Of a stretch of 64,000 nucleotides of DNA, positions 1 to 64,000 are shown piece after piece. A model generated the notes under the pieces. The model saw only the letters and a list, made by a program, of their open reading frames with translations, was not told the DNA's origin and did not search any database. The DNA comes from Hysterangium stoloniferum (taxonomy: Eukaryota > Basidiomycota > Agaricomycetes > Hysterangiales > Hysterangiaceae), in contig WHVD01000240.1 of NCBI GenBank assembly GCA_015178975.1, positions 1 to 64,000 of the forward strand, given 5' to 3'. How positions within the stretch are numbered: the first letter of the stretch is position 1; the number at the start of each line of letters is the position of its first letter. The position numbers and the translations under genes were made by a program.

Positions 1-1
1 A

Positions 2-535
2 GTGAGGGAGGAAAATCGAACGACTGGTGAAGCTCTTCTGTCTGAAGCTTACGTATCCATACTCGCCGCAGATTTCTTCGAAAAAGGAGACCGGCTGAGT
101 GCTCATCGGCAGGACCTTGAAGGCCTGACCGAGGACTACTGTCAGACTGGAGATTCTCACGAACAAATCAGTTCGAATTTGCTCTGTTCGCCTGGAGCTG
201 ATGTTGACACTTTCCCGTTTGATCCCGGGAACCCCCCGATTTACTACCGTACGAGAACTTCGGATTTGGAGGACAGCAACGATGATCCAGTATTGGATTC
301 CCCTTCGAAGCATGTTCCTTGCCGAAGTGAGCGCAGGAACGTAAGCTTGTCCCTGTGCAAGGAAAGTAAAGAGGCCTCGAATCCAATACCCTCGTCCCAG
401 TCATCTCTGATGAAGGAGGATACTACGATCCTTTATCGAAAACGGGATCCTCCCAGTGGTTACTCTAGCATTGGAGTTGCAGCGCTCCATGTTTTCGGTC
501 ATGTAGGAACTCCCCGATTCACCCGAACGCGTTAA
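2..535 (+). pseudogene. Element 1 Gag-Pol linker before protease (partial)
   Basis: This is the reading frame just upstream of the protease of a Ty3/gypsy chromovirus, cut by the window edge. It is acidic and low in complexity and resembles the equivalent part of element P (about 53517-54060): both carry an 'EKGDxL..HRQ..EGLTE' stretch and a '(K)RDPP.GYSSIG..ALHV' stretch. The frame is lost near 531-535, just before the KIRMDTG protease motif, which continues in another frame. The coding continuity is therefore broken. Confidence 0.75.
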
Positions 536-542
536 AATTCGA

Positions 543-2084
543 ATGGACACGGGAGCGGATCTTTCCCTTATATCGGAGGAATTCTACAAGGAACTGCAGG
601 GCATGTATAAGTTGAAACAAGGACTCAAGTTACGTCTAATCCAGCTCATGGGTAACGCTAAGGTTATCGGATATGTTAATATCCCCATTTACCTGGAGGA
701 CGACAGTGGAATGTTACTGAAGTTCGCGGCGGAAACTTATGTCGTTAGAGGAATGACGGTGCCAATTCTTTTGGGAGAAGACTTCCATATTAATTATGAA
801 ATTGGTACTCTAAGAGATCAGCCGTTGGGATCTAGACTTATTCTCCTGGGACGACAGGGTTTTATTCCAGCCAGTTCTTCTAAGGAACCTCAACCTTTGA
901 CCTTCACTGTCAATAAGGCCCCTTTCGGGAAGCATGAGAAGGAGTCATCCAAACTCACCTCTCTCCCCGATAAAGGTGTGCGTACTGAAAGAGTCGCGCG
1001 AGCCTTGGAGGATTGCACTATTGATCCAGAGTCAGCCAGACTAGTGCCTATTTTTGTTGAAGATCTAAAGGGCGAGGAATGGATTGTTGAAGGAATTGTA
1101 CTGCAAAACGAAGACGGTTCTATATTAGCCACACCAATCACGGCAATTTCAAGGAATAGTGCGGCAGTACCTTTAGCCAATCCATCGCTAACCCCTAAGA
1201 CTATCCGACGAGGAGAGACAATAGGGATAATTCATGACCCTGCTCGTTGGGCTCACAAGCCCAGGTCACTCGAGGAGAAAGGTTTAATGGTAGCAGGTGC
1301 GACCAAGATCACACACCTTATCGAAAGTCTCTCTCAACTTGAGGAGGACCGTCAAGTTGCCTCAGAAAGGCCTAAGCCACCTGTTGAACCAGAGATTGCA
1401 GATGATTTCGAACCGCCTGGTCCTAAGACGGCTGCAGTGGCTGATAATGAGAAATTTGCCTCAGAGGATCTTCACAAGTTAGTCAATTTGGGACCGGATA
1501 TACCAACGGAGGTCCTGCCACGTCTCAGATCAGTTTTGACTGAGAATGTTAAGGCTTTCGGAGTCGACGGACAGTTAGGGCAAGTAGAATGTAGAGTCCC
1601 TGTCCCCTTGAAAGAGGGCGCCCAGCCCATATCCATGCCTATGTTCCCCTCGTCCCCTGCCAATAGGAGAGTTATAGACGAGCAAATGGATACCTGGTTC
1701 GAACAGGGTGTCATTGAGCCATCTAAAAGCCCCTGGGGAGTGCCAGCCTTTGTAGTATATTGCAATGGTAAACCGCGGGTGGTCATCGACTATCAGAAAC
1801 TTAACCATCTCACTGTTCCAGACGAATTCCCTTTACCACGTCAATCGGAGATTATGCAAGCTCTGTCGGGGTCAAATGTTCTTTCTTCTTTCGATGCACT
1901 AGCCGGGTTTACTCAATTAGAAATGTTGGAGGACGATAAGCCCAAAACAGCCTTTAGATCCCATAGAGGGCTGTGGCAATTTAAAAGGATGCCATTTGGG
2001 CTCAGAAACGGCCCCTCTACATTCCAGCATGCAAACAGTTTTAGCACCCTACTTGTGGATTTTTTGTTTAGTCTACATCGATGA
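543..2084 (+). pseudogene. Element 1 pol: aspartic protease and N-terminal RT
   Basis: Pol polyprotein segment of a Ty3/gypsy element. It opens with the retropepsin motif MDTGADLSLIS (catalytic DTG intact). About 300 residues of linker follow, then the reverse transcriptase fingers and palm: 'VIEPSKSPWGVPAFVV', 'KPRVVIDYQKLN', 'FPLPRQSEI', 'SSFDALAGFTQLEM' (first catalytic Asp) and 'MPFGLRNGPSTFQ'. The frame breaks near 2027, where about 5 bp are missing relative to element P, whose RT is continuous there. The last 19 residues are out of frame. The ATG at 543 is only the first Met after the break, not a real start. Confidence 0.9.
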
Positions 2085-3705
2085 CATAGTCATATTCTCT
2101 AAGAACTGGGGTGATCATTTGCTTCACCTGAATCAGGTGCTTGGCGCTATCGCTTCAGCCGGTATCACTCTCTCTCCCAAGAAATGTTTTATCGGATATA
2201 ATTCGATATTGTTATTGGGTCATAAAGTATCTAGGCTGGGTTTTTCAACCCACCAAGAAAAAGTTTGCGCTATATTGGAATTGGCCCCACCCACTAAGGT
2301 TTCTGATCTACAACGGTTCCTTGGAATGGTCCTTTACTTTTCAGCATATATACCATTTTATTCATGGATGGTGTCCCCTTTATTCTCGCTCCTAAAAAAG
2401 GGAACACCTTGGACGTGGACTGCTGAACATGTCCGAGCTTATGAGGATGTTAAAACCGCATTAGGATCAGCTCCAGTGCTGGGACATCCAGTTAGTGGGA
2501 TGCCCTACCGATTGTATACGGACACTTCGGATTTTGCCTTGGGTTGTTGCCTCCAACAAGTCCAGAAGATGGCTTTAGGAGATTTAGTGGACACTAAAAT
2601 CTATGCCCAAGCCAAATTGGCTTTTGACCGTGCGCAGGACGTGCCATCCTTTGTTCATTGGTACAAAACCAAACAGCCTGAGATTGAGTGGTCGGATTCA
2701 TGGGGATCCACTTTTGAGGCGACCGAAGTTACTGTTGAACGAGTCATTGCATATTGGAGTCGCATGCTGAAAAGCGCTGAGCGTAACTATTCTGCTACTG
2801 AACGGGAAGCATTAGCAGCAAAGGAGGGACTGGTCCACTTTCAACCTTTCATTGAAGGTGAACATGTCCTGCTCATTACGGACCATGCAGCTCTGCAATG
2901 GGCTAGATCTTACGAGAACACTAATCGTCGACTAGCCGCATGGGGGGCGATATACGCTGCATTTCCAGGTCTCGAGATTTTGCATCAAGCAGGGAGAGTT
3001 CACAGCAATGTGGATCCACTGTCCAGACTCCCTCGGGTACAAGCCTTCGTGAGCCCTATTAGAGATGATTTGCAGGCTATCACCTCGACTTCTCTGGACA
3101 AGAGTACTGAGGAAAAACTATGGACAGACGAACCCACTAAGAAAGCGGTCTTCTCTACCATACTCGATTCTATGGAGCCTTTTGGAGTAACTCAAAAGGT
3201 CCGACGGTCAGAATGGGATACTCATAACGCAATAAGGAACGACCAGGAAGACGAGTCCGACTTCGCATTGCGTCATCCTCAGCTACTAATCAGCATCGAG
3301 GAGGGATATATAAAGAAATTTCTAGAAGGTTATTCAAAGGACCCGGTTTTCAGGAATCTCTACGCTTTAGATACCCCTTCACCCAACGCGGTTGTTACTC
3401 CTTCTCACTACTTCATGGGAGCAAACCGACTCCTGTACTTTCACAACTCGGACTGGAAAAGTCAAGTCTGTGTACCCAGAACCATGATTAACTTGATTCT
3501 AAGGTTGGTGCATGATAACCCTTTTGAGGGAGCACACGCCGGAGGCCAGCGGTTGTTCAACCTGATGAAAGACTGGTTCTTTTGGCCAAGAATGCTACAA
3601 GATTGCGTGTCATACGCGCGTACCTGCGATATCTGCCAAAAAACCAAAGTCGATCGCACCGCTCATCAAGGAGCCCTCACGTACCTTTTAGGCCATTCGA
3701 GGTAG
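2030..3705 (+). pseudogene. Element 1 pol: RT palm, RNase H, integrase zinc domain
   Basis: This continues the pol frame after the break at about 2027. RT catalytic box YIDDIVIFSK is intact, followed by the thumb ('LLGHKVSRLGF', 'LQRFLGMVLYFSAYIPF'). RNase H starts at LYTDTSDFALGCCL and runs through 'ATEREALAAKEGL' and 'LLITDHAAL'. Near the end comes the HHCC zinc-binding domain of the integrase, H(x)H...CDICQK. The frame ends in nonsense at about 3675, where roughly 8 bp are missing compared with element P (about 63370-63400). Confidence 0.9.
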
Positions 3706-4796
3706 TTTCTATGGACTTAATCACTGGACTACCCGATTCAGGAAAGGATTCGTATTCCGCAGTCTTCATTGCCGTTGATAAATTGATGCGTTATGCTATT
3801 ACAATACCTACCTTTTCGAACCTTACAGCTGAAGGATTCGCACGAATATTTGTCAAACAGGTAGCGATCCCCTTCGGACTGCCCTCTCGAATAATCTGTG
3901 ACTGGGATAAGAGATGGACCTGCAGGTTTTGGCGGGAAGTCTGTAAGATCTATGGTACCACCCTTGTGGTATCTTCGGCTCATCATCCTCAAATGGATGG
4001 GCAAACGGAGAATATGAACACGACCATAGAACAGATGCTTCGAGCCTATTGTGCCTCTGCTAAGGAAAGCTGGTCCCAGTGGATTGAGGTAGTTGTTCAC
4101 ACATACAACTCGACTGTTCACAGTTCCACAAACTACGCCCCGGCCTTCTTATTAATGGGATACCTCCCAAGAGGAATGTCTCGAGTTCTAGGAGGTGACG
4201 AGCCCCTAGTTCCTACAGAACTATCAGACAGCCCTATGGCCGACCAATGGATCCTCGAGCTAGAAAATCATCGGCAGATGGCGGGGGATTCAATCACTCG
4301 AGCCCAAGAGATTCAAGCATGAGCGTATAACAAGAAGCAAAGACCTGTAGAAGATATCTCTGAGGGAGACTTTGTATTGGTGAACCCCCACTCCCTCGAA
4401 CTGGTGGAAGTCAAGGGAACGGGGAAGAAACTAATACAAAGACGGATTGGACCATTCGAGGTCCTTGAGAAATTGAACTCTCAAGTATTTAGGCTTAAGA
4501 TTCCCCCGGAGTATCCTATGCATCCAGTCATTAATTGGGATCATCTGCAGAAATATCAACCCTCTCCTTCCAAGCTAGGTCCGAGACCCCAACTTGAGAA
4601 CTTAAGAGAGTTGAAATCAGATCATGAAGAATATGAAGTCGAAGCTATTGTTGGACATAGGAAACAGCGAAATCGTCTGCTATTTAGGGTGTGCTGGAAA
4701 GGTTATGGACCTGAGGAGGATTCGTGGTTAAGCAGCACTGACCTTAGAAACGCTCCGGCACTTCTGAGGGCGTACAAGGTGCTGTTCAACATTTAA
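3676..4796 (+). pseudogene. Element 1 integrase core and chromodomain
   Basis: The integrase catalytic core starts at 'VPFRPFEVVSMDLITGLP' (first D), continues with 'IICDWDKRW' (second D) and 'DGQTENMNTTIEQML' (catalytic E), so the DDE triad is present. An in-frame TGA at 4320-4322 interrupts it. The same frame then stays open through the GPY/F-like module ('LIQRRIGPFEVLEKL') to a C-terminal chromodomain ('YEVEAIVGHRKQRN', 'VCWKGYGPEEDSWLSS') with the usual aromatic-cage residues. It ends at the TAA closing position 4796. The chromodomain identifies the element as a chromovirus; such domains are known to steer integration to modified histones. Confidence 0.9.
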
Positions 4797-5143
4797 CGGG
4801 ATATATGCGCTCAAGGAATCATCTATTCCCTCTCTTTTGTAACTTCCTTTCAGAAATATCTCAATTATTCAGTGAGCCATCTCGTTGGCTTTTATTCTTT
4901 TTCATTTTTCTATCCCTTCGGTCGATTGGGACAACCATTAATTGGCAGCAGACACATTTCCCCAAAACCCGGCCACAATTAATGAATTTTATTTAACGAC
5001 CAACCGAGCGGAGTTTCAATTCAATATATAAAAAAAAAGTACACGTAAATTCGCATAAATTTTCTTTATCTTTCACACCACGTCCTTCACCTATCTACAG
5101 CCCTTCCCTCTATCTTCAACTTCACCACTTTTATCGTGCTATA
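4797..5143 (+). other. Non-coding spacer between pol and ORF3 of element 1
   Basis: About 350 bp of pyrimidine-rich and AT-rich sequence with an A9 run near 5030 and several CT tracts before the ORF3 ATG. No LTR or gene is seen. It could act as a leader or splice-acceptor region for ORF3 expression, but nothing in the sequence proves this. Confidence 0.5.
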
Positions 5144-7189
5144 ATGCTCCCTTTCCAACAAAACAAGCAAGTCCTCCCTAAGTTCAAAAAGGTCCCGTGA
5201 GCCCCGACAGCCAGTACATCCACGACCGGCGGGGGATTCATTCCCCGCGTGCCTCGTACAGACAATGTCGAGAGCAATTGGGGTACCCAAGAATCAACCC
5301 CCCTGTTGACTTTCTCCTTTGGTGATGAGCCGGGGAAAAATACCGGTACAGATTGGAGCAAGCCGTTAGGCCCCTCCGTCAGACCGTCATCTGAGGAAGT
5401 CGCTGCTAGCATGCGGAAGCAGGAAATGTTCATGGAAGAACACAACGCAAGGAGACTCACCCACAAAAGAGAAAGGCGTGCTGAGTATAGAAGTCAACAG
5501 GAGGCGAGGGGGGCAAGAGAAGGAGTCCCCTCCAAGCGGCAGCGGCGTGAGTACAGAGCGCAATGCGGAAACAGAGCTTCCGTGCCGATCCTTCCCCCCG
5601 CGGGAGAGAAATGGGCCGACTTCGTGGAGACCGATGATAGCGAGGGTGGGACGCCTTGTATTAGGACGACGGGAACCAAGAGCTGGAAGGAGAAGGAGGG
5701 TACCATCTTTTACGACTGGGAGCTACTTCAACGCATTAAGTTGCAACGCATAGTTCTTACCCGAGGGGACGGTCAAACGCGGCCCCAACAAGAAAAGGGA
5801 TACCGTAGGGGACCAATTGAGTTTTCCTCGGACGAGGATGAGGAGGAGGACGAGAACAGGAATGGCGTGTATAGCATCTGATCTCTGGGAGAGGATTGCC
5901 ATGAAGGGTTCCTTCTCCCGTCTAAAGTTCATTTCATAACCAGCGACCCCAACCAAAGACAAACGTGGAGACGGTCATCCAGAGTATGGAGGGGTCACTG
6001 CCCTAGTCAACAGTCACTGGAACACGAACCTTCCACGATTCCGGTCCCACATCTCTCGCCAACGTCGAGGCCCCTTCCCATCATTCACCCTACACACACT
6101 CCCTCAGCCCCGATTCTAACGCCTCATTTACCTCCCTCTTCAAAAGCTGTACCAGTCCCAACCTCACTTGGGATGTCAAGGCCCCCTCCCATCCTTCACC
6201 CGACACACACTCCCTCAGCCCAACGCGAACCTTCCCCGATTCTGGCGCCTCGTCTCTCTCCCTCCCCGAAAGCTATACCGGTACCGACCCAACTTCCGCC
6301 ATCACCGGGTATCCCTCCCGACTCTCCATATTCATATTGCGTGTCCTTGGGTAGCCCTATCCAGGACCTTCCACCAGAGCGAATGGATGTCGATTTGGAC
6401 CCCCCTACACCGGACGTCATTGATCCCATGGCAAGCAGAAAGGTGAAGGAGATGCAGAAAGCCACCACTCCTCTCCGAGAACAATCCCCTATTCCCGTCC
6501 TTGACAGCCCGGTTCCCCTCACTGAGCCCGTATTCACAACTTTCTGGATGCGAGTAGCTGTCAACTACCCTTCCGAACAGTTTCCTGTCAGAAGGGTGCT
6601 ATCAGAGCTCGTGCCAGTACTTCAGCAACCGGTCCTTCAAGGGAGCCTCAAGGGTTGTCGTGGTCTGGCTCCATTGTCGGAGATAATGGAGGATTTCTAT
6701 CTCTCCTTCGAGGATCTCGCAGAGGGGAAGAACTTTGCACGAGCAGCACAGGAGATTAAACTCTCTATGTTCCAGCACATCATAGTGGAGCTTCACCGTC
6801 TGCCCCCAGACTCAGCGAATGTCCTCTCTATTGCTGGCTTAGTAGATTTACTCGAGGCCCTCGTCCTGACGCCTCCCACAGAGACCACCATGCAACCACA
6901 CGTTCCTGCCCTACTGCCCGCGTCTTCGTTTCCCCTCCCCAATGCTCCTCTTCTCGCGCGGATTTCCGCTCCGCCGGTTAGTGTCCGCACAGTCGCTCGT
7001 TGCAGAGAGAAAGCCTACAGACGATGGGCCGACTCCTTGTACAGGAATTCTAGTGATTTGACTCGGGCGAGAATAGCTGAATCCTTCAGAGTAAAAAGGG
7101 AACGATGGGGAAACCTCATTTTGGACCTTGGGGGATCCTCACAGGAAGCTTGGGGTGGCGTCCCAGATGCTCTTCGACACCTAGTATAG
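5144..7189 (+). pseudogene. Element 1 third ORF (ORF3) between chromodomain and 3' LTR
   Basis: One reading frame stays open from the ATG at 5144 to the TAG closing 7189 (about 680 codons), with only two in-frame stops: TGA at 5198-5200 and TGA at 5879-5881. I do not recognise the family. The N-terminal half is basic and charged ('KWADFVETDDSEGGTPC', 'FYDWELLQRIKLQ', 'DCHEGFLLP'), the middle is Pro/Ser-rich, and the C-terminal domain contains 'VNYPSEQFPVRRVLSEL', 'EIKLSMFQHI' and a final 'SSQEAWGGVP'. All of these have counterparts in the same order in the reverse-strand element M (44591-46818). I see no signal peptide or membrane segment, so an envelope protein is unlikely. The ORF ends 25 bp before the 3' LTR. 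Confidence 0.75.
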
Positions 7190-7201
7190 CACATCCCTTC
7201 G

Positions 7202-7214
7202 AACTGGGGGGCAC
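7202..7214 (+). promoter_or_regulatory. Polypurine tract of element 1
   Basis: The sequence aactggggggcac directly precedes the TG of the LTR at 7215. The same string, differing only in flanking bases, precedes the 3' LTR of element M (minus strand, about 44566-44578). This is the position and composition expected for the plus-strand primer of reverse transcription. Confidence 0.8.
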
Positions 7215-7856
7215 TGTAAAGGGTATGCATATATGCATACCTGGACTAAGGAATAATAACTGGATTATAGTACTTTATTATTTACCTTTTATTTTCTTTC
7301 TTTATATTCTTTCTATCTTTCGAGCACACCTTGATTTTGTAGTTCAAAGCTTTGTGTATACGTATGGGCGCTCTCGGCGCCAAAAGAGACAGACAACTTT
7401 TACCCAGCAGACACCACCTCGTAATGACTCAGACGTCGAATAGCGAGAGGTGTCAAGGGTAGTATCTCAGCTACCATAAGGGTAGCATTCTCTAGTCTAC
7501 TAATAGCCTTTTGGACTCGAACCACTAAGGTCGAGTTCTGCTTTCAAGACTTTGCGCTCATCGACACTGTAGTCGACTCGCGCTACTATTACTCTATCCT
7601 AGATACTCAGTCTTTAGCTGAGTATCTTACTTATTTCTAGCTACTAGTTGTACCGTAAAAGGTCAACTCATTATCTTACTGTTTAAGCCGTCACGAGCAA
7701 CTATACAGTTGCTCTTGAGGCGTGCAGTGCGTTCTTATACTAGTACTAACAGTCTAGTAATCTATAGTATTGTACTGACGGTCAATACTCTCTAATAGTA
7801 GTTGAATAAACACTATTCTTCGTATATTGAGCGGTCAGAATCCACCACTCTTCACA
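7215..7856 (+). repeat. 3' LTR of element 1 (family A, 642 bp)
   Basis: Starts TGTAAAGGG and ends CTCTTCACA. It matches family A copies at 43696-44339 and 51565-52206 (reverse) along its whole length. It directly follows a polypurine tract, so it is the 3' LTR of element 1. A 20-bp perfect palindrome lies at 7222-7241. The interior is a series of short inverted repeats, for example around 7503-7530, 7565-7580, 7690-7712 and 7765-7790. The right edge abuts a reverse-strand ORF3 scrap. Confidence 0.9.
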
Positions 7857-7995
7857 CTGAGGGAGGTGCCTCGAGGACTTCCTCCATGTCTGAGAGAGAT
7901 GCCGCAAGGACTTCCGAGGTAGGGAGATCAACATCCATGAATGTAATGTTGGATTGTTGGATGGGACTCCCCAGGGAAACGCAAGGTGAATAGGG
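7857..7995 (-). pseudogene. ORF3 fragment of a second chromovirus
   Basis: On the minus strand this short stretch reads '(V)SLGSPIQ' followed by 'FMDVDL' and 'DMEEVLEAPPS'. The same strings occur in order in ORF3 of element M (about 45240-45360). The rest of that element is not visible to the right. Element 1 therefore appears to have inserted into an older relative in the opposite orientation. Confidence 0.65.
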
Positions 7996-9209
7996 AGAGT
8001 GTAAGGTATCAGCATTATCTCATAATGTTCTCTTAATTTTCTTTGAATTACTTAATATTTTCTCGAATTTGTATTGTATTTTTATTATGTTTATTGTGAA
8101 AAATAGGCCTTATTCCTTTTAACTTCACATAAATAATAGCATATATGGACTCATATTATGCTATTATTACTTAATTTATTTATTATAATTTTTAACTAAT
8201 TATTTATATTTTATTTACTTAGTTATTGCTTTTCGGCACCTTGCTGCAGACTTGTCTGCACATTTTTGGAGTCACGTGACTTATTAGATAAACCTCTGGT
8301 GTCGGGATGTCACACAAGTCACAGATGTGACTACCCGAGTCATTAATTGATTCTGCCGACTCATCGTTTGCTTCTGTCCCAGGACCGTGGCCTTGAACCT
8401 TCATGTTCAAGCAAGAGGTTAGAACCCTTGTCTCAGAGAGGGGAATCATATGATAAATAAAGGGTAAATAATAAGTAGAATATGAGGTCATTATGATCTA
8501 ACTAGTGACCTCATAAACTAAATAATTAGCTAATCATTTAGTTATCAAAATGTATATAAGGAAGGCCAAGTTTCCAATAAAATCATCTTATCTCTCACAC
8601 ATTTTACTGCACAGCTCAAAAGCTTATCTAATCATCCTAAGGACAATAATAGCCTTAGTCTGATACACTAACTGCAAGCACCTACACTTGCAGAATCTTG
8701 AATCTTTGTCAGCAACTCTTGAACTTAGCTAATCATCTAAGTTCCCCCAGCCTCACAGCTACCCTTTAGGCTCATTAATTACATAATAAACCTAATAAGT
8801 ATTTAAGTATCCTTACTGAAATTCCCTGCCAATACTAGATTATTCAAGGCACAGCCCTAAGTTTATTGAATTAATCAAGTACAAGCACTCAGATAATCCA
8901 ATACAATTTATTTTCTCTATTAATAAATTATTTAACACCTTGTTAAATAACTATTAATAGTTACAAATAAGCATACAAGAATCCGAAGCTTTATATCAAG
9001 TCTCTGCTAAGTTACTGTGCATATACTCAGCTTCTAGCCCTTATTCTCAAGGAATAGTTCTTTTATTTGCTAAAAGTGTCATATATTGTTCTATTGAACC
9101 TTTCAATAATCAAAATAAGCATTGATTTGAGTTATTTAAGCTTAATAGTGCAGCTCATTAATCTATCAGTATTTAAATTACTGGACCTTTGCTTGTTTTA
9201 TTGTTGAAG
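7996..9209. other. AT-rich gene-free interval
   Basis: Strongly AT-rich DNA with no credible coding frame. A TATATAAGG box near 8553 is followed by short CT-rich stretches, which resembles an old LTR promoter. I could not define LTR ends or a target duplication here. Confidence 0.5.
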
Positions 9210-9214
9210 CTCTG

Positions 9215-10271
9215 TGTTAAGTTCCCGAACAAAGCTCCACGGATAGTCCCGCGGAGGTTTCCGGTAACTATTCCGAACACACACTTGCTTCCGGGAAATA
9301 GTCCCACGGAGTCCCCGGGCAATAGGTCCCGGGAAAGTTCCGGGGATTATTAGTACAAGGAACGGTGATATCAGAATAATTACCAGAAAGATATGGTGAT
9401 ACGACTGAGATGGACTTGGCTTCAGCTTATAGGCTGCACCCTCGTACACTCATTCGGGTGTCCATATTTCGAGCTGACAGAATGCATACAGGAAGATATA
9501 GATTCCGGAGTTCCCGTGGGAGTTCCGGGAATCGAGTGTGCAGACAGACAAGAGGACTAGAGACTTTTCAAGGATCAAACTTGTTCGGGGGAAAACTAGT
9601 TCGAGATTGAAACTGGATTCTAAGTACATGAATATAGCAGACTTATATAGACTGTGAAATGTAATAATACCAAATCCGGTATTAATGAGAGGCAGAACTA
9701 TTAAACATAAAACGAAACAAGTAAATACTAAACTGGGAATTAGGGATGGAACGGAACGGGAGCGGAGAATGAATCATGACAGATCATTTAACCATAACTG
9801 GAGCGGGGCTCAGTTAGAGGGGTCCCGGAAGTCCGGTCGGAGTCCAGTGACTTGGTGCACAAGATAGTGTCGGGTATAGACAGGCTTGATGTGCAGGAGG
9901 TCCGGTGGAGTCCGGTGGGTTTTCCAATGACTGGTGTGTGAGACGCAGAGACAGATAACAGGAGCGGGGTTCTATGCTCTGTTAGAGGGGTTCCAGGAGT
10001 CCGGTCGGAGTCCGGTGACTGGTACATATGACACAGAGTGTTGGGTGTATGTAGGGTGGAGTCCGGAGTCCGGAGGAGTCCGAGGACTGGTGTATGAAAC
10101 ATGGAGGGTTAGGTGCAGACAGGTGGGGTGCGTACAGAGAGTCAGGCATAAACAAGTTGACATGCGGGCTCCCGTGGGAACTCCGGTTGTTACTATACAA
10201 TATAGAGGGTCGGGAGCATGTAGGATGGGGTCTGGGGGCCTGGAGGCCGGCGGGTTTCCTGGTTCCTGACA
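9215..10271 (+). repeat. Solo LTR, family C (1,057 bp)
   Basis: Begins TGTTAAGTTCCC, ends GGTTCCTGACA, and is flanked by the perfect 5-bp duplication CTCTG (9210-9214 and 10272-10276). It shares the stretch 'gacttggcttcagcttatag' (about 9414) and later blocks (for example the 'accaaatccggtattaatg' region, about 9670) with the solo LTR at 47296-48136, in the same order. It is longer than that copy, apparently through imperfect tandem repeats built on an AGTCCGG motif (about 9830-10090). No internal retroelement genes are present. Orientation is assigned only relative to the second copy. Confidence 0.8.
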
Positions 10272-10276
10272 CTCTG

Positions 10277-11375
10277 TGACACTATAGCATATATTGAGCT
10301 ATCTAAGAGAAACCCCTGAATACATTACAAGAGTCACTGTAGGTTTGATTCCACATGTGTGAGGGGTTCCACTTCTGGCAAGGAGACCTAGTAATCCACC
10401 CTATTATGTTTTTCCTAATTTTCTTATATTTTTCTACTATTTTTGGATCTGATCTCTTGATCATCTAATTATTTAGTGCATCCCATTTTGACCTTGCTAG
10501 CAAGCAACTCGGGCAGCAACTAACAGCAAGAAGTGGCACATGCATATGCTTTTTTGAGCTCATGGCAGAAACCACTCCCATTCTTACTGAGTGATCAACA
10601 GACTGCCTTCAGGATATCATAAATCTCTTTGGTCCCTTTCCGCCCGAATCCCTTGGTGGATTGTTCGAAGTCGTTGCAGTTTAACTCATCGAATAAAAGA
10701 ATCACATCTCCCATTCGTTACAATTCTCAACTCAGCCGCTGTCCAAGCATCCAAGCATTGCGTTCTTCTTTTAGCAAGTTGTTTTCACAATAAAACTTCT
10801 CCCCTTTGCTGAGATTCCGATTGATGTTTCTGGTTGGAGAATCTCCGAAAGGGTCGGCACCCAACGGTGGTTAACGGGAAGACTCCGAGCAGTATACTCG
10901 ACAAATGAAAATGTTTTGGATAACTCGGCATCTGTGATACGGCCAAAATTGGTGCAGGGTGGCCGTGCACGCTGAACTGAGTCTTATGATGCAGATGAAT
11001 ACAATAATTCAGTAAAAGGCGTGGTGGCTCAACTTACATGCGAACTAGGCAAATCTGTGTCTTGCGACTATTATAGCGGATCTATTGCTGAAAATAGTCA
11101 GCCCTTCAACCATTCTCGGAATATTTGACTGAGTTATAAGGTAGCTGTTCGGGGGAACTGAACCTTTTATATGTATCTTTTGGGACTTTAAGGAGAGTTA
11201 AACATAGCACCATCACAAAACGTTATGACCTACTTGTAGTAGCTGACTTAGACGCCGACCGATTTCTGAACCATCATTGGACGTCAGGTCACATGACTAC
11301 AAACAACGTCATAAATTAAATCAACCATACTTAAAGCACAAAAACCATCAACTTCATTAATTCATCAGTATTAAT
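10277..11375. other. Intergenic region upstream of the DJ-1 gene
   Basis: No recognisable gene. Short open frames here have no support from splice signals or similarity. The last 100 bp before the ATG at 11376 are A/T- and CA-rich, as is common for fungal 5' leaders. Confidence 0.5.
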
Positions 11376-12170
11376 ATGCCAACGGCACTCATCTTCATAG
11401 CGAACGGAACAGAGGAGATGGAGTTGTAAGATTTTGTCCTACTGCCCAACCAACCAATTGCGCAATTGAAAAAAACTGCAGTACTATCACATACGACGTC
11501 CTCATTCGGGGTGGTATCCTTTGCACATCTGCGCTAGTCAAGACGCCTACGCAAGCTAGAACAGATGTACCATGGGCAATCTGTTCCAGGGGCGTACGAA
11601 TCGTAGCAGATGCAGATCTTGACGATATTTTGCAGACTGTGAGTTGACCATCTGTTAAATTCGCACCCTAGGAAGCTTCACCGGTCCGTAGGAACTTTTC
11701 GATCTGGTTGTCGTCCCAGGTGGTGCGAAAGGGGCAGAGACAATAGCCAATGACGAACACGTGCAGAGGATGCTCCGCGAGCACTACGAAAAGGGAAAGC
11801 TTGTAGGGATGATCTGCGCTGGTTCCCTGGCAGCCAAAACAGCACAGATAGGGTTAAAGGGCCAGATCACCTCGCATCCATCCGTGAAAGAAGAGCTGGA
11901 ACAAGGTAGGAATGCGAAATCGTCTTGAAACTTAGGTTAAATTGATTCTGGCATTCGAAGACTATGAATACACTGAAGCGAGTGTCGTTATAGCTAAGAA
12001 TCTGGTTACGAGGTTGGTAAATTTAGTTGCAGGCAGCGGACTCGAAAGAACTGACGCACAAAACTAGTCGAGGACCTGGAACAGCATTCACATTCGCTTT
12101 AAGTCTTGTGGAAGCATTGCAAGGAAAGCAAAAAAGGGAGGAAATATATGGACCAATGGTTTTTTGTTGA
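11376..12170 (+). CDS. DJ-1/PfpI family protein (glyoxalase/deglycase-like)
   Basis: Five exons: 11376-11425, 11482-11638, 11692-11905, 11961-12012 and 12068-12170. Joined, they give 191 residues, the usual DJ-1 length. The product starts [16 protein letters not shown], with the conserved acidic residue before the first helix, and continues '[10 protein letters not shown]'. The nucleophile elbow '[13 protein letters not shown]' puts the reactive cysteine at about residue 111, followed by '[11 protein letters not shown]' and the family signature 'SRGPGTAF'. DJ-1 proteins are cytosolic/mitochondrial and are linked to oxidative stress and methylglyoxal metabolism; which applies here is not visible. 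Introns are 43-57 nt; the fourth uses an atypical GTTGGT donor. The reading frame is intact. Confidence 0.88.
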
Positions 12171-12331
12171 AGGACAGACGGGACAATGGTGGGACCTAGG
12201 TGTTAACACGACGTCACCAAACATTTGTACAATGGCAAGTCCCTGAACGTAAATAATGATGATAGCATAAATAGGAACAACAGATTGTTTTGGACTGGTG
12301 CTAAACTTCGACTAGTATTGGGGCAGCCCAT

Positions 12332-12380
12332 CACGTGAGTAGACAAAGTAAACGACCCACGTGACTTGTTTCTGACGCGT
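12332..12380 (+). promoter_or_regulatory. CACGTG and ACGCGT motifs upstream of cyclin
   Basis: Two CACGTG E-box-like palindromes (12332-12337, 12358-12363) and one ACGCGT MluI cell-cycle-box-like site (12375-12380) lie 140-190 bp before the cyclin ATG at 12520. ACGCGT is the MBF site in yeasts. Its role here is inferred only from its position. Confidence 0.35.
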
Positions 12381-12519
12381 AAGGAAACCAAGGTAAGAAC
12401 ATTTTCGGATCAGTCTCCGCTCTCTCTCTTACTACCAACGACAACCGAGTTACTCTTATTATCACGTAGTGTAATCACTTTCTTCCCCTATTTCCATCTA
12501 CGACATCGCCAGCAGCGCG

Positions 12520-14330
12520 ATGAGCTCCAATATTCCTGTATGCGATTCATCGCTGTTTATTAGTCTATTTTAACACCTATCGACAGACAAGACGCGCAAC
12601 ACGCGCAACCCAACTTCGCGATGAAAATGCCGTCAAGGGGAAGATTGCACGCGGCGTCGCAAAAGCTGGGACAGCGGCCACAGTGACAACGACGGCAGGC
12701 CCCTCCAAGGAGTCTGCGATATTAGACGCCAACGTACAAAACAAGCGAAAGCGAGAGGCACTCGGCGAGGTCACTAACAACAACAAGGACAAGGCACAAG
12801 CCCCGAAGGGCATTTCCAAGGAAGGCAAAATCGTTAAACCACACGTCCTCGTTCCTCCCAAAGCAACTCGACAGATCGTCAGAGGACCACTAAGGAAGGT
12901 TCGGAGCACCGCCATCACATCGACGAAAGAGAATGATATTAACGAAGATGCTATGCTCATTGACGAACCCCCTCCGGCACTGACCCTCCACCGTGTCACT
13001 CGCAAACTTAACGCAAGGACAACCACTACGGAAGAGAAACTTACAGAGTTAGTAGAGGACGTCGACGAGCTAGGAGAGGAAGAGGGCGACTACGCTGAAG
13101 GCGCAGAACCAGCCCATAAGAGACGACGCACATCTTCCGAGGGTGACGTAGAAGCAGCTGTAGAGACCGAGCTAGAGGTTCACCCTGATGAAGAGACCGC
13201 TACGGCTCAGCCTGAGCTTGAAGCCTTCACTCTCAGCGTACCGGATGTTGACGAAGAGGAGGAAGAGGAAGTTACAGGCTGGGATGATCTTGATAAAGAT
13301 GACTTCGATGACCCATACATGGTTAGCGAATATGTCGTCGATATCTTCAAATATCTCTGTGAATGCGAAGTATGTGGCCAGAACGACTCAGAATATGTAA
13401 TTATTAACCTTTCAGCAGAATCAAAGCATTCCAAATGCCGATTATATGCAACACCAGAAAGAGTTGCGATGGAGCCATCGCGGCGTGCTGATGGATTATC
13501 TCATTGGGCTTCATTCGACTTTTAAGCTGATGCCAGAGACTCTTTATCTGTCGGTTAATATCATCGACCGCTTTTTGTCTATGCGTGTCGTATCGCTTTC
13601 GAAACTTCAACTTGTTGGGCTCTCGGGACTCCTCATCGCGGCGAAATTTGAAGAAATTGTGGCGCCTTCTGTAGAGAACTTCCTCGTGATTGGAGCAATG
13701 CAGGATGAAGCTAAGGAGGAAGATATGCTGAAAGCCGAGCGATACATACTGAAGACGCTTAATTGGAGCGTCAGTCTCTACCCGCAGCCAATGAATTGGT
13801 TACGACGTGTAAGCAAGGCTGACGACTATGACCCTCAAGTAAGGGCACTGGCCAAGTTTTTCCTCGAGATTCATGTTGTCGAAAGGAGGTTGATAGGGAT
13901 CAAACCAAGCTTGCTTGCTGCCGCTAGCATCTGGCTTGGGAGATTAGTAATGGGCCACTTTGGATGGGTACGCAGTCAGTTTCATTAATTTGTGCCGGAT
14001 GTTAATCTTTTACCAGTCCCCGAACCTCGCGCACTATTCGGGATATAGCGAGAAAAAAATTCTTCCGGTGGCAGATCTAATGTTGAACTATTGTCTGCGC
14101 CCTGAAAGACATGAAAACTTCGTTCAGAAGTTTGCCTCGAAGAAATATTCCAAGGTTCTTTCTGTTGCTAATGCATTCCGAGATGTTCAGTACTAATTGT
14201 TCTTGTCTAGGCCGGCAATTTTGTCCATAGCTGGGTGACTTCTCGCTGGACCCTTGGGGAGAAAGTCTCGTTGAGCAGTGAGCTGCCGTACCTCATGGCC
14301 CTTGCCACTGAGCATAAAGCGGAGCAATAG
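12520..14330 (+). CDS. B-type (G2/M) cyclin
   Basis: Five exons: 12520-12537, 12587-13369, 13416-13967, 14017-14154 and 14211-14330; 536 residues. The first exon codes only six residues (MSSNIP). This start is chosen because the frame upstream of the GTG at 12683 continues as TRRATRATQLRDENA, a usual fungal cyclin B opening, back to a clear acceptor. The N-terminal half is disordered, with a canonical destruction box REALGEVTN (62-70) and a KEN box (120-122), both APC/C degrons, plus acidic and KRRR stretches. The cyclin box follows (about 255-500): 'DYMQHQKELRW', 'HRGVLMDYLI', 'ETLYLSVNIIDRFLS', 'LVGLSGLLIAAKFEEI', 'HYSGYSE'. It would bind and activate Cdk1. The frame is intact. Confidence 0.92.
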
Positions 14331-15189
14331 AATCTCGGAACGTGTTATTGTGATCATTGCTCACGTTTTCGCACTATGTTTATCATCCATGTCTTTCTTC
14401 TTTATGAACGACGACCCTTATGCTCACCTTTGTTTGATTATTATGATGTAGTCTTCCCTGTGCAACACCGGATCCAGTATATGCCGAGCCTTCTCTTTCC
14501 CCGTTTCTTGCACGTTGTCGATGTGTATATCGCATTGCTACAGCTGTGTCTTTAGATCGAATAAAAGACCTTTCTGTCCTGTTGTGACTCGTATGAGATC
14601 TTATTCACTTCATAAGATGTGCCAAACGAGACCCAGGAACTTGGCATTTTGCTTCCTCCTCTTAATGCCTCATGCATCCCATGCGTTCTACCCTAGTGAT
14701 TCACACCGCAATATGCTTAACTTCATGCTTTATGATCACCGGTCTTGTGCGTAACCAGCTTCATCAGGACATTGTGTCATTCACTTAGATGGAGCCGAGG
14801 TCCCTCGAACTTTCTACACCTAAGTATTCCTGGAAACTTTGTACTAGACCTCAGTTGCGGCCTCTGCCTAATAATACTATGTAATGTGTGGAAACCTATG
14901 CTTAGATGGAATGCCATCTTGACCTCATCAGATTTCTTCCCTGTATCTTGACACAATTTCATGTTTGCCATGTCGCCTCGGGGTTGTCGTCGATGAAGCC
15001 AATGGACAGCAACGCACTAGAATTCATCAAAGTAATTTGCCAGATCGTCATATAGATAACGCAAGGCCGTTGAGGACGGAGCACAATACGTGTCCAAGCA
15101 ATTCGTCGAGCTGCACTATACGCGTTTATGCTTGCAACCCTCTTTATTGACGGGCGGGCCCGATTGTCGTAGTCTGAGGACGGCTTGCT
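14331..15189. other. Intergenic, nothing recognised
   Basis: Downstream of the cyclin. The first 200 bp include T-rich stretches and an AATAAA-like 'aataaaag' near 14561. I see no gene, repeat or RNA I can support. Confidence 0.5.
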
Positions 15190-16260
15190 GCTTATGCCGC
15201 GTCGAGGATACGACGTCGGAAGCGATCTATTACGCGTAATAGACGCGTTCGGCGTTGCGGATTGTGATACGCGCCGATCGATTCATCAAACAGGCAACTT
15301 ACGCCGGCGTTGATGCGATGTATGATGTTAGTACGCAGTTGTAAGTTGGTTGTTCGTCCCATATTACCATTGAATACTGAACGTTGTCCAAGACCGATAA
15401 GTCTTCCCACTTACAGGCTTCCCAAGCGCTGTTGATAGATGGGCGTCAACTTCTGACCCTTCTCAGTTAAGTTATGAGTTATTATTTTACAAATAAACAT
15501 AGTAGCAGCCTGTTCGTGGTGCGGGAAACTATCCTTTATCTGATGAGAGCACCATTGTTGGAACCCTGCCGAGAGTACAATCAAACCAACCGGCGGCGTA
15601 GACGTTTGCAAAGCTCCTCCACTCACTCCTCAACGCGGCCTCCGCATGCTGTTCCGTAGCACGTTCATCCATTGTAGGAAGCTCCGGTGGTGCCTGGTCC
15701 TTAATTCGAATACTAGTCTTTGTGGCGCACAGAAGGCATTAACCACGACGATCGTGTGAGTTCCCAAAAAGACATTGCATAACGCACTTACCGTACAATA
15801 TGCATCAGTTGCAACTAAAATATCGTGATGGTTTCAACTCACCTGCCAACTCGAATGAACTAAGGTGATTGTACAGCGCGCGGTATCAACCTCACCCCGA
15901 GCTGCAAGGGCTTAAATCTGAATATTGTTAGGATCCGGCTACTTTCATGCAGGGATTCTCATCTTTGATCGCCTTGAGATCTCGAGGCCCAAGTGGCCGT
16001 GCAATCTCCTCAGCTCACGCTCAGTGTGAGAGACTCTTCGAAATGGCCCGTTTCTAAGGATGCGATTGACGTATTCGTGAATGTCTGGAGGTGGGGAAGG
16101 TGAGAACCAGCGTATTTGGAGTGCCCTTTTCAAGCTGTCAGAGATAACTACCTTGTTCCGTGCTTCCCTTCGTCTTCTAAACTTCTTGGAACAGAGTCTC
16201 CTCGTAACCTCCACTCGAATGCAGCTATTTGAAAGGGCTAATAACAGGTTACGGCTCATC
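15190..16260 (-). pseudogene. Unrecognised, possibly degraded coding region
   Basis: The minus strand shows coding-like pieces in several frames. One from about 15720 down reads 'TSIRIKDQAPPELPTMDERA' then 'ALRSEWRSFANVYAAGWFD', and hits a stop near 15531. In a different frame it picks up 'FPHHEQAATMFICKIITHNL' and 'TEKGQKLTPIYQQRL'. Near 16259-15945 another piece ends 'RRLHGHLGLEISRRS'. Donor-like GTAAGT sites are present. I do not recognise the protein. The frame change suggests a decayed gene, but missed introns could also explain it. Confidence 0.3.
15226..15243. repeat. Perfect 18-bp palindrome
   Basis: tctattacgcgtaataga is its own reverse complement. It lies inside the unrecognised coding-like region and has no obvious role. 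Confidence 0.6.
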
Positions 16261-17069
16261 GATCAAGAAGAATTACCTGGTAACCTAGGCACCCTAATCT
16301 CACACCGGATAAGTCTTGTATTTAACGTAAAGTTATTAAGTCGCTCGCTGCCTGCACTTCTCAAAACACGACTGCGGGCTGTGACGCGACTTTGCCGATC
16401 ACGTGCATTACGCCTGACTTAACGCGTCATATCTTTTGCGAACAGACACAACTCGCATACATAGTGACACAGAAAACTTCTCCTCTATGTTGCGTGCTCT
16501 CACCCAGAGCTCAACTATTAGCTCAACCCCGCTTTAAACACTCCAGTGTTCGCGACCTCTGGGATAGGTACCAGAAATGTGATACAAACAATGTTGAACA
16601 AAGATGCAATTATCAAATGGAAAGCCCGAATTCAACTTCTAATGTCAGTTTCTTTAGGATGAGAATTACGAACACTCTCATTTGAGAGATGGCTGACGCT
16701 GAAGAGCTCTCTTATTACCGATTCCTTTCTGAACGCGGCAAGGGCGAAGTCGTTGAGCACAGAAAATGTGAACTTTCTCGTTTGCGGCTCACAAATAATG
16801 CTGCTCATTTATTCTCCGGCGGAGCATCATGAGATCAAGCGTCTCGTGTACATATGACACCGACACCACTACACCTGGCCACGGGGTCGATGAGACACTA
16901 TTCAAGGTACTCTATGCATTCGGTGCACATGCCAAGGGACGAGGAAACCGGAATCCCGTTCGAAGCGGAGAAGGCGTTGAAGCCTGAGGAGAAAGATGTA
17001 TGCCAGCCCTCCACTTCTGAATTACTGGTATTAACGTTACGACTGGGCTGAGGCGGGGAATTTCCTGAA
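16261..17069. other. Intergenic, one small unsupported ORF
   Basis: A 47-codon frame at 16689-16831 (starts MADAEELSYYRFL) looks amino-acid-like but has no recognised relatives, and I see no convincing splice continuation. Otherwise nothing is recognised. Confidence 0.35.
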
Positions 17070-17613
17070 AGCTCGCAAGTTAAAGCACCTCCCCGTCCTC
17101 ACATCACCACCCAGGGAATTTCTGAGATTGCTGGCTAGATGTGGTAATACTTGTTCCAAGAAGTGCGTAATGTATATACAGTATAAATAAACATAGTGAA
17201 ACAAGTTTGGATGATGCTCACAGGTTATTGTGCCAACATATCTAGACACTGCGTCGCTCGATAACTAATGCCTCAATCGTTTGCGACATCTAATCCAAGA
17301 CTCGAACTTTCCAGAAAAATATAGATCACGAGCGCGGTCAAACATGACAGCTCGCAAGTTAGCAACTCCCGTCCTCACATCACCACCTAGGAAATTACTG
17401 AGATCACTGGCTAGATGTGGTAATACTTGTGCCAACAAGTGTGTAATGTCTATACAGTGTAATAAACTTGGTGAAACAAGCTTGGAAGATGCTCACAGGT
17501 TATTGTGTCGACATATCTGGACACTGCGTCGCTCGATAATTAATGCCTCAATCGCTTGCGACATCTAATCCAAGACTCGAACTTTCCAGAAAAACATATC
17601 ACGAACGCGGTCA
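17070..17613 (+). repeat. Tandem direct duplication of about 270 bp
   Basis: Copy 1 is 17070-17340 and copy 2 is 17349-17613. Both start agctcgcaagtta, share blocks such as 'ctagatgtggtaatacttgt', 'gatgctcacaggttattgtg' and 'acactgcgtcgctcgataa', and end gcggtca. They differ by scattered substitutions and small indels (rough divergence 10-15%). No coding function is visible. Confidence 0.85.
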
Positions 17614-20600
17614 GCAGCGTAAATAAATGATCTCCGGGAGGTCCGGGGAGGGGTTCTTTAGCTCAAGGAACGATCACTATTTTCTCACAAATAATTTAGT
17701 GATACACTCGGCTATTTTCATCTGGATACTGAGGTACGGGCCTACCACCTTGGATATTGCGATGAGAAAGACCACACCTTCCGTTCGTCAGGCAGGTGGT
17801 TCTTCTCGAATACTCCCACGGCCCATATTGAGCAACAATAAGCGTCGCACAAACTTAAGCCAACATGAACAATTAGATATGACTGCCGATAGAGGCAGCT
17901 GTGGGATAACTCCTTGACAAGTCCCCCCTTTTTATTGTCCTGTGTCGAACTTATCCAACCCTGCCTCATAAGGGCTGCACTAGCCTTGTTATATCAATAC
18001 AAGTCCGATCCAAGAGCTTCGTGGCGTTGTACAGTAAGTACTTATCAAGTGCTTGATTTGGTGTGCTTTACGACATTCTACAGTGCTGCTTTTCGTCATG
18101 TGCTACTTAACTATCGCCTTTTGCATCGGAAATTATCCTGCACAAATTTTTCTAAGCTTGGCTGCATCGACATTAGACTCTGATCGGCAATTGAGTTGTA
18201 CATGGTTGGCGTCCTGGAGCTCATCCTTTGTCCAGAATAGATGGCAGTCGGCTCACATCCAGTGGCATTGCGGTACTTGAAAGCACCAATGGGGTGAAAG
18301 TCCAGCCACATAATTGAACTTTAGATATTCAATCTGGTCCTGGAAGATGCACCTGGAAAGGGCGAACAAAAGGTGAAAGCATACTCCCCGTCAGCCAAGC
18401 TTCCAGTCTCACTATCCCTTCATGATCGGATGCTTCCTTTCTTTCTTCGTGGCGTACCCAGAAATTTGCTGCCGAGTCGTTCTACACCTATTTGGCATAT
18501 TTCAAGGTCATGTGTTGGATCCATATGAAAAGTTGTATTGATTGCGTTAAGAGATACTTTGTCGCTTCGCGTCTCTAGTTCAGGTTAGGGTGCCAGCCCG
18601 CAGTTGCTCGGTGATAAGTCTGTTCAAGGTCTTGGCATTGGCATGTGCAATACAAATGCGATGGTCGTTGGCACCTATAGATCGGGCAGCAGTCTATCCC
18701 TCCCGCTGACAGCCCAATCAAGGAAGCATGTCTTGCTTGTTGTGGGCGTTGATATTGTTGCGCTAGCTGTCAGACCGGCGATCAGATGCGTTGCAGACGT
18801 CTGGGGTGACAGCAATTCTTCCTCGGGGCGCATACCCTGGGGGGAAGAAATACATGTGCATGCAACAGGAAGGCTGGCAAGGTAAGTATTCAAATGACAG
18901 CCCAGATCATGAGATCTGGGCTTGCTTCGGCATGAAGGTAGTTCCAAGACAAACACATGTATTACATGATTTACAATACAAAATACGCACATGTGGACTT
19001 GGCCCAAATGAAAGCTTTCATACACGTCTGAAAGCGTCTAATATGTCGACCTACCTTCCCTTGAGCATACGATCCTGATCTTAGTTTTCAAAAATACACA
19101 GACAGAGATCGGTTCCGCCCATAGCCATAGATAGTTGCCAAAGGTTGATTGACAGCCGTGCGCAGTGCGACTTGCTTCATACATCATTGGAATGTAAATG
19201 CTGGTGTTCCTTGTAACTTTAGCGAGTCTGGTCCATCATTCGGAAGAACATCCTACAGTGACAGAGTGATCCATGAAGATTTACGAGGCTGCCTTCTTTG
19301 TCTACGAATCAGGAATATCTTTCAACCTTGCTGTGTAATCCAAAGCATCTGCTTACGGAAGAAAGGCTTTGCTCCCCGGTGAAATGACTGTTGACAGAAA
19401 CGATAGGTACATTCTAAAATGATGTAGATTTACACTGGGTGCAATGTGAAGGTGAGGTCATGATATCACGCGTTCCTGCGGCTCCATGCAGAATTTGGAG
19501 TATAAATTGGGATCAATAGACAGCCTGTGCATCCGGGAAGCATTCATTTCCGAGATATCCCCGGTCACATGCCAGAATTTTTAAGTTCTTTGGGAGGCCT
19601 AATATTTACCAGTGAGCGCGCCGAGAAAAAAAAAATGCTGGAGAGGCGATGGGGATGAGAGAAGAGTACGGCCGGTGATAACACGTGATCGATCGGACAC
19701 GAAGTAAGAGCGGATCTAAGATCTGTGTGACGCGGTGACAAAACGCGTCGCGGACCGCTTGAGGTTATCAGACTTCTCCTTAAACGCCTTGATGCTGTCG
19801 GATGCCAGCCGATCCGGATGAGAAGGAAGACTGCAAGGAAGCGAGGAAAATAAGATAAGTACTTGTAGACTTACAAACGTCGGTGGTCCCAGTAAAGAGA
19901 CAGTTACATAGATAAGTTCCGTGTTTACAGTAGCTTCAGGGCTGTAAGGCAAGAGACAGTTACGTCGAGCAGACTTCTAAGTAATATGGACATTTGAGAG
20001 CATGTTCCGGACGTTGCCTTTGGTCGGTGTAAAGACTTACCATCAACGGTTTGAATACAAAAGCAGCGGATCGGGCGAAGTCATATAACTTAGCTCTGTC
20101 TTTCGATCGCATTCATTTTCGATAACTTGAATTGCATACCGGCCGATGGAGATAGTCTTGCTGAGATTTGAGATGTTACTTAGATCCTAATTACGTTTTA
20201 ACGAAGAGCGGTCTTAATAGCATATTTGCAACTAATGAAGCTGAACGCGAATTACAATACGATCACTGAAGGGGAAAGATGGAAGTTGGACATACGTTGG
20301 ACGATGGAGAGGATATGAGTGCCTTCATCATCGTAGGGACATGAACGTGGCGAAAGCATATGCATATACCGCTGGACGGTGAGCGGTGCATGACTTAATT
20401 TTGAGTCTAAGAGAGCAACTGGCGGCGGAAGGTACGACGTCAGGAGATTTGGATGGAATTGGGTGAGCAGGGAGCATCCGGCGGCGCGAGGTATAACGAG
20501 GTCAGGATATTAATGGTATAGATAGAATTGGCGGGGGATATCGTACAAATTGGGACGTATAACCATATTGATCCCGGCTGGAAGATGGGTGTTATATTTG

Positions 20601-22845
20601 ACTGATGTCCAAAAAACTTCACGATATAGTTATAGTTGGCATGAATGCCCCACTAGCTGCATGCTCACAAATCTTTTCAAAATTATTCTGATCCGCGTTG
20701 CCATTCAAGTCTTCAGTTCCTGTCCGAAAACAATAGCGGTGTCGGTCAAGTCTCGGTGTACGTATATATATATCAATTGCGCAAAGGTGGATATATAGGC
20801 TTCCTCCGCGCACGCCTAAATGAGAGCAGTTTGAGGTACTCCGAGAAAACTAAGTAAAGTTGATAAGTTACAATGAGCGAGGAGACGGTCGCTAATTTCC
20901 TCCGCAGATCCGAAGCGAGATCTTTTAGCACTGCCACAACAGAGGTAGGACTGCGCTAACAAAAAGAGCGAGCGAATGGTTTTGTGATGGTAGGTCCGGC
21001 AAATTGTCGGGAGCAAATTGCAAGCTTGGATTTTTGTTGGATGGGGTTTTCCGAGCTAAAAGAAGATTCACCATCAAGTTACCGTCACCCACGTGGTAGT
21101 CGCGCAGCAACCTGTTATTTATCAACTTTCCACTGAATCGACAGACTCGGATATGCAATAGTTTACGAAAATTATGATAGCTTAGTGATAAATTGGTCAA
21201 GTTTACGAAGACACGGTTGTCGCCAGGGCGTGACTCGAAGCACATACTTTCTCCACAGGTCGGGATGGGGACGAGGGTAGTATATCTATGACAGGGGGAG
21301 GGGGGGATTCCGAGATATTTCGACAGCGAGTAATGGTCTTACGGCAGTGGTAAAGTTGAGATGCGCCATGGAGCTGGATGCTAAAGAACGCCACGAAGCC
21401 TCTGACCAACGCGTGCGTCGTCGGTTCGATGCGACCTGATGATGATGTCTTCCTTCAGGGGGACGCCATTCTTGCAATTTGGCCCGTGATTGCCTGTCCT
21501 TAGAAAGCATGCGTTAGGATTTACCCCTTATGAAATGCATATTGCGGACGCGGTATTTTTTTTTGTAATTGTGGTTGTAAACATTGTGCATATATTACAG
21601 AGATAAAAACTGGAACAGCGACACGTATTTAATATTTACTTCATTGATGCGTGAGGTCGTACGACAGGCATCCACCCAGTGGATGTATTTCGGGGGCATT
21701 CGCGAAGATCTTGGAGGTTGGGGAGAATATAAGCAAGCGACCAGGCTGTGTAGTTAACTGTGTAGTATATGTAGTGTGACGGAGGGAGTGACAGTCATGT
21801 TAGTTGATGCCGAGCGCATGCCAGCGTCGGGACGGCAAGGGAAGTCTAAGCGACGCTCCGTGTGGTTCGGGCTCCGCCGCATGTATGCGGGTCTCGGCAC
21901 CGCGGGATGGAAGGTCAGTGAGGAGACTGGTCGCTGCGTTGAATCAGAGGGCACGACGCTGACTGGACTGTCGATGCCGCGAGTTAACTCTAAAAAAACC
22001 TATCTGAGGCAACAGTTGGCGAGTCACAGGTTTCGTTGCGTTGCCAGGGCACCTGCATCCTGATAATAAAATTGATTCTGCGGGACGGCCAACGGCCAAT
22101 TCAGCATATAGAGTATATGGACGACGAGCCAATTATAATATTCAATGTGGTAGGAGACGCTTCGGATGACTCCAAGTGAGGCGTTAATGTTAGAGCTCAT
22201 AATTTAAGAACAGTTATAGCCTTCGGGCACGTTGTCGGGAAGATGGCAGGCAATCCTTGGGAACGAGAGTGTGCGCAGTGGATAGCAGGTAATGCAGCGG
22301 GTAATATAGGTGAACACCGGTTGGTTACCTGTTCATGCTTTGAGCACCAGGCAGCTAGCTAGCTACTGGGACGGCGGGATATGGAGGAAATGGGGAATGC
22401 CGGTGGGTGCCGCTTCCGTGCCGGTGTGCCTTGAGAACAGGTACGCGCCCCTGCGCCATGATTGAGTATAATTACTCGAAATAGAAGGTAAGGCTGCCTG
22501 AAACGGAGCAGATATCGCTCGGATACATTGGAAAGGCTTGGTGTTGGGCATGAAGGGCACGTATCCGGAGGTGGAGGATGCGGCGTGGGGGCGGCAGTAA
22601 CGAAAAGATTTTCGAGATCTCTGAATTTTTTTTATTGTGTCTCGTTTCGAGAACAAGTATGGACAGAATTTGTGGAAGACAATTAGAGGGTTTGGCCCTG
22701 AAATTGCCTTGAATTGCCTGGAATTGCCTGTAATAGACTTTAATTATAGGTGATTCCAAGGCCAATTAGAGGAAATTACCAAATAGGGCATATTGGGTAT
22801 TGATGGCTGGCCAGTTGATCGGAAGATCGTGATGGGCTGACAAAG
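17614..22845. other. Gene-poor interval upstream of the PKS
   Basis: About 5 kb with only short overlapping frames on both strands and no recognisable protein, LTR or RNA. A stretch around 18720-18880 (plus) ends at a good donor (GTAAGT at about 18883) and could be a lone exon, but I could not extend it. It may hold old unrecognised transposon remains. Confidence 0.4.
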
Positions 22846-22866
22846 ACACGCGCTTTTAGCGCGTGT
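22846..22866. repeat. Hairpin with 9-bp perfect stem before a T tract
   Basis: acacgcgct and agcgcgtgt are perfect complements around a 3-nt TTT loop, with T-rich sequence downstream. It sits about 350 bp upstream of the PKS start codon. Its function is unknown. Confidence 0.5.
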
Positions 22867-23212
22867 TTTTCATTTTTTTGCTGCTGGACAGTTAGTTTGT
22901 TATTCTTAATTATTATTATTTTATTTTATATTTCGGTAATGTTGTATTCTCTTGGTTTTTGTTTTATTTACGACGCTACTTATTTCGTCAAAGCCTGTTC
23001 TCCTTGAAACCCTCGCCTCGTCCCTCCTCGTCTATCGACGATCCTTCTCGGCCGTTATATATATTCCTCGGTCTCTCAACATTAAAACCAAGTCCCCCTC
23101 CCTTGACTGTGGCTTTGTCTTGTATCCCCCTTCTCTAATTTACTACTTATATTCCACTACTATTTCTTACCACTCCCCGTAATCTCTGCAATTCAAGTCA
23201 AAGCCATTCAAC

Positions 23213-26200
23213 ATGTCCTCCTCCACCACCCCCATCGCCATCATTGGTGTTTCCGCAGAGTTTCCCTCTGGTGAGCACGACCATAATCTCGACTACGCCG
23301 ACTATTGGCGGTTTCTCCTCCACAAGGGCGAGGCTTTCTCCCCAATCCCCTCCGACAGGTTCAATTACGAGGCGTGCGTGCCCAGATTTATTACCCCCTT
23401 ATTAATATTACTCATCTTTCCCAAATTTTCTTTCAAATTAGCTTCTCCCACCTAATTACTCCAAATTCTGGCGCATTTCTTACCCAACCAACTCTATTCG
23501 ACTCCCTCGAATTTGGTATCCCCCCAGCCGATGCGGCCGCCCTCCCCCTCGCCACTCGCAAGCTCATAGAGCATGCCTTTCTCGCTCTGAGGGATGCTGG
23601 AATCAATTACAGAGGTGCAGACGTCGGTGTGTACACCGCGGGTGTGGGGCACGACGCCAGTGTGCTCGGTGAAGCAGTAAGTCTGTCCCCTCACTCCCCT
23701 CCGCCCTACTCGTTCAATACTGATTCCCACCCCTCCAGGACCCTCATGCCCTCACCGGAACATTTGCTGCTATCCCCGCAACGATTGCCAACAGAGTCTC
23801 TTACCATCTCGACCTCCACGGCCCGTCTCTCCCCGTGGATACTGCCTGCTCATCCAGTCTTACCGCTACACATCTCGCAGTACAAGCGCTCCGAGCCGGA
23901 GAGTGCGAAAGCGCTGTCGTAGGAGGGGCACAGATCAACTTGCGGTGAGTATCACGAAAAAAAAGATCTCAACTTTGGTCGCGTCAAAACTTTGACCACG
24001 TGACTTACGCTTTTATATTGCATATAGCCTCAACGAATGGATCCAGTACTCTCAGTCCGGCGTGCTTTCCAAAGACGGTAAATGCAAGCCGTTTGATGCG
24101 AATGCTGATGGCTTTGCAAGGGGCGAAGGTGTCGCATGCATAATCCTTAAGCCACTTGACAAGGCCATCAAGGACGGGGATCGCGTTTATGCGACGGTGA
24201 GCCTTCGAGCTGCTATCTCTCTTGCCTCAATTCGTGCCATCGCGACTGATCTGTGCTTTGTTAGATCCTAGGCAGCGCCATCAATGCCGCGGGAAGTCAA
24301 GCCCCATTGAATGCCCCAGTTGCTGCCGCACAGCAGGCCGCCATGACTCGCGCTTACACGCGCGCTGGTAAGAATCCGATGGAAGTCGACTTTGTAGAGA
24401 TGCATGCTACCGGTAGGCTTACTTACATTCCTAGAGGTGATGGCTCATCTGTCAATTACCAGGCACCGCTGTTGGAGATCCCACGGAGGCTAACTGGGTC
24501 GGTGAGCAATTTAAGCGCGAAGATGGTGGGCCCCTCTTTGCGGGAAGTGTCAAGGGAAATCTTGGGTGTGTAAATTTTGATGTGTTCTGTTTTTTCTACT
24601 TACAGCTGGCTTTAGACATACCGAGATTACCGCTTTCCTGGCTTCTCTGCTCAAAGTTACGCACATGGTCGAGCATAATATCATTCCCCCTACGGCAAAC
24701 TTCTCAGTTCCTAACCGGAAGATCCATTGGGAGGAGTTTAACCTTCATGTCCCTTCCACTGCTCCCATTCCTTTCACACCACGAGCCCCCTCCGGAAAAG
24801 CCCTCATTTCTTTGTCGAGTTTCGGTATTGGTGGTGCCAACGGTCATGTTGTCCTCGAAGGTCCGGCACCTCGCTCCCAGAATGCTTTCGGACGATATGA
24901 CCGACATGGAGATTCCACGGACGCGATCTTGATCATGGCGGGTGGGTTGTCACCACGATCTGCGGGTGTCATGGCGGAGCAGATCAGGGAGTTGTTCATG
25001 AATGCGCCGAGGGATTCTCTTCCGTTGCTCGCAAAGCTTGCTGGGAGACAGGCGCGTCAGCTTACATGGCGATCATACGCTCTTTATTACCCTAACCTCG
25101 AAGTATCCAAAGCCCTTACCTTTTGCGAGGCACAACTCGCGCCTCGGACGCGTCCACCGCTCGCGTTCGTCTTCAGTGGACAGGGGCCACAACATGCCCT
25201 CATGGGACGCCAACTATTTTCCAAATATCCCGCTTTCAGGAAGAGCGTACACGAGTGTGACGAGGCGTACCGGTCCGTTATGGGTTTTTCCCTTGTGGAA
25301 AGCTCGGGGTTGTTCGTGGAGCCTCGCGATAACGCTACTTCATCCAAGCCCGCCGTTTCCAGCGAATGGACCGTCACCCTTCCCGCTCTCACCATCCTTC
25401 AAATCGCGTTATTCGACCTCCTTGCCAGCTTCGGCATTAAACCAGATGTAGTGCTCGGTCACAGTGCGGGAGAGACGGCTCTTCTCTATGCGTCCGGAGC
25501 TGGACCTAAGGAGATGGCAGTCGAAGTGGCCATTGCCCGTGCGAAGATGATGAGCGTCGCTGAGAGTGTCGGTGGTGGCATGGCCGCTGTAGCCTGTGGT
25601 GAGGTTGAGGCTCAGGGACTCATCGACGAGATCCTAGCCAAGGAAGGTATCTTCGAACAAGCAGAGCGGGAACAGAGCCTTGTGCTCGCCTGCTACAATT
25701 CCCCTGACGGTGTTAGTGTTGCAGGTCTCGTCGGTCTCGTTGACAAGCTTTGCGCGCTCGCAGAGAGTCGCGGTGTTCTTGCCCGCCGCCTCCGCATTCC
25801 AGTTCCTGTGCATTCTTACCTGATGGACGTGTGCAAAGATCAGTGCGAGAGTCGTGTCGGGGAAGTCTTCGCGCGGTTCCCTCAAGCGGGGAAGCCGACG
25901 ACTACGATGTACTCCACAGTTACAGGCCTCAAGTGGGATGAACCGTTCTCCGTCGATTACTTCTGGCGCAATGCACGACAGGCTGTTCTTTTCAACCAGG
26001 TCACGACGCAGCTCGTGGATGAACATCCCAATATGTGTTATGTCGAAATCTCCCCTCATCCCGTCCTTTCTTCATATATATCCTCAGCTGGTGTTGACGG
26101 CTCACGCATCACATGTCCGTCTCGCCGCCCTGCCAAGTCGGGCGAGTTCCTTGAAGGTGCGGCTTTCCTGGAATCGCTTGGCCGACTCGCTATGAACGGA

Positions 26201-29200
26201 TATGATGTTGACTTTAACGCTCTAAATAACCACCCCGAGTGGGATCCTAAAGTCAAGCTCCCCGCATATCCCTTCAGCAAGAAGGACGTTCCATTCCATG
26301 CCGACACCCCCTCCTTCCACCGACTGTTACTTGCTCGCAACGGTCCTCTCAATCACCCGCGTCTGCGCATCAACGCCAAGACTCACCCGCTACTTGCAGG
26401 CCATGTCGTCAATTCCGAGCCGATCATGCCTGCAGCTGGCTTCATCGAGATGGCGTTGGAGTTTGGCGCAAGGGTACTTTCTGATGTTGAGTTTATGGCG
26501 GCGCTGCCGTTGTCGGCGGAGGTACCCTCTACGGTCGAGGTGGCCTTAGATGGTGCGAAATGGAGTGTCAAAACTTCATCTGCGCTGGGACATGGGTCTG
26601 ATAAGAGTTGGGCGCATAGGGTGTGTACTTGCATGTCTGTTTTGCCTTGCCATCATTTACTAAATCGTCTTCACTCTAGGGCTCACCGGACTTCGATCGT
26701 TTACACTCACGCGGCTTGCTCACGTTCAACACTGACAACACTGACGATGAGCCTTTGGACCTTGCTGCGATCCAAACGCGTTGCAAGCGGGTCTGCCGCA
26801 TTGAAGACCTTTACGAACATGGTTTCAAGGGCTTTGCTGACTACAGTTCCGACTTCAGACGTATAACTTACGCTGTCCAGGGCGAGGATGAAGTCTTTGT
26901 CACGCTTCGTGGTGCGATTGATTTGGCCGAGTGCGTTCTGCTTTTAAATACCGTTATACCGTATCACTAAAACGTCCACAGCTGTGATAAGTACCGGTTT
27001 GACCCGGTTATCCTCGACGCCGTCTTTCATGGATGCATGTTCTTCATCATGGAGCATGAGCAGGTCATTCTGGACTATGAGACGCGCGATTATTTCTTGC
27101 CTTCGCGAGCAGCTCGTGTCGTCCTTCATGACGCTCTGGCGCGAGCCAGCCTGCCTGAACAGATCGCGGCACATTTTGTGTTAAGGGATTGGACTCCTGG
27201 TATGTATCTTGTCGTTGGTACTTCTGGCGCTCTTCGCTCACTGATTCTCATAGCGGGGGTATCCGTTGATATTTCGATCACCGACATCGCTGGGGAACGT
27301 CTTTGCACCATTCGAGGTTTCGAGATGACTCGCCATTCGAATTCTATCCACAAGGCTGTCGAGAAGCGTTTCCAACTTGAGTGGCAACCTGTCTCTATCC
27401 CATTGCAACCCGCGAATGAGTTGCACCACATTCGTGAGCCCAAGCACAACACTCGGGATCTATGGATGACCCTCGATGCGCTTGCAATCGAAACAATCAA
27501 AAAGACGTTAGCTGGTTCGGTTGTACCTGGTGTTGAAGTGAGTTCGACTTCTATTCTATGCCTAGTGTCAACCTTTTAACAACTCTATTAGCGCCATCGT
27601 CAACGTTACTGGGAATTTGCAAAAGACACTGCGATGAAGGCGATGGATAAAGATGCCCTTGAACCTGAGCATATTGCTGCTTTGCGTCAGGCCTATCCCT
27701 CCTACTTCGATGTCACTGATCGCGTTGCTAAAGTCCACAGGGATATTTTCACATCGTCAACAGTATGTATACCACCTCTCTAGGCGTTTGATTACATTTC
27801 TTATCCGTTTCTGCAGGCCACTGTTCAGGCATTGTACTCCACTGTTGAAATCATGCAAGACTTCTATGGCGCTCACAATACTGTCATCCCATCGTGCCAG
27901 GAAAGTGCCGTGATCTTCCGTAATGTACTCAAGGAACTCGCTGCAAGTGGGAAAAAGGTCATTCGTGTCCTTGAGGTCGGGTGTGGAACTGGCATGTTAA
28001 CCCAACGCCTCGTTGATGTACTTCCCGAGTTCCCAGAACTCATCGTTGAATATGTTGCCACCGATATCTCCCACAGTCTAGCTATGCAAGCCGCCCAGCG
28101 CTTTTCGCACCCTTACATGCGCGCCGCAGCTTATGATCTCACGAAGACCCTGGAGGAACAAGGTATCACCCCCGCTTCATTTGATGTGGTCAGCGCCCTT
28201 CATGTTTTGCACGCAACAAGTGACCTTGCACAAACTATGGGCTCTATCTATGATTTGCTCGTACCGGGAGGTTATGTTTTGACTGTTGACTTTGACGGAG
28301 ATGCTTGGCAGACCGGAGTTCCTGGAACTATCTGGTATGACTTTATCTTCGGTGGATTCCAAGAATGGTACGAGTGTCCTTCTGTCTTCAGTTTCGTAGT
28401 TGGACGCTAATTCTACGTGTTAGGTTTGACTTCGGCGAAGATCGGACATCGCATTGCACCATATCACTTGGACAATGGCGCCGACTTCTGCAGGGTAGTG
28501 GCTTTAACTGTGTGACATTTTCGAGTAGTCATCCCGACGAAGACCACTCACTCGTTTTCCTTGCTCAAAAGGCTGGTGCTGAGCATTACGTTCTTCCGAT
28601 CACGGAAAACCGGCCGCCGTCTTCTGTATCCCATAGCGACACCGTGTTCAACTCTTCATCTGGCTCCATTTCGAAAGACTTCTCTCCTGTGCAAGTCATA
28701 GAAGAGTTCGTGTATCTCCCCGATCCCCTCTTCAATTACTCGCGCGGCCAAGAGATGAAACTTCGTGATGAGCTGGCTGGATTGGATGCGAGCGATTCAT
28801 TGTGTGTTTGGATTGTGGCTACAGATGGACCCGACGGCGACGCAGCTCGTGGTCTCACTCGGACGTTAGGGAAAGAACTTCCTGCATGGTCGATCCATCT
28901 GGTTATCTGCGACGCGTCCTGGTCAATGCAAAAACGGCGTGCTGCCATAGCCAAGCTTCAGGACAACCCCGCTATCGAACCCGAAGTACGGCTTGATATC
29001 AACGGTGCAATTCACGTTCCCAGGGTCGTTCCTCTTCCTTCCCCTTCCTTGGAAGCACCGTTCGAGTCAGACAAGCATTGGGTCACTGGCGATGATAAGG
29101 TCTCACTAGCAGCTCTCCCCGCCCTTGGACCTTTCGATATTGCGGTGGAAGTGTCTCATTGGTCGTCGCTGAACAAAGATTCCCCCCAAGCTTTCATAGC

Positions 29201-31077
29201 GACGGTGTCGAACAAAGGTACCTCCGACTTTGCAACTGGCGATTGGGTGATGGGTCTCACCGATGCCCCATTCTCCAACCGATTGGTTGTGCATGGTGGT
29301 TCCGTTGTTCCCTGCCAGCCCAACGACTCTCGCGTTCTTCCAGATGCGGCTGGGCTGGCGAGCGCTGTTCTTGCACTGGGGCCCGGTACACTACGTCGTA
29401 TGGGCCGTCTTCAGGCCATACAGCACGTTCTCGTTACTAATGCGGATACACTCATTGGTCAGGCTGCAGCTCGACTATACGTACATCTGGGCCTCGATGT
29501 TTTTTGCATTGCAGAAGGCGATGCAGAGGCCTTGGCGAAGTCCATCCAAGTTCCTGTGGGTCGAGTCTCGGTCGCCTCAAATGCACTTTGGGTCGCCCGT
29601 CAGCGCTGCCGTTATGATGTCGTTCTTTCAGGCGCTCGGAGTAAGCCTGATGTTCAAGCTGTCACTCAGCTCTGTACACCCCAAGGCATTCTACATCTCT
29701 GGAACAGCGAGTCTGATGGTTTACTTTCGAACCTGAAGCGGGATCCATGGCTTGCGGCATTTGCTTTGGAGGTTGCCCTACAGAATATTCCTAATGATTT
29801 TTGTAGCTACACATCCCCTGTCGCCATTGCCGATGTTGCCCCAGTAGCAGATGGGACGCTTGTTGCAACGCAATCGTCACTCTTTGACCCGCGCAAAACG
29901 TATATATTAGTGGGTGGTATCGGTGGTATGGGTATCCAGATGGCACTTTGGATGTATGAGGTATGTTTAGGTTTTGGACTGTTTTTGTTCGATCTTCTAA
30001 CTGGGAACAAGAATGGCGCTAGGGATATCGTCTTGACTTCACGGCGCGGCCGTGAGTCGTTGCGTCGCACTAATCAGACAGCCGGGCTGCGAACGGTTCA
30101 ATACTTAGAACGACGTCCGGACCTTTCTCTCTCATTGGAAGCAGTCGACGCGACTGATTATGAGGCGACGGCTGCACTCATCAAGTCCCTGCAAAAGCCT
30201 ATCGGCGGTTGTTTCCTAATGTCTCTCGTCCTCTCCGATAAGTCTTTTGCCAACCAGACTGAGGACGACTTTGAGAAGGTTTTCGATGCGAAGACCACCG
30301 CCTTCCAGAATTTGTCACATGCCTTGGATATCAATACCCTCGATTTCTTTGTCTCGTTCTCCTCTGTGGCAGCCCTCTTTGGTAGTGCTGGACAGTCTAA
30401 CTATACCAGGTGTGTTGTGATGTATACCTATTGCTAGTTGTCCACTGAATCTGTTTACAGTGCTTCATCTGCCCTGGAGGGCATGACAAATGGCTACCGC
30501 AACGCATTTTCACTTGTCGTCCCTGGAATCACGGATAGCGGCTGGCTAGTTCGTGACCAGAGAGGGGGAGAAAATTCTCGCTCAAGCCATCTACTGGAGT
30601 GGGGCATGTCTACCAGAGGTATGTGTCTCAGCTAACCTCGGAATAATCACTAACATCGCCACAGAATTATGCGATTGTATCGCTGATGGCATTAGAAAAC
30701 TCCAGACCGGGTCATTCCATCACTACGTTCCGAATTTAAACTGGAACCTCGTCCGCCAAGACATGGGTGCTCTCCCTTCATTCCAACATCTTTGCGTTGC
30801 GGAACGAACTGAGGCAGCTACCCTTGAGGACGGGGAGGAGGACTCTAATCTGGAGGAGTTGGTTCGCACCGCACTTAATATTCCTGCCGAAGATTTCTCT
30901 CCCCACGTGCCATTTACAGCCTATGGACTTGATTCCCTGGTTGCCGTGCGGCTTTCCGCTGCTATCCGCGCCAACACTGGTCTTAAAGTCAGCCAGTTAC
31001 AGCTCCTTGCAGACATGACGCTTGAAGATCTCGAGCGGAGACTAGAGGACATTTTACTGGACGCTGATTTGGAATAA
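23213..31077 (+). CDS. Highly reducing-type iterative type I polyketide synthase
   Basis: Sixteen exons joined in frame: 23213-23373, 23442-23676, 23739-23944, 24028-24196, 24265-24412, 24463-24565, 24616-26620, 26680-26930, 26982-27199, 27254-27537, 27592-27762, 27817-28367, 28424-29960, 30012-30409, 30461-30618, 30665-31077; about 2,335 residues. Domains: KS about 7-420 with VDTACSSS (Cys), VEMHATGT (His) and GNLGHTE (His); AT about 520-830 with GHSAGE; DH about 920-1200 with HPLLAGHVV and [12 protein letters not shown]-methyltransferase about 1330-1520 with LEVGCGTGM; an ER-like segment about 1730-1980 lacking the usual GGVG nucleotide loop; KR from about 1990 with [12 protein letters not shown] with LDSL (Ser about 2288). 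No thioesterase or release domain follows. The enzyme would extend malonyl units, methylate and partly reduce them. The product is unknown. No tailoring genes lie beside it. Confidence 0.9.
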
Positions 31078-32483
31078 TAATACTCTTTTTTCTGTATCTT
31101 TTGTTTATTTGCCCTTTTTTGCCTCACCTTCATCTCTTTTCCTGTCTATTTCGCTTTCTGCTTGCTTACTATTATCCCACACTCGACTAACTGAACTTTC
31201 GTGTACTACATTGCATTCTTGTATCCCGACTTCGTTTTCTATCACCGTCTCTGGGGTTCTAGACATCATCAGTATACTTACTGTAAAAATTAAAAACAGA
31301 CGGTCTCAGCTCAGTTACTTACTCCATAAATTTACGACTGTAATTTTAATGCTTATTCGGAAGCGATGAGAAAACATAATAATGAGGCAATATAATAAGT
31401 TATCCTTAAGTAAATAGAGTAATAATCTAAATGCAGTTTCCTGTCAGAAGAGCTGTGGTTTAGATCTGTTATCTGTTGAAATTAAATCTCTAAAGCTGGC
31501 AAGAATCATAAAGACGAATTTAATTTCCATTTGTCTGTCTCTCGTAGGAGGCAAACGTAAGTACAAGAGAACTATACTACTGATATGCGCCGGACAATAG
31601 CCGTGTGGCAATAATAGCTTCCCACGTTAAAACTGCACACTCGTAATCCCAATTCCAATATTATCCCCACCTCCTTCCTACTCAAGGAGGTCAGGTATCC
31701 CTGACCTATTTTGATCCTTCCCTCTCAATCGTGCTTACTACAGATAGCTATGTTATATAAGTATAAAATAGGTACTGGAAGGTAGCTACATAGGCTTCAC
31801 AGGCCTTATGTAAGCTATTATACAAATGGAACATATCTACCTAACTACAGTTTATCTTGTATCTACCAGAAAAAAAATTCAGATCCGTATATAAGTTGCT
31901 TTGATCAAAAAGCTGGGTATGCATCAAAGTTCATTCTCCTGGCGTTTGGATAACTCCGGGCGAAAATAGTATCGGATGATCCTTGCCGTTTCAGGCACGG
32001 TCACGTGGGAGAATTTTTATTTTATTTTAATATATTTATATACCGCATCGCATAACGAAGATACATAGCGGTTGGGGAGAGAACTACCCTAACGGTCGGT
32101 GGAGAAAAGGTGGGATGTGAATGCAGCGGGTTGGGATACGTGGGAGGGTCTAATGCAGGGCGGGGGTGATTACGTGGGAGAATTTCTTATCAGCGAGAGG
32201 GGTACTGCGTGTTCTCCTTGTGACCTGCCATTCCTCGAAAAATTACTCAATAGAGATATGATAGCTACAAGTTAGAAGGTAATAAGGGATGTGTGAGGAC
32301 CGGTAAGTTTCAGGATGTTAAAGTTGCGTTGATTAAGAAGCTTACACTAGTTTGCAGAACATAGAATCTAATTGTACATATATCGATGAAGACAAAAACG
32401 TGTGAAGAAAAACATAAAAAGGATTACAAATACAGTATAGACAACCTCAAGTTGTCGGAATGAGGAGGATTCATAGAAGACAT
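31078..32483. other. Intergenic between PKS and RIF1 (convergent 3' ends)
   Basis: AT-rich, with no gene. The string 'cgtgggagaattt' occurs twice (about 32005 and 32172). These 1.4 kb must contain both transcript ends, since the two genes converge. Confidence 0.5.
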
Positions 32484-35400
32484 CTAGGGAGACTCAGTCG
32501 CGGTATGTGGGCTGCTGAATTTCTTGGCCATCTGATCGTTTAATGCCATGCTAATGCCACTGGCCATCCGAGAAGCATCGAGTAATTCTTGGATAGCCAT
32601 ATTCGACGCGCGGTTTGTAATAGCTACATGCGCTTGTTCTAATGCCAAATATTCCTCAGAAAGATTACGTCTGCATAATCGAGACAAATTGTGGGAAGGA
32701 CTGTCAGAACCTAAGGCTGAATTGGGAGGGACAGTTTTCGCGCGATTGAGTTGCCGGCGGGCAGCGACTTTCTTCAATGGACTCGAAGACATTAAAGAAT
32801 CATCTGAGGTAAGAAATGAGGACGGACATCAAAGAGGTCTGAATAATTTACCACTAGGAGGGTCGTATGCCTCTGAACGAGATCGACGCAGCAAAGGGGA
32901 CATGATGTGTCTAGCTGAAATGCGACCTGCTCGTGAGCTGGGTAAACTGGGGTCGGATGACTGCTGAGGCGTCTGGGGTAAGCCTAGATCGTCTGAACAA
33001 AAATATGATCATCCTGATATCAACTATAAAGAGAAATCGTACTGTTGGAGTTGAAAACGTCCTCTTGTAAGATATCGCTCCCTGCTTCGGTGACCTCGCG
33101 TTTTAGTGGCTCATGGCCAACGCGTCGTCGTTTTGGCGGGTTCGGTGTTTCCCTTGTGATATCTACCCGAGGATAATATTTAATAAATATTGATAAACAA
33201 AATTCAGGAAGTGTTACCATCTTCGAAACAGCTCCTCTCGTGTGTACTAAATAAGACTTTGTTGCTCCCCCGCACGAGCTTGCTGGGCGACTTTTCAGAG
33301 GTGTTGTCATACTGCGCTACTGGAGTATTATGAGAGGATGCAGAGGACTTTGATACACCACTTACATCGCTTCGAGTCTATTCTAGGAATTTCAACTGCA
33401 TCGAAAATTTTCCTCCTCTGCTCATTAATAGAACGTGACGAAGCATGCTTAGACGTTGGGTCCAGTGTCGATGTCTCTTGTAATTGCGACTGAGGAGACT
33501 GTGATGCTTCAGCAAGGTGAGACCGTTTGCGTTTAAGCCGAGTCACAATAATGCTTTCTGCCACAGTGATCTCGGGATTCTCATCATCACTGACGTTGAT
33601 AATCTCAACATCAGGGGCAGGACCACTCTTGCGTCTTTTGTTAGCCTGAGATACTACATACATCATGGATTAATTGTTGATAAAACGCAAATATAATAAT
33701 CAACTTACACCGGGATTTCCGGCGCTTTCCCAAAACGCTGCCTGATCTATATATTTGAGAAGCGCCGCCCATTTCAGAAGCGTAGGCGACCATAGATGTA
33801 TCCATGTCGGAGTTTTCCCTTTTAATATGGGGCTCTGCGAGGGGAGAGGATTTGGACGAAATGCTGGTCAAAGGAGACGCCACCAGAGATCGTTCGTATT
33901 GTTTAGAAGGGGTGATGGTAGCGTCAGTATTGAGGCGTGGTTGTGTGTCGCTTTCATTAGGCGTGTTCGTTGATACATTTCCAGCAGGAAGTGTGACCTT
34001 TGGGACACTGAAAATGTCATTACTGGTGAGCAATGAGTTGGGAATAATTGGTGAAGATAACGCTTGTGCATCAGCATTAAGTTCTGCTTTAGCAGAAATG
34101 CTCTCGTTGGCGGCGAATGCCTTTAGACCGCTGGATAGTCGAGGTGTGCCCCGAATCACAGGAGTAGTTTCATGATCGCTTTGGTGGTGAGAACCGTGAA
34201 TAATAGTCTTTGTTATGTCAGGTTGTCAAATCGTGCACATTGGATAACATGCTTTGATAAAACATACCATTGTGCTTTGCTTTTGTGTTTGAGTCGCTTG
34301 GGATATACCCGGCGCAAACTCTTCGTTAGAATCGCACATTACCTCCTGAATGTTCCGCAGTATAGGTTTCAGTTCTTCAGGATAGCGCAATTCTAAGGAC
34401 CCTAGGCATCCATAAGTGGCAGCCCAGAAAGCTTTGAATGCGGAGGGTCCGAGAGCAGGTGGGGGAATGTGCGTGAATGCAGAAGCAAGGAGCGGCGTAA
34501 GACTGTGAAGGGTATCGCTCGATACTGGTGTGATCTTGAGGGATTTAAGAGCTGCAATATAGAAAGCGATGACCTAAGGAGTAACGTTGTATGACGGTTA
34601 CGGTTATAGTAGCTAGAAAACCCTTACATGTTCATTATACTCATCGTCCATAAACGATTCCGACTGATCCTCTATCATCAGCTTCATACCCTCTTGAATC
34701 GCTTTCAGATATTCCACAATAAGGGACCCGCCTACGCCGTTCACGGCCTCGGTAAGGCGATCTACGACATCAAACAGCATTGGCTTTGCCACATCGTTGA
34801 GCGGCGGATAGCTGACAGTCAAAGTGTCATTCGTCAAACGGAGCAACACACTGGGAAGTTGAGCATCTGCGTTATCGGGTTGAATACCGGAGAGAAGGGA
34901 TGGTAATACAGCGAAGAGCGCCATGGAATTCTGGGATGATTTAATCTGCGATGCAATTGCATCCAAAACAGTCGCCGCGGAGGTTTTGCGCAGAGAGGCG
35001 GCGATAAGAGCACTGTTCGCGAGCTGGACCCATAGGTCGAGGTCCTCTCGCTCAAATTGTACATCTGTGAAGCAGCTATAGGATAATAGATCAATTAGCA
35101 TCTAGTCGATATAAGCGGGAATGTGGTTTTACAAAAAAGGTGTGCGGAGGAGTTCGATCGAGCCGTGGTAAGCACCTGCGTGCTTTAGCCACTGTCTACC
35201 AACAGTCCTCCATAGGCCTCGCTTCAAAATAGGCGGATAACCCGTCTGCCATAGCTTCCTCATAAGCTCCAGAGATCCCGCCAGTAATAACTCAGCACAC
35301 AGCATCCCCCAAGCGTCGCGAACCTCAACTTGGTCCAATTCATATTTGTGTTTAATCACTTCTTCGAGAAGCGATCCTGCAGCTCGAGACAGTGCCGGGG

Positions 35401-37757
35401 CGGCAAAGACATTGCGGGCCTCACTCCAAAGATTGTGAACGAAGCCAAGTTTGAGTGGTTGTGACGACCAGGACGGCGCGGAAGAATCCAGAACCCACTC
35501 TAAACCTTGGTTGACGAGGAAGGACTTCAGGATATCAACCAGCTGAGACATAAACGCCGGTTCAGTAGTATGATTTTCGCAACCTTGCGTGAGTTGTGAT
35601 TGGGTGAGAAGTAATGCCCGCCATGCATTTAGTATTGGAGCCTAAAGGATTCTTAATGTACGTGTCAATCACATGGTAACAACATAGCTCACCGGGATAT
35701 CGCCGTCCTGTCCTAAAGGCGCCTTTTCTACAGCTTGTTTCCAGATAGAAAATAGAACATCCCAGTACCGAACAACCTCATCCTCCTTTAGAGGAGTGAT
35801 TTGCCGGATCATAGCGGTTTTATCCACGCAACTCCTAACAAAATCGACCAGGTTTTTCGATTCCGCACGTAAGAGGGTTCCGTCAAACAATAACCCGGTC
35901 AGAAGGGAGTGTTCTTCCCACGTATCATCAGATATATTTTCGAGGGAGGTGCCAACACGCGAAAGGAGTTGTTCAAGAACATCAACTGCCTCCTCGCATG
36001 TCTTTCCACCTTTCTCAATCATCTGGCTTACAACCTGCAACGCGTCTGAAAGTCGTTTCGCTCTGATGTCCTCTTGACCGACGAGTGCACCCACGATGGA
36101 AATGCCTATTGCACCATCGACAAGCTGCCGCACGACCTTCCAACCTGAGTTTTTATTTTGATCAGTATGGACTTCTTCATCGCTCTTATCAAGCTGTACA
36201 CAGGCCCAGACGAGCGAACGCCACACCAGACCAGATGCAGCACGGATAGTGGTGCGCTTGTGCGACATGGCAGTTTGTAGGTGGCCAAGTGTGAATTTGA
36301 GCGTCCGCGACTGCGTGAGTGCGTTGGTGCTGCTCAAGACGATAACGGCAGCAATGACGCTGAGAGCCCATGTGGGAGATGCAGCAGCATGTGTGGCCAC
36401 TTTTACTTCGAAGCATTGTCTGAAGGCTCTTGTGATGGGTGAAATGTCCTGGAGAGTTTTACGCGTTTGATTTTGTGCTTCCAGATAAGCAGTGGTGGCA
36501 TGCGCGAGAGAGGCTCCGACAGAAACGGGAGATGAGCACCGAGCGAAAGCGAATGCTATAGATAAGAGAGCATGTGCGGCTTCGACGCGCAAGCTTAAGT
36601 TGGAGTTTGTGAGGTTGGCAAAGACTGATGGCAGGATTTCGGCAAAAGGTACTAAGAATATGTCAGATTGGTTAAACATCAGGGTAGCAACTGCCTTTAG
36701 TCAAACAGATGAGCCACGGTGATAAATATTCTGCGAATGTTTGACATACCTTAAGTCCGTCGGACGCCGCGCCGTTTTTTCCTTGCCTGCCAAGTTCCCC
36801 ATCGATACCACGGCGGATTGCATATGCAATACGGTCTGCCGCAGGGGCAAGAACTGCTGTAGGTAGGAGCTGCACTTGAAGCGTCCACACCGAAAGTTGC
36901 CATGTTTTCCGGGCGTTCGGTGTCGGGAGAGACGTTGCAAGTGGGATTGCAAGAATGGCTGTTAAGATGTCACCGAGTTGTTCATCTGAATGGCATTAGC
37001 AGGGTAGAAGGTCATATATATGCCACATACCTGTGAAAATAGAGTATACAGCGGGAACAACGGCAATATTTGAAAAGCAGCGTAATGCAGCATGACAAAC
37101 ATTGCAGAGATCACGAGCGTGTTTCACCTCTTGTTCAGTAAAGCCGCGTTTCTTTATGCTTCCAACGGAAGACGGCGACGACCAAGGTGAGTCGCTGGAT
37201 GGTGGGGTCGACGGCGCAGACTGAGGATCGGTAAAAGCGCGTCCTATGTCCCTATGAAACACCTGAACCAATTGCTCGCTATGCTCTTTCAGTGGCTCGA
37301 GGGCAGGAATAGGCCCATAGATATCGAGCATTGCAGCTGTCTTCGTCCTGAGACGCGCCGAAAGAACAGAATACGCCTCAGTTAGGTCTGTGAGCGTGAT
37401 TTTCCGATCCATTCCAGGTCTAAGAGACGCGACGAGTGTGGAAATAGGCGAGTTTAGATATAGCGGGTGATGCAATGGGTCTTCAGGCTCCGGGGTAGCC
37501 TCACGCGTCGGATGTTCTGGAGTCATGAGGTAAGACATGGTGACCTTTTTTAGGATAGATTTGGGAGGAGCTTTAACACAGCTGGAAGCTGGGAGCTCTC
37601 GTATGTGCTCAGAATATGCGTGTTGAAGGTTTTCTCGCGACCAGGCGATGCGGGGAGTACGCGATTTGAGCGAGCTTGATGGGGTGACGGGATGAGGTGG
37701 TTGGTTCTCTTTGTCCTTGTAGATTGTACGGGGTGGTGTTGGAAGGCTCATACTCAT
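32484..37757 (-). CDS. rif1: Rif1 homologue (replication timing / telomere factor)
   Basis: Twelve exons on the minus strand: 37757-37031, 36985-36750, 36694-35693, 35641-35133, 35075-34628, 34573-34268, 34207-33709, 33653-33366, 33319-33218, 33162-33043, 32992-32852, 32803-32484; about 1,565 residues, all junctions in frame. The Rif1 N-terminal HEAT-type domain is clear ('HARDLCNVCHAALRCFSNIA', 'LPTPNARKTWQLSVWTLQ', 'LPTAVLAPAADRIAYAIRR', 'GKNGAASDGLKAVA'). Rif1 recruits PP1 to oppose DDK at origins and acts in telomere and double-strand break control, in the nucleus. Visible motifs are KEN (16-18), SILK (67-70), KVLF (1359-1362, RVxF type) and basic 'PPKRRRV' and 'KRRKS' runs in a disordered tail. 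The ATG at 37757 is used because the frame has no earlier ATG nearby. Confidence 0.88.
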
Positions 37758-37835
37758 TGCTTCAGCAACGGAAACAAGGTTGGTCGCGGTCAAAAGTCAC
37801 AGACCGTGATTGTCACCTTTTTAAGTGGGACACCA

Positions 37836-37899
37836 ACGCGTTCCATTTAAAGTTCTTTGATTATTGTTATTTTCACTTGTGGTGTGCTATGGACGCGTC
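37836..37899. promoter_or_regulatory. Paired ACGCGT sites upstream of RIF1
   Basis: ACGCGT at 37836-37841 and 37894-37899, 79-142 bp upstream of the Rif1 ATG on its own upstream side. Two such sites within 65 bp fit MBF-type G1/S control, but no binding evidence exists and single copies occur elsewhere in the window by chance. Confidence 0.35.
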
Positions 37900-38191
37900 A
37901 CGCTTAACTCCCATACACACGGGTTACTTAAAGATCATAGGATGGGACAGGAAAACATGGAATATGCGTAAAAAAATCGTGACAGGTCGTAAAAGGTCAT
38001 GATGGGAAATAAGTAAGAGAGACGGGTCAAGAACTGGATGATGAAGTCTAGTACGAAGCTCTCAATTGGTGGTCTTGCCAGTGATTAAAGTGGCCATGTA
38101 AGCTATTATGATGAACTTGAAGATAGGAAGAATATGGAGAAATAAGGAATAATCAGACAACATGCAAGAAAAAAACCAGAAACATTCATCG

Positions 38192-38795
38192 TCATGTATT
38201 TCTTTCCCCAGAAGATGAACCTGGCCTGCTGCCAGATCGATTGGGCAAAAGGATACTTTCGCTTTGTCCTCTCGGTCGCCCGGTAACGTCTGTTGCTTTG
38301 CTAGCCTTGGAGACACCAAGCGACGAGTCATCCTTTGAGGGTCGCGAAAAGAAGTCGTCATCTGGCTCTGGCTCGTATGGTGATGAATCCGAATTGATCT
38401 ACGGAAATATCAGAATATAAGCCATTGTCACACGCCAGAAAGCCAGACAGACGATTGCAACATACCCATCTTCCTAGCTCTTCGCTCAATCTCTGCTCGT
38501 CCTCTTCGCTTAGTTGGAGATCCTTGCCTTTCTCAGCGTGTAGCCGCAGTAAGTCACTCAGGCTCTTACGCCCTTTGGCCCCTCCAGGTGTACCATCATT
38601 ATCTTGGTCTATGCCATTCAAAACCATTATGCGTGGCCTGGATGGCGTTTTCGGTGGTTCAGACTCAACTCGCAAGTCAGATGCTGAACGGTCCCAGTCC
38701 TCTGACGTGGAGTTCGAGGAGTTTATCGACAGCTTTGACATTGATGCGTCGAGATGAGGGGTGGGGTGCCTGCTTGGTGAGGATTCCTCAGGCAT
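38192..38795 (-). CDS. Small charged protein of unknown function
   Basis: Two exons: 38795-38466 and 38398-38192, 178 residues, with a consensus GTATGT donor and a TAG acceptor. It starts MPEESSPSRHPTPHLD. It is low-complexity and rich in Ser, Glu and Asp. One ordered-looking segment reads 'RKSLSDLLRLHAEKGKDLQL' then 'EEDEQRLSEELGRW', followed by 'INSDSSPYEPEPDDDFF'; this could form an amphipathic helix. No signal peptide, membrane segment or enzyme motif is seen. I do not recognise the family. It lies 5' of RIF1 in the same orientation, with two ACGCGT sites about 190 bp upstream of its ATG (38982-38987, 38998-39003). Confidence 0.7.
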
Positions 38796-39263
38796 TGTAG
38801 TTGTCTATGGCGAGTGTGGCAATATAAAGAGGGAAAAACTAGTTTTCGGCGCGTGTGCTATAAAGAAAGTCGGGTATACGCGCGTCCGCGATTATTGAAA
38901 GAGATGGAGTGTCAATTTGATGTAAGTTTTATATGATAAAAGGAAACCCAAGGTCTCAGGAGGACACTTCGGTTGGCGTGGACGCGTGAAATGATCGACG
39001 CGTTGGGGCTTGTTTGGTACAAGGGCGCTTCCTGTTATTATATCCAGAAACGGACAACGCGAAACAACATTTACACGGTTCATAATCTATTATTCCGGCA
39101 AAAGTCTGTGGTATAACTTGAAGTATATAAACGATATATGGCTTGTTAAGGTGTAAAACAAGTATGAAAGAAATATCAAAGTCCATATCTCTGGGGTGGG
39201 GTATATTGAGAACGTTGAGAACGCGTTGTTTGCGAGTCCGTGGTCTCTACCCATCACGGAGAA

Positions 39264-40765
39264 TTAGAAACGAGCCAAAGTGACCGCCAGTACCACTCCA
39301 AGTAAACTGGTTAGGCATGCTCCAATTTTAACTGTCGTTGCACCACTACTTTTGCTGGGTGTCGGCGATCCTGTGCCACTTGCAGCCGCACCGGTAGCTG
39401 AGCCTGTACTCGACACGCCAGTGCCATTGGGTGTCGTGCTGTTCGTGGAAACTGCTGGCAAGTTCTGCACATTAATCTTGCTCCATGTCGCTGATCGGCT
39501 TTGAGTAGCATCCCCGGGGGTATAAGGGAGGAAGAAGATGCCACCATTCGAGTTGAGCTGGACTAGCGCATTGATTGACGCAGCATATGTGCTCGTGGTT
39601 TTATCGGAAGGCCCGACAAGAGGGAGAGTTGAATTGTTCTATGATATGAATAAGATAATGTTATAGGGTGCCATGGAATAAAACAGACTTCAACATTGAT
39701 CACGTATGTTGCACTACCATCATCGGGAATAAAAGCAAATTCCTCTTGAACCTACTCACTCGTCACTTAAATAAAACATAATAAAGGGGGAAAAGGGCGA
39801 GCTTACACCGGAGTCTTTAAAGAACGAAGCCGTCTGCCCATGGCTGACAGGGAAGGGGTCTCCGCTACCAGAGACGGGGTAACTTTGTGGATCAGGTTGG
39901 AAGAACGAGACTAACGAACAACCATATGAATATCCAAATATCTACTACCTTTAAAATAATACCTCACAGTGAATAACAAATATCTGTGCAGTACCCGGTT
40001 GACTATTGGGAACTCCAATAAAGTGGATGTGATTCTGGGCAAGGGCCATCGTAGGTTTGTAGTTGACGACATCGAATGACGGGTTGGTAGATCCCTGCCA
40101 TGATAAAGCAGTGCTATTGGCGGTGATCTGTGAACCCATGTCCAAGAAAGCCATCTGGCCATTAGTCAAAGCATCTTTGAGAAAAGGTTAGCTTATAGCA
40201 ATGAGGGATAGTCTGGAGTGTGGACCAACAGAATACGTTCGTATCATGATCAAGTATCGCCACAAGCTGGGTTGGATCTGGCCCGCCAGAGTTTACAGAT
40301 TGTGTAGACCATGAATTGTCACCAGCATTGAAGATGTGAACCGCGGAAGGATTGGACTGGTCGCCGTCCAGAACGTAAATTGCATTGAAGAACTGCGCGA
40401 GGTAGCAGGTCGTTTGTTGACCGTCAAAAGGACTGATATTCAGCAGTAAGTTCGAACACTGGCGTCACAAAACATGATAAAGTAAACGCACGGTCGACCG
40501 GTTGTCGTGATTTCGGTTCCAGTGACAGCTGAGTGGTATTGTGTAAACCTTAAAGGTTCCAAGGAAAGGCGAAGAAAAACACACCGGAGGACCATTTATC
40601 TTGAGTGCCCAACTGGAAATCTTTTCCTCCAAAACCAAATGCGTAGAGATTGAATTTGGCGTCGAAGGCCACACAAGGTCTCGCTTCAACCTCGGTTGCA
40701 AAAAGGGCCGCCGCCAGGAAAGTTATTAAGAATCGAAAAGGCTTGTTAGTAAAGAACGTAGGCAT
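39264..40765 (-). CDS. Secreted, probably GPI-anchored protein
   Basis: Seven exons: 40765-40585, 40528-40492, 40432-40230, 40174-39968, 39910-39807, 39751-39689 and 39638-39264; 389 residues, all junctions in frame. An N-terminal signal peptide ('FLITFLAAALFATEVEA', likely cut near residue 24-25) precedes 'RPCVAFDAKFNLYAFGFGGK'. The body has aromatic/Gly motifs ('TCYLAQFFNAIYVLDGD', 'VHIFNAGDNSWSTQS', 'PDPTQLVAILDHDTN') suggestive of beta-propeller blades. A Ser/Thr/Gly-rich stalk (about 330-365) and a hydrophobic tail ('IGACLTSLLGVVLAVTLARF') without a basic cytoplasmic end point to a GPI anchor. It would sit on the plasma membrane or in the cell wall. The biochemical role is unknown. Confidence 0.75.
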
Positions 40766-41111
40766 GGCTCGATGTGAGCTAAAGTTGGAACTGTAGAACA
40801 CATTTGTCGGGTTTATGTAATTTTAGTGATGGGTCGGTGTCACGCGTTACCAGGAAAGCTCCACATCGTAACTATGTACAAATTCACAATTGGGGAACGT
40901 TACTTCACGGTGTTATTATCTACTCATAAAGAAAAGGCTGCACTATAAGAAATTTCTGCAATGTAAAGAGGGCGTGCTGTGTCGTAAAGCGTACAGGGAA
41001 CGATATGAGTAACATAAAAGATAAAGTTCAATGAAATATTATGTCATCCCTTGTCAATATTGCCGTTGAGTCTACTAAGTAATTGGCCTCAGTTGGAGAA
41101 GAACAACGAAC
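40766..41111. other. Short intergenic spacer
   Basis: Upstream of the GPI-anchored protein gene and downstream of the membrane protein gene. No further gene is seen. Confidence 0.5.
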
Positions 41112-41960
41112 TTAGAACAGGACTCTTTCGCCAGTGAATGTGGCATGATCCTCCAATCCTTTGTGAACATCCGCCTTTTCATAACTTCGTGAAAGCGATG
41201 ATTCTAATTCCAGACCTCGATTCCCAAGTATTCCGCTCCCCTGACTTTGCTTATATATATATGGGCTTCGTACAACAATAGGAGGCGGGAACGTCAGAAG
41301 CGTCGACAGCACGGGCAAGGGCAACAGTGGTTCCATCTGTGGACGAGAGAATACCCCAGCTGAGTGGGAGTGACGCATGCACTGGGCTATCCTTGGTGAA
41401 GACCAGAAGCACAGTGATTCACTGGCCGTCGAAAAGGTGTCATGATTGAAATTTGCATCGTCAGCACCTACAAGACCGTTAAGAAAGTCTGAAGGAGAAG
41501 GACCGATCCGCCTTGTAGACTTTAGGGTATAGTTCTCTTCATAACCATCTATCGTAAACGAGTCATATGCCTTCGGGAGATTGCCGATTGCATTTGACAG
41601 CTGCGTTGAAGTAATTGATATTCGACAAGATTCTACCTCTGAGCCAGACGAAGAGGGGTAATTGGGACAATGGCGGATGAGGATGCTTTTCAGAGGAACA
41701 GCAGGTGGCGTTACATGGATCGCAATCTTTTGTTTTCGTCTAAACCATTGACATGATCTGGATCTTTTTTTCGCAAAGAAAAAACGACGGAAAATCATAA
41801 ATAAAACGGCTGACACGGATAATAGAATCCCTCCCAAGGTTCCAGCAGCAACAATAGAAACAGTTCCATATTGATTGACGAAGACATGCGACGGATCGTC
41901 TTCATTAGTTGGAGGGAAGTTCAAGGTGATGTGTTGCGAGATAAATGCTTCCAAAGGCAT
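41112..41960 (-). CDS. Single-pass membrane protein of unknown function
   Basis: One uninterrupted frame of 282 residues with ATG at 41960. A short N-terminal part (1-33) precedes one transmembrane helix at about 34-57 ('VSIVAAGTLGGILLSVSAVL'). A strongly basic patch (RRFFFAKKRSR) follows, so the N-terminus is likely outside and the C-terminus in the cytosol. The cytosolic tail (about 215 residues) is Ser/Thr-rich and disordered, with no catalytic motif. There is no cleavable signal peptide before the helix in this model; a missed upstream exon is possible. The layout resembles fungal sensor-like or mid2-type proteins, but I see no specific family signature. Confidence 0.6.
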   Translation of the reverse strand: MPLEAFISQHITLNFPPTNEDDPSHVFVNQYGTVSIVAAGTLGGILLSVSAVLFMIFRRFFFAKKRSRSCQWFRRKQKIAIHVTPPAVPLKSILIRHCPNYPSSSGSEVESCRISITSTQLSNAIGNLPKAYDSFTIDGYEENYTLKSTRRIGPSPSDFLNGLVGADDANFNHDTFSTASESLCFWSSPRIAQCMRHSHSAGVFSRPQMEPLLPLPVLSTLLTFPPPIVVRSPYIYKQSQGSGILGNRGLELESSLSRSYEKADVHKGLEDHATFTGERVLF

Positions 41961-43283
41961 AGAGGAGCTATATGAAGGCAGTGTATGGTTGGATTGATTT
42001 TCTTCTATGTTTCTGGCTTTGATTTCGGAGATAATTCTGTTTTGGTATTCAGACGGTATATAAGAGTATTCCGTGAGCTATCGGGGGTTGCGAGAGTTTA
42101 TTTGTAGCAGAAAAACCGATGTAGATCGCTCGGCACTGTCTGCAACAAGGATCCTGGTCTACGTGACGTAGACGAGTGGTCAGATTCTTCTCGTGAAAGC
42201 TCGAGCCCGAAAGTACATGAAAACTGGGATAAAGACGCGTTTGTGATGATAAAGAATGTGAGGAAAGGCCCTTTTATATACTGGACTCGGTATTAATTTG
42301 CGATATTTTAGCGCTTTCTTATAGTAGAACAGATCTCCAATTGTATTCCTCTTCTGATAGAATCTATTTGATATAATGATAGAAAAGTTTCTAAAATTAT
42401 AAACATAATGTATGCCAAGAGAGATAATCGAAAAAAGCTCAGTGGGTCTCGCGGGGAAAAAGCGGGCCAGAAGTATTTATTTACGCGTAGGACACACCAT
42501 CAGGAAAATGGAAAACAGGCAGCTGCCCTAGCTAGCTCATGTAATACGGCTAGTTAGTATAGTTACTGAACGGTATTTTTTTTTTACCACGAGTTAGTGT
42601 ATACTAGCTATCTCGGGGGTCTGCTATCTACATCAGGAAAACGGGGTGCGTTAATAAGTCATATACAACTCCGACTGACACCCATCTCATTGTAGGAAGT
42701 TAGTGTACTTAAATCAAGTATTGGACGATGAAAAATAAACCGATAGGTGAATGTGATAAGCACACATACCTTGATACGGGTAGGCTGTGACCTACGTTTC
42801 CAGTCACATCCTCATTACACACACACAACACAAGACTCTACTTGGCTTGACGACAGCGACTGCTGTATTGCAAGACGACTGGCTCACCATTAGGGCTATC
42901 CTACCAATTTTGCAACACTTGCCTGTGATTCCCTTTGCAAGATAATGATGGATGGATCGGTAGGTCTTGCTCACACTGCACCTGTAAAATGCATAAGTCT
43001 ACAATTACTTTCTACTTATTTTATCTCTCTTATTATTAACCATCTAGTTAAGGACATGTCTTCGATGCAGCAATGACCAACAAAAGGTATTTCTTCAGGG
43101 TCACTGCTGTCCATTCTGGCATGAATGAGGCTCTAAAGCCAAGCAAACCATGGAATTGAAGGCTGGGCCCCTCACTGCATTTCCAAATGGTGTAACTATG
43201 AAGACTACTGCTCTACCAGCTGTTCAAAGCCCCCCTTGAGTTTCATCCATTCACAAGGTGATGCTTCACCTCCCACCTCTTTC
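41961..43283. other. Intergenic between membrane protein and retrotransposon pile
   Basis: Upstream region of the membrane protein gene, then AT-rich and low-complexity DNA, for example a T10 run in a small inverted context near 42572. No gene is recognised. Confidence 0.5.
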
Positions 43284-44565
43284 TGTGAAGAGTGGTGGAG
43301 GTTCTAACTGTTCTATATATGAAGAATATCGACTGTTTAGGTACAACACGTAGTTGTATTGACTGTCTAAGTCTAGTACACACTGAACGAGTATTGACTA
43401 TTTAGTTCAATATGTCTGAGTGAAGTAACTATCTAAAGTAGAGTAGATAGCTAAAACAAATAAAGGGAATCGACTGTTAGGTGCGATTCTGAGTGACTGC
43501 TCAAGTGTAGAAAAGAATAACGAGAGTTGAATAATAGAGTAGTGCAGGTGTGGTCTGTGCGGATTGAGATATAGGTGGAGTTTTGACTGGCACAGTTCAA
43601 AACTCTGATTGTGTAGATAGTTGAAGCCTGTCTGTGATGGTCAAGACGATACCCCAATCACAACTTACAGGATACTAACTGGGTGTCTGGGTAAGTGTAG
43701 AGGGTATGCATATATGCATAATTGGACTAAGGAATAATAGTTGGATTATAGTACTTTATTATTTATCTTTTATTTTCTTTCTTTACATTCTTTCTATATT
43801 TTGAGCATACCTTTATTTTGTAGTTCGAAGCTTTGTGTATACGTATGGGCGCTCTCGGCGCCAAAACGACAGACACTTTTTACCCAGCAGACACCACCTC
43901 GTAAACGACCCAGACGTCGAATAGCGAGAGGTGTCAAGGGTAACGTCTCAACTACCTATAAAGGTAGTATTCTCTCACATACTAACGTACTTTGGACTCG
44001 AACCACGAAGGTTGAGTTCCACTCTAAGGTCTTTGTGCTAGTCGACATTATAGTCGACTCGTGCTATTATCTCTTTACTCTAGATATTCAGCTTCGCGTT
44101 GATTATCTATTTTACATCTAGCTACGAGTTGTACCGTGAAGGTCAACTCTTTCATTCTTTCATTCTAGCCATCAAGAGCAACTGTACAGTTGCTCTTGTG
44201 ACGCATAGCGTGTCTTCTTACTAGTACTGCTTGTCTAGTAATCTATGGTATTGTACTGTACGGTCAATACCTGCTAATAGTAGTTGAATAAACACTATTC
44301 TTCGTATATCGAACGGTCAGAATCTATCGACTCTTCACAGTAAGTCGTGGTTGCGGGGTAAAAAGTGTCTGAGTTCTAATTACGGGTGCTAGAATACATG
44401 AGTCTGGCATGTATGCACCCACAAGAGTTGATGTACCGTATACATAGGTCGTCGAACTAATATAAGTGTATAATAGAATAGAGAGAAAGAAGAAATAATA
44501 ATGGGAATATAGTATGGGCTTATCCAGACTATATTTCCTGAGCATATTTCACCATACCTCTCACA
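43284..44565 (-). repeat. 3' LTR of element M (family B), split by a nested LTR A
   Basis: On the minus strand this starts TGTGAGAGGTATGG (at 44565) and ends CTCTTCACA (at 43284). It matches family B copies at 48611-49241 and 49608-50235. It is interrupted at 43696-44339 by a solo LTR A plus a 5-bp duplication; without the insert it is about 633 bp. It follows the polypurine tract and ORF3 of element M. Confidence 0.9.
43696..44339 (+). repeat. Solo LTR A inserted in element M's LTR
   Basis: 644 bp, TGTAGAGGG...CTCTTCACA, flanked by perfect 5-bp duplications GTAAG (43691-43695 and 44340-44344). Removing it and one GTAAG restores a continuous family B LTR. A perfect 26-bp palindrome lies at 44173-44198. 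Other short hairpins include 44040-44059, 44126-44149, 44218-44241 and 44248-44270. Confidence 0.93.
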
Positions 44566-44578
44566 GTGCCCCCCAGGT
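44566..44578 (-). promoter_or_regulatory. Polypurine tract of element M
   Basis: Read on the minus strand, aacctggggggcac runs directly into the TGTGAGAGG start of the 3' LTR. It has the same core as the tract of element 1 at 7202-7214. Confidence 0.75.
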
Positions 44579-44590
44579 TAAAGAGCTATG

Positions 44591-46818
44591 TCAAAGAAGG
44601 TGGCAAAGGACGCTTGGAACTCCTCCCCATGCATCTTGCGAGGAACGTAGTGACGGTGGGGCAGGAGTGAGAAGAGGCACGCAGCTTGCATCTCCACCAG
44701 AGGGAAGTCCTCCTGAGGTGTTGGAATCTGACAACAGATACTCCAACAGGTCAACTAGGTCGACAGCCGAGTGGATCGGCACGTGTTCAGGAAGGATACA
44801 GGAGGAGTCAACAAGCAGGGACTGAAACATGGAGAGCTCAACCCGCTTGATATCCTCTGCTAATTGCAGCTGTTCCTTAGGATTGTTGATGCACAAGTAA
44901 AAGGTACCCATGCGATCCGACAATGTGAGAGATCCGCTATACCCTTGGATATGTCCTTTAAGAAGGGGGTGCCGCAAGGTTGGCCCCAGGTGCGTTAATG
45001 TGCGTCCCACTGTGAAAATGTCAGAGGGGTAGTTGATGGATACATGCATCCAACTGGTCTGTAAGAAATGAGCCAAGTCGGCTGTGTCCCGAGAGTGAGG
45101 GGGAGAGGGGGGCTGTGACGGGGGATGGCAAATGGGGACAGCCAGGAAAGGGTCAAGGGGCCCATCCACCAGAATGTCAGCCTTCCACTTCCCCTTCACT
45201 TTTTCACTTAAAGGGGGAGGCTCCTTGAAGACTTCCATGGCTGGGGGAGGTGCCTCAAGGACTTCTTCCATGACTGAGGAAGGCGGTGTGAGGATGTCCT
45301 GGACAGGATGATTGACATTCATCAGCACAGTATTGGGTTAATGAATGGGGCTCCCCAGAGAAATGCAAGGTGAGCAGGGAGAGGCGGGAGGTGGGCTCCG
45401 TGCTGGCAGGGGAATCAGGGAAGCATCTGACACCGCGGGGAAGATTGGCGCCGGGGTAGAGCAGGTGATGAGAAGGGGTTCAGGGGATGTGCAGAGGGGA
45501 GGGGTCGGCCACGGTGCTGGAGAGGGCTTGGGTGCAGGTGAAGGCAGTGGTATGAGGGAAGATTCTGCTGGGAGGAGGGGCAACGGTATGGGGGGAAGAG
45601 AAGGTGGATCAGTGGATGGTTCATGACCTCCTGGCAGCTCTGAAAAGGGTGTAAAGCGTTGCAGTGTGGGCATGGAAGAAACTGACGGAGGTGAAGGGAG
45701 ATGAGTGGAGCTGGGCGGCATTGCAGGATCAGCTAGACGATACCCCCTCCAAACTCTGATGGAAGTTGGCAGTTTTCGTCATTGATTAGGGTCACTCGTG
45801 AAGAAGTGAATGTTGTCTGGAAGTAAAAACCCTTTGTGGCAATCAGCACTGAGGTACCTGCTGTCATAGGTGGGGTAGTGCGATCGGTCATCCTTCAAAT
45901 CGGATGAGAAGTCGATGGGTCCCATCTGGTAGGTTCGTTCCTGAGGTCCACGTTGGGAAGGAGGTCTGGGAGGTAGTGTGACTCCATCCCCACATCGCAA
46001 TGCAATGCTTTGTAGCTTGATCCTCCGTACTTTGTCCCAATCGTAGAAGGTGACCCCGTTCTTTCCTTTCCTGCTTTTCTGTCCTACGCTCCGAACACAT
46101 GGCGTATCCCCATCACTGCAATCTGTCTCAGTGAAATCTGTCCATTTATGGCCCGGGGGGGAGCGATGATTGAAGGGTTGCTGTTTCCTTCCATTCTCCT
46201 CCATTCCTGCCATGTCTGCTTTGAGGGGACATTATCCCTAGCACCCTTTCGCTGTCCTTCTAAGTACTCCTCTCTCCTCTTTCTCTTGAGCGTTTTCAAT
46301 TCCTCCTGAACCTGTGCAGAGAAAGCCTCAGACTGCCATTTCTTCCTGATCTCCTCCTCGGTGGAAGGGAGGATACTACGAGGGGGTGGGGGGGTTTCGC
46401 TCCATGTTCCCGAGGAAGCCCCCCAAGTACCAGAAGGCCAGGGTGTGGCTTTTGGAACGGGGTCCATCCACGTAGGGTATGTGGACAAAGAGGCTTCCCC
46501 CAGGCGCTCGACAATTTCTGTTCGAGGTGGTGGAGGAAGAGAAACCGTCATTTGAGGTCGAGGTATTCTTTTGAAATTGGGGAGCCGGGGTCTGGGGGAA
46601 GGTGTATATGGAGTGAAAGCAGTGCCACTTCCTGAGTTGGTGGAGGTGCCTGCTGTGTTGTTCTGCGAGGTGGGGTGCATCGACAATGGCATCCCAGAAT
46701 TACCCATACCCTGCTTGACATTTGCAGTACAAGACGATGTGGTAGAAGTATTAATAGGTTGGGGTTGTGGTATTCTTTTGAAGTTGGGGAATTTGTGTTT
46801 GGGTTGGAGGATGGTCAC
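44591..46818 (-). pseudogene. Element M third ORF (ORF3)
   Basis: Homologue of the 5144-7189 ORF in the same place relative to chromodomain and LTR. Pieces on the minus strand are 46818-46084, then after a frameshift in a C7/G7 run near 46160, 46213-45779, 45721-45338 and 45328-44591. The last three share one frame, separated by stops at 45779-45781 and 45338-45340. Shared blocks with element 1 include 'TETDCSDGDTPC', 'FYDWDKVRRIKLQ', 'DCHKGFLLP', 'SINYPSDIFTVGRTL', 'ELSMFQSLL' and the final 'SSQDAWGGVP'. The N-terminal part repeats 'PNFKRIP.PQ' twice. The start is uncertain: the aligned codon is GTG. The family is unknown. Confidence 0.75.
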
Positions 46819-46987
46819 ACTTTATTGAATATACAAAATTTTACTGAATAATCCTCATATTTTCTAAGTGAGTCTATTCCTTCTGGCCATGACGACTTAT
46901 TCTATGAGTTTATATTTAATTACCTGAAATTTCATCTTTAAAATATGCATGTCCTTTTAAAATACACATAAATGATATAGTTACACA
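46819..46987. other. AT-rich sequence upstream of ORF3 in element M
   Basis: Short AT-rich non-coding stretch between ORF3 and the minisatellite. It probably belongs to the pol-ORF3 spacer of element M. Confidence 0.4.
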
Positions 46988-47101
46988 AGATTATTTGGGT
47001 CAACCTAGATTATTTGGGTTAACCTAGATTATTTGGGTTAACCTAGATCATTTGGGTTAAACAAGATCATTTGGGTTAAACAAGATTATTTGGGTTATGA
47101 C
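46988..47101 (+). repeat. Minisatellite, six 19-bp units
   Basis: About six head-to-tail copies of agattatttgggttaacct with small changes (tcaacct, ttaaaca, agatcattt). It lies in what appears to be the pol-ORF3 spacer of element M. Confidence 0.85.
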
Positions 47102-47295
47102 TTAATCAAACTTTCAAATATATTTCATATAATTTAAATTTAGTTGGTTTAGAGAGTTAACCAGAACTATCTGGGGTACCAATCCCCATTGTGCAATTTA
47201 TTCCAAAAGAATAATCTACAGACAATTGTTTGACTAAATTTGTCAGATATAGGATAAATATTAATATTTTTGCATTCTTCAGGGTGATACCTAAT

Positions 47296-48136
47296 TGTTA
47301 GGATACACACACAGGCCGGGTTTCCGGAGAAACCCGCGGGATATCCGGTAGGACTTGGCTTCAGCTTATAGGCTGCGCCCTCGCTAGATCGTGTTGTCCA
47401 ATTTCAGACAGGCGGACGGGAGTCCCAGGGAGTCTAGGCGGGGTTTGTAGGTCGTAGGTCGTAAGTCGGGGGTCGTGGGTTGTAAGTCAGAGGTCGTGGA
47501 TCGTGAGTCGAGATAGTTGAGAGAGATAGATGCACCGGAGCACGTGGGCTCCGACTAGTGCGAGCGATGTGAATCAAGTAAGGTTTTTAGAGTGGAAAAT
47601 GTTATTAGATTACTGGGGGGAATCTAAGCTAATTTTCTGACTGGATTGTATGTACAACATCTGCCAGTTTATATAGACCATGGAGTGAATGACATACCAA
47701 ATCCAGTAATGGCGAAATGAAACTAACAAAACATGAAACGGGAATAGTAAACACCAAATTGGTGTTAGGAACGGAACAGAACGGAGCAGAGTCCGAATCG
47801 TGACAAAGTATAACCCATAACGGGAAATGGAGCGGGAGCGGAGTCCTAAATTGTGACAGGTCATTTGACTAAAATGGGAACGGGGCTCAATTAGAGTGGT
47901 GACGGGATTCTAAGCGGGATCTGGTGACTGATGCGTGGGACGAAGACGGACATAGACAGAGATGGAGTCTGGGGGAAGTCCGGTGACTAATATGTGTCAT
48001 AATGAGGTCGAACGTAACTAGTCTTGACGTAACAGAGTCCGGGCAGGAAATCCTATAAACAGGCGATTGGTGCTTGTAGCACGTGGGGGTGTACGGGTTA
48101 GTGCCCGGAGTCTGGCGGGATTGTCCGGTCGTAACA
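47296..48136 (+). repeat. Solo LTR, family C (841 bp)
   Basis: Starts TGTTAGGATACAC, ends CGTAACA, and has perfect 5-bp duplications CTAAT at 47291-47295 and 48137-48141. It shares 'ggacttggcttcagcttata' and downstream blocks with the solo LTR at 9215-10271. The TGTTA...TAACA ends are typical of Ty1/copia LTRs, but no internal genes are present to prove the superfamily. Confidence 0.85.
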
Positions 48137-48452
48137 CTAATCAACTGAATTTGATTAAATATTAATTTTACAACAAACAATATAAATATATACTTTAGTG
48201 GATAAATAATTTTTAAAGTTTTGGGCTATCCTCTGTTGTTGGTCCTGCGACATAGTATACTAGTTTGAGAGGTTGATGTGGAGGGAAGAGATAGGGGGAT
48301 AAAATTTTCTTTTGGCGGTTTTACGTTTTTATATTAAATTCAAGCTCCACTCAGGTATTGAGGTGAAAGGCCGAGGGGGATGAATAGTAAAGGGTAGAGT
48401 TGAAGTAAATAAACAATGTTGTCGTTGTGAAAAGGTGAAATAATCGTTAGAT

Positions 48453-49607
48453 TCAGTATATAGTTTTGTAAGCTCTGAGAAGAGTGGGGGCATTATGAAG
48501 GTCATTGCCATTTAACCAGGTGTCCTCTTCCAGTCCATACCCTTTCCATCGAACTTGGAAGAGGAGTCGATTTCGATGCTTTCTGTGTCCCACTATAGCT
48601 TCTACCTCGTTGTGAGAGGTATGGTGAAATACACTCAGGAAATATAGTCGGATGAGCTCTTACTATATTTCCTTTATTATTTCTATTTTCTCTCTTTTAT
48701 TATATCTATAATTAGTTCGATGACCTATGTATGTGGTACATCGACTCTTGTAGGCACACACACGCCAGACTTATGTATTCTAGCGCCCGTAGTTTAGAAC
48801 TCAGACACTTTTTACACCGCAACCACGACTTACCCAGACACCCGTTAGTGTCCTGTAAGTTGTGATTGGTGTATCGTCTCGACTGTCACAGACGGGCTTT
48901 AGCTACTCATTCAAACTGAGTTTCGAACTGTATCAGTTGAAACTCAATCCTTATCTCAACTCGCGTGGACTACATCCACGCTACTCTATTATTCAACTCT
49001 CTAACTACTCTACTTGCACTCGAGCAGTTGTCCAGAATCACACTTAACCAGTCGATTCTGCTTATTCGTTCTAGCTATCTACCTTACTTTAGATAGCTAC
49101 TTCTCTCTACCGTATTGAACTAAGTAGTCAATACGCGTTCGGTCTGTATGAGACTTAGACAGTCAATACATCGTGGTATCATACTTCAACGGTCGATATT
49201 CTTCGTATATAGAACAGTTAGAACTTCTACCACTCTTCACACTTGTACTCCTCGTTGTTACGGTCTAGTTCCCGAGGATTCTCAAGTAGCTCCCTCGATC
49301 CGAATTCCTTGGGGGAGAGATGGTATTTTTTAAGATGGTCTTGGTTGATCACTGGGTGTAGTTGATATTCCGAGGGAATGCGGAGTTGAAAGACTTGAGG
49401 ATTGATCTTCTCCAAGACTTTGAACAGTCCTATTCGTCTTTGTATAAGTTTCCTCCCAGGTCCTTTGGCTTCGACAAGCTTGAGGGAATGGGGATTGATT
49501 AGGACATAATCTCCTTCTGAGATATCTTCCACTGGTCTCCTTTTCTTATTGTAGCTATGAGCTTGCATTTCTTGTGCTCACGCAATCGAGTCCCACACCA
49601 CCTGTTG
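48453..49607 (-). pseudogene. Element M integrase C-terminus and chromodomain, split by solo LTR B
   Basis: Minus-strand pol end of a chromovirus. From 49607: 'AQEMQAHSYNKKRRPVED', then 'LIQRRIGLFKVLEKI', 'LHPVINQDHLKKYH' and 'NNEEYK'. A solo LTR interrupts at 49241-48611. The frame resumes at 48610 with 'EVEAIVGHRKHRNR', 'VRWKGYGLEEDTWLN' and 'NAPTLLRAYK', and stops at 48453-48455. An in-frame TGA lies at 49582-49580, where element 1 has CGA (4299-4301). The upstream part is missing because element P starts at 49608. Confidence 0.88.
48611..49241 (+). repeat. Solo LTR B inside the element M chromodomain
   Basis: 631 bp, TGTGAGAGG...CTCTTCACA. Flanks are CTCGT (48606-48610) and CTTGT (49242-49246), a 5-bp duplication with one substitution. 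Removing the LTR and one copy restores the chromodomain frame (E-E-Y-E/K-V-E-A). The interior holds short hairpins at 48918-48945, 48963-48981, 49033-49060, 49072-49099 and 49111-49135. Confidence 0.9.
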
Positions 49608-50235
49608 TGAGAGGTATGGTGAAATACACTCAGGAAATATAGTCGGATGAGCTCTTACTATATCTCCTTTATTATTTCTATTTTCTCTCTTTTATTATAT
49701 CTATAATTAGTTCGACGACCTATGTATGCGGTACATCGACTCTTGTGGGCGCACACATGCCAGACTTATGTATTCTAGCACCCGTAGTTTAGAACTCAGA
49801 CACTTTTTACACCGCAACCACGATTTACCCAGACACCCATTAGTGTCCTGTAAGTTGTGATTGGTGTATCGTCTCGACCGTCACAGACGGGCTTTAGCTA
49901 TCTACTCTGTCAGAGTTTCGAACTGTACCAGTGGAAACTCAATCCTCATCGCTACTCGTGTGGACCACATCCACGCTATTCTATTATTTGACTCTCTAGT
50001 ACTCTACTTTACTCTCGAGCAGTCATTCAGAATCGCACTTGACAGTCGATTCTACTTATTTGTTTTAGCTCTCTACCTTATTCTAGATAGCTACTTCCTT
50101 CTACCGTATTGAACTAAGTAGTCAATACGTGTTCATTCTGTATTAGACTTCGACAGTCAATACATCTTAGTGTCGCACCTAAACGGTCGATATTCTTCAT
50201 ATATAGAACGGTTAGAACTTCCACTACTCTTCACA
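49608..50235 (+). repeat. 5' LTR of element P (family B)
   Basis: 628 bp, TGTGAGAGG...CTCTTCACA, closely similar to 48611-49241. It is followed by a primer-site candidate and gag, so it is a 5' LTR. The left edge cuts the integrase of element M. The matching 3' LTR lies beyond the window. Confidence 0.88.
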
Positions 50236-50236
50236 G

Positions 50237-50250
50237 TGGTGATCCGAGCC
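50237..50250 (+). promoter_or_regulatory. Candidate primer binding site of element P
   Basis: tggtgatccgagcc begins one base after the LTR end, where a tRNA 3'-end complement starting TGG is expected. I cannot name the tRNA from memory; self-priming has not been excluded. Confidence 0.45.
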
Positions 50251-50311
50251 GGACCGCTCTTTCCCTACGAAGAAAAACATTTATTTCAACTATCAAATTC
50301 TAAGCACGTAA

Positions 50312-53033
50312 ATGACCACTGGCAAGAACCAAACACCGAGATCTTCGATGACCCCGAGTAGTTCAAAACCTCATCAAAGACCTGCAAGTCTGGAACCACC
50401 CCGTAACGTCACCATGAGGAAGTCTTTGTTGACTTTTCAAAAACCAGCTCCTCCCGGAAGTTCCGTCGAAGCAGTAGCTGGACCGTCAATGGATGCCCCT
50501 CCAAGTCCACGAGAAGAACATCCGTCAACTGAGCAGTTGAACGTCCCCGGAGCTAATGTTGAAACTACCTGTGCTCCTGAACCTGTTCTCTCGTTCCTGC
50601 CTAAACAGGTCATCCTTAAGCAATTCTTTAGGGGTCATATGATTTATGCCCAGCCCATCGACTTACAATGGGATGCATACTATGCCAATCGAATTTCTGC
50701 GGATCAGGTTACTCCCTTTGTGGAGGAGTACAATACGGACTACCCCCTCTTACCAGTGACTGTAGCAGTCTGGTTAGGTCGTTATTAGGCTATTTTATCG
50801 GCGCAGGATCTATTCACACGACCTGGAACCCTTGAGGATTTGACTCGCTCGATTCCCGAATGGTTGAGTGAAGTTGCTTCTGTGATGGAAGGAGGAAGGA
50901 CAGTTCTTAAACAAGAAGTGTTCTCTTCATTTCTCGAGGCGCTCTGCACACATGATGATGCGCTGCAAATCCTTCACGTCCTACTCGGTGGGGATCACAT
51001 CGTCCCCAAAGTTGACTACCAGTATATATACATCCGGATGTTGGAGGAGTCTCTTAACGGGATTACTCGGAATTCTTCGTTTGCGTATTTTACTTTAAGG
51101 GGTCGGTTAAGGTGAAATCAGAGGAGACTTGATAAGATGGTTTTGGAAGTGCTTTACCCTTATGGTGATTCCATCCAGGTACCCGATTCACCCATCTCCA
51201 CAACCAGTTCGTTTGTTCGTACCCTGAATGGATCTCCCGACACTCGTTTCCTTCATTCGCTCAATCGTCCCATTATTTTGCAAGACTTCCCGTCAGACAT
51301 GAGGATGCAAGTTGTGGAACATCTTCAGGAAAAAGGAATGGAAATATGCATCCCCCTCTATCAACCTCAACCTCGTCGACCTTTGAATACAGTCGAAATC
51401 GAGAGAGGGATCGCGACGGAACCTAGCCCTACCCCCCATCAGGAAATTCACCGCTCTCACGTCGCATTCGAACGAATCCCTGGTAATACGAACATAGGTG
51501 ATGAACCAACTATGACTAGGAATCGATCAGTCGCCAACAGGGGTCGACCGTCTTTCTCCACTGCTGTGAAGAGTCGATAGATTCTGACCATTCAATATAC
51601 GAAGTATAGTGTTTTATTCAACTACTATTATTAAGTATTGACCGTCCTGTACAATACTGTAGATTACTAGACTGATAGTACTAGTAAAGAGACGCACTAC
51701 ACATCACAAGAGCAACTGCACAGTTGCTCATGACGATAAGGACTGGAGGAAAGAATAGTTGACCTTTACGGTACAACTTGTAACTAGAAGTAAGAAAGAT
51801 AGTCAGCAAAAGACTGAATATCAGAGGTAGAGATATAGCAGCGCGAATCGACTAGAGTGTCGATGAGTGCAAAGACTTGAGAATGGGACTTGACCTTCAC
51901 GGTTCGAGTCCAAAGATTACTATTATGCAAGAAGTTGCTACCTTTATAAGTAGCTGAGACTTCACCCTTGACACCTCTCGCTATTCGACGTCGAGGTCGT
52001 TACAAGGTGGTGTCTGCTGGGTAAAAAGTGTCTATCTTTTGGCGCCAAGAGCACCCATAGGTATACACAAGACTTCGAACTAAGAAATACGGGTATGCTC
52101 GAAGGATATAGGGAATTAAAGAAAAGAAATAGAAACTAGATAATATAGTACTATAATATGCATATTAATCCACTGTCCAATTATGCATATATGCATACCC
52201 TTCACAACTGCATTCACCGAGGGTATAGCTGGTCAGGTTGCTGGTCGAGGATCGCTGAATCCAGTCGATCCTCGCCATTCCCTGCCGATCTCCTCCAACC
52301 CCTTTCTGCCATCGGGAGGACCTCCTGATTCATCTGGGAGTTCTAGTACCTCAAGCTATGGAGGGAATTCGGGATGTGGGGGGCGTCACGGTACAGTACC
52401 TAACTCTCCCTTTCAAACTCCGATGCAGTCTCGAGCCAGCGCGCCTATCGATGACTTACCTAAGGATAAAAGGATTGCTCTTAACACCAACGACATCACG
52501 ATCAAATGGTCAGACCTTCCCGAATACGATAGGACTCAATCCAAGGCGTTGATTACATCATGGATATTATGAGCCTCTTGGAGATCTCTGACTCCATGAG
52601 TACATTGTTGGGAGTCGCTCTGCCAAGACGACTCACTGGCGGTGCTAAGATCTGGTGGAGTACCTTAGACTGTGAACATTGCACTGAATTTAGTCGATCT
52701 CACGGATCGTTTCTTTGGGGCATCGTAGAAGGATTACTTGGAACTCGTTGGCGTGAATCCTTGGCTCTAGAATGGGAAGCCATGAAATTTCGACAGGCCG
52801 GTCACAATCATGAGACACCCGTTCATTACATTCAGCGAAGGGTCAAGCTCTATCGATTCTTGTATGGGTTCCACCAAAACCGGAAGGACAAAATGCACAG
52901 ACTTATCCTGACACTGCCCATGGAATGGCTTTATCTTCTACAGGGACAACCTATCGACGACATCATGAGCCTACAGACTTACACGAACAATTTACAAGAG
53001 GCTCTGATTAATGCTTGGGTTCAAACACATTGA
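50312..53033 (+). pseudogene. Element P gag, disrupted
   Basis: Gag starts MTTGKNQTPRSSM at 50312. The frame carries TAG at 50786-50788 and TGA at 51113-51115, then is split by a solo LTR A (51565-52206) that inserted with ACTGC duplications. Removing the LTR rejoins 'GRPSFSTA' to 'FTEGIAGQVAGRG'. A further frame change falls near 52560. The next part, 'GGAKIWWSTLDCEH' to 'PMEWLYLLQGQP', is the retrotransposon gag-like capsid region. It ends in a TGA at 53031-53033 with the same frame open beyond. Confidence 0.82.
51565..52206 (-). repeat. Solo LTR A in element P gag
   Basis: 642 bp in reverse orientation (minus-strand ends TGTGAAGGGTATGC...CTCTTCACA). Perfect 5-bp duplications ACTGC lie at 51560-51564 and 52207-52211. 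It resembles the copies at 7215 and 43696. Confidence 0.93.
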
Positions 53034-54764
53034 GAGCGTTATCGGTTTCAGAAACCCAGAGTCATGATCGCCGAGCAAGACGAGTCGGATCCTTGGCATG
53101 AGGAAGAGCACTCTGGAGAATTCAATCTCACTAATCGAGGCCACGTCCTCCTCAGTGAACTCGAGGATAAAACCATCCCCAGGAGATCGAATGCTAAGCA
53201 GGGTAAGAAACATGGCAAGTTCTTTTTCGAACGAAGTGACAAGAAAAGCATCGCCAAACCTCCGAAGGAGTGTTGGATTTGTGGGAGTTTAGAGCATTTC
53301 AAGATCGACTGCCCCCATGTGGGCAGGATGTCGCACTATGTCTCTATTAACAAGTGCTCCACGCAGAACCCAATGGAGGAGGCGGAGGATCAAAGGGCTT
53401 ATGAAACGGTTTATGGATTAAGTGTACAGGGACAAGTACATAACATTGATAAGGAATCGATTTTCATTTCTGTCTACCTTCCTCAGCCAGAGGACAGCAT
53501 TGTTTCAGACGTGAAAGCATCCTCGAATGAGAACGAGACATCGCAAGTTTATGTTTCTATATCAGACCATGATTTTCTTGAGAAAGGAGACTGGCTAGAC
53601 GTTCATCGTCAGAACCGTGAAGGTCTGACTGAGACGAGAGTTTTATCGCAACCTGAACCTCCCACCATTGAGGAAATCGTCGACGAGGACACATTTGCGA
53701 ACCAATCTAAGGAAATAAGTCAGACCTACATTATAGAAGACCCCTCTGAGTCAGAGGGATCGGAGGAGGAGAGCTTCCCCTTCGACCCAGGGCAATTACC
53801 CGACTTAATTCCTTGCGAGGAGTCAGACTCTGAAGCGGACAACTCTATTTCGAACACCACTCCCAAGGTACCTAACGGTAGACGTATCAGGAGGAACGTC
53901 AAACTGGCTGCAAGAAAAGAAAGCAAAAGACCTAGAGTTCAATACCCTCGATCCAGTCGACTTATGAAAGAGGATTCAACTATTATCTATTGCAGAAGGG
54001 ACCCTCCGGATGGATATTCCAGTATTGGGATTTCAGCATTACACGTCTACGGATGCGTAGGGAATTCAGAAGCCTCAAATCCTATTAAAATCAGGCTGGA
54101 TGCTGGAGCTGACCTCTCCTTAATCTCGGAGGATTTCTATAAGGAACTAGAGGACCGTCCTAAACTCAAGCAAGGACTCAAGCTGTGCCTCGTACAACTT
54201 ACTGGTAATGCCAAAGTATTAGGATACGTCAACGTCCCCATTTATCTTGAGGACGACACCGGTATACTCCTTAAATTTACCGCCAAAATGTACATTGTCC
54301 GAGGTATGACCATCCCGATCCTTCTTGGAGAAGACTTTCACGTGAACTATGAGATCGGGATACTGCGAGACCAACCGCTGGGTTCCAGATTGATCTTGCC
54401 TGGGAGAGCAGGATCTATCCCAGCCAGTTCTTCCAAGGAGCCACAGCCTTTAACCTTTTCGATTAGCAAGATCCCCCTTGAGGAGCTAGCCAATGACTCA
54501 CCTGAATTGACTTCCAAACCAGACAAAGGAGTGTGTACTGAAAGAGTCACACGGGCCTTACAAGATTGTACTATAGAACCGGAATCAGCTCGATTAGTAC
54601 CAATCTTTGTAGGAGATCTTATTGGTGACCAATGGATAGTCGAGGGAGTTGTCTTGCAGAATGACGATGGGAGTATACTAGCTGCTCCCACCACCGCCAT
54701 CTCTAGGGAACGTGCCATGATACCTCTCACTAATCCCTCTCTGATGCCAAGAATCATCAGATGA
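53034..54764 (+). pseudogene. Element P zinc knuckle and aspartic protease
   Basis: This continues the gag frame after the TGA at 53031. A CCHC knuckle, CWICGSLEHFKIDC, is followed by an acidic linker and the retropepsin region 'KIRLDAGADLSLIS'. The catalytic triplet reads DAG instead of DTG/DSG, so the protease is probably dead. The frame ends at TGA 54762-54764; the aligned codon of element 1 (1209-1211) is CGA, and the frame continues beyond the stop with 'GETVGLIHDANKWA'. Confidence 0.88.
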
Positions 54765-55104
54765 GGGGAAACCGTTGGATTAATTCATGACGCGAACAAA
54801 TGGGCCCAGACTCCTAGATCTTCAACTGAGAAAGCATCGATGCAGTCAACGGCAACCAAGATCGCCCATCTCGTCGAGAGTCTATCAAAAATAGAAGAGG
54901 AGCGTGTCCTTAATCCTCAATCCTCCGGACTGCCCCCAGAACGGGAACTCACAGATGATTTTGACCCGGCAGGTCCTAAAACGTCAGAGGTTGCCACCAC
55001 GGAAACGTTTCGTGCGGAAGATCTGCATAAGCTGGTTAACTTAGGACCTGACATCCCTACCGATGTCTCCTCCCGCTTGGAGTCGGTATTAACTAAGAAT
55101 GTCC

Positions 55105-55348
55105 TGTTAGATTATATAATACCAACCATTGTTCCAACTGGGACCATATGGTGTACAGCTCTGAGTTCAGTGTGTATATGATCTAATAGGAATGGCACTT
55201 AGGGTTATATCCTTAAGTACAGTGTAAGACCAAACCTATCCAAGGTCAGATGGTGTAGTGGTTAACACCTTCATTATGTAATCGAGAGATCCTGGGTTCA
55301 ATCCCCAGTCTGGCTATTCATTTTCTACATTACTTATGTTTTCTAACA
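55105..55348 (+). repeat. Left LTR of the miniature element
   Basis: 244 bp, appears identical by eye to 55517-55760. It contains the tRNA-like sequence at 55244-55316. Confidence 0.9.
55244..55316 (+). tRNA. tRNA-like sequence in left LTR (anticodon arm decayed)
   Basis: Exactly 73 nt. Acceptor GGTCAGA pairs with TCTGGCT (two wobbles). T8 is present. D stem GTGT/ACAC flanks the loop AGTGGTTA. T stem CTGGG/CCCAG flanks TTCAATC, giving a canonical B box. The anticodon stem TTCAT/TCGAG pairs poorly and position 33 is A, not T, so a decoding tRNA is unlikely. A TTTT run (55321-55324), a Pol III stop, lies five bases downstream. Confidence 0.55.
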
Positions 55349-55516
55349 TGGTAGCAACTCCAAGGTTAACTTGGTTTGGCTGTATTTGTGTGTATGGTAT
55401 AGTGGACAAGTCTGGACGAAAAAGAGCCAGAGAGGACCTATACTGGCATATGATATAGTTAATGCCCAAGATCGAACCTGGAGTGTAGAATGAACAATGC
55501 TGGCATTAAGGGGGTG

Positions 55517-55760
55517 TGTTAGATTATATAATACCAACCATTGTTCCAACTGGGACCATATGGTGTACAGCTCTGAGTTCAGTGTGTATATGATCTAATA
55601 GGAATGGCACTTAGGGTTATATCCTTAAGTACAGTGTAAGACCAAACCTATCCAAGGTCAGATGGTGTAGTGGTTAACACCTTCATTATGTAATCGAGAG
55701 ATCCTGGGTTCAATCCCCAGTCTGGCTATTCATTTTCTACATTACTTATGTTTTCTAACA
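55517..55760 (+). repeat. Right LTR of the miniature element
   Basis: 244 bp, appears identical to the left LTR. It is preceded by the purine tract aagggggtg. Confidence 0.9.
55656..55728 (+). tRNA. tRNA-like sequence in right LTR (anticodon arm decayed)
   Basis: Second copy of the sequence at 55244-55316, 412 bp downstream. Same arms, same decayed anticodon arm and the same downstream TTTT. Confidence 0.55.
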
Positions 55761-57871
55761 TGTCCTAGCCTTCGGAGTAGACGGGCGACTGGGACAAGTG
55801 GATGTCAAGGTCAATGTCCCATTGAAAGAGGGCGCGCAACCTATTTCAATGTCAATGTTCCCAACCTCCCCAGCTAATAGGAAAGTCATTGATGAACAAA
55901 TGGATACTTGGTTCCAACAGGGAGTAATTGAACCGTCCAAGAGTCCTTGGGGGGCACCAGCCTTTGTCGTCTATCGCAATGGGAAACCACGAGTAGTGAT
56001 CGACTATAGAAAGTTGAACAGTCTAACAGTTCCCGACGAATTCCCACTGCCACGCCAGTCGGAAATCATGCAAGCGCTTTCGGGCTCCAACATCTTATCT
56101 TCCTTCGATGCACTAGCTGGTTTTACCCAACTTGAAATGTTAGAGGAAGACAAGCCGAAGACCGCCTTCAGATCCCATCGAGGACTGTGGCAATTCAGGA
56201 GAATGCCCTTTGGACTTTGTAATGGACCTTCTATATTCCAAAGGGTTATGCAAACCGTACTTACACCTTACTTATGGATATTCTGCCTGGTTTATATTGA
56301 CAACATCGTGATCTTTTCTAAGACATGGGACGATCATCTAGAACATTTAGATCAGGTTTTACAAGCCATAATTGCTGCGGGAATCACTCTCTCGCCCAAA
56401 AAGTGCTATGTGGGGTATCATTCGATTCTACTACTAGGACATAAGGTGTCTAGACTCGGCTTTTTGACCCATCAAGAAAAGGTCGCCGCTATATTAGAAT
56501 TCTCGACACCCTCTAAGATAGCAGATCTTCAACGTTTTCTAGGAATGGTTTTGTACTTCTCCGCATACATACCATTTTACTCCTGGACAGTCACTCCACT
56601 TTTCAACCTCTTGAAGAAAGGAGTTCGTTGGAATTGGGATTCTGAACATGCCCGAGCTTTTGAGGACATCAAGGTTGCGTTGAGCTCAGCTCCAGTACTC
56701 GGACACCCCACGAGCGGTATGCCTTATCGGTTATACACAGACGCTTCGGACGTTGCGCTAGGATGTTGTCTCCAACAAATACAGAAAATGATGCTTAAAG
56801 ACCTTAAGGATATGAAAATTTATGCCCAAGCACGAGCAGCCTTCAATCAATCACGAGACATGCCCATCTTTGTTACTCGTTATAAAACCAAGGAGCCAGA
56901 ATTCACCTGGACAGATTCCTGGGCTGCAGATTTTGACGACACCAGTGTCACGGTCGAACACGTTATCGCCTATTGGAGCCGTATGCTCAAGAAAGCAGAA
57001 TGTAACTATTCAGCCACAGAGTGAGAAGCGTTAGCCGCTAAAGAAGGATTAGTCCATTTCCAGCCCTTTATCGAAGGCGAACATATCCTTCTGATCACTG
57101 ACCATGCGGCATTACAATGGGCCAGATCTTACGAGAATACTAATCATCGACTGGCCGCATGGGGGGCGGTATATGCTGCATACCCCGGTCTGGAAATCCT
57201 ACATAGAGCAGGACAAATACATAGCAATGTTGACCCACTGTCCAGACTTCCTCGAGTACCAGACTATGCTAGCCCCACAAGAGACGACCTTTTACCGATC
57301 GTAGTGGATTCTTATAACCGGAATGACAATGAGACATTATGGGAGAACAAACCAGCGGAAAAAGCTGTCTTTCTCACTCGTCACGAGTTAGTTGAACCAG
57401 TCGGAACCATGGAAGAGGTCCCCCAAACGAAATGGGACTTGCACAATCTCCCCAGAAACGATGAAACCGATGAAGCGAATTTTACTCTCTCGAATCCACA
57501 ATTGCTTATAGAGATCGACGAAAATTACGCTAAGGAACTTCGCGATGGATACCAGAAGGATCCCGCCTTCAGAAATCATTACGCCACCGATCCCATTTCT
57601 CCAAACATGGTAACTACTCCTTTGCATTATTTCATCGGCAAGAATAAGTTATTGTTCTTTCGAGATTCGGACTGGAAAAGTTGAATCTGTGTTCCTAGCA
57701 GCATGACAACAACCATACTCAAGCTGATACATGATAATCCTTTCAAAGGAGCTCATGCAGGCGGCCACAGGCTCTTTAATCTGATGAAAGACCGTTTCTT
57801 CTGGCCGAGGATGTTGCATGACTGCGTGGTGTACGCTCGCAGCTGCGACATATGCCAGAAAACTAAAATTG

Positions 57872-58176
57872 TGTTGAAACAGTTGAATAACTCTTGACAA
57901 ACACCCTGTGAGTGTGAGGAAAGTAAACACTTAATGTATTCAACTGTGAAATAACTACATACCTGTGAGTGTGAGGAAAGTAAACACTAAGGAGACTTTC
58001 CCACACCCACAGCGGAGTATACTACAGGGTGCTTACCTAAGCACCTACACATCAGTTACCTTACTAGGTAACTCACTCAATACTGCACCTACAGTGCTGG
58101 GAAAAATACTACAAATATCAGAAAAATATAGGGAACATCATAGACTATGTAAGAGCTGTAATATCATACTCTAACA
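57872..58176 (-). repeat. 3' LTR of the copia element
   Basis: 305 bp, appears identical to 63044-63348. It contains a 26-bp direct repeat (ctgtgagtgtgaggaaagta plus following bases) at about 57906 and 57963. Confidence 0.92.
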
Positions 58177-58191
58177 CTCCCACCTGATGAG
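58177..58191 (-). promoter_or_regulatory. Polypurine tract of the copia element
   Basis: Read on the minus strand, ctcatcaggtgggag directly precedes the TGTTAGAG start of the 3' LTR. Confidence 0.7.
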
Positions 58192-58197
58192 ACAGCT

Positions 58198-61100
58198 CTA
58201 TGCTAGTCCCAGTAGTTTTCGTAAGTATTCTACCTTTGGCTTAGCCAATGGTTTTGTCAATAAATCAGCAGGCATCTCTGAAGTAGGGAGATGAACAACT
58301 TTGATCTTCCCACTATCAACTTCCTGCCTTAACCAATATGTTCTCAAATCCAGATGCTTCATACGGCCATGATGTTCAGGATCTCTGGCAACTGCAATAG
58401 AAGATTGGTTGTCAAGATACAAAGTGGATGCAGTCTTTTGAGGATATCCCAATTCCTCAAATAAGTTTCGCAACCATAGCACTTCCTGACCAGCTGACAC
58501 TGCTGCAATATACTCTGCTTCAGTAGTAGAGAGAGTTACAATAGTCTGGAGTTTGCTCTGCCAGCTAATGGCTCCAGTACCCATCTTAACCACATATGCA
58601 CCAGTAGATTTTCCAGTTGACTTATCACCTCCATGGTCAGCATCTGAATAAGACACAAACAATTCCCTGTCATTACTAGGGCCAAAGGTCAAGCCCAAGT
58701 CAAGGGTGCCTTTGAGATATCGAAAGAGATGTTGTACTGCTAGCCAATGAGCCTTTCCTGGATTGTGATTAAATCTGGCTAATACTCCAACAGTATAGGC
58801 AATGTCTGGACGAGTGGCAACAGCCAAATACATAAGAGAACCAACAGCATGGATGTATGGAATGTCCTTCATGTATGCAATCTCTTCAGGAGACACTGGA
58901 GCCTGGTCTTTACTCAATTTTGAGTTAGGTATCATAGGTGTACCAATGGGATTGCAGTCAGCAAGACCATAACGCTGTAACATGTCCAAGATGTATTGAC
59001 GCTGTGATAGAGTAATAGTACGCTTTGTCCTGTCTCTTTCAATGCCAACACCTAACAAGTAAGAAGTAGGACCAAGATCATGCAATTTGAAGTGGCTCTT
59101 TAGATCATCTTTGAGCTTTTTGATAGCCTCCTTGGATTTAGATGCAATAGTCATGTCATCTACAAATACTGGTATAATGACTTTGACATCACCCTTTTGG
59201 AAGACCCAAATGCTATGATCGCATAGCACTTGTTTGAAACCCAAACTGAGCAGGACAGCATTCAACTTCTTGTGCCAGATACGAGGTGACTGGCGTAAAC
59301 CATATAGTCCTTTCAGAAGAAGTAAGAACTCATCACGAGCACCTTGGTGAAAACCTTCAGGCTGCTGCAAGTATACTTCCTCTTCAAGTTCACCATTCAA
59401 GAATGCAGAGGAGATATCTACACTCTCAAGTTCCATGTCCTCCAGTGCAGCCAATGCTAGGACAGCACGCAAAGTGGCCCATTTGGCAGTAGGAGCAAAG
59501 GTATCAGTGAAGTCAAACCCTGGTCGTTGTGCATAGCCTTTTGCAACAAGACGAGCTTTGAACTTGTCAATTGACCCATCCTTCTTACGCTTGATCACAA
59601 ACACCCAACGAGAGCCAATAGCTTTACGACCCTCAGGTAGTTTAGCAAGGCGAAAAGTGCCATTTTCAAGCAGGGATTGCATTTCTGCATATGCAGCGTC
59701 ATACCACTTGTCAGCATCAGGACTTTGTAAGGCCTCTTTGAGAGTTCTCGGTGCATCATCATGAGCACTGGCCTTGTAGGCAAACTCAAAGGCTTCATCC
59801 ACACCAATGTAAAGATCTCCCTCACTGGCAGCTAGGGCTTCTTCCTCAGACTCAACTGGAGGAGGAGAATGTAGTGGAGAATCCTCTGCCTCATCACTGG
59901 ACTCAACTACAGGAGTAGATTCTCTATAGTTGTGGATGTGAGCAGGGTCAACTTGCCAGAAACGCTTAGGAGGAACTCTGTTTCTGGGTGGATTGCGACG
60001 TGGTTGAGGAGGAGGACTCGGTGAACGTTCAGAATGTTCAGAATTAGAATCAGAGTTGGAACTAGGACCAGGAGGCAAAGCATTATTCTGACCATCTCCC
60101 ACTGGATTTGGTTCCTGTGGAGCTCCCATCTGATTAGGCTGGGCTCCCACCTGAATAGACCTAGAGGGTCCAGGAATAAACAAATCAATAAATTGTGGAG
60201 TATCAGGAAGAACATCAGGAGCAGTAGGAGTAGAAGGTATGGCAGGTTTAGACAAGCCTGGTAAGACTCTCTCATCAAAGACAGCATTATTACTGATAAT
60301 AGTCTTCTTAGTCAAGGGATTGTAAAACATCCAACCCTTATAATCTGGAGGATATCCAATAAAGACACATTTCTGTGTATGAGAGCCAAGTCCAATACGT
60401 TGATCCTTCTGTACATGCACATAAGCAGTACAGCCAAATACCCTAAGATGTGATACTTCTGGTTTCCTACTATGCCAAACAGTATAAGGCACAGAATGCT
60501 TAAGAGCAGTGGTAGGTGAGCAGTTGCGCACATGAGTAATGGCAATGACAGCATGTCCCCAGAATGAGGGAGGGAGGTGGGATTCAGCCATAATTGAAGT
60601 AGCCCCTTCTTCCAATGTTCTGTTGAAGCGTTCAGCAACCCCATTCTGATGTGGTTCATTCCGCACAGTATGCTGCCGGCTGATGCCAGCAGTGGAAAGG
60701 AAGGTATCAAACTCCTTAGACATATATTCTCCACCCTTGTCATCTCTGAATATCTTGATCTTCTGACCAAGCAAGTTCTCCACTTTAGCCTTATATTGCT
60801 TAAATGCCTGAAAGGCATCACTCTTATTTTTGAGTAATGCAATCGAAGCATAGCGTGAGGCATCATCAATGAAAGTGATCCAGTAGCGAAACCCTTCCAC
60901 AGTTTGTGTAGGCAAGGGACCATGAACATCACTGTGAATGAGTGCAAGTGGTTTAGTATAGCGTGTTGTTGCTATTTTATTAATCACTCTGTTCTGTTTT
61001 CCAGCCAAACAAGGTTCACAAATAGGATCAGGAGACGTGTGAGAGTCAATCTTTATCCCACCAACCAAATCACCTTTGAGGAGCTTCTGGATATCGGCAT

Positions 61101-62442
61101 GATTGAGATGATTAAAGCGACGATGCCAAAGTGTGGAGTCCAAGGGACAGGTTGTAACAAGACCTGCATAATCCGTCATAGGTACCGTCATTCCATCCAA
61201 ATAGGCCTGGTTATGTTCATTGACTGTGGCAGTGAAACGCAAGACCTTTCTCAAATAGAAAGACATGGTGGAATGAAAGATAGAGACACGGAAATTCTTT
61301 CTCTTTGTCAAATACAAGACGGAGAGGAGGTTACTTGTGAGATGGGGAACATGGAGAACCCTTTCAAACTCTATTATTACATTTCCATTCCCTTTAGGCT
61401 TAAACCGCACTGCTCCTATCCCTGCAGACATAACTATTTGTCCATTTGCAACTTGGATAGGTGTTTGAAACGGGGTATAACTTGAAAACCAATGACGATG
61501 GGGAGTCATGTGCGAAGAAGCACCTGTGTCAGCAGTCCAGTCAGAACTAGCATTGACAAGGAGAGCACAAGATGGATCGGTAGAGTCAGGGATAGAAACA
61601 CTTGCATTTCCAGCACTCTCTGGTTTCTTCTCCTCTGATACCTTGTCAGACGCATTAGCTTTGTCAGCCTTAGCAGTCTTTCTTTCTTTATACTCCTTTT
61701 TCTTCTGCTCAACTTTGGCCTTTGCCTGTTTCTGTGCATTTGCATACTCGTAACAATTGTCTTGGGTGTGGGTGGAACCATTGCAGAATGTGCAAGGAAC
61801 TTTACCAGAAGTGTTGGAAGTCTTTGACACAATTTTGTTCGCCGTCTCTAAACTTCTGGCAGACTGCAAACTCTCTTGTGATGCAAAGTGAGTTTTGACA
61901 TCAGAGAATGTGATAGCAGTATTCATCATTAAAGATGAAGTCCACACAGAGTCAGATTCAGGCAGAGAACGAAGTAAAGTGAGAGCAGCAAGCTCATCAT
62001 CCAGCATGGCAAGAGTGTACCCCTTTGGACGCAAGTTCTGGACACGTGCACAAACCTTGTCAACACGACTCATTAATGAAGTTAGAGATTCATCAGGTTC
62101 CTTCCGAATATTAAAGAGGTCATTGTAGGCACTAAAACGAACTGCAGGGAGTTGTTTATTATGTGCCTTGTCAATTTTAGACCACATATCATCAGGACCA
62201 TCATCAATGTCAACATGGGTGCGCTGTGTAGGTCCAAGAGAGCGCCATATGATACCAGCTGCTTTATTGGAGCGCTCCAACCAGGCAGACTGTAAACTAG
62301 TCTCACTAGGTTGTTTTTCTTTGCCAGTGGCAATAGAGAGACAGTTCTCCATACGCAAAAGACCAATTACGTCATGTCTCCAATCCTCATAATTATTCTC
62401 TCCCAATATGACACTACGTTTGTAAGTATCACTGGATGCCAT
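58198..62442 (-). CDS. Ty1/copia Gag-Pol polyprotein
   Basis: One frame of 1,414 residues with no stop. Order: Gag (about 1-210); CCHC knuckle CTFCNGSTHTQDNC (about 215-230); protease TADTGASSH (about 305); GAG-pre-integrase HHCC (LWHRRFNHLNHADIQ...CEPC); integrase DDE with 'IHSDVHGPLP' (about 505), 'IFRDDKGGEY' (about 569) and 'NGVAERFNRTLEE' (about 602); RT with 'RLVAKGYAQRPGFDFTDTFA', 'SVDISSAFLNGE' and the catalytic box FVDDM (about 1095); RNase H from 'YSDADHGGDKSTGKS' (about 1268), with 'TEAEYIAA' and a closing 'ADLLTKPL'. Integrase before RT is the copia order. All catalytic residues I can check are present. It ends 22 bp from the 3' LTR. Confidence 0.95.
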   Translation of the reverse strand: MASSDTYKRSVILGENNYEDWRHDVIGLLRMENCLSIATGKEKQPSETSLQSAWLERSNKAAGIIWRSLGPTQRTHVDIDDGPDDMWSKIDKAHNKQLPAVRFSAYNDLFNIRKEPDESLTSLMSRVDKVCARVQNLRPKGYTLAMLDDELAALTLLRSLPESDSVWTSSLMMNTAITFSDVKTHFASQESLQSARSLETANKIVSKTSNTSGKVPCTFCNGSTHTQDNCYEYANAQKQAKAKVEQKKKEYKERKTAKADKANASDKVSEEKKPESAGNASVSIPDSTDPSCALLVNASSDWTADTGASSHMTPHRHWFSSYTPFQTPIQVANGQIVMSAGIGAVRFKPKGNGNVIIEFERVLHVPHLTSNLLSVLYLTKRKNFRVSIFHSTMSFYLRKVLRFTATVNEHNQAYLDGMTVPMTDYAGLVTTCPLDSTLWHRRFNHLNHADIQKLLKGDLVGGIKIDSHTSPDPICEPCLAGKQNRVINKIATTRYTKPLALIHSDVHGPLPTQTVEGFRYWITFIDDASRYASIALLKNKSDAFQAFKQYKAKVENLLGQKIKIFRDDKGGEYMSKEFDTFLSTAGISRQHTVRNEPHQNGVAERFNRTLEEGATSIMAESHLPPSFWGHAVIAITHVRNCSPTTALKHSVPYTVWHSRKPEVSHLRVFGCTAYVHVQKDQRIGLGSHTQKCVFIGYPPDYKGWMFYNPLTKKTIISNNAVFDERVLPGLSKPAIPSTPTAPDVLPDTPQFIDLFIPGPSRSIQVGAQPNQMGAPQEPNPVGDGQNNALPPGPSSNSDSNSEHSERSPSPPPQPRRNPPRNRVPPKRFWQVDPAHIHNYRESTPVVESSDEAEDSPLHSPPPVESEEEALAASEGDLYIGVDEAFEFAYKASAHDDAPRTLKEALQSPDADKWYDAAYAEMQSLLENGTFRLAKLPEGRKAIGSRWVFVIKRKKDGSIDKFKARLVAKGYAQRPGFDFTDTFAPTAKWATLRAVLALAALEDMELESVDISSAFLNGELEEEVYLQQPEGFHQGARDEFLLLLKGLYGLRQSPRIWHKKLNAVLLSLGFKQVLCDHSIWVFQKGDVKVIIPVFVDDMTIASKSKEAIKKLKDDLKSHFKLHDLGPTSYLLGVGIERDRTKRTITLSQRQYILDMLQRYGLADCNPIGTPMIPNSKLSKDQAPVSPEEIAYMKDIPYIHAVGSLMYLAVATRPDIAYTVGVLARFNHNPGKAHWLAVQHLFRYLKGTLDLGLTFGPSNDRELFVSYSDADHGGDKSTGKSTGAYVVKMGTGAISWQSKLQTIVTLSTTEAEYIAAVSAGQEVLWLRNLFEELGYPQKTASTLYLDNQSSIAVARDPEHHGRMKHLDLRTYWLRQEVDSGKIKVVHLPTSEMPADLLTKPLAKPKVEYLRKLLGLA

Positions 62443-63030
62443 GACACGTCAATATCCACCAAGAATTTAACTTAAAAAGAACTAAGTAATTGGACTCGCA
62501 GTTGTAACACCGCCTTGCTCAACAGGGTTACCGTGATATTGCAAGGAAGGTAAAAACAAAGGCCCACTGAAGAGCACAATGCCAACAGTTCAAGTTCAAT
62601 GTATCTAAAAGACCGTGTTAAAAAGGGAAAATGACGTGGCACAGACCCAGATGATACTGTGAAGTGCTTGAGGTGTGAGGGAAGAGTGTGACTGGAGAGA
62701 GAGGTGACAGGGTGTGACAGGGTGAGTCACAAGGGTGATAAAAATGAAGTTGCCCAAAAAAGGGAAATTGAGCGACGACAAGCGATTTGGAGCGTGGGAA
62801 TATATTTCCTTTTATGGACACGGGCGCCTAAATGGGCGAAAAATGCGCACAATCACAGGTGTGAGATGTGAGTCCAAAAAGCGACCAAATCAGGCCAAAA
62901 TCCAAGGAGATATAACCAAAATAAAATCCAAACGCAATGTAGAGTGTTTTGGACAAGTAGAAGTTGTCAGAAAAGATGTGCAAAGTGATGGATTGCGCAG
63001 ATGACAACTGGATGTACCGGTTTAGAAGCC
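62443..63030 (-). other. Leader of the copia element
   Basis: About 590 bp between primer site and ATG, non-coding on the element's sense strand. The GC-poor stretch with CACA-rich parts probably holds packaging and translation signals, none of which I can define. Confidence 0.5.
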
Positions 63031-63043
63031 GGGGCCCATAACC
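63031..63043 (-). promoter_or_regulatory. Primer binding site of the copia element (half-tRNA iMet type)
   Basis: In element sense ggttatgggcccc directly follows the 5' LTR. It complements the anticodon arm GGGCCCATAACC of an initiator Met tRNA (CAT anticodon) rather than a tRNA 3' end. This is the half-tRNA priming known for Drosophila copia. Confidence 0.75.
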
Positions 63044-63348
63044 TGTTGAAACAGTTGAATAACTCTTGACAAACACCCTGTGAGTGTGAGGAAAGTAAAC
63101 ACTTAATGTATTCAACTGTGAAATAACTACATACCTGTGAGTGTGAGGAAAGTAAACACTAAGGAGACTTTCCCACACCCACAGCGGAGTATACTACAGG
63201 GTGCTTACCTAAGCACCTACACATCAGTTACCTTACTAGGTAACTCACTCAATACTGCACCTACAGTGCTGGGAAAAATACTACAAATATCAGAAAAATA
63301 TAGGGAACATCATAGACTATGTAAGAGCTGTAATATCATACTCTAACA
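63044..63348 (-). repeat. 5' LTR of the copia element
   Basis: 305 bp, appears identical to 57872-58176. In element sense it starts TGTTAGAG and ends TTTCAACA. Confidence 0.92.
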
Positions 63349-64000
63349 AATTGATCATTCCGCTCGACAAGGAGCTCTTCGACCTGCGGATGTACCCCTA
63401 AGGCCGTTTGAGGTTGTCTCGATGGACCTGATTACCGGATTGCCTCCTTCTACAGAGGGTGGTTATTCCACCATCTTCGTCACTGTGGATAAACTCACGT
63501 GTTTCTTAATCTGTGAACCCACCACGTCAGATCTATCCGCAGAAGGATTCGCGCGAATCTTTGTGAATAAAGTAGCCGCTCCTTTCAGCCTGCCTTCAAG
63601 GATAATCTGTGATCGAGACAAGAGGTGGACCTGTAGGTTCTGGAGAGAAGTCTGCAAAGTATACAGAAGTGCCCTTGCAGTATCCTCGTCCCACCATCCT
63701 CAGACCGACGGTCAAATGGAGAACACTAATGCTATTGTGGAGCAAATGCTCAGAGCGTACTACGCCTCTTTGAAGGAGGAATGGTCTAAATGGACTCAAG
63801 TAGTGGCTCATACCTACAATTCGATGGTTCAAAGCTCAACAAGCTATGCGCCGGCCTTTTTGCTGATGGGCTACTTACCAAGAGGAATGTCTAGCTGTCT
63901 AGGAGGGGACGACCCTGTGGTTCCCAGAGAATTATCGGATAGCCCTGTAGCCGACCAATGGATCTTAGAATTGGAAAATCAACGACAAGCGGCATGGGAT
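63349..64000 (+). pseudogene. Element P integrase catalytic core (runs off window)
   Basis: Continuation of element P pol after the copia insertion. It starts at 'KIDHSARQGALRPADVPL' (the AATTG duplication spans the joint) and reads 'FEVVSMDLITGLPPS' (first D), 'IICDRDKRW' (second D) and 'DGQMENTNAIVEQML' (E). The DDE triad is intact and no stop occurs before the window edge. The chromodomain, any ORF3 and the 3' LTR lie beyond 64000. Confidence 0.9.

Follow-up and report, generated by a model that had tools for sequence, protein, structure and literature searches.

Among miniature LTR retrotransposons (TRIMs), the closest described systems to the element considered here are Helenus and Cassandra. 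Helenus, named by Kojima 2024 (PMC10886601), comprises TRIMs with tRNA-derived LTRs that occur in fungi, animals and a plant, and the screening limit for these TRIMs was 1000 bp. Pol III transcription of Helenus was suggested in that paper and stated there as not validated, and the paper argues for Copia helpers and, in fungi, for 5-bp target site duplications (TSDs). Both types of primer site on the initiator tRNA (iMet), as well as switches between them, are reported for fungal Helenus, and a SINE2 origin of the tRNA part was suggested (PMC10886601). Cassandra, which is found in plants, carries a 5S rRNA rather than a tRNA in its LTRs, and transcripts that read through the LTRs have been reported (PMC7215508). 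SINE2 elements, described in part in PMC10886601, likewise have a tRNA-derived part with A and B boxes, but they lack LTRs, a primer-binding site and a purine tract, all of which are present in the element described below, and are copied by non-LTR retrotransposons.

The window, meaning the whole stretch of 64,000 nucleotides that was analysed (positions 1 to 64,000 of Hysterangium stoloniferum contig WHVD01000240.1), contains at 55105-55760 an element of 656 bp which is almost certainly a Helenus-type TRIM. A first-pass annotation of this DNA described a 656-bp element with LTRs, TG..CA ends, a 5-bp TSD, a primer site, a purine tract and no protein, all of which the sequence bears out. The same annotation regarded the element as a tRNA-based parallel to Cassandra, which is correct, yet such a parallel had already been published as Helenus (PMC10886601). 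Cassandra and the present group both carry in their LTRs the gene of a small RNA together with Pol III promoter and terminator signals, which are putative in the present group, and both form tandem LTR-internal-LTR arrays (PMC7215508). With Helenus, as far as the parts of the paper drawn on here go, the group shares a length below 1 kb, tRNA-derived LTR sequence, a primer-binding site and purine tract, the 5-bp TSD, several families per genome, primer sites matching the iMet 3' end or anticodon loop, a suggested Copia-type helper, and a tRNA that (in most Helenus) is not usable (PMC10886601). The element is a new member of published Helenus, and the tested features of fungal Helenus are found here with two exceptions: its A box lacks TRGCY, which most Helenus have and which is not defining, and no helper with the primer site of its own family was found among the places read. 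A search of the open-licence PMC literature for TRIMp3 gave Kojima 2024 as the only paper bearing on transposons. In the genome, four families were found whose LTRs contain a tRNA-like part towards their 3' end: A (that of the window copy), B, C and D. The features of the locus are as follows.

55100-55104, no strand: 5' TSD TGTCC, read from the sequence
55105-55348, plus strand: 5' LTR, 244 bp, TGTTA..TAACA, identical to the 3' LTR
55244-55316, plus strand: tRNA-like sequence of the 5' LTR (ARAGORN; Rfam RF00005, 42.4 bits)
55251-55262, plus strand: A-box-like motif TGGTGTAGTGGT, read from the sequence
55295-55305, plus strand: B-box-like motif GGTTCAATCCC, read from the sequence
55321-55324, plus strand: T4 of the 5' LTR, a possible weak Pol III terminator (sequence; 50/50 family-A rows)
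55349-55516, plus strand: internal region, 168 bp, no protein
55349-55362, plus strand: primer-binding site TGGTAGCAACTCCA, 14 nt, complement of the host tRNA-iMet 3' end with CCA
55377-55465, plus strand: segment common to family B (internal) and family C (within the LTR)
55465-55484, plus strand: block common to family D, like the iMet T arm and 3' acceptor, sense strand
55508-55516, plus strand: purine tract AAGGGGGTG, read from the sequence
55517-55760, plus strand: 3' LTR, identical to the 5' LTR
55656-55728, plus strand: tRNA-like sequence of the 3' LTR (ARAGORN; Rfam RF00005, 42.4 bits)
55733-55736, plus strand: T4 of the 3' LTR, read from the sequence
55761-55765, no strand: 3' TSD TGTCC, read from the sequence
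57872-63348, minus strand: Copia element separate from the TRIM, a possible helper for the group (LTRs, TSD, primer-site match to family B)

The two 244-bp LTRs do not differ at any position, have TG..CA ends within the borders TGTTA..TAACA in both copies, and carry TATATAA close to the LTR start. The TRIM sits within a Gypsy-like pol region at 53034-57684 (plus strand) and splits it; the frame directly 3' of the TRIM (55759-57021) has RVT_1 and RNase H domain matches, and the frame 5' of the TRIM has no Pfam match. A second Gypsy-like pol region at 507-4322 (plus strand) was identified by eye, as was everything in the Gypsy-like regions beyond the RVT_1 match for 55759-57021.

The presence of a tRNA-shaped sequence in each LTR, claimed previously from the letters alone, is agreed upon by ARAGORN, which finds a tRNA in each LTR of the window copy, and by Rfam, where RF00005 scores 42.4 bits per LTR, well over its cut-off of 29 bits, with E 1.2e-5 for the whole window. 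At gathering scores, Rfam has no more than these two matches in the window, both of them to tRNA and none to 5S rRNA. The tRNA of the window copy is not usable, as ARAGORN assigns it no type and a four-base anticodon. The window copy has both GGTTC (box B) and TGG, which fits the YGG of box A, and the longer motifs TGGTGTAGTGGT and GGTTCAATCCC are presumed to be A-box-like and B-box-like from the place such motifs usually occupy. Box B GGTTC is kept in 14 of 15 rows chosen from families A-D. The box A motif TRGCY is absent from families A and B, which have TGGTG there and in this differ from most Helenus, and families C and D mostly have TAGCT.

Recognition of the tRNA-like part by the search programs extends beyond the window copy. 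Among 12 further loci given to Rfam, eight exceed the tRNA cut-off, so that families A, B, C and D are all represented when the window copy is included, and the four without a match are all of family C. ARAGORN reports a tRNA in three of the 16 loci given to it, naming the family-B tRNA-like part tRNA-Ile, and in none of the nine family-C loci. With RNAfold, a single copy each of A and B folds into a cloverleaf, the C and D rows tried do not, and none of its z-scores lies below -2.18. No close parent tRNA of the tRNA-like parts was seen among the 18 loci compared, which come from an incomplete host tRNA set of at least 62 matches (63 scored of 5384 candidates). L095, which comes out best in the comparison with possible source tRNAs, belongs to a family-C LTR, and L097 matches only in part. 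Clusters of many tRNA-like matches, 94-95 nt long and apparently intron-bearing, were seen for L098, L099 and contigs C112 and C68, and the four of these matches that ARAGORN calls have the anticodon tta. A search for further families through the common box B GGTTCGA gave two matches, both of which, by our own reading, resemble host intron-bearing tRNA clusters.

The anticodon arm had been described as ruined. This holds for the window copy, for which RNAfold gives no anticodon stem, but not for every copy, as the family-A locus L006 folds with a four-pair anticodon stem. LTR position 169 is A in the window copy and in 11 of 32 family-A loci and G in the majority, including L006, which scores 49.0 bits in Rfam versus 42.4 for the window copy. 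The anticodon-arm defect of the window copy is partly decay in that copy. In family A the frequent anticodon-arm changes are C to T or G to A and lie at two CG steps, one of which is changed in the window copy; such changes would fit CpG decay.

The 656-bp query has at least 43 matches in the genome, at least 14 of them full-length (40 scored of 419 candidates), with L018 counted as a partial copy outside the 14. Exact 5-bp TSDs flank 13 of the 14 full-length family-A copies and 11 of 13 solo copies. The LTR pairs of the full-length copies are identical in seven cases, differ at 1 to 6 positions in four and differ by an indel in three (14 pairs); such LTR identity within copies is taken here to indicate recent movement of family A. 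A 20-base piece of the T arm has 470 genome matches with at most two mismatches, compared with 0 for the reversed control, and the places fetched belong to families A and B. The first-pass annotation had pointed to other copies of the LTR as the place to look for the tRNA-like part. It is present in the full-length A, B and D LTRs examined, but it is partial or degraded in truncated or family-C copies: the first LTR of L104 and one LTR of L059, both truncated, retain a portion of it, and many old family-C copies have it in a degraded state, with L034 lacking it altogether.

The sister families differ from family A in size and organization. The LTRs of family B are 128 bp long, of which only 34 nt precede the tRNA-like part, and its internal region measures about 155 bp. 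Some of its copies form LTR-internal-LTR-internal-LTR arrays, namely L046, L055 and L057 and, with shorter spacing, L043. Family C is seen as solo LTRs of about 245 bp (L037) and has matching 5-bp flanks in L037 and L039. Its LTRs (among L031-L039) enclose a segment, about 90 bp long, which in A and B lies in the internal region, and after this segment comes another tRNA-like part. In family D the LTRs measure about 206-210 bp and the internal region 109 bp (L119). All 40 scored places of 153 candidates matched family D, and of the 12 loci fetched nine have exact 5-bp flanking repeats as read by eye (L106-L111, L113, L114 and L116), these being absent in L105, L112 and L115. The A LTR aligns to family B at about positions 136-225 only. 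Taken over LTR plus internal region, A matches B at positions 136-356 (71%) and D at 172-263 (70%) and 359-384 (96%), and family A accordingly looks like a mosaic of two sister families, B and D. The internal regions of A and D (55465-55484; L119) also contain about 20 bases that resemble, in sense orientation, the T arm and 3' acceptor of iMet (p = 0.0005 for A and 0.0035 for D, 2000 shuffles each; antisense 0.33 and 0.13). A copying accident into the primer tRNA sequence may have produced this block, and it is the sole explanation offered.

A tRNA receives its CCA end after transcription. The primer-binding site TGGTAGCAACTCCA is complementary to the last 14 nt of host tRNA-iMet with this CCA included. 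Three places in the host match an initiator-tRNA pattern, and the TGGAGTTGCTA with which the gene in L100 finishes is the end of all three. The L100 gene has no intron, in which it differs from the primer tRNA genes with introns in the fungi of PMC10886601. Families A and D have the iMet 3'-end primer site in common, and the family-B primer site GGTTATGGGCCCCGC is complementary to the iMet anticodon region, so that two regions of iMet appear as primer sites within one group.

A candidate for the autonomous helper of the group lies 2.1 kb from the TRIM. This Copia element (57872-63348) has identical 305-bp LTRs and the TSD CAATT. It differs from the TRIMs in encoding a polyprotein, a single frame of 1416 aa in which gag, integrase and reverse-transcriptase domains are recognised, and in having no tRNA match in its LTRs in the Rfam search of the window. 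Its primer site corresponds to the iMet anticodon region. The first 14 bases of this site, GGTTATGGGCCCCG, are those of family B, the two agree across the LTR end and primer-binding site (30 nt, 87% identical, E 3e-5), and it resembles the TRIM group in purine tract, LTR ends and 5-bp TSD. These likenesses suggest that the window Copia may be a helper of the group. A primer-binding site common to an autonomous Copia is thus seen for family B, but none was found for A at the places read. The search with the family-A primer site gave 256 places with at most two mismatches (reversed control 85), and no Copia helper with that site was found at the six non-A places read among the 100 listed. Judged by eye, L117 and L118 hold Gypsy-type pol coding sequence and L120 holds Copia-type coding sequence on the other strand, and all three are regarded as chance matches; L103 is not recognisable, and L104 and L119 are family D.

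Slower change in the arms of the tRNA-like part than in the flanking LTR, a point that the first-pass annotation proposed to check, is seen in family A but not in B or D. Outside the anticodon arm, the arms of family A have 1 variable site in 56, versus 21 in 171 for the rest of the LTR (p = 0.019). An earlier count for the whole tRNA-like part of family A gave 7/73 versus 26/139 for the upstream LTR (p = 0.11). The arms do not differ from the rest in family B (10/55 versus 11/56, p = 1) or family D (8/52 versus 29/126, p = 0.31; 11 variable-loop sites set aside), and the pooled difference for the three families tested is not significant (19/163 versus 61/353, p = 0.12). Family-B rows obtained with the T-arm pattern were left out of this test because they had been chosen by that piece. 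The anticodon arm varies more (16/51) than both the other arms (19/163, p = 0.002) and the rest of the LTR (p = 0.022). Measured by the conditions under which the first-pass annotation would have called the tRNA-like part a chance capture, absence from other copies and arms decaying like their flanks, the outcome is mixed.

Between families, pairing within the stems is kept. In the acceptor and T stems of the 15 chosen rows from A-D, 98.9% of cells are paired, a fraction that none of 500 shuffles reached, and sliding the partners by one column lowers it to 50.0 and 53.6%. In the same rows, 30 cells are changed on both sides, where shuffles average 10.9, and covariation scores 0.603, where shuffles give 0.306 (0/500 as high in either case). 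Two further measures are not above shuffles: the number of pairs with a change on both sides (6 versus 4.7, 68/500 as high) and the number of further pair types (12 versus 12.7, 447/500 as high). Acceptor pairs are kept in 154/154 cases in A, 127/133 in B, 44/49 in C and 95/98 in D, counts that lean upward because the script picks the best-fitting arms. From family to family the sequences of the acceptor and T stems change but their pairing is kept, which is more than a promoter alone would need. The changes on both sides may be inherited, as the families may descend from different tRNAs.

The tRNA-like sequence is followed by a T4 tract, beginning on the fifth base 3' of its end in both LTRs as previously noted. 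A T4 near this position is present in 50/50 family-A rows. Family B has it in 29 of 50 rows and TTAT in the other 21 (3/20 rows from unbiased searches and 18/30 from the T-arm pattern); all of the latter retain another T4 towards the end of the LTR, and a near or far T4 is present in 50/50. Within the tail, T runs reach a length of 4 and no more in 49 of 50 A rows (the remaining row has 6), in 14 of 15 D rows and in 8 of 12 C rows, the last including loci fetched twice. Near the end of host tRNA loci the longest run is T5 or more in 14 of 19 and T4 in 5 of 19, a set made up of 16 tRNA loci and three iMet genes from which L095 and L097 were dropped (a family-C LTR and a partial match) and which does not include L098 and L099. 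A T4 by itself has practically no terminator function in vitro in budding yeast, where a neighbouring RNA stem turns it into a moderate Pol III terminator (PMC9278858). The first-pass annotation took the T4 as an argument against a promoter role, which does not follow, as T4 is very weak in yeast (PMC9278858) and the near T4 is missing from many B rows. By analogy, a folded acceptor stem adjoining T4 is how a leaky terminator would be expected to look. No discussion of the LTR-tail T4 or of stem covariation was seen in the portions of the Helenus account used here (PMC10886601).

A mechanism that joins these features has a slight balance of probability in its favour. The protein-less TRIM would be copied by the proteins of an autonomous element, probably a Copia. 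Pol III would start at the tRNA-like sequence of the 5' LTR, and the T4 beside the folded acceptor stem would stop part of the polymerases, giving a by-product of about 80 nt. The remaining polymerases would continue to the T4 of the 3' LTR and terminate there, and their RNA of about 490 nt would have the tRNA-like sequence repeated at both ends as the R region. Reverse transcription would be primed by tRNA-iMet, with R serving strand transfer. On this view the tRNA-like part would be both the promoter and half of a leaky terminator, which would explain why the acceptor stem is kept. The narrower proposal that the LTR tRNA-like fold is a promoter and a tuned leaky terminator, a single signal that Pol III passes in the 5' LTR and obeys in the 3' LTR, is put forward tentatively. 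The whole mechanism draws support from the anatomy, the TSDs, the occurrence of four families and their Rfam tRNA matches, the stem pairing, the T4, the longer T runs of most host tRNA loci, the weakness of T4 in budding yeast and the help it gets from a stem, the Cassandra-like arrays of family B and the match between the Copia and B at LTR end and primer-binding site. Counted against it are the pooled arm comparison and the earlier family-A count (p = 0.12 and 0.11), the two covariation measures that do not exceed shuffles, the possible descent of the families from different tRNAs, the loss of the near T4 in 21/50 B rows and the presence of T4 in 5/19 host tRNA loci, together with the family-C loci missed by Rfam and ARAGORN, the RNAfold limits and the lack of a family-A Copia among the places read.

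It is possible, though we think it rather doubtful, that in this Helenus-type TRIM the tRNA-like part acts solely as a promoter, which is what Kojima proposed, with the T4 and the paired acceptor stem being remnants of a captured tRNA or SINE. The near-constant box B of the chosen rows, arms that within B and D are not significantly slower than their flanks, and the SINE2 origin suggested in PMC10886601 are all consistent with this. The pairing of the acceptor and T stems despite sequence differences between families argues against it, as does a T4 that is kept in A, B and most D rows.

Alternatively, Pol II could make the genomic RNA from a start upstream in the LTR, and the tRNA-like part could be a separate small-RNA gene or a tRNA mimic with a role in processing, export or chromatin, as the first-pass annotation suggested. 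This is unlikely. The T4 located inside the 5' LTR and the paired stems would suit such an arrangement, and the TATATAA with which the LTR nearly begins might be a TATA box, but the LTR of family B, with 34 nt ahead of its tRNA-like part, would leave little room for a Pol II promoter, and no sign of a separate function for the tRNA-like part, such as export, boundary or priming, was found. Chance capture of a tRNA fragment without a role, with which arms that do not decay significantly more slowly in B and D would agree, is highly improbable given the same LTR place in four families, mostly with T4 and paired stems, the hundreds of matches of the T-arm piece and the report of such elements in many other genomes (PMC10886601).

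If the proposed Pol III mechanism is correct, a tuned leaky terminator would be the Pol III answer to the problem that retroviruses face with their duplicated poly(A) site. Beyond what is described for Helenus in the parts of PMC10886601 drawn on here, the new observations are the stem pairing across families, the T4 that is mostly kept, the mosaic of sister families and the anticodon-arm decay in the window copy. The genome offers a natural comparison, as all family-A rows have the T4 whereas the near T4 of family B is present in some rows and missing from others, the stems covary between families, and the window itself holds a Copia with the B primer site. Hundreds of LTR copies of this kind can inflate tRNA gene counts, as Kojima notes for rust fungi (PMC10886601). 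Elsewhere in the window, 24581-30437 (plus strand) holds pieces of a polyketide synthase with acyltransferase, dehydratase, methyltransferase and ketoreductase domains.
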